From NCBI GenBank assembly GCA_018897195.1, contig JAHILH010000002.1, positions 1-55,511 on the forward strand: 55,511 nucleotides of DNA, read 5' to 3'. The position numbers and the translations under genes were made by a program. Under the pieces are notes generated by a model that saw nothing but the letters and a program-made list of their open reading frames with translations, did no database searches and was not told the DNA's origin. The first letter of the stretch is position 1, and each line of letters opens with the position of its first letter. Origin of the DNA: Patescibacteria group bacterium. GTDB taxonomy: Bacteria > Patescibacteriota > Patescibacteriia > Patescibacteriales > UBA12075. Below, one piece after another: positions 1 to 55,511 of this stretch.

Positions 1-1
1 A

Positions 2-2368
2 GGTTCCTGTCCCGCTAATTTTAATCCTAAAACTTGTTGGGACGAAAAGGAAAGAAAATTCGCCGACAGCGATCCAAATAATTCACAAGTAAATCTACCA
101 GCCGGTAGCAGCGCCTTTGTTTATCAGACAGATAGCAAGGGGCTCGCTTATGATTTGTGTTCCACAATGGAATCTGGTTATATACAAGGACTAAATAATG
201 GCTCTTGTAATATAGTTAATAATTATCATTTAACTGAATTAAGAGATGAGCATGCTCCGCAGTTTATTGGTGTCAGTCTGCCAACGATTAACTCTGGCTT
301 AGAGTTTGTTGGTTTTGTCAAAGCTACAGATCAAGATGGTGATGATTTGATTTGGACTTTTGATTTTCAGCCATCATTTGCTCCGGCCAATCAATGGTCA
401 TCTTGGGGTGATGGCAAAGCACCAACTGTTAGTAATTCACCCAATGAAAATGAAAAAAAAATTATCGCACTAAAAACTGGCAAAAGGGGTTCCTATGTTT
501 TCACCGCTAAAATTAGTGACGGTAAAGCCTCAACAACACAAATATTTACTATTACAGTTGTTAATTTTGGTCCCGTTGTTTTATCTACTGATAGGGAGTA
601 TGTTGCTAGCACAACTAATCCTCTTAATATTTCATTTAAGGTTTATGACTTGATTACTGACTATCCCCTTGGACGTGCCTTGAGCTACGGTGTTAGTTTT
701 TTAGAATCTAGCGTAATCGATTTTTTTGAAAAAATTGCTCCAGATAATAAAGAATATTTATTTTCATTTTCCGGAATTATAAAGCCGGATAATACTAGTA
801 ATATTGCCGGTGTTTATCCATTTACACTTAATGTGAATGATCAGTATGGCGCAACCACCTCTAAGGAGTTTAATATTAAGGTTGTTAATAATCCGCCAAT
901 GATTACCGTGCCCCTGGGTTGTCAGCAAAGTACTAGGCAGAATAATCTCTATCAGGCTTGTCAGATTAAGGCTACTGATGTAGATGGAAATTTGGTTAAT
1001 AAATTTGTATTAACTCAAGCAGCTCTCGGTGTTAGTATCGATAATAATGGCTTGATTCAGGGCGCGCCAACTACTGTTGGCATTCAGCCGATTGAAATTA
1101 CCGCCACGGATGAGTACGGCGCTACTAGTCAAGCAGTGAGTTATGACATGCATGTAAATAATTATTGCGGTGATGGTGTTCGGCAGAATCAAAATACTGA
1201 GGGTAGGGGCGGTGTTAATGATAATGGGCAAGAGCAATGTGATGGAAGCGATAATGTGGCGTTTACTCCAGGTGAAAGCAGCTTCACCATGCAATATTCG
1301 TGTAGTGGCACCTGTCCTATTGGTTCTATTAATTGTGGCGGTTGCCTTTCTGTTGGTGGTTGGTGTGGCGATGGAGGCACTCCGCAGTTTTCTTATGGTG
1401 AGGGTTGTGATTTTGGACTGACTAACGGTTTTATTTGTTCTGCTGCATATGGAAGTAGTTGCGCGTATTGTGATGGAATCTGTCAGTGGCAGACTGAGAT
1501 CGGTCCTTATTGTGGTAATGGTGTAAAAGACGGTCCAGAACAATGTGATACCGGATCGTCTAACGGCGTTCTTTGCACGGCCCCTTATGGAGGTAGCTGT
1601 TTGTATTGTGATGCAAGTTGCCATTCACAAACTATACAGGGTTTGAGCTGCGGTGATGGTATTGTTAGTAATGGTGAGCAATGTGATGGTGTGAATGTTA
1701 GTGGTAATACGTGCGCCGCATTGGGATTCACCGGAGGCACATTGAGTTGCGCCACTGACTGCTCCTCTTTGAATACGGCTAATTGTTATAATCAAATTTG
1801 TGGAAATAATGTGGCCGAAGGGAGTGAGGCATGTGATGGTTCCGACCTAAAGGGTAAAACTTGCGCTGCGCTTGGGTATAATGGAGGATCTTTAAGTTGT
1901 TCGGGTTGCTCATTTGTTACTTCAAATTGTTGCTCGACTAATTTGGCAGGAATACAAGTTTGTGCTGATAATTGGCATCAAACATATTTTAATGGTGCAT
2001 TTATTGGCACGTCTGCTGACTGGCACGATGTGACATCATATAGTGTTACAGTACAACCAGGAAAAAATGTCATCGCCTTTAAGGCATCTGACGCAGGCGG
2101 TTGGTGGGGCGTTTCATTGACATTAAACAGAAGTACTTGTAATAATATGACTACTAATGACTTGAGCAATTGGAAATGCTCCGGTACTCCTGGTGCGAGC
2201 TGGGAACAGATAAATTACGATGATTCATCTTGGCCGGCGGCGACATTTGGTTATCCGGGAACGGTTGGCGTCAGACCAGGTAATTACATGAGTGGCATTA
2301 GTCAAATATGGGCATCAGGGTATGGTGAGTATGCGACGGTTTATTGTCGTTATACATTTATGTATTAA
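2..2368 (+). CDS. Secreted pilin-like / Ig-like / Cys-repeat protein, 5' end outside window
   Basis: The frame is open from the first bases of the window, so the gene begins upstream and only its C-terminal ~788 residues are visible. The first ~50 residues (Cys-rich, ending in YDLCSTMESGY) resemble the C-terminal half of CPR type IV pilin-like proteins. Three Ig/cadherin-like domains follow (about nt 245-560, 570-900 and 905-1160, the last resembling the He_PIG type). Then come five Cys-rich repeats of the form CGxGxxxxxEQCD (about nt 1165-1920), of a kind seen in large extracellular proteins. The last ~140 residues are Trp-rich and may be a jelly-roll carbohydrate-binding-like domain. No C-terminal membrane segment or dockerin is present. 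An internal TTG at 155 is not needed as a start because the frame continues upstream. It probably acts on the cell surface; the ligand is unknown. Confidence 0.75.
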   Translation, partial: GSCPANFNPKTCWDEKERKFADSDPNNSQVNLPAGSSAFVYQTDSKGLAYDLCSTMESGYIQGLNNGSCNIVNNYHLTELRDEHAPQFIGVSLPTINSGLEFVGFVKATDQDGDDLIWTFDFQPSFAPANQWSSWGDGKAPTVSNSPNENEKKIIALKTGKRGSYVFTAKISDGKASTTQIFTITVVNFGPVVLSTDREYVASTTNPLNISFKVYDLITDYPLGRALSYGVSFLESSVIDFFEKIAPDNKEYLFSFSGIIKPDNTSNIAGVYPFTLNVNDQYGATTSKEFNIKVVNNPPMITVPLGCQQSTRQNNLYQACQIKATDVDGNLVNKFVLTQAALGVSIDNNGLIQGAPTTVGIQPIEITATDEYGATSQAVSYDMHVNNYCGDGVRQNQNTEGRGGVNDNGQEQCDGSDNVAFTPGESSFTMQYSCSGTCPIGSINCGGCLSVGGWCGDGGTPQFSYGEGCDFGLTNGFICSAAYGSSCAYCDGICQWQTEIGPYCGNGVKDGPEQCDTGSSNGVLCTAPYGGSCLYCDASCHSQTIQGLSCGDGIVSNGEQCDGVNVSGNTCAALGFTGGTLSCATDCSSLNTANCYNQICGNNVAEGSEACDGSDLKGKTCAALGYNGGSLSCSGCSFVTSNCCSTNLAGIQVCADNWHQTYFNGAFIGTSADWHDVTSYSVTVQPGKNVIAFKASDAGGWWGVSLTLNRSTCNNMTTNDLSNWKCSGTPGASWEQINYDDSSWPAATFGYPGTVGVRPGNYMSGISQIWASGYGEYATVYCRYTFMY

Positions 2369-2389
2369 TTAGAAGTATTAAGAAATTTT

Positions 2390-3760
2390 ATGTCAGCAAA
2401 AACAACAACAATTTATACTTGTGCAAAATGCGATGCTCAATCTCAAAAGTGGAGCGGGCGTTGTTTGTCGTGTGGAGCGTGGGGAACGCTCGGAGAAGAA
2501 ACTTTGAATCGGCAGGAGGTGGAGAAACGAGGAACGGCAGCAACGGCACCAGCTGAAATCATAAGATTGGACCAAATCAAGAATGATAATTATGAAAAAC
2601 GCATCAAGACTGGTATTTCAGAAGTAGATCGCGTCTTTGGCGGCGGCATTGTGCCTGGATCTTTAATCTTGTTGTCAGGTGAGCCGGGAATCGGTAAGTC
2701 GACGATTTTGGCACAGATTGCGAATGCAATTGCATTGAACAGTGATAGTGGGGAAGTGTTTTATGCGAGTGGCGAAGAATCAGCGAGTCAGGTAAAGGCG
2801 CGTTTGGCACGCCTGAGTTGTGATTTCGCTAAGATTGGTTTTATTAGTGAGACGAACGTTGAGAAGATTGTGGCGGCGGCGAAGAAGCACAAGCCGAAAT
2901 TATTAATCATTGACTCGATTCAAACGATGTATTCATCTGAGGCAATCTCAGAGGCGGGTGGTGTCAACCAGATTCGCGTTTCAACGGTGAAGTTTTTGGA
3001 ACTAGCCAAGATTGATGGTATTTCGATTATTTTGATTGGGCATATTACCAAGGATGGATCAGTGGCTGGGCCGAAGAGCTTGGAGCATATGGTGGATACG
3101 GTGATTTATCTGGAGAGCGATGCGAATAAGGATTATCGGATGTTGCGTTCGACGAAAAATCGTTTCGGCTCGGTGAATGAGTTGGGCGTATTTGAGATGA
3201 CGGGAGCGGGTTTCGTGGAAATAAAAAATCCCTCGGCGATTTTTATGCACGAGGGTAATGAGTTGATTTCCGGTTCCGCGGTGTGCTGCGTCATGGACGG
3301 CACGCGACCATTCTTGGTCGAGGTGCAGGCTTTGGTAACGAAGACACTCTTTGGCTATCCGCAACGCAAGGTGTCTGGTTTTGATTTGAATCGTTTGCAA
3401 GTCCTGACCGCGGTCTTGACCAAACGTGGCGGTCTGAATCTGACCACGCAAGATGTGATTTTAAATATTGTCGGCGGCATGAAAATTACGGATCCAGTCT
3501 TGGATCTCTCGGTTTGCGCGGCCATCATCTCGGCGCTACTCAATCAAAAGATCGACCACAAAACAATCTTCCTCGGCGAAGTGGGTCTGGGCGGCGAGGT
3601 GCGTAATGTTGGCAAGTTGAAAGAAAGACTGGCTGAGGCGGCTAAATTGGGCTATACGCGCGCAATTGTTCCCAATGTGGATGTGAAGGCGGGGAAGATG
3701 GAGTTGATCAAGGTAAAGAATTTGAGTGAGGTGGTGAATCGGATTATGCATGCTGCTTAA
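2390..3760 (+). CDS. radA: DNA repair protein RadA (Sms)
   Basis: RadA is a RecA-like ATPase that drives branch migration and processing of recombination intermediates in the cytoplasm. The 456 residues match the usual family length. A four-cysteine zinc finger (C11, C14, C25, C28) opens the protein. Walker A GEPGIGKST is at 97-105, the RadA-specific KNRFG motif lies near residue 255, and a Lon-protease-like domain fills the C-terminal third (GEVGLGGEVRNV). The ATG is 21 nt after the stop of the upstream surface-protein gene. No Shine-Dalgarno sequence is visible. A bidirectional terminator follows. Confidence 0.96.
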   Translation: MSAKTTTIYTCAKCDAQSQKWSGRCLSCGAWGTLGEETLNRQEVEKRGTAATAPAEIIRLDQIKNDNYEKRIKTGISEVDRVFGGGIVPGSLILLSGEPGIGKSTILAQIANAIALNSDSGEVFYASGEESASQVKARLARLSCDFAKIGFISETNVEKIVAAAKKHKPKLLIIDSIQTMYSSEAISEAGGVNQIRVSTVKFLELAKIDGISIILIGHITKDGSVAGPKSLEHMVDTVIYLESDANKDYRMLRSTKNRFGSVNELGVFEMTGAGFVEIKNPSAIFMHEGNELISGSAVCCVMDGTRPFLVEVQALVTKTLFGYPQRKVSGFDLNRLQVLTAVLTKRGGLNLTTQDVILNIVGGMKITDPVLDLSVCAAIISALLNQKIDHKTIFLGEVGLGGEVRNVGKLKERLAEAAKLGYTRAIVPNVDVKAGKMELIKVKNLSEVVNRIMHAA

Positions 3761-3830
3761 CTCGCTTGTCTTGCGGGAAATAGTCGAGGTGAGGCGGGAG
3801 ACACGATGATTTATAATTTTTTAAAAAAGA

Positions 3831-3866
3831 AAAAAGCAGACCACGAATGATCTGCTTGTTTTTTTG
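3831..3866. terminator. Bidirectional intrinsic terminator between radA and the convergent gene
   Basis: A 7-bp stem AAGCAGA/TCTGCTT with a 10-nt loop carries a T-run on the plus strand (3859-3865) and, read from the minus strand, a T-run from the A-tract on the other side. It can therefore end both radA and the minus-strand gene whose stop lies at 3882. Confidence 0.8.
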
Positions 3867-3881
3867 TTATTTGCGTCCTCC

Positions 3882-4391
3882 TTAGTAAAGGAGGTGTACT
3901 TTTGAGATGTTGATTGGCTGACCAAATGTTTTCTGGAATTTTTTTGCCATCAGATCGACATGTGCCAAGGGATGTATTGCGGAAGTAGTATCCAGGATTT
4001 CCCTGGCGATTTTCCGCGTTGCCAGTATACCGTAAATATTGACCGGGCTTCTGAAGAAGTCCTGGTGTAGGGCGTTTACCAGATCGATTTTTTTTTGGTC
4101 TGGTTTTTTGTCGTAAAAAAGAGTGGCAAATGCCTCTTCAAGGGTTGCCCTGGGAGAAGATGACATTCGTGGCACTGACAAGCCGGCTTTTTTGAAAGCC
4201 GCCATGATGATTTTGTGCAGACAGTCATTGTGCACAGTACCAATAACCGTTTGGCTTCTTTTTTCGCCGTGACCAATGGTCATGAAGCATTGGCAACAGT
4301 GGTCGTTGCTACTTTTGATTAGCGACCTGGTAACGGTGACAGTATGACCACCTTTGCCTTGTTTTTCATATATGATTCTTGTCTCACCCAT
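3882..4391 (-). CDS. Hypothetical protein (169 aa) with strong Shine-Dalgarno
   Basis: I do not recognise a family. The protein is soluble-looking, basic and has no signal peptide or membrane segment. It has paired cysteines (HCCQCF near residues 32-37) and a second histidine/cysteine region (HNDCLH near 54-59), which could bind a metal. The C-terminal half looks helical. Unlike most genes here it has a clear Shine-Dalgarno sequence (GAGGAG, minus strand, 4398-4403) 6 nt from the ATG. It also has its own promoter and shares a terminator with radA, so it is a self-contained transcription unit. It resembles in style the small genes at 24412, 46230, 46714 and 47214, which suggests they form one class. 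Confidence 0.75.
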   Translation of the reverse strand: MGETRIIYEKQGKGGHTVTVTRSLIKSSNDHCCQCFMTIGHGEKRSQTVIGTVHNDCLHKIIMAAFKKAGLSVPRMSSSPRATLEEAFATLFYDKKPDQKKIDLVNALHQDFFRSPVNIYGILATRKIAREILDTTSAIHPLAHVDLMAKKFQKTFGQPINISKVHLLY

Positions 4392-4444
4392 CTTTATCTC
4401 CTCTTTAGTTTAAGAAATGCAAAAAAGTTAAAACAACCACTTGT

Positions 4445-4472
4445 ATTATACATTAAAAATTAAAATTTGCAA
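4445..4472 (-). promoter_or_regulatory. Sigma70-type promoter of the 3882-4391 gene
   Basis: On the minus strand TTGCAA (4467-4472) is followed after 16 nt by a perfect TATAAT (4445-4450), about 50 nt ahead of the start codon. Confidence 0.6.
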
Positions 4473-4524
4473 AGAGCATACAGTCCTAGAGGGTGTTTTT
4501 GTTTTAATTTTACTAATTTTATGC

Positions 4525-4592
4525 TATACTATTATTAGCTGTTGATAACTTTATTTTATTAATTTTTGGCTAATATTGAAAAATATTGCAAC
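4525..4592 (+). promoter_or_regulatory. Promoter and conserved leader of the prepilin gene
   Basis: An extended -10 (TGCTATACT, hexamer at 4525-4530) is followed after 9 nt by TGTTGATAA (4540-4548), one base from a DnaA box. From the -10 onward the sequence aligns without gaps to 5465-5530 in front of the giant gene, with 44 of 66 bases identical by my count and TAATAT at the same offset. The 5' untranslated region would be about 110 nt. No good -35 is visible. Confidence 0.6.
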
Positions 4593-4651
4593 ATCTGAAT
4601 AATTTTACTATAGTTAGTTTATACAATTATTTAAAATAATTCATAATCTTT

Positions 4652-5194
4652 ATGAAAAAAGATAACAATAAAGAAGGTTTTACCTTAATTGAGTTGTTGA
4701 TCGTTATTGCCGTGATGGCGATTTTGACAACCGTGGTCTTTGTGGCCTTAAATCCTTTGGCTAGATTTCAGGACTCAAGAAATTCTCGTCGTTGGTCAGA
4801 TGTAAATGCTATCTTAGGAGCCATTAAATTAAATCAAGTTGATAATGGTGGTGCATATTTACCGTCGGTTACCACGAATGGGTTTTTGGATGGTGTTGGT
4901 AATCAAAACAACTTTTTAATAAGTACTAAAGATGATAATGCGCTCGCTACTGGCGTTACTTGTAATGGTGGCACTCTTGCGGGTGTTGTAGATCTAAAAG
5001 AATTAGTAGATAAAGGATATTTGCCGAAAATGCCGTTTGATCCGAATGATATTCAGGTTGTTCAGGCTGACGGCGATGTTGATAAGTCTATGTATTATTT
5101 GAGAGTGGAGGCTAATAGTGCAGTTACTGTTGGTGCTTGTAGCTCCGAGAAGGGATCCGCAGCTACTGCGCCGATCGTTGAGGTAACAAGATAG
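4652..5194 (+). CDS. Type IV prepilin / pseudopilin-like protein
   Basis: This 180-residue secreted protein has a textbook class III signal: a short charged leader, the cleavage site G9-F10, Glu at mature position +5 (FTLIE) and a ~20-residue hydrophobic helix (LLIVIAVMAILTTVVFVALN). It would be processed by a prepilin peptidase, not encoded in this window, and assembled into a pilus or pseudopilus fibre by a PilB-type ATPase; one is encoded at 52525. The C-terminal globular part has two cysteines (VTCNGG and GACSSE) that may form a disulphide. It is a single-gene unit with its own terminator. The leader is shared with the downstream giant gene. Whether it is a major pilin or a pseudopilin cannot be decided here. 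Confidence 0.85.
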   Translation: MKKDNNKEGFTLIELLIVIAVMAILTTVVFVALNPLARFQDSRNSRRWSDVNAILGAIKLNQVDNGGAYLPSVTTNGFLDGVGNQNNFLISTKDDNALATGVTCNGGTLAGVVDLKELVDKGYLPKMPFDPNDIQVVQADGDVDKSMYYLRVEANSAVTVGACSSEKGSAATAPIVEVTR

Positions 5195-5225
5195 GGAAAA
5201 TATAATAATTGAATAGAGCTTATAA

Positions 5226-5256
5226 AAACTGTTCCAAGTATTTGGAACAGTTTTTT
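5226..5256 (+). terminator. Intrinsic terminator of the prepilin gene
   Basis: A stem of about 11 bp (AACTGTTCCAA paired with TTGGAACAGTT) with a very short loop is followed by a run of six T. Confidence 0.9.
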
Positions 5257-5261
5257 ATATT

Positions 5262-5390
5262 GTAACATCAGAGTCTTCCGAACGGGGATTTTGACGCGGT
5301 GGTTAAGCACTCAGAATGTCGGAGTCCTGAGCTGAGAGACTCAGACTTAACCACTTTGAGAGACTTTGATGATGTTGGATAGATTTTTTT
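5262..5390 (+). ncRNA. Candidate structured RNA between prepilin and giant gene
   Basis: The intergenic stretch 5195-5553 holds nested complementary segments. The outer stem ATCAGAGTC (5267-5275) pairs with GACTTTGAT (5362-5370), 9 bp with one G-U. The inner stem GTGGTTAAG (5299-5307) pairs with CTTAACCAC (5346-5354), 9 bp perfect. Inside are two 5-bp hairpins, CTCAG/CTGAG (5310-5314/5327-5331) and CTGAG/CTCAG (5332-5336/5340-5344). A T-run follows at 5384-5391. It lies downstream of a terminator and has no ORF. No known RNA family is recognised; transcription is unproven. Confidence 0.4.
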
Positions 5391-5464
5391 TGCGTGATAT
5401 TCTGGGTTTGCAGTTTATAGTTAAAAAATGGCATAATATATTTCATATTTTGTAAATTTTGTGA

Positions 5465-5532
5465 TATAATATAGGCATCTGTTGATAACTTTTTATCATC
5501 AAATTTTCCCTAATATCACAAAAATATTTCCG
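5465..5532 (+). promoter_or_regulatory. Promoter and conserved leader of the giant surface-protein gene
   Basis: An extended -10 (TGATATAAT, hexamer at 5465-5470) is followed after 9 nt by TGTTGATAA (5480-5488). The GATAA part can fold with TTATCA nearby into a small 5'-end hairpin. The segment is co-linear with the leader at 4525-4592. Confidence 0.6.
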
Positions 5533-5553
5533 TTTTGAAATATTTTATTTTCC

Positions 5554-8500
5554 ATGCTAAAAATATTTATTCGAAAAAATAAAATATGGTGGTTTTTTTT
5601 GCTGTTTTTTGCGTTTACGCAGGCAGTTTTTTTGTTTAAATTTGATAATTTTGACTACTCAGCGCTTAAGGCTTCAGGTGGTGATAAGATTAATATTTAT
5701 CCTGGTAAATTTAAATTAGAAAAAAACAAGCAAATGGTTGATTGGCAGAATGTGTCAGGTGGCTTGGGTCAAGACTTGGATGATATGGCCGACGTTTCCG
5801 CTTTTACTGCCATGAATTCAATTTTTATTGCTATTGGCCAAGAGGCGCAAGTTGAGACTGTGGCTACGGGGACAGTTGTTGAAATGCCATCGTCTGATAC
5901 TGGAGAGCCGTTGGTGTCAGGGTTAGCGCAGGATCAAGATCAGGAGTTGCTGGTAGCGCCGGTTTTTAATGAAGCTCTTGAAAATCAAGAAAGTGGCTCA
6001 GTTGAATTGGTTGTTCCTGGCGGGCAATGTTATGAGCCAAGTACGGAGCAACTCGAAAAAATTAACAATGAAGCCAATATTGAAGCAGTTTCTGGTTCCA
6101 ATATTGAAGCAGAGCCAGGTGTTGAGCAATTTATTGCACCAGAGTCGGCACCTATTCCAGATGTGGTGCCGGCGTCAGAATCAGTGCCTACGCCTTCGTC
6201 AGATGCTAGCTCAGAATCTAGTGGCGAGGTTTCGGTTTTGAATCGTCTTTGGGGTAACACCAAGACATTGTTTTCTTATTTTAAATCTGGGGAATTTGCA
6301 AAATCAGAGTCAGTTAAGGCGGATGAAAATCTAATAAGCGACACGGATGGCGATAATGCCACTTCGACTGTTGAGATAAGTGAGCCTGTTTTTAATAAAC
6401 AGAGTTTTATTTATTCTGATTTTAGTATCCCGGGTGATTATGAAGAATCTGATATTAGCAATATCCAATTGCGCTTATCAATGTCAGCGCTCAGCAATAA
6501 ACAAAAAGATGCTTTAGTTTTTGAATATCGCATTGGCGGGGGTGGCGATTGGGCCTTGTTAAATGATTTTTTGATTAATAATACTATTTCTAATGCCAAC
6601 AACGGCGGCTACTTCCTGATTGGTATGCCAGTTTTCCAGGATTGGAGCAATATCAATGACCTGCAAATTAGGGTTAGCTACAAGAGTGAAGACAAGGAAA
6701 TCATTGACCAAAAGACTAGTATTTACATTGATGCTTTGTGGTTGGAGATTGATTCCAGTTTATCAGGTCAACATTTTCAAGCGGAAACCGACGACGCGGA
6801 ATTACAGGCCCTAAAAGAACAATTTTCTCTAGATTTTTTATCAGATAAAAGCAGTTTTAAAATCGGTGATAATCCAAAATTCAAATTTAAATTTAAGAAA
6901 AATCGAGGTCTATTGGATGGCATTGGGGCTGGACTCAAGAGCTTGGTGAACGATGAATATAAAAATATCGAAATTATTGCGCGTTTAATGCGTGGCGATG
7001 AGGAGGTGCGAACTTTTGATTTGACTGCGCAGTATTTGAAAAATGGTGAGTTTGAGATTGATTTAGGCAAGCAACCACGCGAGTTTAAGCCGGGTGAGTA
7101 TCGTTTAGAGATTGAGATTAAGGAAAATAATTTGACCTTGGGGCGCTTTATTGATTTTGTTCAGGATTTTTCTTGGGGCGTTCTGGCTTTCAACTCAAAT
7201 AAATCCATTTACAGTCCGAATGAAGATGCTTATTTGCAAATGGGTGTTTTGAACGACTTAGGACATACGCTCTGCGACGCTGACTTGGTTTTGGAAATTA
7301 CTGCCCCTGATGGCACGGTAACGACGCAAAAAACAGAAGTATCAGACAATGCTATCGTGCGTAATCCAGAGTGCGGACCGGATAATGTAATCAGCACGCC
7401 GGATTATTATAGCCATTACCAGACTAGCGGCGTAGGTATTTATGCGGTGCATTTGATTGCCAATACGGACAATGGACAAAAGGAAATCAAGGATCAATTT
7501 GAAGTGCGCGACTATGTGCCTTTTGATATCGACCGCACCGGTCCGACACGTGTTTATCCTTATGCGGGTTATGAGGTGACTTTTACCATTAAGGTGAATG
7601 AGGATTATCAAGGTGATTTTATCGAGAAAATGCCCGTGTCTTTTAAAGTGGTTTATGCGAGTGGCACAGTGGAAACGATAAATGGCGAGGATCGGGAATT
7701 GAGCTGGGCAGTTGATTGGAAGAAAGGGGAGTCGTATTTTTATCGCTATATCTTGGATCCGCCCAATGTGTCACCGGAGTTTTTCTTGCTTGGTCCGGCA
7801 GCTTTTTCTAATAATACTTTTATCGAAGCACGTCAGTGGCAAATCGCCTCTGATGCTGATGTTGGTTATGTCTTGGCTCAGTCAATCGCTTTGAGTGCTG
7901 GTTCAGCTGATACAGTGAATTACACAACGGCGGTAACAGCGGCTTCTGGTGCCTTTGTGGGTGGTAAGAAATATTTTGTCTATGTAACCGGTGGTTTTAC
8001 CGGTTCTGGTACAACGGTGAATAACGATTTTGAAATTCGCTATGATACGACAGTGCAATACACGGGCTTGGTCGAAGCGCCAGGTACGGCGGCCGATGCT
8101 TTCCAGATTTCCTGGATGGATGTTTATGATCAGCCGAGTACGCCGACGAGTATTGATTTGCGTTATCGTCCAAATTCCGGAACGACGAATTCTTTACATG
8201 CCCAGATATTGGCAATCAATCTGAGCGACTTACGTCCAACAGATTGGTCTTATGCTGTTGATGCGACTCCAGCGGTGCATACCACTACTTTTACTGCGAA
8301 AACGAGTGTTACCCTGGATTATGCCAATGGCGTTAAGGATTGGTTGGTGTTTGGCATGGGCGATGTTGGGGTTAACGACAGTAATGGCGGCACTAGTTAT
8401 GCCGGCCACATTTGGAATGGCTCGACAGCTTATATGCAATATGTAATGGAGGGCGAAAACAATGCGGAAATTTTACCCTATGTCTTGATTGCGCCCTTTA

Positions 8501-11500
8501 CCGCGGTGGCGACCAGCACCACTTTTAGTATGCGCGTGGCCGATGTTGGTTCAGCGGCCAATGATTATAATAGTAGCAAGCTCTTTGCCTTGAATATGAG
8601 CGCCTTTGAATCGCATAAGTCGATGTATACCGGCACAGATGTGACCTTTCCAGCGCTAGCAACTTGGTATAATATTGGCAATCTTAATGCCGGTAGTAAT
8701 TATCAGCCGACTTCAAGTGGTAATCAATTTGTCTTTACTTCTTGGATTGATAATGCCGCTAATGCAAGTGCGGGAACTGATGATCGTTTGCAAATTAATG
8801 GGGCAATTGCGCCGGTTGGTTGGAGTTGGATGCAGGGGGCGGCTTTGGATAAAACCGGTCATGGTGCGGCTGATTATTCTTTGTTTAATATTATGACCGT
8901 GGCCAATATTCCAACTACCGGCTATACCATTAATGCGTCAGCCTTGGCTAACTCACAAACAACTCAAAGAATGGATCAAATCTCGATGGCGGTTTTTAGT
9001 ACAGCCATGGCACCGAATATTTTGCCGACAGGTATTTTTAATTCTGTGAGTCAGGCGACTAGTACGCCTGACGTGGTTGATATTTCTATCAAAGTTAATG
9101 ATCAAAACTTTGATGAGGTGCGGGTGAAGATTGAATATGCGACTGGTACGACTTGTATTTTTTCACCGGCTGGCGATCCAACCTTAAATGAAAATGCGGC
9201 TTCGACTACAGCTGATTTTGGCACGGTGCATGTTGATAATATCCAGCCTTATCAGGTGGGCACAAGTACTTATAAAATTATTACTTCTTCGGGAGCAAAT
9301 AATGTCAATTTTGATTGGAATCCGGTATTGGATATTCCGAACCAAGAAGGCTATTATTGTTTACGCTTAACCGCTAATGATGGTTATAGTGATCAAACAA
9401 TGCCAGCAACAACAACGGTTTATATTGACAACAAGTCGCCTACGGTGCCTGGGTCTTTGACAGAGTATGCCAAGACAGACACTTCAATTACTTTGAAATT
9501 TGGGGCTCAAGCCAGCGATCCTAATTTTTCTGAATATCGAATTTTTTATAAGGTTGGCACGAGTGGGGTAACTGAGGGTGACATGGAGCAGGTTGACAAC
9601 AACTTGAACTTTATTAATTATAACGGTTTTACTACCACAGAGGTAAGTGGTTTGGTTTCAAATACGGATTACGTTTTTAATATTTGGGCTTATGATGCTT
9701 ATGGGCACAGGTCTTCATCGACAGAAAATTATATCAAGACAGAATTAGGCTTTAATCCGCCAACGGGTATATTTAATTCGGTTGCGCAAAAAACTGACGG
9801 CTCGGGAATAATTGATTTATCAATTGAGGTTTATGACATGGATCATGACAATGTGCAGGCCAAATTGGAATATCAACCAGGCTTGACCTGTAGTTTTTCA
9901 CCAAGCAGTGACCCAACTTTGGATGAAACTGATGCCAATATCACGGCTGATTTTGGTGATCCGCGTATTGATAATAATAGTGTCTATCAAATCGGTACCA
10001 GTACGTCTTGGATTACAACTGCTTCGGGGTCCAACTCGGTGATGTTTGATTGGAATTCAATGGCGAATGTCCCGACAGCGGATGGTGATTACTGTTTGCG
10101 CTTGACCACTAACGATGGAGTTCAGGACCAAACAATAGCGGCAACGACGACGATTACTATTGACAATGTGGCGCCGACAACGCCAAGCTCTTTATCGTTA
10201 GTGAGCGATGAGTGGGGTCAGATCACCTTAGCTTTGGGCGCACCAGTTACGGAAGCAAATTTTTCCGAGTATAAGATTTTTTATAAAGTTGGCACCTCGG
10301 GTGTTACCGAGGGGGACACGGCTTTTACAAAGGCAGATAATCCAAATTTGGGGGTCAAAAATTTTAACGGCGCGAGCTCAGTGGTTATTAGTGGCTTGGC
10401 AGCCAAGACCCAGTATGTCTTTAATATTTGGGCTTATGATGCTTATGGTCATAAGGCAAGCGGAGCGCAGGAATTAGCGATTACCACTAATACAGTGGTG
10501 TCAACTGATGCTCAGTACTGGTTAACACCGAATAGCGGCACGAATGTGGGAGCTGATATTACTGATACAGTTTGCGGTTCTTTGTATACCAATGTTATTC
10601 CGAAACGCTCATTATTGATAACCACTCCTTCGACTTGTGGTATTCGTACCAGAACGCGATTTACACCGGCAGCGGCTGGCTCTTATTTAATGAATTTTTC
10701 CGTTTATAATACGGCCTATGCTAAGGATACTTTTATTTCTGGCACCAGTACGGTTTCGGCTATTTCAGTAATCCAGGCCACAGCGAATGCAGTGAATTGG
10801 TATTATGAATTTTGTGAATATGATCCAAATGGCTCACCTTTAAATTGTAATTCACTCGGTACCTCCACTTCGGTAACTGCCCCTGGAACAGTCTTGGTTA
10901 CGCTTTATCCATCGACACAAAATATGACTGGTGGTGTGGTTCGTGCTGGTTATAAGTTGGCTGTCAAAACCTGGTTAGTGGAACCACGAACATCGGGTTG
11001 GACTTTGTCTACTTTTTACTTGGATACAAGTGCTGCCTCTAACGTGACTTATGTTAATGTGAAGCAATCGGTTATTTACGTGGCTCCGGATGCGGCCATG
11101 TCTTTGCAACAATATCGAAGTGATGGTGTAAGTACAATTGCAAATGGGTCCTTGCATAATGAAAATAATGTTGTCTTGGGCGCAGCGGTCAATGATGGTG
11201 ATACTAGCGATACCGTATCGCTTTATTTCCAAATGGCGACCACAAGCGGTGCTTTTGAGACCTCGTCGGGCGTGCCAGGTGCGACTTGCGCGAGTGGAGT
11301 AGCTTATGATTCGTGCGCGAGTAAGATTTGGAGCCGTACCAGTGCGCTTGGTAATTATAGTGTTACACCATTTACGGCGACGACTAGCATTATTAGCATT
11401 CCTGATTCGTTGATTGGTTACAAATGGCAAGTTAAAGCGTGTGATAGCCAAAGCTCTTGTTCGGTTTGGGTTAATTTTGATGACTCGATTCCAAATTTTA

Positions 11501-14500
11501 CTATTGATACCAAGCCGGCTGACGCGACGATTATTGGCCAATTTAAAAATAACGGCACAACAACAATTGCAAATGGGGCTTGGACAAATGAAGATAATGT
11601 GAAATTAAAAGCATCTGTGACTGATCCGGATGCGTCTTCAGCTTTGAAGATTTACTTCGAGTTGGTAGATAATACTACTGCTTTCACTAGCGCCACTACT
11701 ACAGCTTGTGCTTCAACCACGACCTGGGCGGCCTGCACTAGCAAAATGTGGGTGGCGACCTCAACGACGGCTGATTATCGTATTGCACCTTATGTAGGAG
11801 AAGTGAATCCAAACACAATTCCTGCATCGGCGATTGGTTATAAGTGGCAGGTGATGGCTTGTGATAATGATAATACTTGTTCAAATTGGCAAGATTTTGG
11901 TTCCGATCCTAATTTTAGGATTGACTTGGCTAGTCCAATCGCACCTGGGCCGTTGTCAATTATTAGTTTGTCGACGACTGGAGTGGTTCTGGGGTTGGGG
12001 ACACCAGGCTCGGATGTTAATTTTGCCTCTTATAAGCTTTATTATAAAGTTGGCCCAACAGCTCCTAGTGAAACTGATAATTTACTTATAGATCCAAGTT
12101 TTACCTTGGTTGATTTTGGAGGCGCTACCACGACGGCGCTTAATAGTTTGGCAGCCGGCACTCAATATAGTTTTAATATGTGGATTTATGATTTGGCGGG
12201 CAATAAAGCGAGCTCGACGCCGTATATATCGACTACAACAATTAATTCGGTAACACAACCAAGTGGTTCAATTTATATGGCAACCCAAGAGGGAGATGGT
12301 TCTGGGGCGGTAAAAGTGGTTATTAGAGCTGATGATTCCGATAATGATGATATTTTACGCGCCAGGTTGTTTTATTCAGCGGGAACGAGCTGTGTTTTTG
12401 GGGCCAGTAGTGATCCAACAATCGATCCTTTGGATGCGCGGACAACAGCCACTTATGGAGATCCCAAGGTGGACAATAATGCTGTTTATCAAATCGGTAC
12501 TAGTACTGGGTGGATTATGACTTCTCCCGGGGAGAACTTCATCGTGTCCTACTGGACGTCAAAAACGGAGGTGCCGACAGCTAACGGTGATTATTGCTTG
12601 GGCTTGGTCGTTTATGATGGTACAACTGCACCAACCGCGACAAGTACTTATATTGTTTATGGCTTGGATAATGTGGTGCCGACAAATCCGGGGTCTTTAA
12701 CTTTTAATAAAAAAAATGCAACTAGTGTAACGGTGAATTTTGGTTCCCAAAGTACAGATACCAATTTTAGAGATTATCGGATTTACTACAGTACGACAAC
12801 GCCACCAACACTAGCAAGTAGTTCAGAGTTTTTTGAAGCCAATATGGATTTTGCGAATTATGGTGGAGCGGCAACAACAACAATTCCAGGTTTGTTGCCA
12901 AATACGCAATATTATTTCAAGATTTGGGCTTTTGATAATGCGGGTAATAGTGCCAGTTCTTCTGCTGTCCTAGGTGTAAAAACAAACGCTTATCCAACCA
13001 ATGTTTTGGCGATTGATCAGTATCGAAATACTGGGATAAAAACAATCGCGAACGGTGGCTGGACTAATGATGTTAATGAGTTATTATATGCTTCAGCCAA
13101 TGATCCTGATGCTAGTGAATTGTTGACAGTCTATTTCCAATTAGTGAGCAATGGCAGCTCGTTAGCCTCGGCAACAACAACGCCCGCGGGAGCTTGTGTT
13201 TGGGGAACAGCATTTAATTCTTGTGCTAGTAAGATTTGGTTTATATCTTCATCAACGGCAAGTGATTACTCTGTAACTCCTTTTGTGGCAACAACTAGCG
13301 TCACTAGTCTCCCTCAGGATTACGCCGGTTATAAGTGGCAAGTTTTAGCATGTGATGACGATGGCGATTGTGCAAGCAACTGGACAATCTTTAATGTTGC
13401 TCAGCCGAATTTTAAAGTTGATTTAACCAATCCAACGGCACCGGGAGCTTTGACAGAAAATAGTAAAAACCAGGTCAGTGTTACCATGAATTATGGAGCA
13501 GTCGGGTCTGATACTAACTTTGCTTACTATAAAATATTCTACGCGACATCTTCAGCTGTGAGTGAATCAAGTTATGAGGTAGTTGATAGTAATTTGAATT
13601 ATATTAACTACAATGGCGCCTTGACCACTACCGCTAGCGGCTTAAGTCCAGGCACGGATTATTACTTCAATATCTGGATTTACGATATGGCGGGCAATAA
13701 GGCCAGCTCGACAGTGGCTTTAATGAGAACTAACGGAGGTATTTCCACCAGTAAGCAGTATTGGTTGATTCCAGACTCGGGTACTAATGTTGGGGCAGAT
13801 ACAACGAATATTAGTTGTGGTACTAACATGTCAACCTTTGAGACATCAATATCGTTACTTTCCGCAACTGACTCTACTTGTAATACAAGAACAAGACTTC
13901 GTGCGACGCCAAATTCTAATGGTGTTTATCAAGTATTTTTTTCCGTCTTTGATACGGCATATATGGCAGATACTTATATTTCCGGTTCAGCAACAAGCTC
14001 AGCTATTTTCGCCTCTGATCCTTCAGTCGCGGATTACTTGTATTATGAGTTTTGTGAATATAATCCCGCTGGTTCACTGCAAAATTGCACATCATTGGGC
14101 ACTTCAACGTCAATTTTGGTGCCAACGACGGCAGCTACTCTACTTCCAGATACTACCAACTTGTCTGGTGGTTATATTCATGCTGGCAAAAAATTAGCCG
14201 TGAGGCTTATGCTTTCCGATTATAGCGGATCAGCCTGGGGGCAATTACAGACATATTTAGATGAAAATGCAACTCCTGGTGTGGCTTATGTGAACATTAC
14301 TGAGACTGCAGATGCTACTCCATTAAATCCTGCTAATTTAATTCAGTACAAGAGTGATGCAATTACGGTTATTAATAACGGTGCCTGGGTGAATCAAAAT
14401 ACGCTTGTATTCAAGGCTTCAGCTAATGATCCGAGTGTTAGTGACAAGGTAGCTCTTTATTTCCAGGCTACTTCCACGGCGGGGATATTTACCACTATTA

Positions 14501-17500
14501 CTACACAGCCGGTATCGTCTTGTGTAGCTGGTACGACCTGGGCGGCTTGTGCAAGCAAGATTTGGCAGTCGGCTAGTTCGACCGGTGATTATCGGGTAAC
14601 GCCCTATACAGGTACTACCACTATTTCGACGATTGTTCCCGATGGTGATTATAAGTGGCAAACAATAGCCTGTGATTTGTCAGCAAATTGTTCTAGTTGG
14701 GTGACTTATAATTCAGTGGTGCCAAATTTTAAGATAGACACTACTAATCCAACGGCGCCAGGGGCTTTGACAATTACAGCCAAGGATTCACGAAGTGTAA
14801 CCTTATTATTTGGGGCATCCACCACGGAGGCGAATTTTTCGCAGTATAAGATTTATTATAAGATTGGTGCCAGTGGGGTATCAGAGTCTGATTTACTATG
14901 GTCATCATCATCTGCTGCAAGCCTTGGCTTTCAAAACTATAATGGTGCAACTAGTACGACTATAACTGGATTGGCTTCAAGCACGCAGTATGTCTTTAAT
15001 ATTTGGGCCTATGATTTGGCTGGCAATAAGGCTAGTTCCACTACGCAAGTGTCAACAACAACTGATGCAGCCTATATCATTACGCAGCGGTCATTTTTAT
15101 TAGAAAATGATGATGGTGTGACGGTTAATACTAATACAGCAGAAGTGGCAGCTAGCACCTCTTTGACAAATCTGAATATCGGTGAGCGCTTGAATGCTCG
15201 TATCCAAATTGATAATACTGGTGGAGATTTAACTGGCAATAAGATTTACAAACTGCAGTATGAAAACGTGACCGATGCGCCTGGCACCTGGGTGGATGTT
15301 GGGGCAACGACGCAGATTGCTTATTCAGATGCTTTGTCTGGAGCGAGTGGTGATATTGCCAGCACTTCAAAGGCAGTCGCTAGTGCATACACCTGGGTTA
15401 ATGGTCGTTTTTACAAGAACACTAATTTAACGGCTAATTTTGACTTAGGCAAAAATGTTTACACAGAATTTATTTTTGCGCTTAAGAATGACGCTGCCTT
15501 AGCCGGAAAGACTTATCGTTTGCGTTTGTTTAATTCAACTGATAATTCGCCGCTGAATGCCTATTCCAATTATCCGATTTTTACCACAATTGCGACGGAG
15601 ACTAAGGCTTATTCCAAGGAATCAATGGTAGCCTTGCCATCTAGTAAGGCGGGTTTGAATTATTATCTTGATCCGCAGGGCTATGTTGATACAGTGGCTG
15701 ATGATGCAGTGCGAGATTCAATATCATCATTTGCGCAATATGCGGTTTTCAATTTTGCGACTAAGCACTCAACCAACACGAGCGCGATTACGGCAACTTG
15801 GAACGGTCAGTCTAGTTTGTCGCCGTTGTTTGGTAACATTGTTTTGCAGGTTTATCGTTTTGGTACAGTTAATAATTGGGTAACCGTGAGTACTGAGGCA
15901 ATGGCGGCGGCTAATACAGATTTTAATATCTCTGGTAATATTAATGCCAAGGTCAGTGAATACTATAGTATAAACAATTGGACTTATTGGCGCGTTTATC
16001 AGGTGTCTGGCACGCAGACCTTGCGTACTGATGCTGTTAATGTGGTATTTTCAGCACCAACGCCAACCGTTAGTCAGCGTCATTATCGTTGGCGAAATAA
16101 TGATGGCACGGAAGCAACCGCAACTTGGCTTGAAACTGAGGATATTGGTAATCCGACCGTAGGGGCGGCTTTGGCGATTGGCAGTAGCACGCGTGTTCGT
16201 ATATCCGTTGCAGATATTTCCAGTGGCGCGGCTAATAATTATCAATATCGTTTAGAATATGCACCGACCGCTGCTAATTGTGCGACTGATCCAGGTGGTT
16301 GGATAGCAGTACCGGCGACAACGGCAACGACTGAACATTTTGTGATGGCGACCAGCTCTCTAACAGCTAATGGTTCAACAACTGTGATGCGCTTGGCTAA
16401 TGCAGAGGGCTACACATCAACTAGTGGTTTTATGGTGGCTAATCCATCAAATGCAAGCGCTAATCTTTCCTTGGTTGAAAATCAATATACAGAAAATGAA
16501 TATATCATAAAAACAACCAGTAACGCCTTAATGGGGAATACTTATTGCTTCCGTGTCACTAATGCCGGCGTGGCTTTAAATAATTATAATATTTATCCGG
16601 AAATAACCTTGGCCGGAATTTCCAACAATGCTCCGACTTTTACCGTTAATCCAGTGGATAACGGTTCAGCCACAGGCTCGCCAACTAATTATGGTGGGAT
16701 GGTTAATTTTGCGGCGACAGCCCAGGATGCCGATAATGACAGTTATTATTTAGCGATTTGTAAAACCAATAGTATTACTGGTGGTAATGCGGCGCCACCA
16801 ACCTGTACTGGTGGTAATTGGTGTATTTCAACGTTAGCTTCATCCTCGGTTGAGGCTGATTGTGATTATACAGTTGCAACAAGCACGGAGAATAATGCCT
16901 GGTACGCCTATGCTTGTGATTATCGATCCGGTGTTGGTTCGTCTCGTTGTTCTGTGGTTTCGCAGGGTGGTTGGGACAATGAAGACGATTCTCCTTTTGT
17001 GGTGAATAATCCACCAGCTTTTTCAGCGGTTGTAACGACGAATAATAATCAAAATCCAGGCAGTAATTTCACCATCACTACAACATCTTCTGATACGGAC
17101 AGTGTGGGCGGTGCTGATACCTTGACTTTATTTGTTTGCACGATTAATTCCGCCGATTATAACGGCTGTACGATTGCGACCAGTACTGTTTGTTCAGCGA
17201 TAGCCACCAGTTCGCCAAATGCCAAATGTTACTACCAGGATACAGCACCGTCTCCATCAGGACCGACAACTTACTATGCCTTTATTTTCGATAGTCATAA
17301 TTTAGCCTCAACGGGTAATTCTAAGAGCAATTCTTATTCCATTAATAATGTCGCACCGACTATTGGTCCATTGGTTTTACATAATGCCACTGATATTACC
17401 TTACTAATGAAGGGCAGTGATACAAATGTTCAATCAATTAATCAAACTGTTACCGATACGAATGGTTGTCAGTCGTTAGTGAGCGCTACCGCGGTTACCT

Positions 17501-18177
17501 ATATGTCTAATGTGGCCGGTGGTTTTAATTGCGCAGCCAATAATAATGACTGCTATTTAATTGGCACTAGTAATTGTATAGTGAGTGATTGCATTGGTCC
17601 CGATGATGATACGGCTAAATACACCTGCTCCGCTAATTTAAAATATTATGCAATTCCAACCGATGATCCGCCAGGAACGCCTAGTAATCCTAATCGAAAC
17701 TATAATTGGTTATCAAGGATTAATATCTATGATGGCGCGACCTATGTAGCGACAACTTCTGCTGGCGTGGAGATGATAACAACCACCGCCCTTGATGTTA
17801 ATGAAACGCAAATTGATTTTGGTAATTCGATGTACGTCGGTGAAGATAGTGGTTCAAGAAATTCCACCACGACGATTGAAAATTATGGTAATTCACCGAT
17901 TGATGCTAGATTATCAGGTACAGATATGACAGCCGCTCCAAGTACCCCTATTCCAGTAAATAATATCGAGTGGAGTGTTAACAACTTCACTTGGTCAACT
18001 GGTAGCGATTTGACTGTAGCCGGAGTAGATGCTGGCTTGGGCATACTAAAACCAACCAGTGCAACAGCTGAATATAAGAAAGTTTATTGGGGCATTGGTA
18101 TTCCATGGGGTACGGACTCGAAACAATTTACTGGTACAAATAATTTTGAAGTGACTTTGTATAGTGCGGGGTGGTAG
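5554..18177 (+). CDS. Giant modular surface protein (4207 aa), FN3-like and Ig-like repeats
   Basis: An N-terminal hydrophobic segment (about residues 10-28) serves as signal or anchor. Next come an acidic Ser/Pro/Glu-rich linker (~70-240), a beta-rich domain (~290-410), macroglobulin-like beta domains (~420-650) and a large beta region (~775-1150). A repeat array fills ~1155-3690. I see three copies of module B (about 1155, 1400 and 2232), six FN3-like modules F (about 1296, 1539, 2128, 2375, 2626 and 3065, signature YxFNIWAYDxxGxKASS), two of module D (1649, 2730), four of module C (1844, 1989, 2479, 2922, signature GYKWQVxACD) and two of module E (3172, 3502). The last ~520 residues are paralogous to the whole protein at 38807-40591. 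Paired cysteines in B and C suggest disulphides and an extracellular place. No LPXTG, C-terminal TM or enzyme motif is seen. It is probably an adhesin or cell-wall scaffold; the ligand is unknown. There is no Shine-Dalgarno sequence. Confidence 0.85.
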   Translation: MLKIFIRKNKIWWFFLLFFAFTQAVFLFKFDNFDYSALKASGGDKINIYPGKFKLEKNKQMVDWQNVSGGLGQDLDDMADVSAFTAMNSIFIAIGQEAQVETVATGTVVEMPSSDTGEPLVSGLAQDQDQELLVAPVFNEALENQESGSVELVVPGGQCYEPSTEQLEKINNEANIEAVSGSNIEAEPGVEQFIAPESAPIPDVVPASESVPTPSSDASSESSGEVSVLNRLWGNTKTLFSYFKSGEFAKSESVKADENLISDTDGDNATSTVEISEPVFNKQSFIYSDFSIPGDYEESDISNIQLRLSMSALSNKQKDALVFEYRIGGGGDWALLNDFLINNTISNANNGGYFLIGMPVFQDWSNINDLQIRVSYKSEDKEIIDQKTSIYIDALWLEIDSSLSGQHFQAETDDAELQALKEQFSLDFLSDKSSFKIGDNPKFKFKFKKNRGLLDGIGAGLKSLVNDEYKNIEIIARLMRGDEEVRTFDLTAQYLKNGEFEIDLGKQPREFKPGEYRLEIEIKENNLTLGRFIDFVQDFSWGVLAFNSNKSIYSPNEDAYLQMGVLNDLGHTLCDADLVLEITAPDGTVTTQKTEVSDNAIVRNPECGPDNVISTPDYYSHYQTSGVGIYAVHLIANTDNGQKEIKDQFEVRDYVPFDIDRTGPTRVYPYAGYEVTFTIKVNEDYQGDFIEKMPVSFKVVYASGTVETINGEDRELSWAVDWKKGESYFYRYILDPPNVSPEFFLLGPAAFSNNTFIEARQWQIASDADVGYVLAQSIALSAGSADTVNYTTAVTAASGAFVGGKKYFVYVTGGFTGSGTTVNNDFEIRYDTTVQYTGLVEAPGTAADAFQISWMDVYDQPSTPTSIDLRYRPNSGTTNSLHAQILAINLSDLRPTDWSYAVDATPAVHTTTFTAKTSVTLDYANGVKDWLVFGMGDVGVNDSNGGTSYAGHIWNGSTAYMQYVMEGENNAEILPYVLIAPFTAVATSTTFSMRVADVGSAANDYNSSKLFALNMSAFESHKSMYTGTDVTFPALATWYNIGNLNAGSNYQPTSSGNQFVFTSWIDNAANASAGTDDRLQINGAIAPVGWSWMQGAALDKTGHGAADYSLFNIMTVANIPTTGYTINASALANSQTTQRMDQISMAVFSTAMAPNILPTGIFNSVSQATSTPDVVDISIKVNDQNFDEVRVKIEYATGTTCIFSPAGDPTLNENAASTTADFGTVHVDNIQPYQVGTSTYKIITSSGANNVNFDWNPVLDIPNQEGYYCLRLTANDGYSDQTMPATTTVYIDNKSPTVPGSLTEYAKTDTSITLKFGAQASDPNFSEYRIFYKVGTSGVTEGDMEQVDNNLNFINYNGFTTTEVSGLVSNTDYVFNIWAYDAYGHRSSSTENYIKTELGFNPPTGIFNSVAQKTDGSGIIDLSIEVYDMDHDNVQAKLEYQPGLTCSFSPSSDPTLDETDANITADFGDPRIDNNSVYQIGTSTSWITTASGSNSVMFDWNSMANVPTADGDYCLRLTTNDGVQDQTIAATTTITIDNVAPTTPSSLSLVSDEWGQITLALGAPVTEANFSEYKIFYKVGTSGVTEGDTAFTKADNPNLGVKNFNGASSVVISGLAAKTQYVFNIWAYDAYGHKASGAQELAITTNTVVSTDAQYWLTPNSGTNVGADITDTVCGSLYTNVIPKRSLLITTPSTCGIRTRTRFTPAAAGSYLMNFSVYNTAYAKDTFISGTSTVSAISVIQATANAVNWYYEFCEYDPNGSPLNCNSLGTSTSVTAPGTVLVTLYPSTQNMTGGVVRAGYKLAVKTWLVEPRTSGWTLSTFYLDTSAASNVTYVNVKQSVIYVAPDAAMSLQQYRSDGVSTIANGSLHNENNVVLGAAVNDGDTSDTVSLYFQMATTSGAFETSSGVPGATCASGVAYDSCASKIWSRTSALGNYSVTPFTATTSIISIPDSLIGYKWQVKACDSQSSCSVWVNFDDSIPNFTIDTKPADATIIGQFKNNGTTTIANGAWTNEDNVKLKASVTDPDASSALKIYFELVDNTTAFTSATTTACASTTTWAACTSKMWVATSTTADYRIAPYVGEVNPNTIPASAIGYKWQVMACDNDNTCSNWQDFGSDPNFRIDLASPIAPGPLSIISLSTTGVVLGLGTPGSDVNFASYKLYYKVGPTAPSETDNLLIDPSFTLVDFGGATTTALNSLAAGTQYSFNMWIYDLAGNKASSTPYISTTTINSVTQPSGSIYMATQEGDGSGAVKVVIRADDSDNDDILRARLFYSAGTSCVFGASSDPTIDPLDARTTATYGDPKVDNNAVYQIGTSTGWIMTSPGENFIVSYWTSKTEVPTANGDYCLGLVVYDGTTAPTATSTYIVYGLDNVVPTNPGSLTFNKKNATSVTVNFGSQSTDTNFRDYRIYYSTTTPPTLASSSEFFEANMDFANYGGAATTTIPGLLPNTQYYFKIWAFDNAGNSASSSAVLGVKTNAYPTNVLAIDQYRNTGIKTIANGGWTNDVNELLYASANDPDASELLTVYFQLVSNGSSLASATTTPAGACVWGTAFNSCASKIWFISSSTASDYSVTPFVATTSVTSLPQDYAGYKWQVLACDDDGDCASNWTIFNVAQPNFKVDLTNPTAPGALTENSKNQVSVTMNYGAVGSDTNFAYYKIFYATSSAVSESSYEVVDSNLNYINYNGALTTTASGLSPGTDYYFNIWIYDMAGNKASSTVALMRTNGGISTSKQYWLIPDSGTNVGADTTNISCGTNMSTFETSISLLSATDSTCNTRTRLRATPNSNGVYQVFFSVFDTAYMADTYISGSATSSAIFASDPSVADYLYYEFCEYNPAGSLQNCTSLGTSTSILVPTTAATLLPDTTNLSGGYIHAGKKLAVRLMLSDYSGSAWGQLQTYLDENATPGVAYVNITETADATPLNPANLIQYKSDAITVINNGAWVNQNTLVFKASANDPSVSDKVALYFQATSTAGIFTTITTQPVSSCVAGTTWAACASKIWQSASSTGDYRVTPYTGTTTISTIVPDGDYKWQTIACDLSANCSSWVTYNSVVPNFKIDTTNPTAPGALTITAKDSRSVTLLFGASTTEANFSQYKIYYKIGASGVSESDLLWSSSSAASLGFQNYNGATSTTITGLASSTQYVFNIWAYDLAGNKASSTTQVSTTTDAAYIITQRSFLLENDDGVTVNTNTAEVAASTSLTNLNIGERLNARIQIDNTGGDLTGNKIYKLQYENVTDAPGTWVDVGATTQIAYSDALSGASGDIASTSKAVASAYTWVNGRFYKNTNLTANFDLGKNVYTEFIFALKNDAALAGKTYRLRLFNSTDNSPLNAYSNYPIFTTIATETKAYSKESMVALPSSKAGLNYYLDPQGYVDTVADDAVRDSISSFAQYAVFNFATKHSTNTSAITATWNGQSSLSPLFGNIVLQVYRFGTVNNWVTVSTEAMAAANTDFNISGNINAKVSEYYSINNWTYWRVYQVSGTQTLRTDAVNVVFSAPTPTVSQRHYRWRNNDGTEATATWLETEDIGNPTVGAALAIGSSTRVRISVADISSGAANNYQYRLEYAPTAANCATDPGGWIAVPATTATTEHFVMATSSLTANGSTTVMRLANAEGYTSTSGFMVANPSNASANLSLVENQYTENEYIIKTTSNALMGNTYCFRVTNAGVALNNYNIYPEITLAGISNNAPTFTVNPVDNGSATGSPTNYGGMVNFAATAQDADNDSYYLAICKTNSITGGNAAPPTCTGGNWCISTLASSSVEADCDYTVATSTENNAWYAYACDYRSGVGSSRCSVVSQGGWDNEDDSPFVVNNPPAFSAVVTTNNNQNPGSNFTITTTSSDTDSVGGADTLTLFVCTINSADYNGCTIATSTVCSAIATSSPNAKCYYQDTAPSPSGPTTYYAFIFDSHNLASTGNSKSNSYSINNVAPTIGPLVLHNATDITLLMKGSDTNVQSINQTVTDTNGCQSLVSATAVTYMSNVAGGFNCAANNNDCYLIGTSNCIVSDCIGPDDDTAKYTCSANLKYYAIPTDDPPGTPSNPNRNYNWLSRINIYDGATYVATTSAGVEMITTTALDVNETQIDFGNSMYVGEDSGSRNSTTTIENYGNSPIDARLSGTDMTAAPSTPIPVNNIEWSVNNFTWSTGSDLTVAGVDAGLGILKPTSATAEYKKVYWGIGIPWGTDSKQFTGTNNFEVTLYSAGW

Positions 18178-18186
18178 AGGTTTGTT

Positions 18187-18212
18187 TTCCCTCTCCTGAT
18201 GGGGCGAGTGAA
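18187..18212. repeat. Possible eroded GC-rich palindromic repeat
   Basis: A G/C-rich patch (TCCCTCTCCTGATGGGGCGAG) lies in the short AT-rich gap after the giant gene. It resembles a decayed copy of the CCCTCTCCC...GGGGCGAGGGAG repeats at 26169, 35544 and 43188. Confidence 0.4.
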
Positions 18213-18239
18213 TGCGATGCGTTAATATTATAAAAATAT

Positions 18240-19853
18240 ATGTTAAATCAAATTATAGCAACTTTAGAGAATCTAAATATTTTTAGTTATTGGTTAATCT
18301 TTTTTGCCATATTCTTTTTGTTTATTTATTTAGCGGAAATAGTGGTTATAAAATTCGGTCAGCCGATTGTTCGCTTTGCACTTTCGCTTTTAAAATCTAT
18401 TAAAGAGGGAATAAGCAATAACGATGATGTTAAAAGTTTTTTCACAAAGCATCCGAAAATTTCGGCTTTCCTTGATCGTCGCCTTGATAAGACTCATTTT
18501 TTCGGTTTTCCGCTGACGATGTTTGCACTTGCTTTTTTCTATGTCCTTTTTCTTTTTAGTGGCGTGGTCGATGGAATCATACGTGCTAGCACAATAGTGT
18601 TTGTCGACACCAGGGTGGATAATTTATTGATGATTTTTCGAGACGAAACGCTGACCACTTTTTTTACCTGGGTGACTGTTTTGGGAAGGGGTCGAGTAGT
18701 CTTATTCTTTATAATTGTTACAACCGTGCTGCTGTGGCTCTGGAGGAAGCGTTATTATATTATTCCTTTTTACGTGGTCCTGGTTGGAAGTGAAGTTTTT
18801 ACTTATTTGGGTAAGATTATTTTTCAACGAGCCCGACCGGCGTCAGCGATTTATTTTGAACCTACTTATTCATTTCCCAGTGGTCATGCTACCACGGCTG
18901 TGGCTTTTTATGGTTTTGTAACATATTTGCTAATGAGCTTAATAAAAAGCAGACGACGCAAGATACATATATTTTTTGTCGGTTTTGTTTTGATTTTTTT
19001 GATTGACTTTAGTCGTTTGTATTTGGGTGTGCATTATCTGAGTGATGTTTGGGGTGGGGATTTGGTTGGCTTGCTGTGGTTGATTATTGGGATTAGTATG
19101 GCAGAATGGGCATTAATTAAAATTGGCAAAGGACCAAAAATATTACCTTTTGCAAAAAAGAAAAAAACATCAGCATCTTTAATAATAGCTTCGTTGGTGG
19201 TTTATATTGTTTCAGTTATTTATTATCAACCAGAGCTAATGACTGTTCATCCGCCACTTGCGGAGAAAGTAGTAAATAATATTGAAGAGATATTTAGTGA
19301 TAATCATTTGCGTTATACCGAAACTTTATCTGGCGCCAAGCAAGAGCCACTTAGTTTTATTATCTTGGCCAAAGATGACGATGCTTTTATTACCATTTTT
19401 GAGAAAGCGGGCTGGAGTCTAGCTGATAGCATTAATCTGCATTCAACAATAGAGATTGCCAAAACGGCTATTGCCAAGAAGCCTTATCACACTGCGCCCA
19501 TGACGCCATCTTTTTGGAACCTAGAAGTCCATAATTTTGGTTTTGAAAAGGCAACTAGCGCTAATAGCGTTCGCCAGCGACATCATGCCCGTTTTTGGAG
19601 GACCAATTATATAACAAAAGATGGTCAGCAAATTTATATTGGCACAGCGAGTTTGGATAGCGGTATTAAGTGGGGCATAACTCATAAAATTAGCCCTGAC
19701 ATCGACACCGAGCGTGACTATCTTTTGGCAGATATAATCAGAGAGAATCCGGAAATGAGCTATAAAAAAAAACCCTTTGTTGATCCAGTGCTAGGACAAA
19801 ATTTTGTCGGTGATCAATTTTTCTCCGATGGGCAAGCCTATTTCTTGCAGTAA
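18240..19853 (+). CDS. PAP2-family membrane phosphatase fused to LssY-like C-terminal domain
   Basis: The N-terminal ~310 residues form a polytopic membrane domain with the PAP2 (phosphatidic acid phosphatase type 2) signature in order: K-x6-RP (KIIFQRARP), PSGH at 213-216 and SR-x5-H-x3-D (SRLYLGVHYLSD). Family members remove phosphate from lipid phosphates or undecaprenyl pyrophosphate on the outer membrane face. After a further TM (~325-345) the C-terminal ~190 residues look like the LssY C-terminal domain (WNLEVHNFGFEKAT, RQRHHARFWRT, YIGTASLD). In other bacteria this fusion also carries a DedA domain, which is absent here. The substrate cannot be read from sequence; recycling of the wall-lipid carrier is one possibility. 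A terminator follows. Confidence 0.85.
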   Translation: MLNQIIATLENLNIFSYWLIFFAIFFLFIYLAEIVVIKFGQPIVRFALSLLKSIKEGISNNDDVKSFFTKHPKISAFLDRRLDKTHFFGFPLTMFALAFFYVLFLFSGVVDGIIRASTIVFVDTRVDNLLMIFRDETLTTFFTWVTVLGRGRVVLFFIIVTTVLLWLWRKRYYIIPFYVVLVGSEVFTYLGKIIFQRARPASAIYFEPTYSFPSGHATTAVAFYGFVTYLLMSLIKSRRRKIHIFFVGFVLIFLIDFSRLYLGVHYLSDVWGGDLVGLLWLIIGISMAEWALIKIGKGPKILPFAKKKKTSASLIIASLVVYIVSVIYYQPELMTVHPPLAEKVVNNIEEIFSDNHLRYTETLSGAKQEPLSFIILAKDDDAFITIFEKAGWSLADSINLHSTIEIAKTAIAKKPYHTAPMTPSFWNLEVHNFGFEKATSANSVRQRHHARFWRTNYITKDGQQIYIGTASLDSGIKWGITHKISPDIDTERDYLLADIIRENPEMSYKKKPFVDPVLGQNFVGDQFFSDGQAYFLQ

Positions 19854-19874
19854 AATTACTCAAATAGCAAACTA

Positions 19875-19906
19875 AAAACGGGCCGCGAAGAGTGGTCCGT
19901 TTTTTT
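19875..19906 (+). terminator. Intrinsic terminator of the PAP2 gene
   Basis: The 9-bp stem AAACGGGCC/GGTCCGTTT (one G-U) is followed by a T-run at 19900-19906. Confidence 0.85.
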
Positions 19907-19948
19907 GAGCCTGATCGCCAAATAGTGATATTCAGCAAGAGGTCTCGG

Positions 19949-20009
19949 TCATAAGATCTGTTCGTGAGAATGCTATTTTTCAATATTATTCTCGCGACAG
20001 ACCTTATGA
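19949..20009. repeat. Long imperfect inverted repeat between convergent genes
   Basis: Arms 19949-19971 and 19988-20009 (TCATAAGATCTGTTCG... against its near-complement) pair over ~20 of 22 positions around a 16-nt AT-rich loop. It lies in the 3' region of the minus-strand cohesin-like gene (stop at 20017) and could be a 3'-end hairpin or a small mobile-element remnant. There is no strong T-run. Confidence 0.6.
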
Positions 20010-20016
20010 GAAGTCT

Positions 20017-20598
20017 TTATTTTAAATTGTTAAGCGTTTTTAAAACATCAGTGCCAAAGCCGTCGTTAGCCAATACCATTGAGCTTGAGGCAAAGCTAAT
20101 ACTAGATGTGGCTGTGTTGAGTTTTTCAAAAGTGATTTCAGCAATAGTTGCCTCGGTGTTAACGCCCGGATAAGGCTTGCCGCACATGATATTGATTTGT
20201 CCGATTTGATTATCAATTGTGTTGGCAATTAATAAGGCACAGAAAGAATTTTTTAAATCTATGTCAGTTGCTTTGACAGTGCTGGTGGAAAAATTAATCA
20301 AAGCGCCTACGGCATTGACAGCTTGTCCGTTGGGATTGGTGCTGACACGAATTGTGAAACTTGTTGATGTCGCGCTAGGATTGATAATGTTCATGTCCAG
20401 AGAAGCGGTTTTTTCAGTTGCACGTACCGGAATTCTTTCAGTTAGATCGGCACTATGACCAAAAGCAGGAAAGGATAAAGTAATGGAAACTATAATCAGG
20501 CCGACGATAAAAGTTTTTGCAAAAGAACTTATGTCGTCATAATAAAAAGGCAACCGTCCTTGAGAAAATATTTGATTTTGTTGGTTAAAAGATTTCAT
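20017..20598 (-). CDS. Secreted cohesin-like domain protein
   Basis: From the ATG at 20598 (193 aa) the protein has an N-terminal hydrophobic segment (AKTFIVGLIIVSITLSFPAF) and one cohesin-like beta-sandwich of ~135 residues. The features are alternating beta strands, GQAVNAVGALINF near the start and MVLANDGFGTDVL near the end. The NDGxGT motif also closes the cohesin-like domains at 43298 and 44307. Cohesins bind dockerins; a dockerin protein is encoded at 41873. Two cysteines (FCALL, IMCGK) may pair. The frame extends upstream to a TTG at 20679, just past the stop of the preceding gene, but the ATG at 20598 gives a more usual start. It probably forms an operon with the gene at 20682. Confidence 0.65.
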   Translation of the reverse strand: MKSFNQQNQIFSQGRLPFYYDDISSFAKTFIVGLIIVSITLSFPAFGHSADLTERIPVRATEKTASLDMNIINPSATSTSFTIRVSTNPNGQAVNAVGALINFSTSTVKATDIDLKNSFCALLIANTIDNQIGQINIMCGKPYPGVNTEATIAEITFEKLNTATSSISFASSSMVLANDGFGTDVLKTLNNLK

Positions 20599-20681
20599 AT
20601 GATTATTTTTTTTAAAATAGAATGCAATTTCAGAGACAACCTTCGCATACTTTTTTTTTCGTGTCAATCTTTTTGGCAAAT

Positions 20682-21086
20682 TTAAAACTGCAAAGCATTA
20701 TCAAGATTTGCAGTCTTCATAATTTTAGAAAGTGGCACTACTTTTTGGCCGTTAACAAAAACCTCCATGTTGGTAGCAATATCTAAACGCTCATTGCTAG
20801 TCTGGGCTGTTTTGAACCAACCAGGCACCGTAGCCGTCATTTTGACATTATTGGCTACACTTTGAATAATATTATTTCTAATCGGAATAGAGATATTTCC
20901 ACTAATATCAGCGCTTACTTGAGCATGAACGTAAAAAACAGAAGCGGTGATGAAGATTAGAGAAATTAGGCCGATTATGACGAATTTAAAGCGATTATTG
21001 GCGCTTTTTTGAGGTATATTAATACTTCTTAAATCAATGATGAAATCAGTCGCATTAAAATCAATTGTAAATTTATTATTTTTCAT
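20682..21086 (-). CDS. Hypothetical single-pass membrane protein (134 aa)
   Basis: No family is recognised. The first ~33 residues are cytoplasmic, one TM helix follows (FVIIGLISLIFITASVFYVHA) and the remaining ~80 residues would be outside. The outer part contains FVNGQKVVPLSK. It precedes the cohesin-like gene on the same strand and is probably co-transcribed with it, so the two may act together on the surface. It is divergent from tyrS across a ~200-bp AT-rich gap. Confidence 0.65.
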   Translation of the reverse strand: MKNNKFTIDFNATDFIIDLRSINIPQKSANNRFKFVIIGLISLIFITASVFYVHAQVSADISGNISIPIRNNIIQSVANNVKMTATVPGWFKTAQTSNERLDIATNMEVFVNGQKVVPLSKIMKTANLDNALQF

Positions 21087-21234
21087 AACAGTGGCATTAA
21101 TAATAAATTTTATTTTGATTTCGGTATTTATTTTAGTGTTTGCAAGGTGCTTACTATCTCTTTGTTATTAATATAGCATTAGTTAATTAAGCTTAAGTTA
21201 CAAAAATATTATAAATAAATTAAGAATATTTGAG

Positions 21235-21263
21235 TTGCAAAATTTCAATTTATAGGCTAGAAT
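21235..21263 (+). promoter_or_regulatory. tyrS promoter
   Basis: TTGCAA (21235-21240) is followed after 17 nt by TAGAAT (21258-21263), 30 nt ahead of the tyrS ATG. Confidence 0.6.
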
Positions 21264-21293
21264 AGTATTAAATTAATAAAATATATTAAATTT

Positions 21294-22532
21294 ATGTCAA
21301 AAGTTACTACAGATAAAGAGAAAATTGCGGAGTTATTAGATCGCGGTGTCGAGAAAATTTACCCGAATCGGGAGATGTTGGAAGCGAAATTGTTAAGAGG
21401 TGAGAAAATCAGACTTTATGGTGGTTTTGACCCCTCAGCACCTTCGTTGCACATTGGTAATGCCATTTTAATTAATAAATTGGCGCAATTTCAGAAAATG
21501 GGACACGAAGTGATTTTTTTGATTGGTGATTTTACGGGTATGATTGGTGATCCGACGGATAAGACAGCGACACGCAAGAAGTTAACACGTGAAGAAGTTT
21601 TGGATAATTGCCATAGTTACCAAAAACAAGCGGCGGCTTTTTTGGATTTTGAGGGCGAGAATGCAGCACAGGTGAAATATAATAGTGAGTGGTTGGATAA
21701 ACTAACTTTCCGAGATTTAATTGAAGTGTCTTCACATTTTACGGTGCAGCAAATGATTCAACGTGATATGTTTCAAAAACGAATTGAGGAGGAAAAGCCG
21801 ATTCATTTGCACGAATTTTTATACCCACTCGCGCAAGGCTATGACTCTGTGGTTATGGATGTTGATTTGGAAATCGGCGGTAATGATCAAATGTTTAACA
21901 TGATGGCTGGTCGCGACTTGATGAAGTCGATGGGTAAGAAAGAGAAATTTGTAATTACATTGAAATTATTAGCGGATGATAAGGGCAAAAAGATGGGTAA
22001 GAGTGAAGGCAATGCCGTCTTCTTAGACACTGATGCGAACAATGTTTACGGCGTTATTATGAGTTGGCCAGACGGCATCGTGCCAGTAGCCTTTGAATTG
22101 TGTACTAATATTGATATTAAAGAGGTTGATGAAATTGCCAATGATATGAGGGGCACTGAAGTTAATCCGCGCGATTACAAAATGAAATTAGCCCACGAAT
22201 TAACCAGAATCATTCACGGTGCCGAGGCCGCTGACCAAGCGCAGGAGCATTTTATCAAGACGGTGCAAAAGAAAGAAATTCCCGACGAGATTAAGCATTA
22301 TGTATTAAAAGTTGACACTATGAACATTAAATCTAAATTTAATGTTGTTAATTTATTGCACGAAACGAGTTTAGTTGCAAGTAAGAGTGATGCGCGAAGA
22401 ATGATTGAGCAGGGAGCAGTGAAGGTTGACGGGGAAGTGATTAATGATGTTGATAAAGAAGTTGAAATCGGCGATGAGGGCGTGCTTTTGCAAAAGGGCA
22501 AACGTGGATTTGTGCGTGTTATTAAAAAATAA
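21294..22532 (+). CDS. tyrS: Tyrosyl-tRNA synthetase
   Basis: This class I synthetase charges tRNA-Tyr. It carries the HIGH-type motif in PSAPSLHIGN (~48-57), the KMSKS-type motif in KKMGKSEGN (~230-238), and a C-terminal S4-like RNA-binding domain (SKSDARRMIEQGAVKVDG). The 412 residues are normal for the family, and the active-site sequence resembles the TyrZ-type more than the E. coli-type enzyme. The ATG has no Shine-Dalgarno sequence. argS follows after 50 nt and may be co-transcribed. Confidence 0.96.
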   Translation: MSKVTTDKEKIAELLDRGVEKIYPNREMLEAKLLRGEKIRLYGGFDPSAPSLHIGNAILINKLAQFQKMGHEVIFLIGDFTGMIGDPTDKTATRKKLTREEVLDNCHSYQKQAAAFLDFEGENAAQVKYNSEWLDKLTFRDLIEVSSHFTVQQMIQRDMFQKRIEEEKPIHLHEFLYPLAQGYDSVVMDVDLEIGGNDQMFNMMAGRDLMKSMGKKEKFVITLKLLADDKGKKMGKSEGNAVFLDTDANNVYGVIMSWPDGIVPVAFELCTNIDIKEVDEIANDMRGTEVNPRDYKMKLAHELTRIIHGAEAADQAQEHFIKTVQKKEIPDEIKHYVLKVDTMNIKSKFNVVNLLHETSLVASKSDARRMIEQGAVKVDGEVINDVDKEVEIGDEGVLLQKGKRGFVRVIKK

Positions 22533-22582
22533 AATTTCAGTTATTGTTAATTCGTAATTGAAGATTGAAAATTGATTAAAGT

Positions 22583-24304
22583 ATGTATTTCCTAGAAAAA
22601 ATAAAAAAAGAAATAGCCGATAAAATCAATATCACCCTGGGCGATGATTTGGTACAGGTGTCTGATTTTTCCTATCCAATGCAAGCGAGCTACGGTGATG
22701 TAAGCTTGCCTTGTTTTGAGTTGGCAAAGAAATTGAAAAAAAGTCCAGCGACTTTGGCGAGTGAGTTAATAGGGCAGATTGAGCGCGGCAAGGTGATTTC
22801 TGGTATTAGCGCAGTTGGTCCCTATTTAAATTTTGCTTTCACGAAGAGCGAATTATCAAAGGGGATTTTGAAAGAGATTGAGAAGCAAAAAGAAAGTTTT
22901 GGACAGAATAAGGAAGGCAAGAACAAGCGTGTGATGATCGAGTATTCCAATATGAACACGCACAAAGAAGTGCACATTGGTCACTTGCGTAACATTTTTT
23001 TTGGCGACAGCGTTAATAAAATTTTGGCAGCCAATGGATACAAGGTAATTCCAGTTTCATATATTAATGACTTCGGCATTCATGTGGCCAAGACTTTGTG
23101 GTGGACATTCAATCCGGCGAACAAGCGAGCGAGCGAGGCGCGTGTTGAGCATTTGATTGAAGATAAGGGTGATTTTTTGGGCACGATGTATGTTGAATCC
23201 TGCCAACAAGCCAAGGATGATAAGACCGCCGACACCTTGATCAAGATGACGATGCGCAAGATTGAAACACGCGAAGGCGAGGAGTATGCGCTTTGGCAAA
23301 AAACACGCGAGTGGAGCATTGAAGGCTTTGAAAATTTGTATAATGATTTAGGAATTAAATTCGACCATATTTTTTACGAATCAGAATATATTGATCAAGG
23401 ACGCACGATGGTGAATGAATTGATTAAGAAGGGGATTTTAAAAGAAAGCCAAGGGGCGGTGATTGCCGACCTGGAAGCGGAAAACAATAGCGTGCTCGTA
23501 GTCTTGCGCTCCGACGGTACCGCGACTTATCCGGTGGCTGATTTAGCTTTGGCCTATGCCAAATTTGAGGAGTATAAGCTTGATAAATCTATTTACGTCA
23601 TCGACAATCGTCAAAGTCTTTACATGAAACAATTGTTTAGCATTTTGAAGAAGATGGGCTACAAGCAAGACATGGCGCATTTGAGCTACGATTCTGTTAA
23701 ATTGCCGAGTGGTCCAATGTCTTCGCGCAGCGGCAATATTATTACCTACAAAGAATTAAAACAATTACTAACTGATAGAACCGAACGTGAAATTCGCGAA
23801 CGTCATCCGGCCTGGGAGGAAGAAATGATAAATAAGACCGTGCGCGTGATTGTCAACGGCGCCATGAAATTCGAAATGTTAAAAATCGGTTCTGACCAAG
23901 TGATTACTTTCGACATCGACAAAGCCGTCGAATTCAGCGGCTTCACCGGCGTCTATCTGCAATACACCTACGCCCGCATCCAAAGCATCTTGCGCAAGGC
24001 GGGGGATTGGACAGCCGAGAAGAACGACTACGAACTGGGCGAAGAAAAAGAAATCCAGCTATTATTGAAATTGGCCAAATACCCAGACATCGTCCGCAAT
24101 GCCGGCACCAAAAACGACCCAAGCGAATTAGCCAAATACTTATTTGAAACCGGTCAACTGTTCAACGACTACTACCACAGCGTCCAAATCCTCAAATCCG
24201 AACCAGAAAAACGCATCGCGCGTTTATCATTAATCTCAGCCACGGCGGAGGTTTTGAAGATTGGTTTAGGGCTGTTGGGGATGGAAGTGGTAGAGGAGAT
24301 GTAA
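22583..24304 (+). CDS. argS: Arginyl-tRNA synthetase
   Basis: ArgRS charges tRNA-Arg. The 573 residues have the N-terminal Arg-tRNA-synt-N domain (~1-90), HIGH at 131-134 in KEVHIGHLRN, a degenerate KMSKS loop in PSGPMSSRSGN (typical of many ArgRS), and the DALR anticodon-binding domain at the C-terminus (YLQYTYARIQSILRKAG). Codon use changes sharply within the gene: from about 23880 to 24220 it prefers C-ending codons, unlike the T/A-ending codons before it, while the protein stays continuous. Confidence 0.96.
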   Translation: MYFLEKIKKEIADKINITLGDDLVQVSDFSYPMQASYGDVSLPCFELAKKLKKSPATLASELIGQIERGKVISGISAVGPYLNFAFTKSELSKGILKEIEKQKESFGQNKEGKNKRVMIEYSNMNTHKEVHIGHLRNIFFGDSVNKILAANGYKVIPVSYINDFGIHVAKTLWWTFNPANKRASEARVEHLIEDKGDFLGTMYVESCQQAKDDKTADTLIKMTMRKIETREGEEYALWQKTREWSIEGFENLYNDLGIKFDHIFYESEYIDQGRTMVNELIKKGILKESQGAVIADLEAENNSVLVVLRSDGTATYPVADLALAYAKFEEYKLDKSIYVIDNRQSLYMKQLFSILKKMGYKQDMAHLSYDSVKLPSGPMSSRSGNIITYKELKQLLTDRTEREIRERHPAWEEEMINKTVRVIVNGAMKFEMLKIGSDQVITFDIDKAVEFSGFTGVYLQYTYARIQSILRKAGDWTAEKNDYELGEEKEIQLLLKLAKYPDIVRNAGTKNDPSELAKYLFETGQLFNDYYHSVQILKSEPEKRIARLSLISATAEVLKIGLGLLGMEVVEEM

Positions 24305-24311
24305 ATTTTGT

Positions 24312-24340
24312 TTGACTTCTTTAGATATTTTTTATATAAA
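24312..24340 (+). promoter_or_regulatory. Promoter of the 24412 gene
   Basis: TTGACT (24312-24317) is followed after 17 nt by TATAAA (24335-24340). A second TATAAT overlaps just downstream at 24341-24346. Confidence 0.6.
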
Positions 24341-24352
24341 TATAATAGATTT

Positions 24353-24369
24353 ATTAACCAGAGGTTAAT
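24353..24369. promoter_or_regulatory. Operator-like palindrome ATTAACC-AGA-GGTTAAT
   Basis: A perfect 7-bp inverted repeat with a 3-nt centre lies 12 nt downstream of the -10, where the transcript would start. That position suits a repressor site or a very short 5' hairpin. No regulator is known. Confidence 0.4.
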
Positions 24370-24411
24370 TTTCGTAGTTCGTTCATTCCAATTACACAAG
24401 GAGGAAACGCT

Positions 24412-24903
24412 ATGACGACAGATGTGGAAGAACCAGGTAGTCCGAAGATTGGGTATTTCTTGGGTACGGTTGAGATTGGCACCCATCAAGATGGACATGC
24501 ATTGTTGATGGATGTCAGAAGTCATGGTCGCGTGGTTGACCAGCAGACAGCGCAAAGGGTGATCGATATTGAAATTAGCCCTGAGAAAAAAAAGATTCAT
24601 CTCTATGCGATTACCGGCAAAGAACTTGGCGTGCCTGATGATGTAGACTATCTTTTGAACGGTGTATATTACTTGGCTCATCTACATGGCTTTAAGTCGT
24701 TTCCAGATGAGGTGGCACCTCTTATCTCTATGCAAGGTAACGGCCTGAGACCAGCATTAGTAGCCTCATCCTCTATGTCGTCGCACAAGTTTCGCGTTCA
24801 TGGTGAAAAATTGAGTGGCATAGTGGTAGGCGACAAAACCTTGTTCACTTCGGAAGATATCGCAATATTTGCGTATCCTAGCCCTAGCCCTGGTCATTCC
24901 TAA
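24412..24903 (+). CDS. Hypothetical protein (163 aa) with strong Shine-Dalgarno
   Basis: No family is recognised. It is a soluble-looking protein without signal or TM, with mixed alpha/beta character and a Ser-rich stretch (VASSSMSSHKFRVHG). The last residues (YPSPSPGHS) look disordered. An AAGGAGG at 24398-24404 sits 7 nt before the ATG. With its consensus-like promoter, palindrome and strong terminator it is a complete single-gene unit. The strong Shine-Dalgarno sequence sets it apart from the ribosomal and synthetase genes around it. Confidence 0.75.
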   Translation: MTTDVEEPGSPKIGYFLGTVEIGTHQDGHALLMDVRSHGRVVDQQTAQRVIDIEISPEKKKIHLYAITGKELGVPDDVDYLLNGVYYLAHLHGFKSFPDEVAPLISMQGNGLRPALVASSSMSSHKFRVHGEKLSGIVVGDKTLFTSEDIAIFAYPSPSPGHS

Positions 24904-24925
24904 TTAGGTTGTCACAAAAAATCTC

Positions 24926-24954
24926 AAGCCTCGGCAAACGCCCGGGGCTTTTTT
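24926..24954 (+). terminator. Intrinsic terminator of the 24412 gene
   Basis: The GC-rich stem AAGCCTCGG/CCGGGGCTT (one G-U) is followed by a T-run. Confidence 0.85.
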
Positions 24955-24969
24955 CTTAGGACTTTATGC

Positions 24970-24997
24970 TTTACAAAAAAATATTTTGTGGTATAAT
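24970..24997 (+). promoter_or_regulatory. Promoter of the 25024 gene
   Basis: TTTACA (24970-24975) is followed after 16 nt by TATAAT (24992-24997), preceded by TGG, giving an extended -10. The ATG is 27 nt further on. Confidence 0.55.
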
Positions 24998-25023
24998 TTA
25001 CTTATAAATATTTACTCAAATTT

Positions 25024-25260
25024 ATGTCATTAACTCCCGAACAATTTAATAAATTAGCAACAAAAAAGGATTTTGATGACCTTGAGCAAAGAATTGATGA
25101 AAAATTCCTTGATAAAAAAGAGTTTCATAGCGTTATGGATGCGGTTGTGAAGAAATTAGATAATATTGAGCACGCTTTTGTATCCAATCAAGCTGCGCAT
25201 GATCGATTTGAACAACGAATTTCTAGAATTGAAAAGAAGTTAGAAATAAACGCCTACTAG
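25024..25260 (+). CDS. Small coiled-coil protein (78 aa)
   Basis: A short, highly charged, wholly helical protein. Heptad-like spacing of Leu/Ile/Phe (LEQRIDEKF, FEQRISRIEKKLEI) suggests a coiled coil. It starts with the sequence SLTPEQFNKLATKKDF and lacks a signal or TM. The function is unknown. It has its own promoter and is followed at once by the rplJ promoter. Confidence 0.7.
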   Translation: MSLTPEQFNKLATKKDFDDLEQRIDEKFLDKKEFHSVMDAVVKKLDNIEHAFVSNQAAHDRFEQRISRIEKKLEINAY

Positions 25261-25262
25261 TC

Positions 25263-25293
25263 TTGACATTTTTCTCAAACATGTTAATATAAA
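25263..25293 (+). promoter_or_regulatory. rplJ: Promoter of the rplJ-rplL operon
   Basis: TTGACA (25263-25268) is followed by AT-rich -10 candidates: TAATAT (25285-25290, spacing 16) or TATAAA (25288-25293, spacing 19). Confidence 0.55.
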
Positions 25294-25308
25294 CAATATC
25301 AATCAAAT

Positions 25309-25408
25309 ATAACCATAGACAGCAGGCACAAAGATAAGTCCTGCCGAGGTAAAAAAAGCTAGTTTTAGTTTATTTTTTGTCAATCTGTGGTTATGCCACA
25401 GTTTTTTT
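25309..25408 (+). promoter_or_regulatory. Ribosomal L10 leader with attenuator
   Basis: The leader matches the L10-leader pattern: GACAGCAGG ... AAGTCCTGCCGAGGT with a GCAGG/CCTGC stem (25322-25326/25340-25344). A terminator hairpin CTGTGG/CCACAG (25385-25390/25396-25401) with seven T follows. The 5' segment ATAACCATAGA (25309-25319) is complementary over 11 nt to TCTGTGGTTAT (25384-25394), the ascending arm of the terminator, and so can act as antiterminator. By the known mechanism, L10 (with L7/L12) binding would favour termination and so give feedback control of rplJ-rplL. Confidence 0.85.
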
Positions 25409-25416
25409 ATATACGC

Positions 25417-25582
25417 GTCATTCCCGCGAAGGCGGGAATCCAGGCGCCACAATGAGTGGATTAATAATTATAGAGACTAATTTAGATTGAATTGTTGATA
25501 ATAATAAAACTTTGTTTGTTTATTTTCCTTATATTGGAATCAGTGTACGAGGTACCTGGATTCCCGCCTTCGCGGGAATGAC
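25417..25582. mobile_element. MITE-like element with 28-bp perfect terminal inverted repeats
   Basis: The 28-nt arm at 25417-25444 (GTCATTCCCGCGAAGGC...) recurs as an exact reverse complement at 25555-25582, flanking 110 bp of AT-rich DNA without an ORF. Each arm also contains its own palindrome, ATTCCC-N8-GGGAAT, the form of the dRS3-type repeat known from Neisseria. It lies between the attenuator and the rplJ start codon, so it would be part of the rplJ mRNA. No clear target-site duplication is seen. Confidence 0.75.
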
Positions 25583-25636
25583 GAATGAGCGGGCTGGTTA
25601 TTTTAAAAATATTTTAATAATTTAAATATAAAGAGT

Positions 25637-26164
25637 ATGCCAAAATCAAAATTGCAAAAAGGTGAGATCTTGAGAGATCTTGCTGCCAAGGTGAAAAAAG
25701 CAAAATCGGTTGTTTTTGCTGAATACAATGCCTTGACTGTAAAAGAGAATGAAGAGTTGCGTAACAACTTGAAAGCAGAAAATAGTGAATACTATGTTTC
25801 GAAGAAGACTTTGTTGGAAATTGCCTTCAAGGACATGGGCGTGGAGAATTTAAATATCCGCGACATGGCTGGTAAGATTGCTGCCATCTTCGGTTACGAA
25901 GACGAAGTAGCCCCAGCGAAGATTGTAGCTAAGTTTCAAAAGAGTCGTGAAGACAAAATGATCTTTGCCGGTGGTATCTTGGAAAACAAGTTTATCAGCG
26001 CGAAGGAAGTTGTGGCTTTATCAAAACTACCAAGCAAGCAAGAGTTATACGCTCGTTTGGTGGGCACAATGAATGCACCAGTATCTGGATTCGTCAATGT
26101 TTTGGCTGGTAATATCAGAGGTTTTGTTACTGTTTTGAAAGCGATTGAGGAGAAGAAGGCGTAA
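25637..26164 (+). CDS. rplJ: 50S ribosomal protein L10
   Basis: L10 anchors the L7/L12 stalk to 23S rRNA. The 175 residues show the family N-terminus (KAKSVVFAEYNALTVKENEELR) split by usual features, the ENKFISAKEVVALSKLPSK region and the C-terminal helix that holds L7/L12 dimers. It is preceded by the L10 leader attenuator and the inverted-repeat element and followed by rplL. Confidence 0.96.
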   Translation: MPKSKLQKGEILRDLAAKVKKAKSVVFAEYNALTVKENEELRNNLKAENSEYYVSKKTLLEIAFKDMGVENLNIRDMAGKIAAIFGYEDEVAPAKIVAKFQKSREDKMIFAGGILENKFISAKEVVALSKLPSKQELYARLVGTMNAPVSGFVNVLAGNIRGFVTVLKAIEEKKA

Positions 26165-26168
26165 AATG

Positions 26169-26205
26169 CCCCTCACCCCGACCCTCTCCCGCCGGGGCGA
26201 GGGAG
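26169..26205. repeat. GC-rich palindromic repeat, copy 1
   Basis: CCCCTCACCCCGACCC... ending GGGGCGAGGGAG lies five bases after the rplJ stop, in a very AT-rich setting. It is nearly identical to the copies at 35544-35581 and (reverse complement) 43188-43225. As RNA it would form a stem between the rplJ and rplL coding regions. Confidence 0.8.
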
Positions 26206-26300
26206 ATTAAAATGAAATTTATAATTTAAATAATAATTAATTTTTGTTGACAGTTGAATTGGATAATTTAGTTTAATTCGTTGCTCAACTATATAAAACT

Positions 26301-26702
26301 ATGTCAGAAGAAAAAAAAGACGTTGTTGTTCCAGAGAAATTTAAAACTTTGGTTGAAACAATCGAAAAAATGTCAGTTCTAGATTTATCAGAATTGGTAA
26401 GCATCTTAGAAGATAAATTCGGCGTTTCTGCTTCAGCTCCAGCTATGATGATGGCTGCTCCTGCAGCTGCTGGTGAAGCTGTTGAAGAAAAAGACAGCTT
26501 TGATATCGAGATCACAGAAGCTGGTGCTAACAAGATTGCAGTTATTAAAGCTGTAAGAGTTATCACTGAAATGGGTCTTAAAGAAGCAAAAGATTTAGTT
26601 GATGCAGCTCCAAAAATGGTAAAAGAAGGCGTAAAAAAAGCTGACGCTGAAAAAATTAAAGCTCAATTAGAAGAAGCTGGTGCAAAGGTAACTTTGAAAT
26701 AG
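26301..26702 (+). CDS. rplL: 50S ribosomal protein L7/L12
   Basis: This is the flexible stalk protein that recruits translation GTPases. It has an N-terminal dimerisation helix region ([20 protein letters not shown]), an Ala-rich hinge ([15 protein letters not shown]) and the conserved C-terminal domain ([20 protein letters not shown]). At 133 residues it is slightly longer than the E. coli protein. It shares the operon with rplJ and ends in an intrinsic terminator. Confidence 0.97.
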
Positions 26703-26720
26703 TTTTCATCCTATACGAAA

Positions 26721-26750
26721 AAAAGCATCCGCCTCGGTGGGTGCTTTTTT
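26721..26750 (+). terminator. Intrinsic terminator of rplL
   Basis: The stem AAAGCATCC/GGGTGCTTT is followed by T6. The following 26755-26924 is AT-rich spacer in which I see no gene. Confidence 0.85.
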
Positions 26751-26924
26751 GATTAAGGACCGTTTTTTGCTAATTTATAATTTTTTATTTTAAATATGTG
26801 AAAAACTACTAAAACAGTAAGGCTAAAAAACGCATTATTTATTAAAATAAAAGCATTATTTATACCTAATATTAAACAAAATATATCAAAAAAAGCCACA
26901 TTATTCATAAATAGAGCCTTTCTC

Positions 26925-26953
26925 TTGACAATAAAATAATATAACTATATAAT
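26925..26953 (+). promoter_or_regulatory. Consensus promoter of the infA-rpsI operon
   Basis: A perfect TTGACA (26925-26930), 17-nt spacer and TATAAT (26948-26953). It gives a ~90-nt AT-rich leader before infA and is the only perfect consensus promoter I find in the window. Confidence 0.85.
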
Positions 26954-27046
26954 TATTTTATAAATTAATAATATTTAAATATATTATAAGTTTACTGAAA
27001 GTTTTTGGTAAAGTTTTTTTGAATTTTACCGAATTTTTTTGTGTTA

Positions 27047-27301
27047 ATGAAGAAATATAAAAAAAAGGAAAAAGAGGCTGAAGTAATTGACTCTAAGGAT
27101 TTTGTCGAAGTTATCGGTGAAGTCGTAGAATTGATGCCAGCGTCGTCATTTAAAGTTTTGCTCCCTAACGGGCACGAAATATTAACGCATTTATCCGGTA
27201 AAATGAGAATGAATCGCATTCGCTTGTTGCCTGGTGATAGGGTTAAGGTCCAAATGAGTCCCTATGACTTAACAAAAGGACGTATCACTTTTAGAATGTA
27301 A
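27047..27301 (+). CDS. infA: Translation initiation factor IF-1
   Basis: IF-1 is an S1-like OB-fold protein that blocks the ribosomal A site during initiation. The core ([40 protein letters not shown]) is intact. A Lys/Glu-rich N-terminal extension of ~15 residues makes it 84 aa from the ATG at 27047, longer than the usual ~72. A GTG two codons upstream (27041) is possible but less likely. Confidence 0.95.
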
Positions 27302-27316
27302 AAATTTATCAATAAT

Positions 27317-27430
27317 ATGAAAGTAAGAGCATCAGTAAAGAAAATTTGTAAAGAATGTAAGATTGTTCGCCGCAAAGGCAGAGTGAACGTTCTTTGTGCA
27401 GTAAAAAAACACAAGCAAAGACAAGGATAA
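27317..27430 (+). CDS. rpmJ: 50S ribosomal protein L36
   Basis: This 37-residue protein begins [19 protein letters not shown] and ends KKHKQRQG. It holds the zinc ligands Cys, Cys, Cys and His in the usual pattern (CKEC, VLC, KKH). It sits 15 nt after infA and 32 nt before rpsM. Confidence 0.95.
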
Positions 27431-27462
27431 TTAAATTTTAAAGATTATAAATAGTAAACAAT

Positions 27463-27855
27463 ATGGCAGTTAGAATCGCAGGAGTTACAATTCCAGATAA
27501 CAAGAGAGCAGAAATTGCTTTGACTTATATTTTTGGTATTGGCTTGACCACATCAGTTAATATTTTAACCAGAACAAAAATCAACCCAGATACTAGAACT
27601 AAGGACTTGTCTGAAGACGAGGTGGCGAAATTGAGAGAAATTATTGAAAAGGAAATGCGCGTTGAGGGTGACTTGAAGCGAGACGTGGTTACAAATATTA
27701 AAAGATTAAAGGAAATCGGTTCTTACAGAGGTTTGAGACATATCAAGAGATTACCAGTGCGTGGACAAAGAACAAAGACAAACAGTCGAACAGTTCGTGG
27801 TAACGTACGTGGCCTAGCTGGATCCGGTCGAAAGAAGACTGATCAAAAAACATAA
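27463..27855 (+). CDS. rpsM: 30S ribosomal protein S13
   Basis: S13 sits in the head of the small subunit and contacts tRNA and 5S-side bridges. The 130 residues show the family start ([20 protein letters not shown]), the helix-two-turns-helix motif and the basic tail ([19 protein letters not shown]). It follows rpmJ in the standard order. Confidence 0.97.
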
Positions 27856-27901
27856 GGTTTAACAAAGATACTTAAAAGAAATTTTATTATATAGATTAAT
27901 T

Positions 27902-28537
27902 ATGTCAGACGATAACACAACAAAAGAAGAGGTTTTAGAAAAGAAGGCTGTTAAGGTTGCAAAAACTAAAAAAGCTGAAAAAACAGAAAAACCTGAGAAG
28001 ATTGAAAAATCTGAAAATTCTGAGAAAGAAGAAAAAGAATTGGATATTTTAGCTGTGGGCAAAGACGCTCTTGGCATGGAAGAATTACCAGACGAAATCA
28101 AGAAGAAGATGGAAAAGAAAAAGGCAGAAGTAGCAAAAATCAGTAAGAAGGGTAAAAAGGCAGTTAAGAAAAAGAAAGTTCAACGAAAAGTAACAAGCGG
28201 CAAAGTTTTCATTAATGCCACTTATAATAATACAATCGTAAGCATTACTGATTTGCAAGGAAATGTTATTTCTTGGGCAAGCGCAGGTGTAGCTGGTTTT
28301 AAAGGACCAAAAAAATCTACTCCATACGCAGCGCAAATTATTTCTCGTTTGGCAGTTGGTAAAGCTAGAGAAGAATTCGGCTTAATGGATGTTGTTGTTT
28401 ACGTAAAAGGCGTAGGCACTGGTAGAGAATCAGCAATTAGATCATTGAATAATAACGGTTTAAATATAACTCAAATTAAAGATGTGACCCCTGTGCCACA
28501 TAACGGTTGTCGTCAAAGAAAACCTAGAAGAGTTTAA
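27902..28537 (+). CDS. rpsK: 30S ribosomal protein S11 with long charged N-terminal extension
   Basis: The conserved S11 domain occupies residues ~90-211 ([33 protein letters not shown]). In front of it lies a Lys/Glu-rich extension of ~85 residues with [15 protein letters not shown]-like low complexity, while the usual S11 is ~125-130 residues in total. No internal ATG gives a normal-length S11 start, and the extension stays in frame without interruption. It could be a disordered, rRNA- or protein-binding tail. Confidence 0.95.
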
Positions 28538-28548
28538 AATAATTATAT

Positions 28549-29181
28549 ATGGGAAACATTCACGAACCAAAATGTAAAAAGTGTAGAAGAATCGGAGAAA
28601 AACTTTTTCTTAAGGGAGAAAGATGCAGTTCAACGAAATGTGCGATGGTAAAGAGAAATTATCCGCCAGGATTCCACGGTCAAAAAGGCAAGAAAAGAGC
28701 GAGTGACTATGGTGCACAGTTGAACGAGAAACAGAAAATCAGAAACACTTATAACTTAATGGAAAAACAATTTAAATTAACATTTGATAATGCTAAGAAA
28801 TTATCTGGTAACGTTGGTGAAAACTTCATCAGCTTATTGGAGACTAGATTGGACAATGTTATTTTCAGAGCTGGTTTTGCAAGTTCAAGACCGATGGCTC
28901 GTCAATTGGTTGGACATGGTTTGTTCACATTGAACGACAAGAAGATTGACATTCCTTCAGTGCAAGTTAAAACTGGAGATGTTATCAAGATTAAAGATAA
29001 TAAGAAAAACAGTCCGTTATTCAAGGATTTGGCAGAAAGATTGAAGAAGTATGATGTGCCAGGATGGTTGAATGTTGAATCTAAGGATGTAATCGCTGTG
29101 AAAATTCTACATAAGCCAGATTTGAAGGATGTAATGAGAAACTTGAATGTGCATGTGGTAGTGGAATATTACTCAAGATAA
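28549..29181 (+). CDS. rpsD: 30S ribosomal protein S4
   Basis: S4 is a primary 16S rRNA binder. At 210 residues it keeps an N-terminal zinc-type cysteine set (CKKC ... CSSTKC) and the S4 RNA-binding fold (LDNVIFRAGFASSRPMARQL). It starts 11 nt after rpsK without a Shine-Dalgarno sequence. Confidence 0.97.
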   Translation: MGNIHEPKCKKCRRIGEKLFLKGERCSSTKCAMVKRNYPPGFHGQKGKKRASDYGAQLNEKQKIRNTYNLMEKQFKLTFDNAKKLSGNVGENFISLLETRLDNVIFRAGFASSRPMARQLVGHGLFTLNDKKIDIPSVQVKTGDVIKIKDNKKNSPLFKDLAERLKKYDVPGWLNVESKDVIAVKILHKPDLKDVMRNLNVHVVVEYYSR

Positions 29182-29225
29182 ATTTAATTCTAATTTATTC
29201 ATAGCTACGAATCAAATTGTAGTTT

Positions 29226-29954
29226 TTGAAAAACAATATGCAAATTGCTTTACCAAACAAAATAGATTTTAAAAAAGGTACTAATGAGAATGAAGGTCAA
29301 ATCATTATCGAACCTTGTTTTCCAGGCTATGGTATCACTTTGGGCAATGCGCTAAGGAGAGTTGTTCTTTCATCTCTACCAGGTGCAGCCCCAATCGGTA
29401 TCAAAATCAAGAATGTGGATCATGAGTTTTCAGCTTTGCCACATTTGAAAGAGGATGTATTGGAGTTTGTATTAAATTTGAAACAATTAAGATTAAAACA
29501 TTTCGGTGAAGGTGTGGAGAAGTTGGAATTGAAAGTGCATGGTGAAAAACAGATTACAGCTGGTGATATTGCGAAGAATGCAAATATTGAGATCGTTAAC
29601 CCGGAATTAGTATTGGGTCATATTACAAGCATGGAAGGGAATTTGGACGCAGAAATCTACGTTGGCAAGGGCATGGGATATGAATCAGTTGAAGCGAGAT
29701 TGCAAAAGAGTGATGAAATCGGTTACATTGAAGTTGATTCTATTTTTTCTCCAGTATTGAGCGCCAGCGTAAGCGTTGAAAACGTTCGTGTTGGTAAAAT
29801 GACAAACTGGGAAAAATTGATTTTGACAGTTAGAACTGATGGTACAATTACACCAGATAAAGCTTTCGAAGAATCAGTAGAAATTTTGAAAGAACAATTC
29901 GGTGCTTTGAACATCGGTGGCGCAGCTACAGAAGAGGTTGCTAGCGAAGAATAA
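29226..29954 (+). CDS. rpoA: RNA polymerase alpha subunit, N-terminal domain only
   Basis: The alpha subunit dimerises to start RNA polymerase assembly. The 242 residues cover the full N-terminal domain (GYGITLGNALRRVVLSSLPG, LKEDVLEFVLNLKQL, GKMTNWEKLILTVRTDGTI) and stop with a short acidic tail (EEVASEE). The usual ~80-residue C-terminal domain, which binds UP elements and activators, is absent. The stop is clean and rplQ follows after 27 nt, so this is not a visible frameshift. Promoter use in this organism would then depend on core promoter elements. Confidence 0.96.
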   Translation: MKNNMQIALPNKIDFKKGTNENEGQIIIEPCFPGYGITLGNALRRVVLSSLPGAAPIGIKIKNVDHEFSALPHLKEDVLEFVLNLKQLRLKHFGEGVEKLELKVHGEKQITAGDIAKNANIEIVNPELVLGHITSMEGNLDAEIYVGKGMGYESVEARLQKSDEIGYIEVDSIFSPVLSASVSVENVRVGKMTNWEKLILTVRTDGTITPDKAFEESVEILKEQFGALNIGGAATEEVASEE

Positions 29955-29981
29955 GATAATTAAGGAATTTAATATAATCAA

Positions 29982-30332
29982 ATGAGACACAGAGTAAAAA
30001 CTAAAACATTAGATAGAGAAAAATCACCAAGAGAATTGATGCTTAGAAACATGGCTTCAAGCGTTGTTATGTATGAAAAAATTCAGACAACAACTGTGAA
30101 GGCAAAAGTGGTAAGATCATTGGTTGAAAAGTATATTAGCGTTGCCAAGAAAGGTGATTTAGCTAGTCGTAGAAAATTAATTGCAGAATTGCCGCAAAAA
30201 ATGGCAGTGATGAAGTTGATGGATGTTTTGGGTGCAAAATATAAGGAAGTGCAAGGTGGTTATACCAGAATCGTTAAAATCGGCAACCGAAAGGGTGATG
30301 GCGCTGAAATTTCACAAATTGAATTAGTATAA
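29982..30332 (+). CDS. rplQ: 50S ribosomal protein L17
   Basis: The 116 residues begin with MRHRVKTKTLDREKSPRELM and contain the KVVRSLVEKYIS helix of the family. L17 lines the exit-tunnel side of the large subunit. It is in its usual position after rpoA. Confidence 0.96.
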   Translation: MRHRVKTKTLDREKSPRELMLRNMASSVVMYEKIQTTTVKAKVVRSLVEKYISVAKKGDLASRRKLIAELPQKMAVMKLMDVLGAKYKEVQGGYTRIVKIGNRKGDGAEISQIELV

Positions 30333-30355
30333 ATAAATAGTTTTAAATAATATAT

Positions 30356-30712
30356 ATGATTAAGGCAGAAAGAAAATTACATAAAATTGATTGTACTGAC
30401 CAAGCTGTTGGCAGAGTAGCAAGTGAAATTGCTATCCTTTTACGAGGCAAAAATAAACCGGAATTTCAACCACATATTGATGCTGGTGATATTGTTGAAG
30501 TAACTAACGTTGATAAGTTCAAATTTACAGGTAAGAAATTGGACCAGAAGAAATATTTTAGTTATTCAGGTTACCAAAGTGGTTTGAAAGAAAAGAAAAT
30601 GAGCGTAGTGAATGAAAAAGACCCAGGTGATATTTTGAAAAGAGCGGTTAGAGACATGTTGCCTCCAGTTAAATTTAGAGTTGATATGTTAAGAAGATTA
30701 ATTATTCGATAA
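30356..30712 (+). CDS. rplM: 50S ribosomal protein L13 (short)
   Basis: L13 is an early-assembly 23S rRNA-binding protein. The core (QAVGRVASEIAILLRGKNKP, GDIVEVTNVDKFKFTGKK) is clear. At 118 residues it lacks the C-terminal ~25 residues of the usual ~142-residue protein. It pairs with rpsI, with a 4-nt gap. Confidence 0.95.
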   Translation: MIKAERKLHKIDCTDQAVGRVASEIAILLRGKNKPEFQPHIDAGDIVEVTNVDKFKFTGKKLDQKKYFSYSGYQSGLKEKKMSVVNEKDPGDILKRAVRDMLPPVKFRVDMLRRLIIR

Positions 30713-30716
30713 AATT

Positions 30717-31193
30717 ATGAATTTAGAAGAAAATACAACAAAAGACGTAACAGATTTAGCTGAGGTAGAGGCACCAATCGGATCAGATGAAATCGTGAAG
30801 TTTAAGGGTAAATACACCGAAACTGTTGGTCGTCGAAAGACTTCCGTAGCTCGTGTTCGTGTTTACAAAAACGGTAACGGTTTTGTGATGGTTAACGACC
30901 AAAAATTAGTGAACTATTTTGCTAATGATAAAGTTGTAGTTGTAAGACAACCATTAAAATTAACAAGTCATTTACGAGATTTAAATATTTCTATTATTAC
31001 CAATGGTGGTGGATTGAAAGGTCAAGCGGAAGCAATCAGACACGGTATCGCCAGAGCCTTGGTAGAAATCGAGCCAGAAGTAAAAGATTCTATCAAATCA
31101 AAAGGTTGGTTGACAAGAGATGCAAGAAGAAAGGAAAGAAAGAAGCCAGGTTTGAAGAAAGCGAGAAAAGCGCCACAATGGTCAAAACGTTAA
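30717..31193 (+). CDS. rpsI: 30S ribosomal protein S9 with N-terminal extension
   Basis: S9 reaches the P-site tRNA with its basic tail. The conserved part starts at about residue 33 (TETVGRRKTSVARVRVYKNG) and ends in the family tail (KARKAPQWSKR). An acidic ~30-residue extension at the N-terminus makes it 158 residues, against the usual ~130. It is the last gene of the operon and a terminator follows. Confidence 0.96.
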   Translation: MNLEENTTKDVTDLAEVEAPIGSDEIVKFKGKYTETVGRRKTSVARVRVYKNGNGFVMVNDQKLVNYFANDKVVVVRQPLKLTSHLRDLNISIITNGGGLKGQAEAIRHGIARALVEIEPEVKDSIKSKGWLTRDARRKERKKPGLKKARKAPQWSKR

Positions 31194-31214
31194 AAATCAA
31201 ACGATTATATATAA

Positions 31215-31243
31215 AAAATCCTCTAGAAATAGAGGATTTTTTT
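31215..31243 (+). terminator. Terminator of the ribosomal protein operon
   Basis: The stem AAAATCCTCT/AGAGGATTTT with a 6-nt loop runs into a T-run. Confidence 0.9.
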
Positions 31244-31388
31244 ATTAGGCAATTTTTAATCTTTTTTTAATTATGATGTAATATGATATTAACATCCTCG
31301 TAAGTTTGTTCAGATAAATAGTTTACATATTAATAAAATTTCGAGATATTTCATATAAGAAATATTTCACCTTTTTAAATTTGATTAT

Positions 31389-33734
31389 ATGAAACAAGCG
31401 ACTTTTAAAAAAATGAGTAAAAAATTCAAAGACTCTTTGGCTGCGGTGATGATTTTCACGCTAGTCATGAGTCTTTTTTCATTGAGCTTTGTTACAACTT
31501 CTTTGGCTACGGCTCAATCTACATTTACGGCGTCTGAAACAGTTCCTAATTCCGCAGTCGGCGCTGATACGCAAGCCGCAGTTGCGGCAACCACGGTTGC
31601 TAATATAACTAGTTCGGAAGCAGGCTTAGAGGCGATAACCGGCATAGTTGGGTATACTGTAAGTACTGGTGCGGCTGGCGATATTGTCTTCACGCATACA
31701 GGGACAGCCATTGATGGTAATCCGGTCTATGAAGAAGATCTTGATGGAAATGGCACATATGATGATGTGGTGGCCAATATTGCTAATACTGATAGTGTGG
31801 TTGGTAATGCCGCCGTGCAATCACAGACAGACATTACGATTGATACCGCCTTTGCCGATGGTCATACCTTGGTTATTGATAATTGTACGATTTCATTTAC
31901 TGATGGCGCTGTCGTTGATACTGATTGTTCAGATGATGCTGCTGCCGTGGATACAACTGCTGCGGGTAGTTATGACACCGCTGTCGAACAGGCTGATTAT
32001 CTAGCTACTTTTAGTGGCTTGGATAATTATGCATTTAGCAATGGAGCTGGAGCTGGAGATGCGGTATTTCGAATTACGCATTCAACTGTAGCCGTAGATG
32101 GTAATCCAGCTGAAAGCAGTGGAATAACAGATGCCGACGGTAGGGTAACGGCTGCAGTTGTGGTTGCTGGTGAGGCGATGATTCAGTCAGTTAATACAAT
32201 TGCTATCACGGGCGATATCACTAGTGGAGCAAAGATAAGGTTTAATGGAGTTTTGGTAATTACGTTTACCGGAAATACTTCAACAGATACGGATGCTAGT
32301 AATGACACGGCTTCAATTAGTCCTTTTCAAAGCGCGGGCGCTCAGGTTGATACTGTAACCCCTGCAAATATTGAAGTGGGCGATGTTTTTACGGTCACAA
32401 TTGGTGGCACTGATTATGTAGCTACTGCCACTGCGGCGACTGTTCTGAATATTGTGGAGTTATTGCAACCCTTAGTTGATGCTGATGCAGCGGTGACCTG
32501 TACTGAAGATGACACTAAAATTACTTGTACTGCTGATACGGCTGGCACTGCATTTACTTTGACGGCAGCGGCTGTTAATGCAACCGACATTGCTCAAGAA
32601 GTGACATTTACTCCCTCCAGCGTTGTTAGCAGCGAAACGTTTAATGTGGTAATAAATGGCACTACTTATAGCTTTAAGGCGACCGCGGCGACTGCGCAAA
32701 ATGTTGTTGAGGGTTTGCAACCTTTGATTGATGCGAATGCGGCTGTGACTTGTACCGAGGATGACGTTATGGTTATTTGTGTGGCGGATGTGGCTGGTAC
32801 TGCTTTTACTTATAGCGCTAGTGTTACCGAGGCGCCATCATCTGGCGGTGTTATTACACCTACGCCCTTACCGCCAATAGTTACAGCAGTCAATGTTCCG
32901 TTGACAATCTCGACAGGACAATCAGGGACAATGACGTTAACCTTTGAAGATGCTACTATGATAAAGATTGAGGTGCCAAAGGGTGCAGTCGCCGGTCTGA
33001 CGACGTTTAATGTGGAAATGAGTATGGCAACTGGCAATGAGATGCCAGCAAGTGGCACGGTAGCTGTCTTGGTTGGAAATAAAATTTTCAATATTAATGC
33101 CAGGGATAGTAAGCATAATATTGTAAAAAATTTTTCCGGCGATTTAGTTGTAACTGTTTCTTTGCCAGAATTAACCACTAATACATCGGGCCTAGGTGTG
33201 TATTGGCTTAATGAGGTGAGCGGACTATGGGTTTTGGTGCCAGGCGCAGATTTCGCAAGCACTGCTGGTTTGGTTACCTTTAGCATAAGTCATTTAACTA
33301 AGTTTGCAGCGATAAACGCAATTAATACACCTGGGCTAATTTCAACTCCAGGCGGAACTAGTGTTTCTGTCGAAGAGCCAACTTTGATTAGTAAGAAAAT
33401 TTATACTGATGGTACCTTGGTACGAACCCCAGACAAGAGAATTTATGTAATTATTAGTGGCAAGCTACAACATATAACAACTTTGCAAGAACTTATTCAG
33501 TATATTGGCAAAAAAATTATCAATGTTGGTTATGGCAATCTTGGTGGCTATGAAAAAATTGTTCCAGCGGCAAAGAAGTATGCTGATGGCACTCTACTTC
33601 GCGCCACTAACAAGAAGATCTATGTCGTTATGAATGGCAAAAAGAAGCAAGTTATGAATCTGGTTGAATTGCGAGCAAAACATGCTAATAAACCAATTCA
33701 TAATGTTTCTGAAAGTATTTTGGGTCAATATTAA
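31389..33734 (+). CDS. Secreted repeat protein (781 aa) with C-terminal duplicated motif
   Basis: A hydrophobic N-terminus (SLAAVMIFTLVMSLFSLSFV) is followed by an Ala/Thr/Asp-rich acidic beta region. Two tandem units of ~80 residues occur near 325-470 (each with GTxYxxxATAAT, QPLxDAxAAVTCTEDD). A ~140-residue domain follows (~505-640, with LTISTGQSGTMTLTFEDAT, resembling ZU5/GAIN-flank beta domains). The tail (~665-781) has two copies of a motif of the form YxDGTLxRxxxKxIYVxxxGKxxxxxxxxEL, a unit I associate with CPR secreted proteins. No enzyme motif is seen. It probably acts on the cell surface. A perfect hairpin terminator follows. Confidence 0.75.
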   Translation: MKQATFKKMSKKFKDSLAAVMIFTLVMSLFSLSFVTTSLATAQSTFTASETVPNSAVGADTQAAVAATTVANITSSEAGLEAITGIVGYTVSTGAAGDIVFTHTGTAIDGNPVYEEDLDGNGTYDDVVANIANTDSVVGNAAVQSQTDITIDTAFADGHTLVIDNCTISFTDGAVVDTDCSDDAAAVDTTAAGSYDTAVEQADYLATFSGLDNYAFSNGAGAGDAVFRITHSTVAVDGNPAESSGITDADGRVTAAVVVAGEAMIQSVNTIAITGDITSGAKIRFNGVLVITFTGNTSTDTDASNDTASISPFQSAGAQVDTVTPANIEVGDVFTVTIGGTDYVATATAATVLNIVELLQPLVDADAAVTCTEDDTKITCTADTAGTAFTLTAAAVNATDIAQEVTFTPSSVVSSETFNVVINGTTYSFKATAATAQNVVEGLQPLIDANAAVTCTEDDVMVICVADVAGTAFTYSASVTEAPSSGGVITPTPLPPIVTAVNVPLTISTGQSGTMTLTFEDATMIKIEVPKGAVAGLTTFNVEMSMATGNEMPASGTVAVLVGNKIFNINARDSKHNIVKNFSGDLVVTVSLPELTTNTSGLGVYWLNEVSGLWVLVPGADFASTAGLVTFSISHLTKFAAINAINTPGLISTPGGTSVSVEEPTLISKKIYTDGTLVRTPDKRIYVIISGKLQHITTLQELIQYIGKKIINVGYGNLGGYEKIVPAAKKYADGTLLRATNKKIYVVMNGKKKQVMNLVELRAKHANKPIHNVSESILGQY

Positions 33735-33753
33735 AAAGGCTTAAAATAAGTAT

Positions 33754-33789
33754 AAATACGTCTCATTACGATGAGACGTATTTATTTTG
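33754..33789 (+). terminator. Intrinsic terminator of the 31389 gene
   Basis: A 13-bp perfect stem (AAATACGTCTCAT/ATGAGACGTATTT) with a TACG loop, followed by a T-rich stretch. It lies upstream of and partly overlaps the -35 region of the next gene. Confidence 0.85.
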
Positions 33790-33823
33790 TCTTAAAAGCA
33801 AAATATGCTATAATATATCCACA
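33787..33823 (+). promoter_or_regulatory. Promoter of the 33841 gene with abutting DnaA-box-like site
   Basis: TTGTCT (33787-33792), 16-nt spacer, then extended -10 TGCTATAAT (hexamer 33809-33814). ATATCCACA (33815-33823) follows directly. It is one base from the DnaA box and in the opposite orientation to the related sites at 4540, 5480, 38744 and 40719. Confidence 0.5.
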
Positions 33824-33840
33824 AGTAAATAATCCCCAAA

Positions 33841-35535
33841 ATGAAGTCAAAAATTTTATATTTCAATCTGGCTATTTTTATTATAGTGGCAGCCTCTGTG
33901 TTCGCGGCTGGTTTTTTGTTGATAAAAAGCACATTGCCGACCTCAGCTGCTGATACTGACACGACAACAATTGATGATAAGGTACCTCCCGTTATTTCTA
34001 ATATTAAAATTGAAAACACAACAGCAACTTCAACGGAAATTTCATGGGAGACTGATGAGAATGCCGATTCGATGATTAATTTTGGCCTGGATAAGCGCTA
34101 TGGTGTTGAGCGTGAGCCGCGAGCTGACAAGATTAAACATACTATTCTTTTGGAAGATTTATTGCCGGGGCAGAATTATTATTTTCGAGCTATTTCAACT
34201 GATGCAGTTGGAAATCAAGGTATTTCTAATGATTTTAGTTTTTTAACTACTGGTGAAAGTAATAATAACGTCAGTTTGGATAGTAAAACTGGTTACGCAG
34301 CCAAGATATTGGAAACTGGTTTTGGTGGCTTGCGTGAGAAGATATTAGAATTGGGCAAAGGTGGCTTGAGCGCGGTGGAGAAAGAACAATTATTAAATAT
34401 GGTGGATGAGTTAGCCAAAGAGGTAAGCTTGGATAAGGGCTATAAGGATAGTCGTATTGGCGACCAGGCAGAAAATATTACGAACCAAATTGTGGAAAAT
34501 ATCGGTCAAATTACCAGTGAAGGTGACTTGAAAGAAATTGATCAGGCAGTCAAGCAAAGAGCAGCGGAAATTTCTAAGCCACCAGAGATTATTTTGGATA
34601 ATGCAACTGTAGAGGTCGGCATTGATTATGCGATTATTTCTTGGGCGACCGATCGAGAAGCAAACTCAATGGTGTCAATTGCTAAAGAGGGTGACTATGA
34701 ACCAGATGCCGAAGATCCATATGTTTGGAAAGAGGGCGAGCCAACTGAATATGTTCTAGGACATCAAATAACGATAACTGGTTTGATACCGTCAATGGTT
34801 TATCATTTCCAAGTATCATCAGCTGATGAAATGGGCATGACTGGCAAGAGCTCGGACAAGAGTTTTAAAACTAAATCAGTAGCTCCGGAGATTTATAATG
34901 TGCATACGTCTAAAATTGAAGAAGAGTCAGCCACGATTGGTTTTATGACCAATGTGCCATGTTCAGCTATTATCGAGTACAAAAATTTAAATACCAACGA
35001 AACAAAGATGGAAGGTAACTCTTCATTTTTGACAGTACACTCTGTGCATTTGAAGAATTTAACCTTTGATACTTATTATTCTGTTATTGTTCGAGTTGAG
35101 AGTGAATCCGGCGAAAAGGCGGTGAGTGCGCCAATTACCTTTATCACCATCAAGGATGAGTATGCGCCCGTAATCACTAAAGTAAACACTGAGTCAACAC
35201 TTTATCCTGGTTCGGAGAATAAAGTCCAAACTATTGCTAACTGGTGGACAGATGAGCCAGCTAAGTGTCAATTGTTTTATCACCAAGGCTTAATATCAGC
35301 TGATGAGCCATCAGCCTTGCCTATTGAGGATGGTTATAATTTGAAACACGTGGAAGTAATGACTAACTTTTTACCAGCTAGTGTTTATAAATATTGGATT
35401 ATTTGTGAAGATTCAGCAAGGAATAAAAAGAAGTCTGACGATTTTACAATGTTAACGCCGAGTCAAGAAGAAAGTATCATCGATATTATTATCAAGAACT
35501 TTGAGCAACAGTTTAGTTGGCTTAAGAAGAAATAG
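33841..35535 (+). CDS. Secreted fibronectin-III-like domain protein (564 aa)
   Basis: One N-terminal TM/signal (LAIFIIVAASVFAAGFLLI) is followed by four FN3-like domains (~46-140, ~247-345, ~346-430, ~437-545) with the purple-acid-phosphatase-like N-terminal signature (ATSTEISWETDENADSMINF). A helical, charged segment (~150-245) separates the first two. The C-terminus is an amphipathic helix (IIDIIIKNFEQQFSWLKKK). It precedes an ABC ATPase/permease pair by ~55 nt and may be transcribed with it, so it could be a partner or substrate of that exporter. This is inferred from position only. Confidence 0.75.
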   Translation: MKSKILYFNLAIFIIVAASVFAAGFLLIKSTLPTSAADTDTTTIDDKVPPVISNIKIENTTATSTEISWETDENADSMINFGLDKRYGVEREPRADKIKHTILLEDLLPGQNYYFRAISTDAVGNQGISNDFSFLTTGESNNNVSLDSKTGYAAKILETGFGGLREKILELGKGGLSAVEKEQLLNMVDELAKEVSLDKGYKDSRIGDQAENITNQIVENIGQITSEGDLKEIDQAVKQRAAEISKPPEIILDNATVEVGIDYAIISWATDREANSMVSIAKEGDYEPDAEDPYVWKEGEPTEYVLGHQITITGLIPSMVYHFQVSSADEMGMTGKSSDKSFKTKSVAPEIYNVHTSKIEEESATIGFMTNVPCSAIIEYKNLNTNETKMEGNSSFLTVHSVHLKNLTFDTYYSVIVRVESESGEKAVSAPITFITIKDEYAPVITKVNTESTLYPGSENKVQTIANWWTDEPAKCQLFYHQGLISADEPSALPIEDGYNLKHVEVMTNFLPASVYKYWIICEDSARNKKKSDDFTMLTPSQEESIIDIIIKNFEQQFSWLKKK

Positions 35536-35543
35536 AATTAATG

Positions 35544-35581
35544 CTCCCTCACCCCAGCCCTCTCCCGGCGGGGCGAGGGAG
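35544..35581. repeat. GC-rich palindromic repeat, copy 2
   Basis: CTCCCTCACCCCAGCCC... ending GGGGCGAGGGAG lies nine bases after the FN3 gene stop and ten before the ABC ATPase ATG. It differs from the reverse complement of 43188-43225 at one base. Confidence 0.85.
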
Positions 35582-35590
35582 ATACAAAAA

Positions 35591-36916
35591 ATGCCAGAAC
35601 CAATTATACAAGCTAAAGGATTAGAGATTACCTATAACCTTGGAAAAGAAAATGAATATAAGGCGACTTGGGGGGTAGATTTTGAAATCTATCCTGGGGA
35701 GTTTATCGCTTTTTTTGGTCCATCCGGTTGTGGCAAGTCAACAATCATGTATACTATCTTGGGAGTGTTAGCGCCGTCGGGCGGACAGCTCTTAGTGAAG
35801 GGTGAGAATCCTTATTCGTTTTCGCCGGAAGAAATGGTAAATTTTCAAACACAGACAATCGGGATTATTTATCAAGCCTTTTTTCTTATCCCGTCGTTGT
35901 CGGTAGTGGATAATGTCGCTTTACCGCAAATTTTTCACGGCACCTCACCAGCCAAGCGTAATGCCTGGGCACTGCAATTGTTAAAGCGTTTTGGCATGGA
36001 TGGAGCAGGCAACAAGTTTGCTGATAACTTATCGGGTGGACAGAGTCAGCGTGTTTCTGTAGCCAGAGCCTTGGTAAATAATCCGGATATTTTATTAGCG
36101 GATGAGCCGACTGGTAACCTTGATAGTGTATCTACAAAACAAGTAATGGACTCCTTGGAGGAGATTAATATGATTGATAAGCGCACGGTAATATTGATTA
36201 CGCACAACGCAGCGCAGTTGTCTTACGCGCATCGGGTCTTTTATTTTAAAGATGGCCTTTTGCAACGTGTGGTGCCGAATCCCGAGAAAAAACAAATTGC
36301 CAAGATTGATAGACAAAAGATTCTAATTACCGAAATGGATAAATTATCTAAGATTTATCCTTATAATACGCCAACCGAGTTAAAGGTAAAAAGTATTGTT
36401 AATTTTTTGACGCAAGATTTTACCTTTGATCAAATATTAAAATTAGAGGAGTTTACACAGTTAATGGTGGAGCGACTAATTGACAAACCGAAATATCTCA
36501 ATGCCCTGATTCAAAGTTTTGCCGATGGTGGCGTTGGTATTGATGAGGACGTAGCCATGGTAATGGCGGATAAGGTGGAAAAAGTATTGATGCAATCAGA
36601 GGATGCGCGTCGTTTCCGTCGCCGCTTTTCGACTAATAATTTTTTTTCCCAGGAGAACGTTTTGATAAATAGACTGACGGGTTATGTTGTTCAAGAATAC
36701 CCAGAAGTAATGACCACGATTCAAAAAAGAAGATTAAGGGAATTAGTTTATAATCGTATTGCCGGTTTGATTAGTCGAGATGAGTTTGAGGCCTCCCTGG
36801 CGACACCTTTAGAAGGTGGCGGTTTAGGATTTGTTAAGAAGAAAGCGAGAAAATTAACTTTATATTTTGAAAAAATATTAATTCAGGGCTCAGAAGATAA
36901 AGGGCACGGACACTAA
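35591..36916 (+). CDS. MacB/LolD-type ABC transporter ATPase with ~200-aa C-terminal extension
   Basis: The ATPase domain (~1-235) has Walker A GPSGCGKST at 43-51, the Q-loop, signature LSGGQSQR at 147-154 and Walker B ILLADEP followed by TGNLDS. It belongs to the family that pairs with FtsX-like permeases for export or lipoprotein handling. Residues ~240-441 form an extra helical domain ending in GHGH, not found in the usual ~230-residue members; I do not recognise it. The start is set at the ATG 35591 because the frame upstream is only the translated palindromic repeat. The permease follows after 4 nt. Confidence 0.88.
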   Translation: MPEPIIQAKGLEITYNLGKENEYKATWGVDFEIYPGEFIAFFGPSGCGKSTIMYTILGVLAPSGGQLLVKGENPYSFSPEEMVNFQTQTIGIIYQAFFLIPSLSVVDNVALPQIFHGTSPAKRNAWALQLLKRFGMDGAGNKFADNLSGGQSQRVSVARALVNNPDILLADEPTGNLDSVSTKQVMDSLEEINMIDKRTVILITHNAAQLSYAHRVFYFKDGLLQRVVPNPEKKQIAKIDRQKILITEMDKLSKIYPYNTPTELKVKSIVNFLTQDFTFDQILKLEEFTQLMVERLIDKPKYLNALIQSFADGGVGIDEDVAMVMADKVEKVLMQSEDARRFRRRFSTNNFFSQENVLINRLTGYVVQEYPEVMTTIQKRRLRELVYNRIAGLISRDEFEASLATPLEGGGLGFVKKKARKLTLYFEKILIQGSEDKGHGH

Positions 36917-36920
36917 TTTT

Positions 36921-38114
36921 ATGATGCGACCGCAGGATACAATTTCATTAGCAACGCGCATGTTTCGAACGCGACCGGCACGAACCTGGTTGACGATTTT
37001 TGGTATCGGCGTTGGTATTGCGGCGGTGGTTATTTTGGTGGGCCTGGGTTATGGTTTGCAAGGTGTATTGTTGGAGCAGATTGTGTTTGGTGATGCGATG
37101 TTGAGTTTGAATGTGGTGACACCACCATCAAAGGTTGTAGTGATTAATAAGGAAGAAGTTGTTAATTTAAAGAAGCTTGATAATGTTGAAGATGTAGCGC
37201 CGATGGCCGCTTTTGCGACACAGATTACTTTCGGTAATTTGAATGGTAGTGCCATGCTCAACGGTGTTGATCCAACTTATTTCCGTTACGCCGGCGTGGT
37301 TGCCCAGGAGGGAAAATTATTTGACAAGGGGGAGAATGATGCAGTTGTTTTATCATCAGCCGCCTTAAAACTCTTTAACAAGGAAGCGAAGGAGATTATT
37401 GGACAAAAGATGAGCTTTAAGGTTTTTTTGCCGATTGAAGGGACTACGGACACACAGGAAGTGCCATTAAATAAAGAGTATATAGTAAAAGGTATAATTG
37501 CTGACGAAACCTCAATTTTTGCTTATATTCAATTAGGGGAGTTTACTTCTAATTTTTCAATCCCTTTTTATGAGAAAGCCAGGGTCAAGGTGACTGATCG
37601 TGCCTATTTGGATACCGTGGAAGCAGTTATTATTGGTAAAGGCTTCGTGGTGTCATCTCTGTCTAAGACAGTTGATCAAGCTAATAAAATCTTTAGTGGT
37701 ATTCAGGTGATGTTGGCTTTGTTTGGTGGTATCGCCTTGATTGTATCGGCGATTGGTATGTTTAACACGATGACGGTAACACTCTTGGAACGTACCAAAG
37801 AGATTGGAATTATGCGGACGATTGGTGGATCGCCCCTGAAGATTAAAGTCATGTTTTTAACTGAGTCAATGTTGATGGGTACGCTCGGTGGCCTGGTTGG
37901 CATAGGAATGGGCGTTGGTGGGGGATTAACGATTAATTTTATTTTAAGTATTGTGGCCGTGAACATGGGCGGTATGGCCATGAGTTTATTTAGATTTCCA
38001 ATTTGGTTTTTGACTTTTATTGCCGTGTTCTCGATGGTGATGGGATACCTTACTGGACTATTTCCGTCTAAGCGAGCAGGGTCACTTAATCCGCTAGACG
38101 CGATTCGAGGATAA
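36921..38114 (+). CDS. MacB-like ABC transporter permease (FtsX domain)
   Basis: This is a 397-residue integral membrane protein with the MacB layout. It has one TM near the N-terminus (TWLTIFGIGVGIAAVVILVG), an outer MacB-type domain (~50-260) and three TM helices at the C-terminus with the FtsX-like sequence (ERTKEIGIMRTIGGSPLKI). It pairs with the ATPase just upstream. The substrate is unknown; surface proteins lie on both sides. No separate membrane-fusion protein (MacA) is encoded nearby, which fits a cell without an outer membrane. Confidence 0.88.
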   Translation: MMRPQDTISLATRMFRTRPARTWLTIFGIGVGIAAVVILVGLGYGLQGVLLEQIVFGDAMLSLNVVTPPSKVVVINKEEVVNLKKLDNVEDVAPMAAFATQITFGNLNGSAMLNGVDPTYFRYAGVVAQEGKLFDKGENDAVVLSSAALKLFNKEAKEIIGQKMSFKVFLPIEGTTDTQEVPLNKEYIVKGIIADETSIFAYIQLGEFTSNFSIPFYEKARVKVTDRAYLDTVEAVIIGKGFVVSSLSKTVDQANKIFSGIQVMLALFGGIALIVSAIGMFNTMTVTLLERTKEIGIMRTIGGSPLKIKVMFLTESMLMGTLGGLVGIGMGVGGGLTINFILSIVAVNMGGMAMSLFRFPIWFLTFIAVFSMVMGYLTGLFPSKRAGSLNPLDAIRG

Positions 38115-38119
38115 TTTTT

Positions 38120-38623
38120 ATGCAATTAAACTCTTTAACTAAAAACGAAAAACAAGTTGCCATTATTTCGATTATCATGGCTTGTTTTTTGCTTGTTTGG
38201 CATATTCATGGTTTTTTTCCTAAAAGAGTTGCAAAAAATATTGAAATAGATGAGGCAGTGGGGCAACAAATTCCTTTGCCGCCAAAATTTTCACGCATAA
38301 CTTTTTTTCATTCAGCTAAGCCGATTTGCACACTGGCAATTCCTGAGGCTTGGGAGGGAAAGTATCGCTTACGAGACAACGGTAGTGAAGCTCATTTTTT
38401 GTATATTCAAGAGGAAGGTGATCCAGAATTATTTTATATTAAAAAATATAAAAAAAATGGAAAGATGGATGAGGTAAATGAGAAGAAAATTTTGGAAACT
38501 AAAAGTAATGTATATGTGGCTGGCTTATCCACACAAGGTGTTGACAAGTTTGTGCACAAAGACGAATTTGAAAAAATGACAAAAGAACTTGCCGAGGTAT
38601 TGAATAATTTTAGATGTTTCTAG
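38120..38623 (+). CDS. Hypothetical membrane-anchored protein (167 aa)
   Basis: One TM helix near the N-terminus (VAIISIIMACFLLVWHIHGF) and an outer domain of ~125 residues with two cysteines (KPICTLAIP and the penultimate-residue NFRCF). No family is recognised. It starts 6 nt after the permease stop and so probably belongs to the same operon. Confidence 0.7.
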   Translation: MQLNSLTKNEKQVAIISIIMACFLLVWHIHGFFPKRVAKNIEIDEAVGQQIPLPPKFSRITFFHSAKPICTLAIPEAWEGKYRLRDNGSEAHFLYIQEEGDPELFYIKKYKKNGKMDEVNEKKILETKSNVYVAGLSTQGVDKFVHKDEFEKMTKELAEVLNNFRCF

Positions 38624-38704
38624 GGGTATTTTTTATTTTATATTAGCTTTTTTTCTATCAATATTTTAATGTCAAAGAAATATTAAAAATAGATTAAGGA
38701 GCTT

Positions 38705-38752
38705 TTGAACAGAATTGCTTTTTATGCTATAATAATAGTAATCTGTGGATAA
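38705..38752 (+). promoter_or_regulatory. Promoter and TGTGGATAA site of the 38807 gene
   Basis: TTGAAC (38705-38710), 17-nt spacer, extended -10 TGCTATAAT (hexamer 38728-38733), then after 10 nt a perfect DnaA-box sequence TGTGGATAA (38744-38752). The GTGG can also fold with CCAC downstream. Confidence 0.6.
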
Positions 38753-38806
38753 GATTTTTCCACGTTAAAATCAAATTAAAATATTTTATAAATTAAATAC
38801 ATCCCC

Positions 38807-40591
38807 ATGTCCAAAAAAATAAAAATGCACATAAAGAGGTCGATGCCGTATTTCATGATTTTGAGTTTGATCATGAGTAGTACTGTTATTGGTCTAGTCT
38901 TTAATTTCAATACGAGTACCAAAAAACTGGTTAATGAATTATTTAGACCAGAGGCGCAGGCTCAAAACGACACTGCGACCACTACGGTTACGGTTCGAAA
39001 CGCGGCCCCGACTATCACTATTAAACCAGCCGAGGTTTTTGCGGCTGGCCTGGGTTCAACCTCTACTACGCCAGTTAATATCGGCGCTTCGATTGGATTT
39101 TCAGTCACGGCTGATGATATGGAAGATAATAGCTATTACTTGATTGTTTGTACTTCGACTACTGCGACAGCTGGTGTTGCTGGTGCTGCGCCTACTTGTA
39201 GTGGCGGGGTTGCTAATACGCTCTGTGTTTCTGGCCTTACGGGTGATACGATTCAGGCAACTTGCACTTATGGTTCAACTGTGGGCGCGAACGAAACCAA
39301 GGATTGGTACGCCTTCGCCTGCGATAATCATGCTACTGAGGCCGATTGTTCTCCCTATAGTCAAGGATCGGCGGTGGGCGTAGATGCAACATCCAGCCCG
39401 ATGTATATTAATCACGCTCCAGTTTTTACAACCGGTTCAACAACAGTTGATTTTCGACAAGCGGGAAACAATCCTTTTACATTTACGGCTACAACTACCG
39501 ATACAGACACCTTGGGTGGATTTGATGTGATACAATATGATGTGTGTTCGACTAACTCTTGGGCAACGACTACTGGTTGTGCCGCGGCAACTGTTTGTTC
39601 AGCAACTTCAACGATAAGTGGCGGTACGGCCGTTGTTTCTTGTCAGGCGACCACTACTATCCCAACTGTTGATAAGGCTTACCACTATTGGGGTTTTGTA
39701 AAAGATTGGCATGCCCTAGCTGCCTCATCTGGAAATGCGGTAGATAGAACTTATACGGTTATTAATACAGCTCCGGTAGTTTCTAGTGTTGTGGTTAATG
39801 GTGGTAATCCATTTACGCCGAATATGAAGAATTCAGCTACGACCACGATCCATATAACAGCAACGGTTAGTGACGACAATAGTTGTAGTGACTTGACTCA
39901 GGCTACAAGTACTTTGTATTTATCCAACGTTGTTGGTTTACAGAATTGCACCGCTGATAACGATAATTGTTACCAAATTTTATCAGCATCGTGCACTCAG
40001 AGTGCTTGTGGCGGCTCAACGACAACCAAAGACGCTTTATATGATTGCACTGCTGGTATTGCTTTCCACTCTATTCCAACAGATGCCAGCGCTAATAATA
40101 GTCATGTTGCCGAAAACTGGCTGGGCGCAGTGGCAGGAAAAGATGAAGGTGTTGCAACTGTGGCCACTTCAACCATTGGTCAAGAATTAGCGACAGTACA
40201 GGCTATTGCTGTTACTGAGCTAGCTATCCCTTATAATACTATTAAGGGTGGTCAAGATTCGGGTGCTTATAATGCCACCACTACGGTTATTAATTATGGC
40301 AATTGTCCGATAAATTCGCAAGTTAGTGGAACCGACATGACGGGTCCAGCGATAATTCCGATTCTTAACCAAAAATATGATTTAGCTCCGGCTACTTATG
40401 CATCCTTGACTAATGTTGCATCAGCAGTTCCTACGACGCTTGATATTAATGCGCCTAAGCCAACTACTAGTGTAATTAACATACAGGCAGGGATCTATTG
40501 GGGTATTAATATTCCCGCCGGAACTCTTTCTGGTAATTATGCAGGTACAAATGCCTTTGACTCGATTATTGACGGATCAGTTAGTTGGTAA
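38807..40591 (+). CDS. Surface protein (594 aa), stand-alone paralogue of the giant protein's C-terminus
   Basis: After an N-terminal hydrophobic segment (~13-35, ISMPYF-like region in SMPYFMILSLIMSSTVIGLV) the whole protein aligns in order with the last ~520 residues of the 4207-aa protein. Shared landmarks are NxAPT near the start, DxxDNSYYLxxC, WYAxACD, DTDTxGGxD, YLSNVxGxxNC, AxxxDxCYxI, PTD, YGNxPIxxxxSGTDMT, YWGIxIPxG and GTNxF near the end. Both proteins end in Trp. About 18 cysteines sit in matching pairs. It has no C-terminal anchor. It may be a cell-surface subunit using the same end domain as the giant protein. A terminator follows. Confidence 0.8.
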   Translation: MSKKIKMHIKRSMPYFMILSLIMSSTVIGLVFNFNTSTKKLVNELFRPEAQAQNDTATTTVTVRNAAPTITIKPAEVFAAGLGSTSTTPVNIGASIGFSVTADDMEDNSYYLIVCTSTTATAGVAGAAPTCSGGVANTLCVSGLTGDTIQATCTYGSTVGANETKDWYAFACDNHATEADCSPYSQGSAVGVDATSSPMYINHAPVFTTGSTTVDFRQAGNNPFTFTATTTDTDTLGGFDVIQYDVCSTNSWATTTGCAAATVCSATSTISGGTAVVSCQATTTIPTVDKAYHYWGFVKDWHALAASSGNAVDRTYTVINTAPVVSSVVVNGGNPFTPNMKNSATTTIHITATVSDDNSCSDLTQATSTLYLSNVVGLQNCTADNDNCYQILSASCTQSACGGSTTTKDALYDCTAGIAFHSIPTDASANNSHVAENWLGAVAGKDEGVATVATSTIGQELATVQAIAVTELAIPYNTIKGGQDSGAYNATTTVINYGNCPINSQVSGTDMTGPAIIPILNQKYDLAPATYASLTNVASAVPTTLDINAPKPTTSVINIQAGIYWGINIPAGTLSGNYAGTNAFDSIIDGSVSW

Positions 40592-40612
40592 AATATATAC
40601 AACATATTTTTA

Positions 40613-40644
40613 AAAAAAACGAGAAGATTTTCTTCTCGTTTTTT
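40613..40644 (+). terminator. Intrinsic terminator of the 38807 gene
   Basis: The 12-bp perfect stem AAAACGAGAAGA/TCTTCTCGTTTT with a TTT loop, followed by further T. Confidence 0.9.
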
Positions 40645-40669
40645 GATATTTAAAAGTTGTTTAGATAAT

Positions 40670-40727
40670 TTGCCTTAAAATTATATTTTATGTATAATAA
40701 TATTAAATTTACCATAGATGTGGATAA
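40670..40727 (+). promoter_or_regulatory. Promoter and TGTGGATAA site of the cohesin/dockerin cluster
   Basis: TTGCCT (40670-40675), 17-nt spacer, TATAAT (40693-40698), then a perfect DnaA-box sequence TGTGGATAA at 40719-40727. The distance here is 20 nt instead of 9-10. Confidence 0.5.
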
Positions 40728-40798
40728 GATAATATATAAAAAATTTAGTACATTAATTGCATAATTTGCACGAAATTTACTAATTTATTTAATGCGTA

Positions 40799-41851
40799 AT
40801 GATTAAACGTTTTGTTTTAGCTGTAGCATTGATAGGAGTTTTTGCCTGGAGCGGTGTTGTTCAGGCTGGTTTTGGTATTTCTCCGCCCTATGTGAAGCCT
40901 AAAAAAGCGGTTTTCCCTGGTTCTCATTATGAACAAAAAATAACCTTGCTAAGGTCAGAGGCTGATAGCGCAATGACGGCTGTAATTACAGTTACAGCTC
41001 CAGAGATGAGTGGTTGGGTGACCGTAGACAAAGGTTTTGAATTCGATATGCCTGCTGGTGAATTGCAGGTCCCAATGGTTGTTAAGGTGGATGTGCCGGC
41101 GAAGGCGGAAATAGGTAACTATAAAGGAAATTTTAATATTAGAATTGTACCTAAGGGGGCTAGTAAAAATCCTGGAGTGGCAATCGCCCTCGGTGCGCGC
41201 GTTGATATGGATATCGACGTGACCAATGAAAGGTTTTTTGATTTTGCTGTGCGCATGACGACTATTCCCGATATTGGAGTTTTGAGTCAGCCTTGGAATT
41301 GGAAGATTTTTTCTTACTTTTTTTATCGTATCGCCGTTGTGCTGAAAATTGAAAATATTGGTAACGTGGCTGCTGGTCCGACCAAGGTACACTTGGATGT
41401 GTATGACGTCGAGGATAAGAAAATGCTCGAGTCTTATGATGACACTAAGATTGAGAAAATAGATCCATTTGTTACCAAAGATGTTACGGCTGATTTTCCA
41501 ACTAAATTAGGAAAGGGTTATTATTGGGGAAGGATAACTGTCTATAATGGCAATGATATTGTTCACAAAGATAAAATTACTTTTGAAATTAAAGATCATG
41601 GTAAATTGAGCGGTTATAAGCATTGGTTGATGTTGGCAGGTCTTATTTTACTGGTATTATTGCTCGGTCTTTCCTTGGTTAAGGTTCGTGTTTGGAAATA
41701 TATTTTTATGATCGTATATGTTCTACTTTGGCCATTGCGTATTATTGGACGCTTATTATTGGGAATAAAAAATAAGGCAGTTGAGGGTTTTTGGGATAAA
41801 ATGGGGCAGAAGGCTGAAAAATATAAATCTGGAACCAGAAGAAAGCGATAA
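40799..41851 (+). CDS. Secreted beta-domain protein with C-terminal TM (350 aa), WxL-interacting-like
   Basis: A cleavable signal peptide (LAVALIGVFAWSGVVQAGF) precedes two beta-sandwich domains (~25-140 and ~165-270) and a C-terminal TM region (WLMLAGLILLVLLLGLSLV, with a second hydrophobic stretch) and basic tail (GTRRKR). The layout and the N-terminal GFGISPPYVKPKKAVFPGS recall DUF916/WxL-interacting proteins of Gram-positives, which hold other surface proteins; this is a resemblance only. It opens the cluster that encodes the dockerin and two cohesin proteins. Confidence 0.7.
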   Translation: MIKRFVLAVALIGVFAWSGVVQAGFGISPPYVKPKKAVFPGSHYEQKITLLRSEADSAMTAVITVTAPEMSGWVTVDKGFEFDMPAGELQVPMVVKVDVPAKAEIGNYKGNFNIRIVPKGASKNPGVAIALGARVDMDIDVTNERFFDFAVRMTTIPDIGVLSQPWNWKIFSYFFYRIAVVLKIENIGNVAAGPTKVHLDVYDVEDKKMLESYDDTKIEKIDPFVTKDVTADFPTKLGKGYYWGRITVYNGNDIVHKDKITFEIKDHGKLSGYKHWLMLAGLILLVLLLGLSLVKVRVWKYIFMIVYVLLWPLRIIGRLLLGIKNKAVEGFWDKMGQKAEKYKSGTRRKR

Positions 41852-41872
41852 AAATAAGTAGTATATTTTCCT

Positions 41873-43159
41873 ATGCGAATAAATTTTAATAAAATATATT
41901 ATATTGTTTTTGTCGTATTTCTGATTATTTTTTTATTCAGATCTTCTGAGGTAGTAAGAGCTGATCCAAAATTTTTACCAACCACTGTTGAAGTTTTGGT
42001 TTCTTGCGGTGATGGAACTGTTGATGCGGCTGCTGGTGAGATTTGCGATGTTGGCACACTTGGATCTTGGCCTGAAAATGTGGGCACAACTACCTGTCAG
42101 ATGTTTAAGGATGTTTTTAATAATCCGTTCGTAAGCGGAGTAATGCACTGTGCTACTGATTGTTACGCTTTTAATACAGAGGCTTGTTATACTTGTGGTA
42201 ATACATACAAGGAGAAAGAAGAAGGTTGCGATAAGCTTGATTTTGGTAATAGCACCTGTTTGACGCTTGGTTTTGATAGCGGGTCCTTGATTTGTACCCC
42301 ACAATGTCAGATTAGTACGATTAATTGTGTGGCGATGGCGCACGAAGGGGGCACCCCTGGTGGTGGTTCAATAGGTGGTAGCACTGGTGGAAGTAGTGGT
42401 TTGTCAACGGGTTTTAATCCTGGCGCCGATCAACCTAAAGCCGAGACTAAGATCACGGTTAAAGGAAAGTCTTATCCTAATTCCGATGTTCATGTATTAG
42501 TTGATGGCGTGGTGATTGGTATTGTTAAAGCAGACTCTAAAGCTGATTTTTATTTTGAATCAATTGACATAGCGCCTGGTGTTGCTAATTTTGGCTTCTG
42601 GTCCGAAGATGTGAGTGGTCTTAAATCTACTTTATTAACCATAACCCTTCGTATTGTCGCGGGCGCGGTTACAAATATTTCCGGTGTCTATATTGCACCC
42701 AGCATTGACGTCGATAAGCAATCGGTTAAACAGGGCGATAATGTAAAGATTTATGGACAAACAGTGCCGGGGTCAGACATAAAAGTTCATATCAATTCAC
42801 CGCAGGAGTTTATTGAGAAGATTGACAGTCAAGATGATGGTCGATACGAATTAGTTTTTAATACAGCGCCCTTAGAAGAAGATTTTCATACGGCTAAGGC
42901 ATATTTCGAAGTCACCGCCGAGGGTAATATTATTAAATCGGGATTTTCTAAATTAGTCAGCTTTCATGTGGGCAAAGAGGGAATTGCGCCAACACCTTGT
43001 CCAAACGGAGATTTAAATCATGACAAGCGCGTAAATATTACAGATTTTTCTATTTTGCTTTATAATTGGGGCACTAACAATGCTTGTTCTGACCAAAATC
43101 AAAATGGCACTGTCGACTTGATTGACTTTTCAATTATGATGTATTACTGGACAGGCTAG
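41873..43159 (+). CDS. Secreted protein with C-terminal type I-like dockerin
   Basis: A signal/TM (YYIVFVVFLIIFLFRSSEVV) leads to two Cys-rich CGxG...CD units (~44-150, same type as in the gene at 2-2368). A Gly/Ser linker follows (~157-185), then two Ig-like beta domains (~190-270 and ~275-370). Residues 375-428 form a dockerin: duplicated F-hand calcium loops DLNHDKRVNITD and DQNQNGTVDLID, each followed by a FSIxxY helix. Dockerins bind cohesins with high affinity; cohesin-like domains are encoded just downstream (43298, 44307) and at 20017. The gene starts 21 nt after the previous stop. Confidence 0.88.
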   Translation: MRINFNKIYYIVFVVFLIIFLFRSSEVVRADPKFLPTTVEVLVSCGDGTVDAAAGEICDVGTLGSWPENVGTTTCQMFKDVFNNPFVSGVMHCATDCYAFNTEACYTCGNTYKEKEEGCDKLDFGNSTCLTLGFDSGSLICTPQCQISTINCVAMAHEGGTPGGGSIGGSTGGSSGLSTGFNPGADQPKAETKITVKGKSYPNSDVHVLVDGVVIGIVKADSKADFYFESIDIAPGVANFGFWSEDVSGLKSTLLTITLRIVAGAVTNISGVYIAPSIDVDKQSVKQGDNVKIYGQTVPGSDIKVHINSPQEFIEKIDSQDDGRYELVFNTAPLEEDFHTAKAYFEVTAEGNIIKSGFSKLVSFHVGKEGIAPTPCPNGDLNHDKRVNITDFSILLYNWGTNNACSDQNQNGTVDLIDFSIMMYYWTG

Positions 43160-43187
43160 AATTAATTAAAAATTTTAAACAATGTTT

Positions 43188-43276
43188 CTCCCTCGCCCCG
43201 CCGGGAGAGGGTTGGGGTGAGGGAGTCGTCAACGAATAACTACCTCACCCTGTCCCTCTCCTGGCAAGGAGAGGGA
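43188..43276. repeat. GC-rich palindromic repeats, copies 3 and 4
   Basis: Copy 3 (43188-43225) is the reverse complement of the copy at 35544 with one change. Copy 4 (43243-43276) is a diverged unit in the opposite sense (CCTCACCCTGTCCCTCTCC...GGAGAGGGA). They face each other over 17 nt, between the dockerin and first cohesin genes, and could fold into a large hairpin in the mRNA. Confidence 0.8.
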
Positions 43277-43297
43277 ACTATGTAATTATCTTCATAT

Positions 43298-44341
43298 ATG
43301 TTAAAAAAAATCCTAATCATTTCTATATTTCTATTACTTCCATTTGCAACCAAGGCGTCTACGCTTTATTTTGAGCCAAAAGATGCCGAGGTTGGCAACG
43401 ATAGCAATTTCACAATGGATATTAAAATTGATGTCGAAGATTGTGTTAATGTGGTTGAGGGCTATATAGGTTTTGATAAGGACCATTATAAATTATTGGA
43501 TTTTATGACGGGAGTCTCAATTATTAATCTATGGGTAGAGCAACCACAAGAGACTGATTATGAAAAAATAAACAACAATGGACAATTCCATTTCTCGGGA
43601 GGTATTCCTGGTGGTTATTGTGGTAAGATTCCCGGCGACCCAGGTCAAAGTAATATTGTTGCGCGTTTAGTTTTTGCTAGCAAGAGTATTAGTCAGGGTA
43701 TTGATGAGGTGGTTGTTAGTGATGTGGTAATGCTGGATGGGACAAGAGTCTTGATGAATGATGGCCTGGGTACCGAGGATGCTAATTTGCAAAAAAATGA
43801 TGCTAAGGTAACTATTTCAAAGAGTATTATGCCCAATGACAAGGCTTGGCAGAATGAGATAAATGCAGATAAAACACCGCCAGAACCATTTGTGATTGAG
43901 TTACATCATAGTCCAACTATGTTTGATGGTAAATATAGCTTGGTTTTTTATACAACCGACAAGCAAAGTGGTGTTGATTATTATGAGGTTTTGGAAATCA
44001 GGCCAAATGAAGTAATTGGTGAAAAGCAAAAAAGAAATCCCCTTGATTATTTTGGGGTAGGAGAAAAAGTTGTTGGTTGGAAAAAGGCGCAGACACCGTA
44101 CTTATTAGAGGACCAGGATATGCGCAGCACGATAAAGGTTCGGGCCGTGGACAAGGCTGGTAATGAGCAAACGGTGGAGTATACACCGCCAGAATCAATA
44201 ATGAAGAAACCTTTTTATTTAAGGTGGAAAGTGTTTGGGCTGGTTATTGGCGTCTTGGTGTTTTTGTTGGGTTTTTTATATTTTAAAATAAGAAGAAATA
44301 ATAAATATGAGGAGGAAAATTATCAACACAATCTTCGGTAA
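43298..44341 (+). CDS. Membrane-anchored cohesin-domain protein (347 aa)
   Basis: A signal peptide (KKILIISIFLLLPFATKAS) precedes a cohesin-like domain (~22-175; STLYFEPKDAEVGNDSNFTM, VVEGYIGFD, VLMNDGLGTED). A second domain (~190-300) is Ig-like with the sequence FYTTDKQSGVDYYEV. A single TM near the C-terminus (FGLVIGVLVFLLGFLYFKI) and a basic tail anchor it. Cysteines in VEDCVNV and GGYCGKI may pair. Its end overlaps the start of the next gene by 35 nt, so the two are translated together. Confidence 0.82.
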   Translation: MLKKILIISIFLLLPFATKASTLYFEPKDAEVGNDSNFTMDIKIDVEDCVNVVEGYIGFDKDHYKLLDFMTGVSIINLWVEQPQETDYEKINNNGQFHFSGGIPGGYCGKIPGDPGQSNIVARLVFASKSISQGIDEVVVSDVVMLDGTRVLMNDGLGTEDANLQKNDAKVTISKSIMPNDKAWQNEINADKTPPEPFVIELHHSPTMFDGKYSLVFYTTDKQSGVDYYEVLEIRPNEVIGEKQKRNPLDYFGVGEKVVGWKKAQTPYLLEDQDMRSTIKVRAVDKAGNEQTVEYTPPESIMKKPFYLRWKVFGLVIGVLVFLLGFLYFKIRRNNKYEEENYQHNLR

Positions 44342-46073
44342 TATAATAATTGCATCTTTGATTTTTGGGGCGGTTAATATTTTTACTAATTCCGCGAGCG
44401 CTGCCGGCGCTTCATTGTATCTGACACCATCAACCGGAACCTATGTGATTGATGGGGAATTTACAATCTCGGTTAAATTAAATACAGGTGGTCAAGTGGT
44501 TAATGCAGCTGAGGGCGCATTAAGCTATGACGCTGCTCTTTTGGAGGCGGTTAGTATTAATCGCAATGGCGCAGTCTTTAACTTGTGGACCACTGAACCA
44601 GTTGCCACGGGTGGTAATATTAAATTTGGTGGCGGTGTGCCGATGCCTGGTTATAATGGTGTAAGTGGACATGTCTTGAGCGTGAAGTTTAAGGCTAAAG
44701 CGCCAGGCGTGGCCCAAGTTAATTTTACCTCTGGTGCAGTTTTGGCCAACGATGGTAAGGGTACAAATATTTTGGCTAGTATGGGTGTCGGTAGCTATAC
44801 AATTTCTCCAAAAATAGAAGCACCAACGTCAGGCTTGGAAGATAAGACTGTTGATAGTGACAAGGCACTGCAATTAATAAATGAGAAGGTTGTGGCTTCT
44901 GGTGAGGAATATAATCATCCTAAAATTGAATCAATAACCAATCCTGATCAAAATACTTGGTCAAAAAATCCTAATGTAAAATTTAATTGGATACTACCAG
45001 CGGGTACTAAGGATGTAGCTTTTGTTTTAAATAAAGAGCCGGTTTGGAATTTGGCAGCAAAATCTGAAGGGGCTTTGTCTGAGAAGGAATATGTTGGCGT
45101 AGAGGATGGTCTTTGGTATTTTCATTTGCGCTTTAAGGATGCGAAGAAGTGGGGCACAGTTGCCACTTATCGTGTCATGATTGATACGCGTCCGCCTAAT
45201 CCCTTGAATGTGAAGATTAATGATATCGGCGTTGGCGAGTGGCCGGAGTTATTGTTTAACGCCGCAGATGCTGAATCAGGTTTAGGTGATTATGAAATAT
45301 TTATTGGTAGCCTGGAACACCAGTCCTTTACCTTATCTGGACAAGAGACGATGTTAAAAATTTCGGCTTTAAGCGTTGGTGACCATACAGCCATGGTAAA
45401 GGCCAAGGATAAGGCAGGTAATGAAATTGTTTCAACAATAAAGTTTGTTATCAATCCAATTGAATCTCCAAAAATCTTAAGCTATCAAGAGGAAATGAGA
45501 TCAGCTAATGATTTTTATCTCAGCGGTACAGCTTTGCCAAATGTTGGCGTGATTTTATATTTACAAAGAGATAATGAGTTGGTGGCGAGTAGTACGGTGC
45601 GAAGTGATGCCAATGGCGCTTGGTTCTTTGTGGGTGATAAGAAATTAGCTAACGGACGTTATGTGGCCTGGGCCGAGGCAGTCAATGCCAATGGTATCAA
45701 GAGTAATCCGAGTGAGAAGGTGACCTTCATTGTTTCGCCACCAATCTTTGTTACGATCGGCAACTTTGTAATTAATTATTTCACAGTTTTCACAAGCTTG
45801 TTGTTCTTGATTGTTTTAATCATATTTCTGGTTGGCAAGGTTCGTGGTAGGTTAAAAAAAGAAACAGTTGAAGTGGAAAATGTCTCACGTACAAACCTAG
45901 ACGAGTTGGAAGCATTTATTGATCAAGAGTTTGCAAGATTGAAGAAATTTGAGGGCAAGGTTAATTACACGCAAGAGAAGAAAAAAATGAAAGACGGCTT
46001 GCGGGCACGGGTGGGGGCAGTTGAGAAGAAGATTTTGAAGGAAGTGAAGGATGTGGAGGATATTTTGAAGTAA
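44307..46073 (+). CDS. Membrane-anchored cohesin-domain protein (588 aa) with cytoplasmic coiled coil
   Basis: After a signal sequence (NIIIASLIFGAVNIFTNSAS) residues ~33-165 form a clear cohesin domain: ASLYLTPSTGTYVIDGEFTI, VNAAEGALSYDAALLEAV, GNIKFGGGVPMPGYNGVSG, VLANDGKGTNIL. Two or three Ig-like domains follow (~205-310, ~315-385, ~390-480). A TM (~500-520; VFTSLLFLIVLIIFLVG) leads to a ~70-residue charged coiled-coil tail inside the cell. It could thus tether dockerin-bearing proteins to the membrane. It is the last gene of the cluster; a terminator follows. Confidence 0.85.
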   Translation: MRRKIINTIFGNIIIASLIFGAVNIFTNSASAAGASLYLTPSTGTYVIDGEFTISVKLNTGGQVVNAAEGALSYDAALLEAVSINRNGAVFNLWTTEPVATGGNIKFGGGVPMPGYNGVSGHVLSVKFKAKAPGVAQVNFTSGAVLANDGKGTNILASMGVGSYTISPKIEAPTSGLEDKTVDSDKALQLINEKVVASGEEYNHPKIESITNPDQNTWSKNPNVKFNWILPAGTKDVAFVLNKEPVWNLAAKSEGALSEKEYVGVEDGLWYFHLRFKDAKKWGTVATYRVMIDTRPPNPLNVKINDIGVGEWPELLFNAADAESGLGDYEIFIGSLEHQSFTLSGQETMLKISALSVGDHTAMVKAKDKAGNEIVSTIKFVINPIESPKILSYQEEMRSANDFYLSGTALPNVGVILYLQRDNELVASSTVRSDANGAWFFVGDKKLANGRYVAWAEAVNANGIKSNPSEKVTFIVSPPIFVTIGNFVINYFTVFTSLLFLIVLIIFLVGKVRGRLKKETVEVENVSRTNLDELEAFIDQEFARLKKFEGKVNYTQEKKKMKDGLRARVGAVEKKILKEVKDVEDILK

Positions 46074-46087
46074 AAAATTATTTAGAT

Positions 46088-46121
46088 AAAAAAGTCGCTA
46101 ATTATAGCGACTTTTTTGTTT
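46088..46121 (+). terminator. Terminator of the cohesin/dockerin cluster
   Basis: The stem AAAGTCGCTA/TAGCGACTTT with a 4-nt loop is followed by T6. Confidence 0.9.
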
Positions 46122-46133
46122 TTTAAAACTATA

Positions 46134-46162
46134 TTGACAAAATGATAAAAAAGTGCTATTAT
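46134..46162 (+). promoter_or_regulatory. Promoter of the 46230-47750 genes
   Basis: TTGACA (46134-46139), 17-nt spacer, TATTAT (46157-46162). A ~60-nt leader precedes the first Shine-Dalgarno sequence. Confidence 0.7.
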
Positions 46163-46229
46163 TAAGCTTCGTACCTTGAAAAATGGTTATTTTTTAGAAA
46201 ATTAATCTATATAGAAAAAGGAGAATGAA

Positions 46230-46676
46230 TTGCGGAATCGAACTTTGCATGAAAGAGTGATGGGGGCTTGCATGATTAAGGCCTTGAATGTTGCCAAGAA
46301 AGCGGCAACGCTTGAGGAAATGATTGCAATCTACAAAGAAGAAATGAGGGCGTTTAACGCTATTGAATCCGCCAAAAAAACGCCTGACATCAATACAGCT
46401 ATAAAAATAGTGCGTTTGAAAACCGGTTCGGTGCGGTCTCGCTCCGGCAAAACCGGTTTTATGCCGGAACAAGGAGATCTTGTCAGGGGTGCTGTTGAGC
46501 ATTTTGATGGCGCTTATGTGCCCGGACTCGGTATTGTTAACAATGAAAACCTTGCCAATGCGCTGGGTCATGACGAGAGTTCAGTAGTCGTGGCGAAAGG
46601 TTGGCGCCAACGGGAAGCTCTGACCAGGGATATTCTCGATCAGCAGGAGGTAGACAATCTTCTGCAGGCTATGTGA
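46230..46676 (+). CDS. Hypothetical protein (148 aa), TTG start with strong Shine-Dalgarno
   Basis: No family is recognised. It is a soluble, helical, basic protein (KALNVAKKAATLEEMIAIYK) with a Gly/Ser/Arg patch (KTGSVRSRSGKTGFMPEQG). The TTG at 46230 is preferred because AAGGAG (46218-46223) lies 6 nt upstream; the ATG at 46225 is out of frame and too close. Codons are richer in G and C than in the neighbouring surface genes. It is followed by two further genes with strong Shine-Dalgarno sequences. Confidence 0.7.
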   Translation: MRNRTLHERVMGACMIKALNVAKKAATLEEMIAIYKEEMRAFNAIESAKKTPDINTAIKIVRLKTGSVRSRSGKTGFMPEQGDLVRGAVEHFDGAYVPGLGIVNNENLANALGHDESSVVVAKGWRQREALTRDILDQQEVDNLLQAM

Positions 46677-46713
46677 ATGATTTTATTTTGAAAATTTAAG
46701 GAGGTTTTCGGAT

Positions 46714-47151
46714 ATGAAACAGAAAGGTTTTGGTGGGAAATTTGTTCTTACGCCTGAGGAGAAGGCTATTTTAGACCGGGAGATGTTAGGTGAGTTCGAA
46801 AGATCAAAAGCCTTTCTAGTGGTTGATGTGAATATAAGGCAAGTTGATATTTCGAAAGTCCCTCGGGATATTCAAAATAAGATTGCTGCGCTTTGCGGAA
46901 AGACGGGAACAATTATTTCGTTCGTCGCCGTAAAAACTTCAGACTGGATTCCGTCTCATCGCCATAAAGATGACTGCGAGATTTATTTTTACGGCAAAAA
47001 TGCCAGTGTCCGGTTATTTGATGTTGATCAAAAAATCATTAATGACCATGACCTGGGCGCAGATGATTTTGCAGTGACGTTCAAGGGGGAGTCGCATGGG
47101 ACAAATTGCGGTTCTGGAGCGCATTCTGTATTTGGGGTAAAATTTACCTGA
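46714..47151 (+). CDS. Cupin-like small protein (145 aa)
   Basis: The C-terminal half shows a cupin-like metal-binding pattern: SHRHKDDCEIYFYG (H-x-H-x4-E-x4-G) near residues 90-103, followed by an aspartate-rich loop and GESHGTNCGSGAHSVFGVKF near the end. Cupins bind a metal in a beta-barrel and serve as enzymes, isomerases or sensors. The N-terminal half (~1-65) is charged with a VVDVNIRQVDIS strand. AAGGAGG (46698-46704) stands 9 nt before the ATG. It is a candidate small-molecule-binding protein; the substrate is unknown. Confidence 0.65.
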   Translation: MKQKGFGGKFVLTPEEKAILDREMLGEFERSKAFLVVDVNIRQVDISKVPRDIQNKIAALCGKTGTIISFVAVKTSDWIPSHRHKDDCEIYFYGKNASVRLFDVDQKIINDHDLGADDFAVTFKGESHGTNCGSGAHSVFGVKFT

Positions 47152-47166
47152 ATCAAATTTGGTTCC

Positions 47167-47194
47167 GTCAGAGTTCTTGCAAAAAAACTCTGAC
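47167..47194. promoter_or_regulatory. Hairpin just upstream of the 47214 Shine-Dalgarno
   Basis: The perfect 9-bp stem GTCAGAGTT/AACTCTGAC with a 10-nt loop ends 6 nt before AAGGAG (47201-47206). It has no T-run, so it is not a terminator; it may guard mRNA stability or translation. Confidence 0.45.
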
Positions 47195-47213
47195 AGAACA
47201 AAGGAGAACCGCC

Positions 47214-47750
47214 ATGCTGATAAATATTATTGCCGTCCTGATATGTATTGTGATGTTTTTCGAATATCGTGAAAAAAACAAAAAGACCTTGGAAGAACTT
47301 GCCGAAACCAATAAGTGGTTTGATGGCTGCAAGGATGATTTGTCTGATGTAACTGCAATGAGACACAATGTTGAAATCGTGAAGTTTCCCGATGGAAAAC
47401 ATTATGCCGTGCTCAGCATCTATTCCGCACTAAAAAGTCTCGTGCGCATGGACATGCTTGTCCAGGGCAGAGGTGAGCAAATGCATCATGACCCAAAAGA
47501 TGTGGTGCAAAAAAGAAAACAATACGATACTTGCTACCTGGTGTATGACGAATCTACTTCGAGTGAGACCAGAATTCCCAGCATGGCCGTTGGTGAGCGG
47601 ATGCTCATTTTTCCAGTTCCGGAAGGTCGGGAAAAAGATCTCTCATTCAAAGTTAGGGCAGTGTACCAAGAAGAATACATGGGGAATATGCAAACATTTG
47701 TTGAGAGTGATTTGTTTCTGGCTACGCGGACACATGCAGTTCGTCAGTAA
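47214..47750 (+). CDS. Hypothetical membrane-anchored protein (178 aa)
   Basis: The ATG at 47214 is chosen because AAGGAG stands 7 nt upstream; the frame is open further upstream but without a start signal. The first ~17 residues form a TM (INIIAVLICIVMFFEY); the rest is soluble, with a mixed alpha/beta domain (CYLVYDESTSSETRIPSM). No family is recognised. It ends the three-gene unit, with a strong terminator. Confidence 0.7.
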   Translation: MLINIIAVLICIVMFFEYREKNKKTLEELAETNKWFDGCKDDLSDVTAMRHNVEIVKFPDGKHYAVLSIYSALKSLVRMDMLVQGRGEQMHHDPKDVVQKRKQYDTCYLVYDESTSSETRIPSMAVGERMLIFPVPEGREKDLSFKVRAVYQEEYMGNMQTFVESDLFLATRTHAVRQ

Positions 47751-47780
47751 CAGCAAACAGACCCAAGAAAGAAGGTTTCA

Positions 47781-47819
47781 AAAGGGCCAAAGACGCAATA
47801 ACGTCTGAGGTCCTTTTTT
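47781..47819 (+). terminator. Terminator of the 46230-47750 unit
   Basis: An inner stem AGACG/CGTCT and outer AAAGGGCC.../GGTCCTTT pairing run into a T-run. Confidence 0.85.
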
Positions 47820-47951
47820 ATTTGTATTATTTTAATTGAATATTTTTTTTGACTTTAATATAGCTTTAATTTATAATATGTAGAATATAAGGGAATATAA
47901 ATAATATTAGTTGAATTTGCAGAAAATATCGCAAATTCGTATTTTTTTTCT

Positions 47952-50918
47952 ATGGAAAATAACGAAAATAAGAGTAATTTTGCCAAGATGGAGGAGGAAG
48001 TTTTGGGATTTTGGGACAAGGGCGATATATTTGAGAAAAGTGTAAAAAGAGAGGCGCCGAAGGGGGAGTATGTTTTTTATGACGGACCGCCGTTTGCGAC
48101 GGGTTTGCCTCATTATGGTCATATTGTCGGTAGCGTCATGAAAGACGTTGTGCCGCGTTTTTGGACGATGAATGGTTATCGTGTTGAACGTAAATGGGGT
48201 TGGGATTGTCATGGCTTGCCGATTGAAAATATTGTTGAGAAAGAATTAGGCTCGAAGAATAAAAGTTATATCGAGGAACACGTGGGCGTCGCCAAGTTTA
48301 ACGAACTGTGCCGGGCTAATGTTTTGAGTTACGTCAGTGATTGGGAAAAGATTATCAAGCGCTTGGGTCGTTGGGCGGATATGAAAAATAGTTACCGCAC
48401 GATGGACTTGGATTATATGGAATCGATCTGGTGGGTCTTTAAAGATTTGTTTGACAAGGGCTTGATTTATGAAGGCTATCGCTCAATGCACGTCTGTCCG
48501 CGTTGTGAGACAACTTTGTCGCAATCAGAAGTGGCAGAAGGGTATGCTGACATTAAGGACTTGTCGGCGATTGCGAAGTTTGAATTGGTGGACGAGCCGG
48601 GAACTTTTGTGTTGGCGTGGACGACTACGCCTTGGACATTGATCGGAAATGTGGCGTTGGCGGTTGGCAAAGACATTGATTATGTTAAAATTCGTGAAAA
48701 GGGAATCGTTTCCGTTGCTCCTATTGGTCAGGCATATCAGACATCTGAAAATAGAGAAATTTATATTATGGCAAAAAATTTATTTGCCAAAGATGATCAA
48801 AAATTGGTTCGTTATGAAATAGTTAGTGAATTCAAGGGCACTGATTTGATTGGTAAGAGATATCAGCCCTTGTTTGGTTATTATGCCAAAGATCAAGAAT
48901 TAGAAAATCACGCCAATGGTTGGCAAATTTACGATGCCGATTTTGTGACAACTACTGATGGTACCGGTGTGGTACATATTGCCCCAGCGTTTGGTGAAGA
49001 TGATATGAATTTGGGTAAGGCGAAGAATTTGCCGTTTATTCAACACGTGGCAATCAATGGTACTTTCAAGGAAGAGGTGCTTGATTTCCCTGGCTTGAAT
49101 GTGAAGCCGATTGGGGATCATATGAGCACGGATATTGAGATTATAAAATATTTAGCGCATCACAATGGTTTGTTCTCGAAGGAAAAATATGAGCATAGTT
49201 ATCCGCATTGTTGGCGCTGCGATACACCTTTGATCAACTACGCGACTTCTTCTTGGTTTGTAAACGTAAGCAAGATTAAATTGCCGATGTTGGAATTGGC
49301 GCAGGATATTAATTGGTCACCGCAACACATCAAGGAAGGCCGTTTCGGCTCTTGGTTAGAGGGCGCGCGTGATTGGTCAATTTCACGTCAGAGATTTTGG
49401 GCATCAGTAATGCCGGTGTGGCGTTGTGAAAATGAAGGTTGTGATCATCAAGTAGTCTTGGGTTCAGTTGCTAAATTAAAAGACTTAAGTGGTGTGCAAG
49501 TGACTGATTTACACAAACATGTGGTTGATGAGGTGACCTTTCCTTGTACTAAGTGTGGTGGCGTGATGCATCGCATTCCTGATGTCTTGGATACTTGGTT
49601 TGATTCCGGTTCAATGCCGTATGCACAGATGCACTATCCTTTTGAGAATAAAGAAAAGTTTGAAAAGAATTTCCCGGCGGAATTTATTGCTGAGGGGCAA
49701 GACCAAACTCGCGCTTGGTTTTATTACCAACATGTCTTGGCGACTGGCATCAAACAGAAGCCGGCTTTCAAGAATGTTATCGTGAATGGTATTGTCTTGG
49801 CCGAGGATGGTAAGAAGATGTCGAAGAAGTTAAAGAACTACCCTGATCCATCTTTATTGTTTGACAAATACGGCTCTGACGCACTTCGTTATTATCTTTT
49901 GACTTCACCGGTGATGCTGGCTGAGAATTTGAATTTTTCGGAAAAGGGAGTATTGGAGGCAGTGCGTAAAGTGAATATGATTTTGTGGAATGTTTATAAG
50001 TTTTATGAATTATTTGCAACTGATGTTGTTTTGGAAGGAGTGGAGCAACCAACGGAGTCACAGAATGTTTTGGATAAATGGATTTTGGCACGTTTGAATC
50101 AGTTGATAACTGAAGTGACAAAAGGTATGCATGAATATAATTTACCAAAAGCGACACGACCGATTATAGAATTTATCGACGATTTGTCGACTTGGTATAT
50201 TCGTCGTTCAAGAGATAGATTTAAGGGTGATGATGAGGCGGATGCAAAGAACGCCTTGGCGACCACGAAACACGTCTTAATTGAATTAGCAAAATTGATG
50301 GCGCCCTTTACGCCATTTATCGCTGAGCAAGTTTGGCAGAAGGTAAGTGGACATGATTTTGGCGATGTGAATCAATCAGTTCATCTTGAAGCGTGGTCTA
50401 ATGCGGGTCAAGTGAATGTGACTGTTCTAAAAGAAATGGAGCAAGTGCGCAAGATTGTGGAGATGGGACTGGCTGAGAGAGATAAGGCGGGAATAAAAAT
50501 TCGTCAACCATTAAATCAATTGTTGATTAAAAATTATGACCTACGAACAGACTATGAAAATCTCTTAAAAGATGAATTGAATGTTGAGAATGTGATAGCA
50601 GAGCCGGGAACTGAAAATTTAGTAATTGAATTGGATTTGGAAATCACGCCAGACCTTAAACAAAAAGGTATCAAGCGCGAACTAGTTCGCAATATTAATT
50701 CCTTGCGCAAGAATGCTGATTTATCAATCGGCGATGACGCGGAGATTTATTATGAGACTGAGAGTGAAGTCTTAAAGACTGTCTTGGAAAAATTCGCGGC
50801 AGAGATTATGAATGATACTCTTGGTAAGGCAATCAAATTTGGCGTTGAGCAGGTAGGTGATTCAAAAGAATTTAAAATTGATGGTGAAATGATAAAGTTG
50901 GGAGTACGGAAAATATAA
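47952..50918 (+). CDS. ileS: Isoleucyl-tRNA synthetase
   Basis: IleRS charges tRNA-Ile and edits valine. The 988 residues show the class I HIGH motif as GLPHYGH (~51-57) after PFATG, the tryptophan-rich WGWDCHGLPIE, the CP1 editing domain (~190-400; AWTTTPWTLIGNVALAVG, TTDGTGVVHIAPAFGEDD), KMSKK at ~620-624 and the anticodon-binding domain (~690-840). It is of the eukaryote-like/long-CP1 type judged by length and sequence. The ATG at 47952 follows a T-rich leader without a Shine-Dalgarno sequence. Confidence 0.96.
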   Translation: MENNENKSNFAKMEEEVLGFWDKGDIFEKSVKREAPKGEYVFYDGPPFATGLPHYGHIVGSVMKDVVPRFWTMNGYRVERKWGWDCHGLPIENIVEKELGSKNKSYIEEHVGVAKFNELCRANVLSYVSDWEKIIKRLGRWADMKNSYRTMDLDYMESIWWVFKDLFDKGLIYEGYRSMHVCPRCETTLSQSEVAEGYADIKDLSAIAKFELVDEPGTFVLAWTTTPWTLIGNVALAVGKDIDYVKIREKGIVSVAPIGQAYQTSENREIYIMAKNLFAKDDQKLVRYEIVSEFKGTDLIGKRYQPLFGYYAKDQELENHANGWQIYDADFVTTTDGTGVVHIAPAFGEDDMNLGKAKNLPFIQHVAINGTFKEEVLDFPGLNVKPIGDHMSTDIEIIKYLAHHNGLFSKEKYEHSYPHCWRCDTPLINYATSSWFVNVSKIKLPMLELAQDINWSPQHIKEGRFGSWLEGARDWSISRQRFWASVMPVWRCENEGCDHQVVLGSVAKLKDLSGVQVTDLHKHVVDEVTFPCTKCGGVMHRIPDVLDTWFDSGSMPYAQMHYPFENKEKFEKNFPAEFIAEGQDQTRAWFYYQHVLATGIKQKPAFKNVIVNGIVLAEDGKKMSKKLKNYPDPSLLFDKYGSDALRYYLLTSPVMLAENLNFSEKGVLEAVRKVNMILWNVYKFYELFATDVVLEGVEQPTESQNVLDKWILARLNQLITEVTKGMHEYNLPKATRPIIEFIDDLSTWYIRRSRDRFKGDDEADAKNALATTKHVLIELAKLMAPFTPFIAEQVWQKVSGHDFGDVNQSVHLEAWSNAGQVNVTVLKEMEQVRKIVEMGLAERDKAGIKIRQPLNQLLIKNYDLRTDYENLLKDELNVENVIAEPGTENLVIELDLEITPDLKQKGIKRELVRNINSLRKNADLSIGDDAEIYYETESEVLKTVLEKFAAEIMNDTLGKAIKFGVEQVGDSKEFKIDGEMIKLGVRKI

Positions 50919-51030
50919 ATTATTTTATTAAAAAATATATAAATTAACGAATTTATTAATTGGAATTTAACAATTGTCTGCCCTGAGCGGATCGGCCCTG
51001 GCCTGAATAATTCTTAGTTTACAGAAAAGT

Positions 51031-51375
51031 ATGGCAGTAAAAAACATTGGAGCTCGAGAAATGAAAGAGCTTTTAGCAAGCAGAGAGAGTGTCGAAATAA
51101 TCGATGTTCGTGAACAAGACGAATATGACATTATTCACATCAAGGATTCAAAATTAATCCCCATGAGTCAGATTCAGGAAAGAGCTGATGAAATTGATTG
51201 GAGCAAGGAAGTGGTCTTTATTTGCCGATCTGGAGCACGCAGTGGCGTAGTTGCTAACTTTTTAGCCGACAATGAGAAAAAGATTTCCAATCTTCGTAGT
51301 GGTATTTTTGAGTGTTATCGTGATGGTGATTGTCAATTAGAGATTTTGAAAGAGCAAATTGGAATGTATTTCTAA
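51031..51375 (+). CDS. Single-domain rhodanese
   Basis: This 114-residue rhodanese-fold protein carries the active loop CRSGARSG with catalytic Cys65, and the conserved DVREQDEYDIIHIKDS at ~25-40. Such proteins carry a persulphide sulphur for transfer. The next gene is a ThiI-like PP-loop enzyme, whose E. coli counterpart has its own rhodanese domain, so this protein may be its sulphur donor. The two are separated by an inverted-repeat element. Confidence 0.9.
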   Translation: MAVKNIGAREMKELLASRESVEIIDVREQDEYDIIHIKDSKLIPMSQIQERADEIDWSKEVVFICRSGARSGVVANFLADNEKKISNLRSGIFECYRDGDCQLEILKEQIGMYF

Positions 51376-51383
51376 TTAAATCT

Positions 51384-51479
51384 TTGTCATCCTGGAGCAA
51401 AATATGATGTCGTAATAGAATCTTCCGCTTTGGATGTTTTAAATTTCGAAGATCTTATCGCTTCGTTCCAGGATGACAA
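51384..51479. repeat. Inverted-repeat element between rhodanese and PP-loop genes
   Basis: TTGTCATCCTGGA (51384-51396) is mirrored by TCCAGGATGACAA (51467-51479) around ~70 bp. The inner sequence (CGAAGATCTTATCGCTTCG) resembles the widespread GTCATCCTGAGCGAAGC-type intergenic repeats. Its right end supplies an in-frame ATG (51473) for the next gene. Confidence 0.65.
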
Positions 51480-51487
51480 GACAGTCT

Positions 51488-52498
51488 ATGAATAAAAAAA
51501 TTAGAGCTTTAGTATTACTTTCCGGCGGACTCGATTCGATGCTGGCAGTTAAAGTTTTGCAGGAGCAGGGGATAGAAGTTGTTGGACTTAGTTTTAAGAG
51601 CTGTTTTTTTGATACGCTCAAAGCGCGCGAGTCGATTGGGCAGTTGGGAATTGAGCTTAAGGAGGTGGATTTTAGTATCGACCACTTAAAAATGACCAAG
51701 AATCCTCCGAATGGTTATGGCAAGAATATGAATCCGTGTATTGATTGCCATGGCATGATGTTGCAATATGCCAAAAGAATTATGGAGGACGAGGGTTTTG
51801 ATTTTGTGGCGACAGGCGAAGTCTTGGGACAGAGGCCCATGTCGCAAAATCGAACCGCCCTGCAACGAGTGGCGAAAATATCTGACCTGGGAGATCGTCT
51901 CTTAAGACCTTTATCTGCGAAATTGCTAAATGAAACTGAGTTGGAGCGCATTGGAAAGATCGATAGAGGTAAATTGCAGAACGTTGAAGGGCGCGGACGC
52001 GATAAGCAATTTGAATTAGCCAAAAAATATAATATCACAGAATACCCATTTCCCGGTGGTGGCTGTTTATTAACAGATGTTAGTTTTGGGCAAAGATTGA
52101 AGACTTTGTTTACTAATTGGCCAACATGCGATATTAATGATGCCGCTATCTTAAAGACGGGGCGGATTTATTGGTTTAATGTCCAAAGTGATCGTATTTT
52201 AGCCTTGGTGGGTAGGGATATGCAGGATAATGAAAATATGTTAAAATTAATAAAGGAGGATGATGTTTTGGTTGAATTGGTTGACGAGATTGGTCCAACT
52301 ACTTTAATCAGAGGATTAAAAAATTTAAACAAGGAGGAACAAATATTAAGTATTGATGTTCCTAATGCTCTAAATTTTGCCAAAGAAGATTTTTTGGAAA
52401 CAAAAACCGAGGCAGATATTCTCCAAATAGTAGCCACTCTTACCGCTTATTACGCAACCAGACTAAGAGGGAAAACTGTTAAAGTTCGCATTAAATAA
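51488..52498 (+). CDS. PP-loop ATPase, ThiI-like tRNA thiolation enzyme
   Basis: The N-terminal domain has the PP-loop SGGLDS at 12-17, the motif that activates tRNA uridine with ATP, and a C84-x2-C87 pair in NPCIDCHG. A GGGCLLTD stretch lies near 185-192, and the C-terminal ~120 residues resemble the NFACT/DUF814-type RNA-binding domain (LIRGLKNLNKEEQ). It lacks the N-terminal THUMP and the C-terminal rhodanese of E. coli ThiI. The ATG at 51488 is preferred over 51473, which lies inside a repeat. It probably thiolates tRNA; s4U8 formation is likely but MnmA-like chemistry cannot be excluded. Confidence 0.75.
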   Translation: MNKKIRALVLLSGGLDSMLAVKVLQEQGIEVVGLSFKSCFFDTLKARESIGQLGIELKEVDFSIDHLKMTKNPPNGYGKNMNPCIDCHGMMLQYAKRIMEDEGFDFVATGEVLGQRPMSQNRTALQRVAKISDLGDRLLRPLSAKLLNETELERIGKIDRGKLQNVEGRGRDKQFELAKKYNITEYPFPGGGCLLTDVSFGQRLKTLFTNWPTCDINDAAILKTGRIYWFNVQSDRILALVGRDMQDNENMLKLIKEDDVLVELVDEIGPTTLIRGLKNLNKEEQILSIDVPNALNFAKEDFLETKTEADILQIVATLTAYYATRLRGKTVKVRIK

Positions 52499-52524
52499 TC
52501 TTAAAATACTTAATTTTTAAATTT

Positions 52525-53715
52525 ATGCCAATCAAAGATCTTTCATCGACACAGACATATATTAATCCTGATACCGATGTAATAAATCTTGTTAATAGAA
52601 TTATTAATAACGCCATTAAAGAAGGCGCTAGTGATATTCATATTGAACCAGGAAAGGATAAATTAATAGTTAGAATTAGAGTTAATGGTATTCTGAAAGT
52701 TTTGTTTGAAATCCCTAGTGATTTAACAAAGTCGTTGATATCACGAATTAAGGTGATGACGGAATTAAACACCACGGGTATACCACGACCGCAAGAAGGA
52801 AGCATTAAGGTTCAAATTGCCGATAGAGACATTGATCTTCGTGTTTCTATTTTCCCAATTATATATGGTGAGTGTGTGGTAATGAGAATTTTGGAAAGTA
52901 TTAATAAGTATGAAAATTTTGAAGACCTTGGTTTTTCTGTCGAACAGGCAGAAATGCTCGAGGGAGTTATTCACAAACCATTTGGTTTGATATTGGTAAC
53001 GGGTCCGGTCGGAGGCGGTAAGTCAACCACGCTTTTTTCAATTTTAAATAAATTAAACGAACCGACAAAGAGTTTGGTTACCTTGGAAGATCCGGTTGAG
53101 AGAAAAATGGACCATGTTCGACAGACACAGGTAAATCCAGATGTCGGCTTGACCTTTGCTTCTGGTCTGCATTTTCAACTTAGACAAGATGTGAATGTGA
53201 TTATGGTTGGTGAAATTCGTGATCAGGAAACGGCTAATATCGCTATTCAAGCGGCTATGACCGGGCAATTAGTGTTGGCGACAATCCATGCTAATAGCGC
53301 CGCCGGTGTAATTGTCCGTCTGCTGGGTATGGGCATAGAGCCTTATATGATTGTTTCCGCCTTGAAGTTAGTTACTTCTCAGCGCTTAGCGAGAATAAAT
53401 TGTCCGCATTGTCGAAGAGAGGCAATACCGCCGTTGAGTGCACTTACTAAAATGGGAGTTTCTCAAGGTACTAAGTTTTTTAACTCAAGCGGATGTGATA
53501 AATGCGGCGGAAAGGGAGTCGTGGGAAGATTTGGTATTCATGAGGTTTTGCGAGTCTCTGATAAGATAAAGGAGGCAGTTTACGAAAATTATTCTGAGAG
53601 TAAAATAGTAGAAATAGCGAAAAGTGAAGGGATGGCTCTTATGAAAGATATTGTGTTACAAAGAGCGGAAGAGGGAACTATTAGTTTGGAAGAAGCTATG
53701 AGATTAGCGGAATAA
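52525..53715 (+). CDS. GspE/PilB-family secretion ATPase, N-terminally short
   Basis: This cytoplasmic hexameric ATPase would drive pilus or pseudopilus assembly. The N2 domain starts near residue 20 (GASDIHIEPGKDKLIVRIRV). Walker A GPVGGGKST is at 160-168, followed by the Asp box, Walker B (NVIMVGEIRDQETA) and the His box (ATIHANSA). A tetracysteine-type zinc motif is present (CPHC ... CDKCGGKG). At 396 residues it lacks the usual ~150-200 N1 domain. The prepilin at 4652 may be its substrate; no PilC or prepilin peptidase is in the window. Confidence 0.92.
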   Translation: MPIKDLSSTQTYINPDTDVINLVNRIINNAIKEGASDIHIEPGKDKLIVRIRVNGILKVLFEIPSDLTKSLISRIKVMTELNTTGIPRPQEGSIKVQIADRDIDLRVSIFPIIYGECVVMRILESINKYENFEDLGFSVEQAEMLEGVIHKPFGLILVTGPVGGGKSTTLFSILNKLNEPTKSLVTLEDPVERKMDHVRQTQVNPDVGLTFASGLHFQLRQDVNVIMVGEIRDQETANIAIQAAMTGQLVLATIHANSAAGVIVRLLGMGIEPYMIVSALKLVTSQRLARINCPHCRREAIPPLSALTKMGVSQGTKFFNSSGCDKCGGKGVVGRFGIHEVLRVSDKIKEAVYENYSESKIVEIAKSEGMALMKDIVLQRAEEGTISLEEAMRLAE

Positions 53716-53747
53716 CAATAGATATAAATTTATTTATAAATTTAAAT

Positions 53748-53776
53748 TTTTTTACAATCGGGAGGGTTGTAAAAAA
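53748..53776. promoter_or_regulatory. Hairpin with SD-like loop before lemA
   Basis: A 10-bp stem TTTTTTACAA/TTGTAAAAAA encloses the loop TCGGGAGGG, which contains the only purine-rich GGGAGG upstream of lemA, but ~23 nt from the ATG. Confidence 0.5.
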
Positions 53777-53789
53777 TAAACAAAATTAT

Positions 53790-54356
53790 ATGAATACAAC
53801 CTTATTAATCATTCTTGGAGTTGTAGTGGTGTTGATCTTTATTGTAGTCGGCATGTACAATTCTTTGGTTACTTTAAAAAACAGAGTAGAGGAGGCGTTG
53901 AGCGATATTGATGTGCAATTAAAAAGACGTTATGACTTGATCCCTAATTTAGTAGAAACAGTGAAGGGTTATGCGGGTCATGAGAGCGCAACCCTGGAAA
54001 AGGTGACAGCAGCTCGAACGGCGGCGATGAGTGCACAGTCAGGCGGTGATGCTAAGGCGCAGCTTGAGGCGGAGAATGCCTTGTCTTCAACTTTAAAATC
54101 AATTTTTGCCTTGAGTGAGAGTTACCCTGATTTGAAAGCAAATCAGAATTTTTTGGAATTACAAAAAGAACTATCTGACACAGAAAATAAAATTCAGGCT
54201 AGTCGTCGTTTCTATAATGGCAATGTACGTGATTTTAATACTAAGTTACAGGTTTTCCCGACTAATATGATTGCTAATATGCTCGGCTTTACAGCTCGTG
54301 AGTATTTTGAAGTTGAAAACGGAGCAGAGCGGGAGAATGTGAAGGTAAATTTCTAA
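53790..54356 (+). CDS. lemA: LemA family protein
   Basis: A 188-residue protein with an N-terminal TM (TTLLIILGVVVVLIFIVVGM) and a helical bundle with the family sequence (KRRYDLIPNLVETVKGYAGH, SRRFYNGNVRDFNTKL, FTAREYFEVE). The role of LemA is not settled; it is often next to htpX, as here with a 2-nt gap, and is likely a partner of that protease at the membrane. Confidence 0.95.
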   Translation: MNTTLLIILGVVVVLIFIVVGMYNSLVTLKNRVEEALSDIDVQLKRRYDLIPNLVETVKGYAGHESATLEKVTAARTAAMSAQSGGDAKAQLEAENALSSTLKSIFALSESYPDLKANQNFLELQKELSDTENKIQASRRFYNGNVRDFNTKLQVFPTNMIANMLGFTAREYFEVENGAERENVKVNF

Positions 54357-54358
54357 AT

Positions 54359-55279
54359 ATGTCGTCATTATATAAGAATAGTGATTCAAATAAAACAAAA
54401 ACTTGGTTCTTGTTAAGCGGGTTTTTCGTCTTTGTCATTTTGGTTGGTTATGTTTTTAGTGTCGCCATGAATGACTCGGGAATTTTGTATTTTGTAGTCA
54501 TTTTATCATCAATGATGAGTATTGGCTCGTACTGGTGGAGTGATAAGATTGTTTTGGCCATGAGTGACGCCAAAGAAATACAACACGATGATAATAAAGA
54601 TTTGTATCATTTGGTGGAGAATTTATGTATTACAGCCGGCTTACCTTTGCCGAAAATTTATATTATCAATGATACGGCGCCGAATGCTTTTGCGACTGGT
54701 CGCGATCCGGAGCATGCTGTGATTGCGGTGACAAGTGGTTTGTTAATAAAGCTGGATCGTAGTGAGTTGGAGGGGGTGATTGCGCACGAGCTTTCACATA
54801 TTGGTAACCGTGATATTTTATTAGCGACAATTGTTACGGTGTTGGTTGGCGTGGTTGTCTTGTTGGCTGATTGGTTTCGTCGTTGGACTTTTTGGGGCGG
54901 AGGTAGGAGAAGTAATGACGAAAGAAGTAATGGTCAGGTGCAGTTAATAATGACCGTAGTCGCAATCGTTTTGTCAATCTTGGCACCAATTTTTGCTTAT
55001 ATGATGCAATTTGCTATTTCGCGAAAGCGAGAATTTTTAGCGGATGCTGATGGTGCTTTGCTAACTAGATATCCAGAAGGCCTAGCGAGCGCTTTGGAAA
55101 AAATCTCAGCCGATAGTGAGCCGTTGGAGGTGGCCAATCGAGCGACGGCTCATCTTTATATAGCCTCACCATTTAAATCAGATACTGATAAAAAAGTTGG
55201 TTTTTTTGCTAAAGCTTTTATGACACATCCGCCAATCAGGGAAAGAGTCGCGGCGCTACGCGGTATAGACATTTCTTAA
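54359..55279 (+). CDS. htpX: M48 family zinc metalloprotease HtpX
   Basis: HtpX degrades damaged membrane proteins. The 306 residues have two N-terminal TMs, the zinc site HELSH at 143-147 followed by IGNRD, two further TMs (~160-180, ~195-220) and the third-ligand region (SRKREFLADADGALLT). It forms an operon with lemA. Confidence 0.95.
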   Translation: MSSLYKNSDSNKTKTWFLLSGFFVFVILVGYVFSVAMNDSGILYFVVILSSMMSIGSYWWSDKIVLAMSDAKEIQHDDNKDLYHLVENLCITAGLPLPKIYIINDTAPNAFATGRDPEHAVIAVTSGLLIKLDRSELEGVIAHELSHIGNRDILLATIVTVLVGVVVLLADWFRRWTFWGGGRRSNDERSNGQVQLIMTVVAIVLSILAPIFAYMMQFAISRKREFLADADGALLTRYPEGLASALEKISADSEPLEVANRATAHLYIASPFKSDTDKKVGFFAKAFMTHPPIRERVAALRGIDIS

Positions 55280-55305
55280 TGTATTTTAAATTTGTAATTT
55301 TCTCT

Positions 55306-55511
55306 ATGAAAAACAAGCTACTCCACATAATTATCGTCACCACTTTCGTCTCCCTGGCGCTAGTTGTCCGTGCCCAAACCTCTCCCGATGCCATCGCTAT
55401 CCGCATAATGCAAAATCCCAACCATTATTCCGCTTTGCGCTGGTATCAAGAAAAACATTTCGCTGGCTCTCCGCAATCAATCGTCGTTGACGGCTACAAC
55501 GGTATCCGTGA
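55306..55511 (+). CDS. Secreted protein, 3' end outside window
   Basis: Only the first ~68 codons are present. It starts at ATG 55306 with a signal peptide (LLHIIIVTTFVSLALVVRAQ) likely cut after VRAQ or RAQT, followed by SPDAIAIRIMQNPNHYSALR. Codons are strikingly C-ending (ATC, GTC, CGC, GCC), unlike lemA and htpX just upstream. No family can be named from this piece. Confidence 0.65.
   Translation, partial: MKNKLLHIIIVTTFVSLALVVRAQTSPDAIAIRIMQNPNHYSALRWYQEKHFAGSPQSIVVDGYNGIR

Follow-up and report, generated by a model that had tools for sequence, protein, structure and literature searches.

A C-Terminal Ig-Like Domain Shared by Short and Giant Proteins of Patescibacteria and Its Linked Membrane Partner, a Candidate Docking Pair

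A C-terminal domain (CTD) shared by short and giant surface proteins of Patescibacteria is encoded, across the phylum, almost always beside the gene of a membrane-anchored protein with two putative Ig-like domains, here termed P8. The arrangement points to a so far unrecognised means by which giant proteins are attached to the cell surface, with P8 as the linked partner of the CTD being the new element. Members of the Patescibacteria probably live on other cells or close to them, and the pair bears on how they keep their giant surface proteins attached. Giant-protein attachment becomes a binding question with two small expressible domains, and the CTD together with its linked P8 can serve as a marker for finding such surface proteins in any genome, one that also predicts the receptor. 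In addition, cohesin-dockerin pairs are placed in a conserved non-enzymatic locus of these bacteria.

Short and Giant Proteins with a Common Tail

The window, that is, the whole stretch of DNA analysed, is one contig of 55.5 kb from a genome of 1.17 Mb in six contigs. The genes of the CTD proteins, of P8 and of the locus described below, and the pilin-like gene, lie on its forward strand, with start codons taken from mechanical open reading frames (ORFs). The short CTD protein (594 aa, 38807–40591) comprises a hydrophobic N-terminus with a conserved PEAxA, three Ig-like domains and the CTD, as judged by translation, alignment and AlphaFold2. The giant CTD protein (4207 aa, 5554–18177) begins with a hydrophobic segment and continues in Ig-like repeats, fn3 among them, according to its translation and Pfam matches. 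BLASTP with composition adjustment aligned residues 63–585 of the short protein with residues 3689–4199 of the giant at 37% identity and 56% positives (259 bits, E 4e-78), bearing out the original prediction that the former is homologous to the last ~520 residues of the latter (residues 3689–4207, 16618–18174). The motifs SGTDMT and GTN(A/N)F, the cysteines and the terminal Trp were likewise found in both. The alignment had been described as full length, but it leaves out the first ~58–62 residues of the short protein; this stretch of ~60 residues, consisting of the hydrophobic N-terminus and then PEAxA, is largely kept in other short proteins. A genome-wide search gave 39% identity to the giant over residues 59–587 of the short protein, with no third copy of the tail in the assembly.

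The short gene had been regarded as a duplicate of the end of the giant one. The paralogy is real, but a tree of 42 tails rules out a recent duplication, as the giants of the class stand apart from the shorts. In this tree, the 12 giants of the class form one clade with 100/100 support, with the 15 short proteins of the class falling outside it, and seven giants and eight shorts from other classes form a separate well supported group with its own short/giant split. As the same split recurs inside both groups, it must have arisen at least twice, unless gene conversion has occurred. Judged from these tails, the tree shows the paralogy to be an old event, predating the divergence of genera. Two further descriptions held in part. 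The proteins had been called otherwise different, which is half right, since they share tails of ~520 residues; and both do end in Trp, but as a general mark this residue fails, being typical of this order and ending just 46 of 122 complete proteins across the class and phylum.

The tail was detected in 11 of the 12 genomes of the family, most of which have exactly one short protein, in frames of ~590–610 aa, and a single giant, whose open frames reach ~5950 aa, so that the pair constitutes a stable family feature. A profile of the last 130 residues found no further CTD proteins in the family genomes, and one genome of the same family (G008), 99% complete, is without the short and giant CTD proteins and without P8. 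In named genome contigs, a single-sequence search gave no match and an alignment search gave 39 loci, almost all of them from Patescibacteria. The closest named relatives of the 594-aa protein belong to Candidatus Falkowbacteria and Parcubacteria, followed by Kaiserbacteria, Uhrbacteria, Magasanikbacteria, Dojkabacteria and others. A contig labelled Planctomycetota (L189) carries two CTD proteins and P8 and is probably a misbinned Patescibacteria contig.

The Conserved Core and Its Place in the Protein

The conserved core of the short protein corresponds to residues 299–594 (39701–40588), a cysteine-rich Ig-like domain followed by the CTD, as delimited by an alignment of 116 homologues (A5) and AlphaFold2. 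With these 116 sequences the core was modelled at pLDDT 94.0 and pTM 0.86, whereas with 15 sequences the CTD was poorly modelled (pLDDT ~48). According to the model, the core is composed of two all-beta Ig-like domains and spans ~290 residues, which replaces the conserved unit of ~120 residues first proposed. Profiles place the CTD itself, of ~130 aa, at 40199–40588 in the short protein (A2/A4) and at 17785–18174 in the giant. In the smallest natural CTD protein, of ~330 aa, just the cysteine-rich Ig domain and the CTD follow a hydrophobic segment at the N-terminus; full CTD ORFs cluster mostly near 300–340 and 490–650 aa, with some larger. In one genome, five CTD proteins of ~340 aa stand in tandem (L106:5831-11327), a lineage-specific expansion with a P8 gene nearby (L106:11539-13380).

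Pfam and NCBIfam searches with both proteins and all CTD alignments yielded fn3 in the giant alone, the rest being at chance level. PDB sequence profiles of the alignments (A1, A3, A5, A7) gave no significant relative, and Foldseek with the core model against PDB and viral libraries returned generic Ig-like folds only. No earlier description of the domain was found in the open-access literature. The domain thus appears to be unnamed, lying outside Pfam, NCBIfam and PDB sequence relatives. Among weak Pfam matches, GH123_N-type Ig profiles match both the CTD and P8 more often than WxLIP profiles do.

It had been anticipated that the domain would always end secreted proteins and would not occur in the middle of proteins. 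This is nearly the case: among 122 non-redundant CTD proteins with a complete 3' end, the CTD ends at most 25 aa from the stop in 117, and an N-terminal hydrophobic segment is present in 76 of 77 full CTD ORFs, with signal-peptide cleavage judged by eye and hydropathy. However, the domain is internal in a minority of five proteins from two genomes. Four occur in one Kaiserbacteria genome (L202:7716-9605, L202:9654-11567, L203:7893-9935 and L205:7770-10970) and the fifth in another genome (G190; L139:169-2502, reverse strand). In these proteins, an N-terminal segment, Ig and CTD are followed by RCC1-, kelch- or LVIVD-like repeats, beta-propeller repeats named by eye. The five internal CTDs refute a strict C-terminal sorting signal and leave one that needs a free C-terminus unsupported. 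Since the module needs no free C-terminus, an interaction domain is favoured over a sorting signal that is processed, and a binding module remains compatible with internal CTDs.

P8, a Linked Membrane Protein

The gene directly after the short CTD gene encodes P8 (40799–41851), the proposed CTD receptor, with a signal peptide, two domains, a C-terminal transmembrane (TM) helix and a basic tail, as read from translation, alignment and hydropathy. The first domain begins GFGISPP and the second carries the motif ENxGN. Both are predicted to be Ig-like from their sequence and weak Pfam matches, and hydropathy places hydrophobic segments at both ends in 17 of 17 P8 proteins.

Profile searches for the CTD and P8 covered the same 381 genomes of the class and found 38 strong carriers of each, with 33 genomes carrying both (Fisher p 6e-37, kinship ignored); weak CTD matches, with E between 1e-3 and 1e-6, such as those in family f14, were left out of the counts. 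The carriers are spread over many family codes, and some families, f30 and f70 for example, hold positives as well as negatives. Where one contig holds both genes, as in 31 genomes, the nearest CTD–P8 pair always lies at most 2.6 kb apart on the same strand, with the CTD gene preceding P8 in 17 and following it in 14. Outside the class, strong CTD matches occur in 15 genomes and strong P8 matches in 13, and all 13 P8 carriers have a CTD located 15–270 bp away on the same strand (distances by hand from coordinates). Among CTD genomes, five within the class and two beyond it, in part fragmented assemblies, lack a strong P8. Some loci (L185, L188, L190, L198, L207) keep the CTD and P8 with no ABC/MacB, dockerin or cohesin gene nearby, which marks P8 as the constant partner. 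One family has two genomes in which a single ORF joins P8 to a CTD protein (L100:11879-14035, L104:5709-7931) in the order signal, P8 domains, TM, basic loop, TM, Ig and CTD; this may represent one operon-fusion event. Taken together, co-occurrence and adjacency show a functional linkage between the CTD and P8, as distinct from contact.

Organisation of the Locus

In this order and in other classes, a conserved gene order comprises a large CTD protein, an fn3 protein, an ABC ATPase, a MacB/FtsX permease, in some cases a small protein, a ~600-aa CTD protein, P8, a dockerin protein and two cohesin proteins. The locus is split in the window, where the giant gene at 5554–18177 is separated from the remainder at 33841–46073 by other genes, those of tRNA synthetases and ribosomal proteins among them, and this accounts for the 20 kb gap between giant and short genes. 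The remainder begins with the fn3 protein (33841–35535), which has an N-terminal membrane segment, followed by the ABC transporter ATPase (35501–36916) and the MacB/FtsX-type permease (36921–38114), all three assigned by Pfam and synteny. Synteny also identifies a small fast-evolving protein with an N-terminal hydrophobic segment (38120–38623), often found at the same position.

Downstream of P8 lies a Cys-rich protein ending in a type I dockerin (41873–43159). Dockerin_1 matches 10 of its 11 orthologues and lies above the cut-off in the genome search, and solved dockerins in the PDB match the profile, so that by sequence it can be considered a bona fide type I dockerin protein. It is followed by a cohesin-like membrane protein with a C-terminal TM (43298–44341), recognised by homology to the second cohesin protein, and by this second one, a cohesin and Ig protein also with a C-terminal TM (44307–46073). 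The latter scored 24.5 bits against a Cohesin cut-off of 24.1 in the genome search and 21.3, below cut-off, in a single-protein scan; Cohesin matches 8 of 17 members of its family, at best with 2.6e-9. The whole genome holds only two dockerins and three cohesin matches, and a second cohesin-dockerin gene pair is found in it ~0.8 kb apart (L208, G000:C1:546737-547063; L212, G000:C1:547872-548006). Neither cohesin-dockerin nor WxL-like loci were found described for Patescibacteria in the open-access literature.

Additional aspects of the neighbourhood were observed. A type IV pilin-like gene (4652–5194; N_methyl Pfam match, synteny) lies directly upstream of the giant and occupies the same position in three other genomes (L027, L031, L033), which may hint at a connection of the giant protein with pili. 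A secreted repetitive protein of 781 aa with no Pfam match (31389–33734), encoded just ahead of the split locus, ends in two KxYxDGTLxR repeats that look like a surface-layer or wall-binding module. In two relatives (L026, L030), a second ABC and MacB gene pair adjoins the first.

A Proposed Docking Pair and Its Alternatives

There is about an even chance that the CTD serves in non-covalent docking, with membrane-anchored P8 holding CTD proteins at the envelope; the homology, gene positions, linkage and domain architectures are observed, and from them we infer the binding and its stoichiometry. In the proposed mechanism, the shared C-terminal region would act as an Ig-like docking module. Client proteins, whether giant multi-Ig, ~600-aa or, in other lineages, ~330-aa proteins, would be exported through an N-terminal Sec-type signal, after which the CTD with its neighbouring Ig domain would bind P8 non-covalently and the client would be held on the external side of the membrane. 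The dockerin protein and the two membrane-anchored cohesin proteins would form a second docking pair in this organism, and the MacB-type ABC transporter might help assembly or sense load. The product of the locus would then probably be a cell-surface adhesion complex built from two docking pairs, its adhesive function being deduced. The cohesin-dockerin pairs and the ABC/MacB genes suggest a larger complex in this order, with their roles as guesses. A docking pair would explain how one domain serves proteins from 300 up to ~6000 aa in size, why an Ig protein that is short and membrane-proximal is the partner, and why no sortase is needed and domains can be added on either side. In its favour count the P8–CTD linkage, the lack of both in one family member, the fused ORFs, the WxL-like layout, weak WxLIP matches of P8 and of CTD cores, the absence of a sortase and the N-terminal segments in 76 of 77 ORFs. 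Against it, generic Ig-like sequence alone may produce weak WxLIP matches, and an N-terminal segment left uncleaved would already provide a tether, the CTD then being needed for something else. As regards the original prediction of a sorting or docking module, docking is supported by a candidate receptor adjoining CTD genes across the phylum, but a sorting signal with a free C-terminus is not.

It is unlikely, though conceivable, that CTD proteins form a filament or layer on the surface and self-assemble through the CTD, with P8 as a basal or assembly protein and the giant as tip or tape. The better Foldseek matches of the core do include donor-strand pilins (a CfaB fusion, TM 0.33–0.38; CsuE) and the biofilm scaffold RbmA, and CTD proteins are multicopy tandem paralogues in several genomes, such as the row of five mentioned above. 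However, these TM-scores are low and generic Ig-like folds dominate the match list, most genomes of the window's family have one short and one giant protein, and the locus lacks a chaperone or usher. A less probable case is that the tails are ordinary Ig-like surface domains inherited together, with P8 linkage reflecting a generic surface-gene cluster. Ig-like folds recombine freely and both the CTD and P8 match generic Ig profiles weakly, but the specific CTD–P8 pairing over many families and several classes exceeds what generic clustering would give, as does the conserved C-terminal place of the domain.

Readings in which the CTD is a signal fare no better. It is improbable that the MacB/ABC/fn3 machinery, whose genes lie between both CTD genes, reads the CTD as a C-terminal signal for export or sorting: in this order and other classes the fn3-ABC-MacB genes do immediately precede the ~600-aa CTD gene, and 117 of 122 proteins have the domain at their C-terminus, yet the N-termini of CTD proteins are Sec-type, ABC/MacB genes are not within 8 kb of many CTD and P8 loci, and the CTD lies internally, ahead of beta-propellers, in five proteins. 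Moreover, in monoderm cells MacB-type pumps are not known to transport giant proteins in folded form. Sorting through a covalent or proteolytic step at the C-terminus, similar to LPXTG/sortase or to the type IX secretion CTD, would agree with one end domain on different surface proteins, but is very improbable. A sortase (PF04203) was not found in the genome while three control genomes gave matches, and sortase anchoring was rejected on this basis; the CTD, of ~130 aa, folds as a complete Ig-like domain, lacks a TM and basic tail at its C-terminus, and can be internal.

Non-covalent docking on P8 thus remains the preferred reading. The fuller proposal is of a two-component, non-covalent anchoring system of the Patescibacteria's own that has no sequence relation to WxL/WxLIP; giant adhesins would be docked on a membrane Ig receptor through a terminal Ig-like domain, which would be coupled to a second docking pair, of cohesin and dockerin, and to a MacB-type ABC machine. 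The chances of this proposal are put at somewhat under even.

Comparison with Known Systems

The closest analogy is found in the WxL clusters of Firmicutes, in which two clients, one smaller and one large with the domain at its C-terminal end, go with a WxLIP partner arranged as DUF916-DUF3324-TM (PMC10599100). The locus described here resembles this layout in its small client, its large client with a C-terminal domain and a partner, P8, with a signal peptide-Ig-Ig-TM arrangement, presumably likewise with no covalent anchoring. In sequence, however, WxL was not among the best 25 of 45 weak Pfam families (E<=1) matched by the 116 CTD cores, and the CTD has a single W-[GK]-[ILV] near its end in place of a dual Trp-x-Leu motif. 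WxLIP_PGBD gave a weak match in 3 of the 116 cores (best 0.0044). P8 matches WxLIP_HBD (PF11797) weakly, below significance, in 5 of 17 members (best E 0.038), and PF06030 is not among the 25 families listed for these 17. As membership by sequence fails, the CTD–P8 pair may be said to work like WxL/WxLIP and not to be one. The Patescibacteria also differ in clients that reach ~4000–6000 aa and in a locus that adds ABC/MacB, fn3, dockerin and cohesins.

With its type I dockerin and cohesin proteins, the locus recalls cohesin-dockerin systems, cellulosomal and non-cellulosomal. It differs in that the cohesins are single on membrane-anchored proteins and that it encodes neither enzymes nor a scaffoldin with several cohesins; as for the CTD, it is not a cohesin or a dockerin. 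One conserved end domain on otherwise different secreted proteins is likewise a feature of type IX CTD and LPXTG sorting. In contrast to LPXTG proteins, CTD proteins end without a TM, in a genome devoid of PF04203, and unlike the type IX CTD the domain is not strictly terminal, 5 of 122 being internal; the PorU-type Peptidase_C25 gave no match in the genome, nor in the control. Giant repetitive surface proteins have been described in nano-sized bacteria (Patescibacteria, Omnitrophota) and proposed as adhesins, with most Omnitrophota giant ORFs being poorly conserved and having few annotated domains (PMC10066038). In contrast to those giants, a conserved end module and a linked membrane partner have been identified for the proteins described here.
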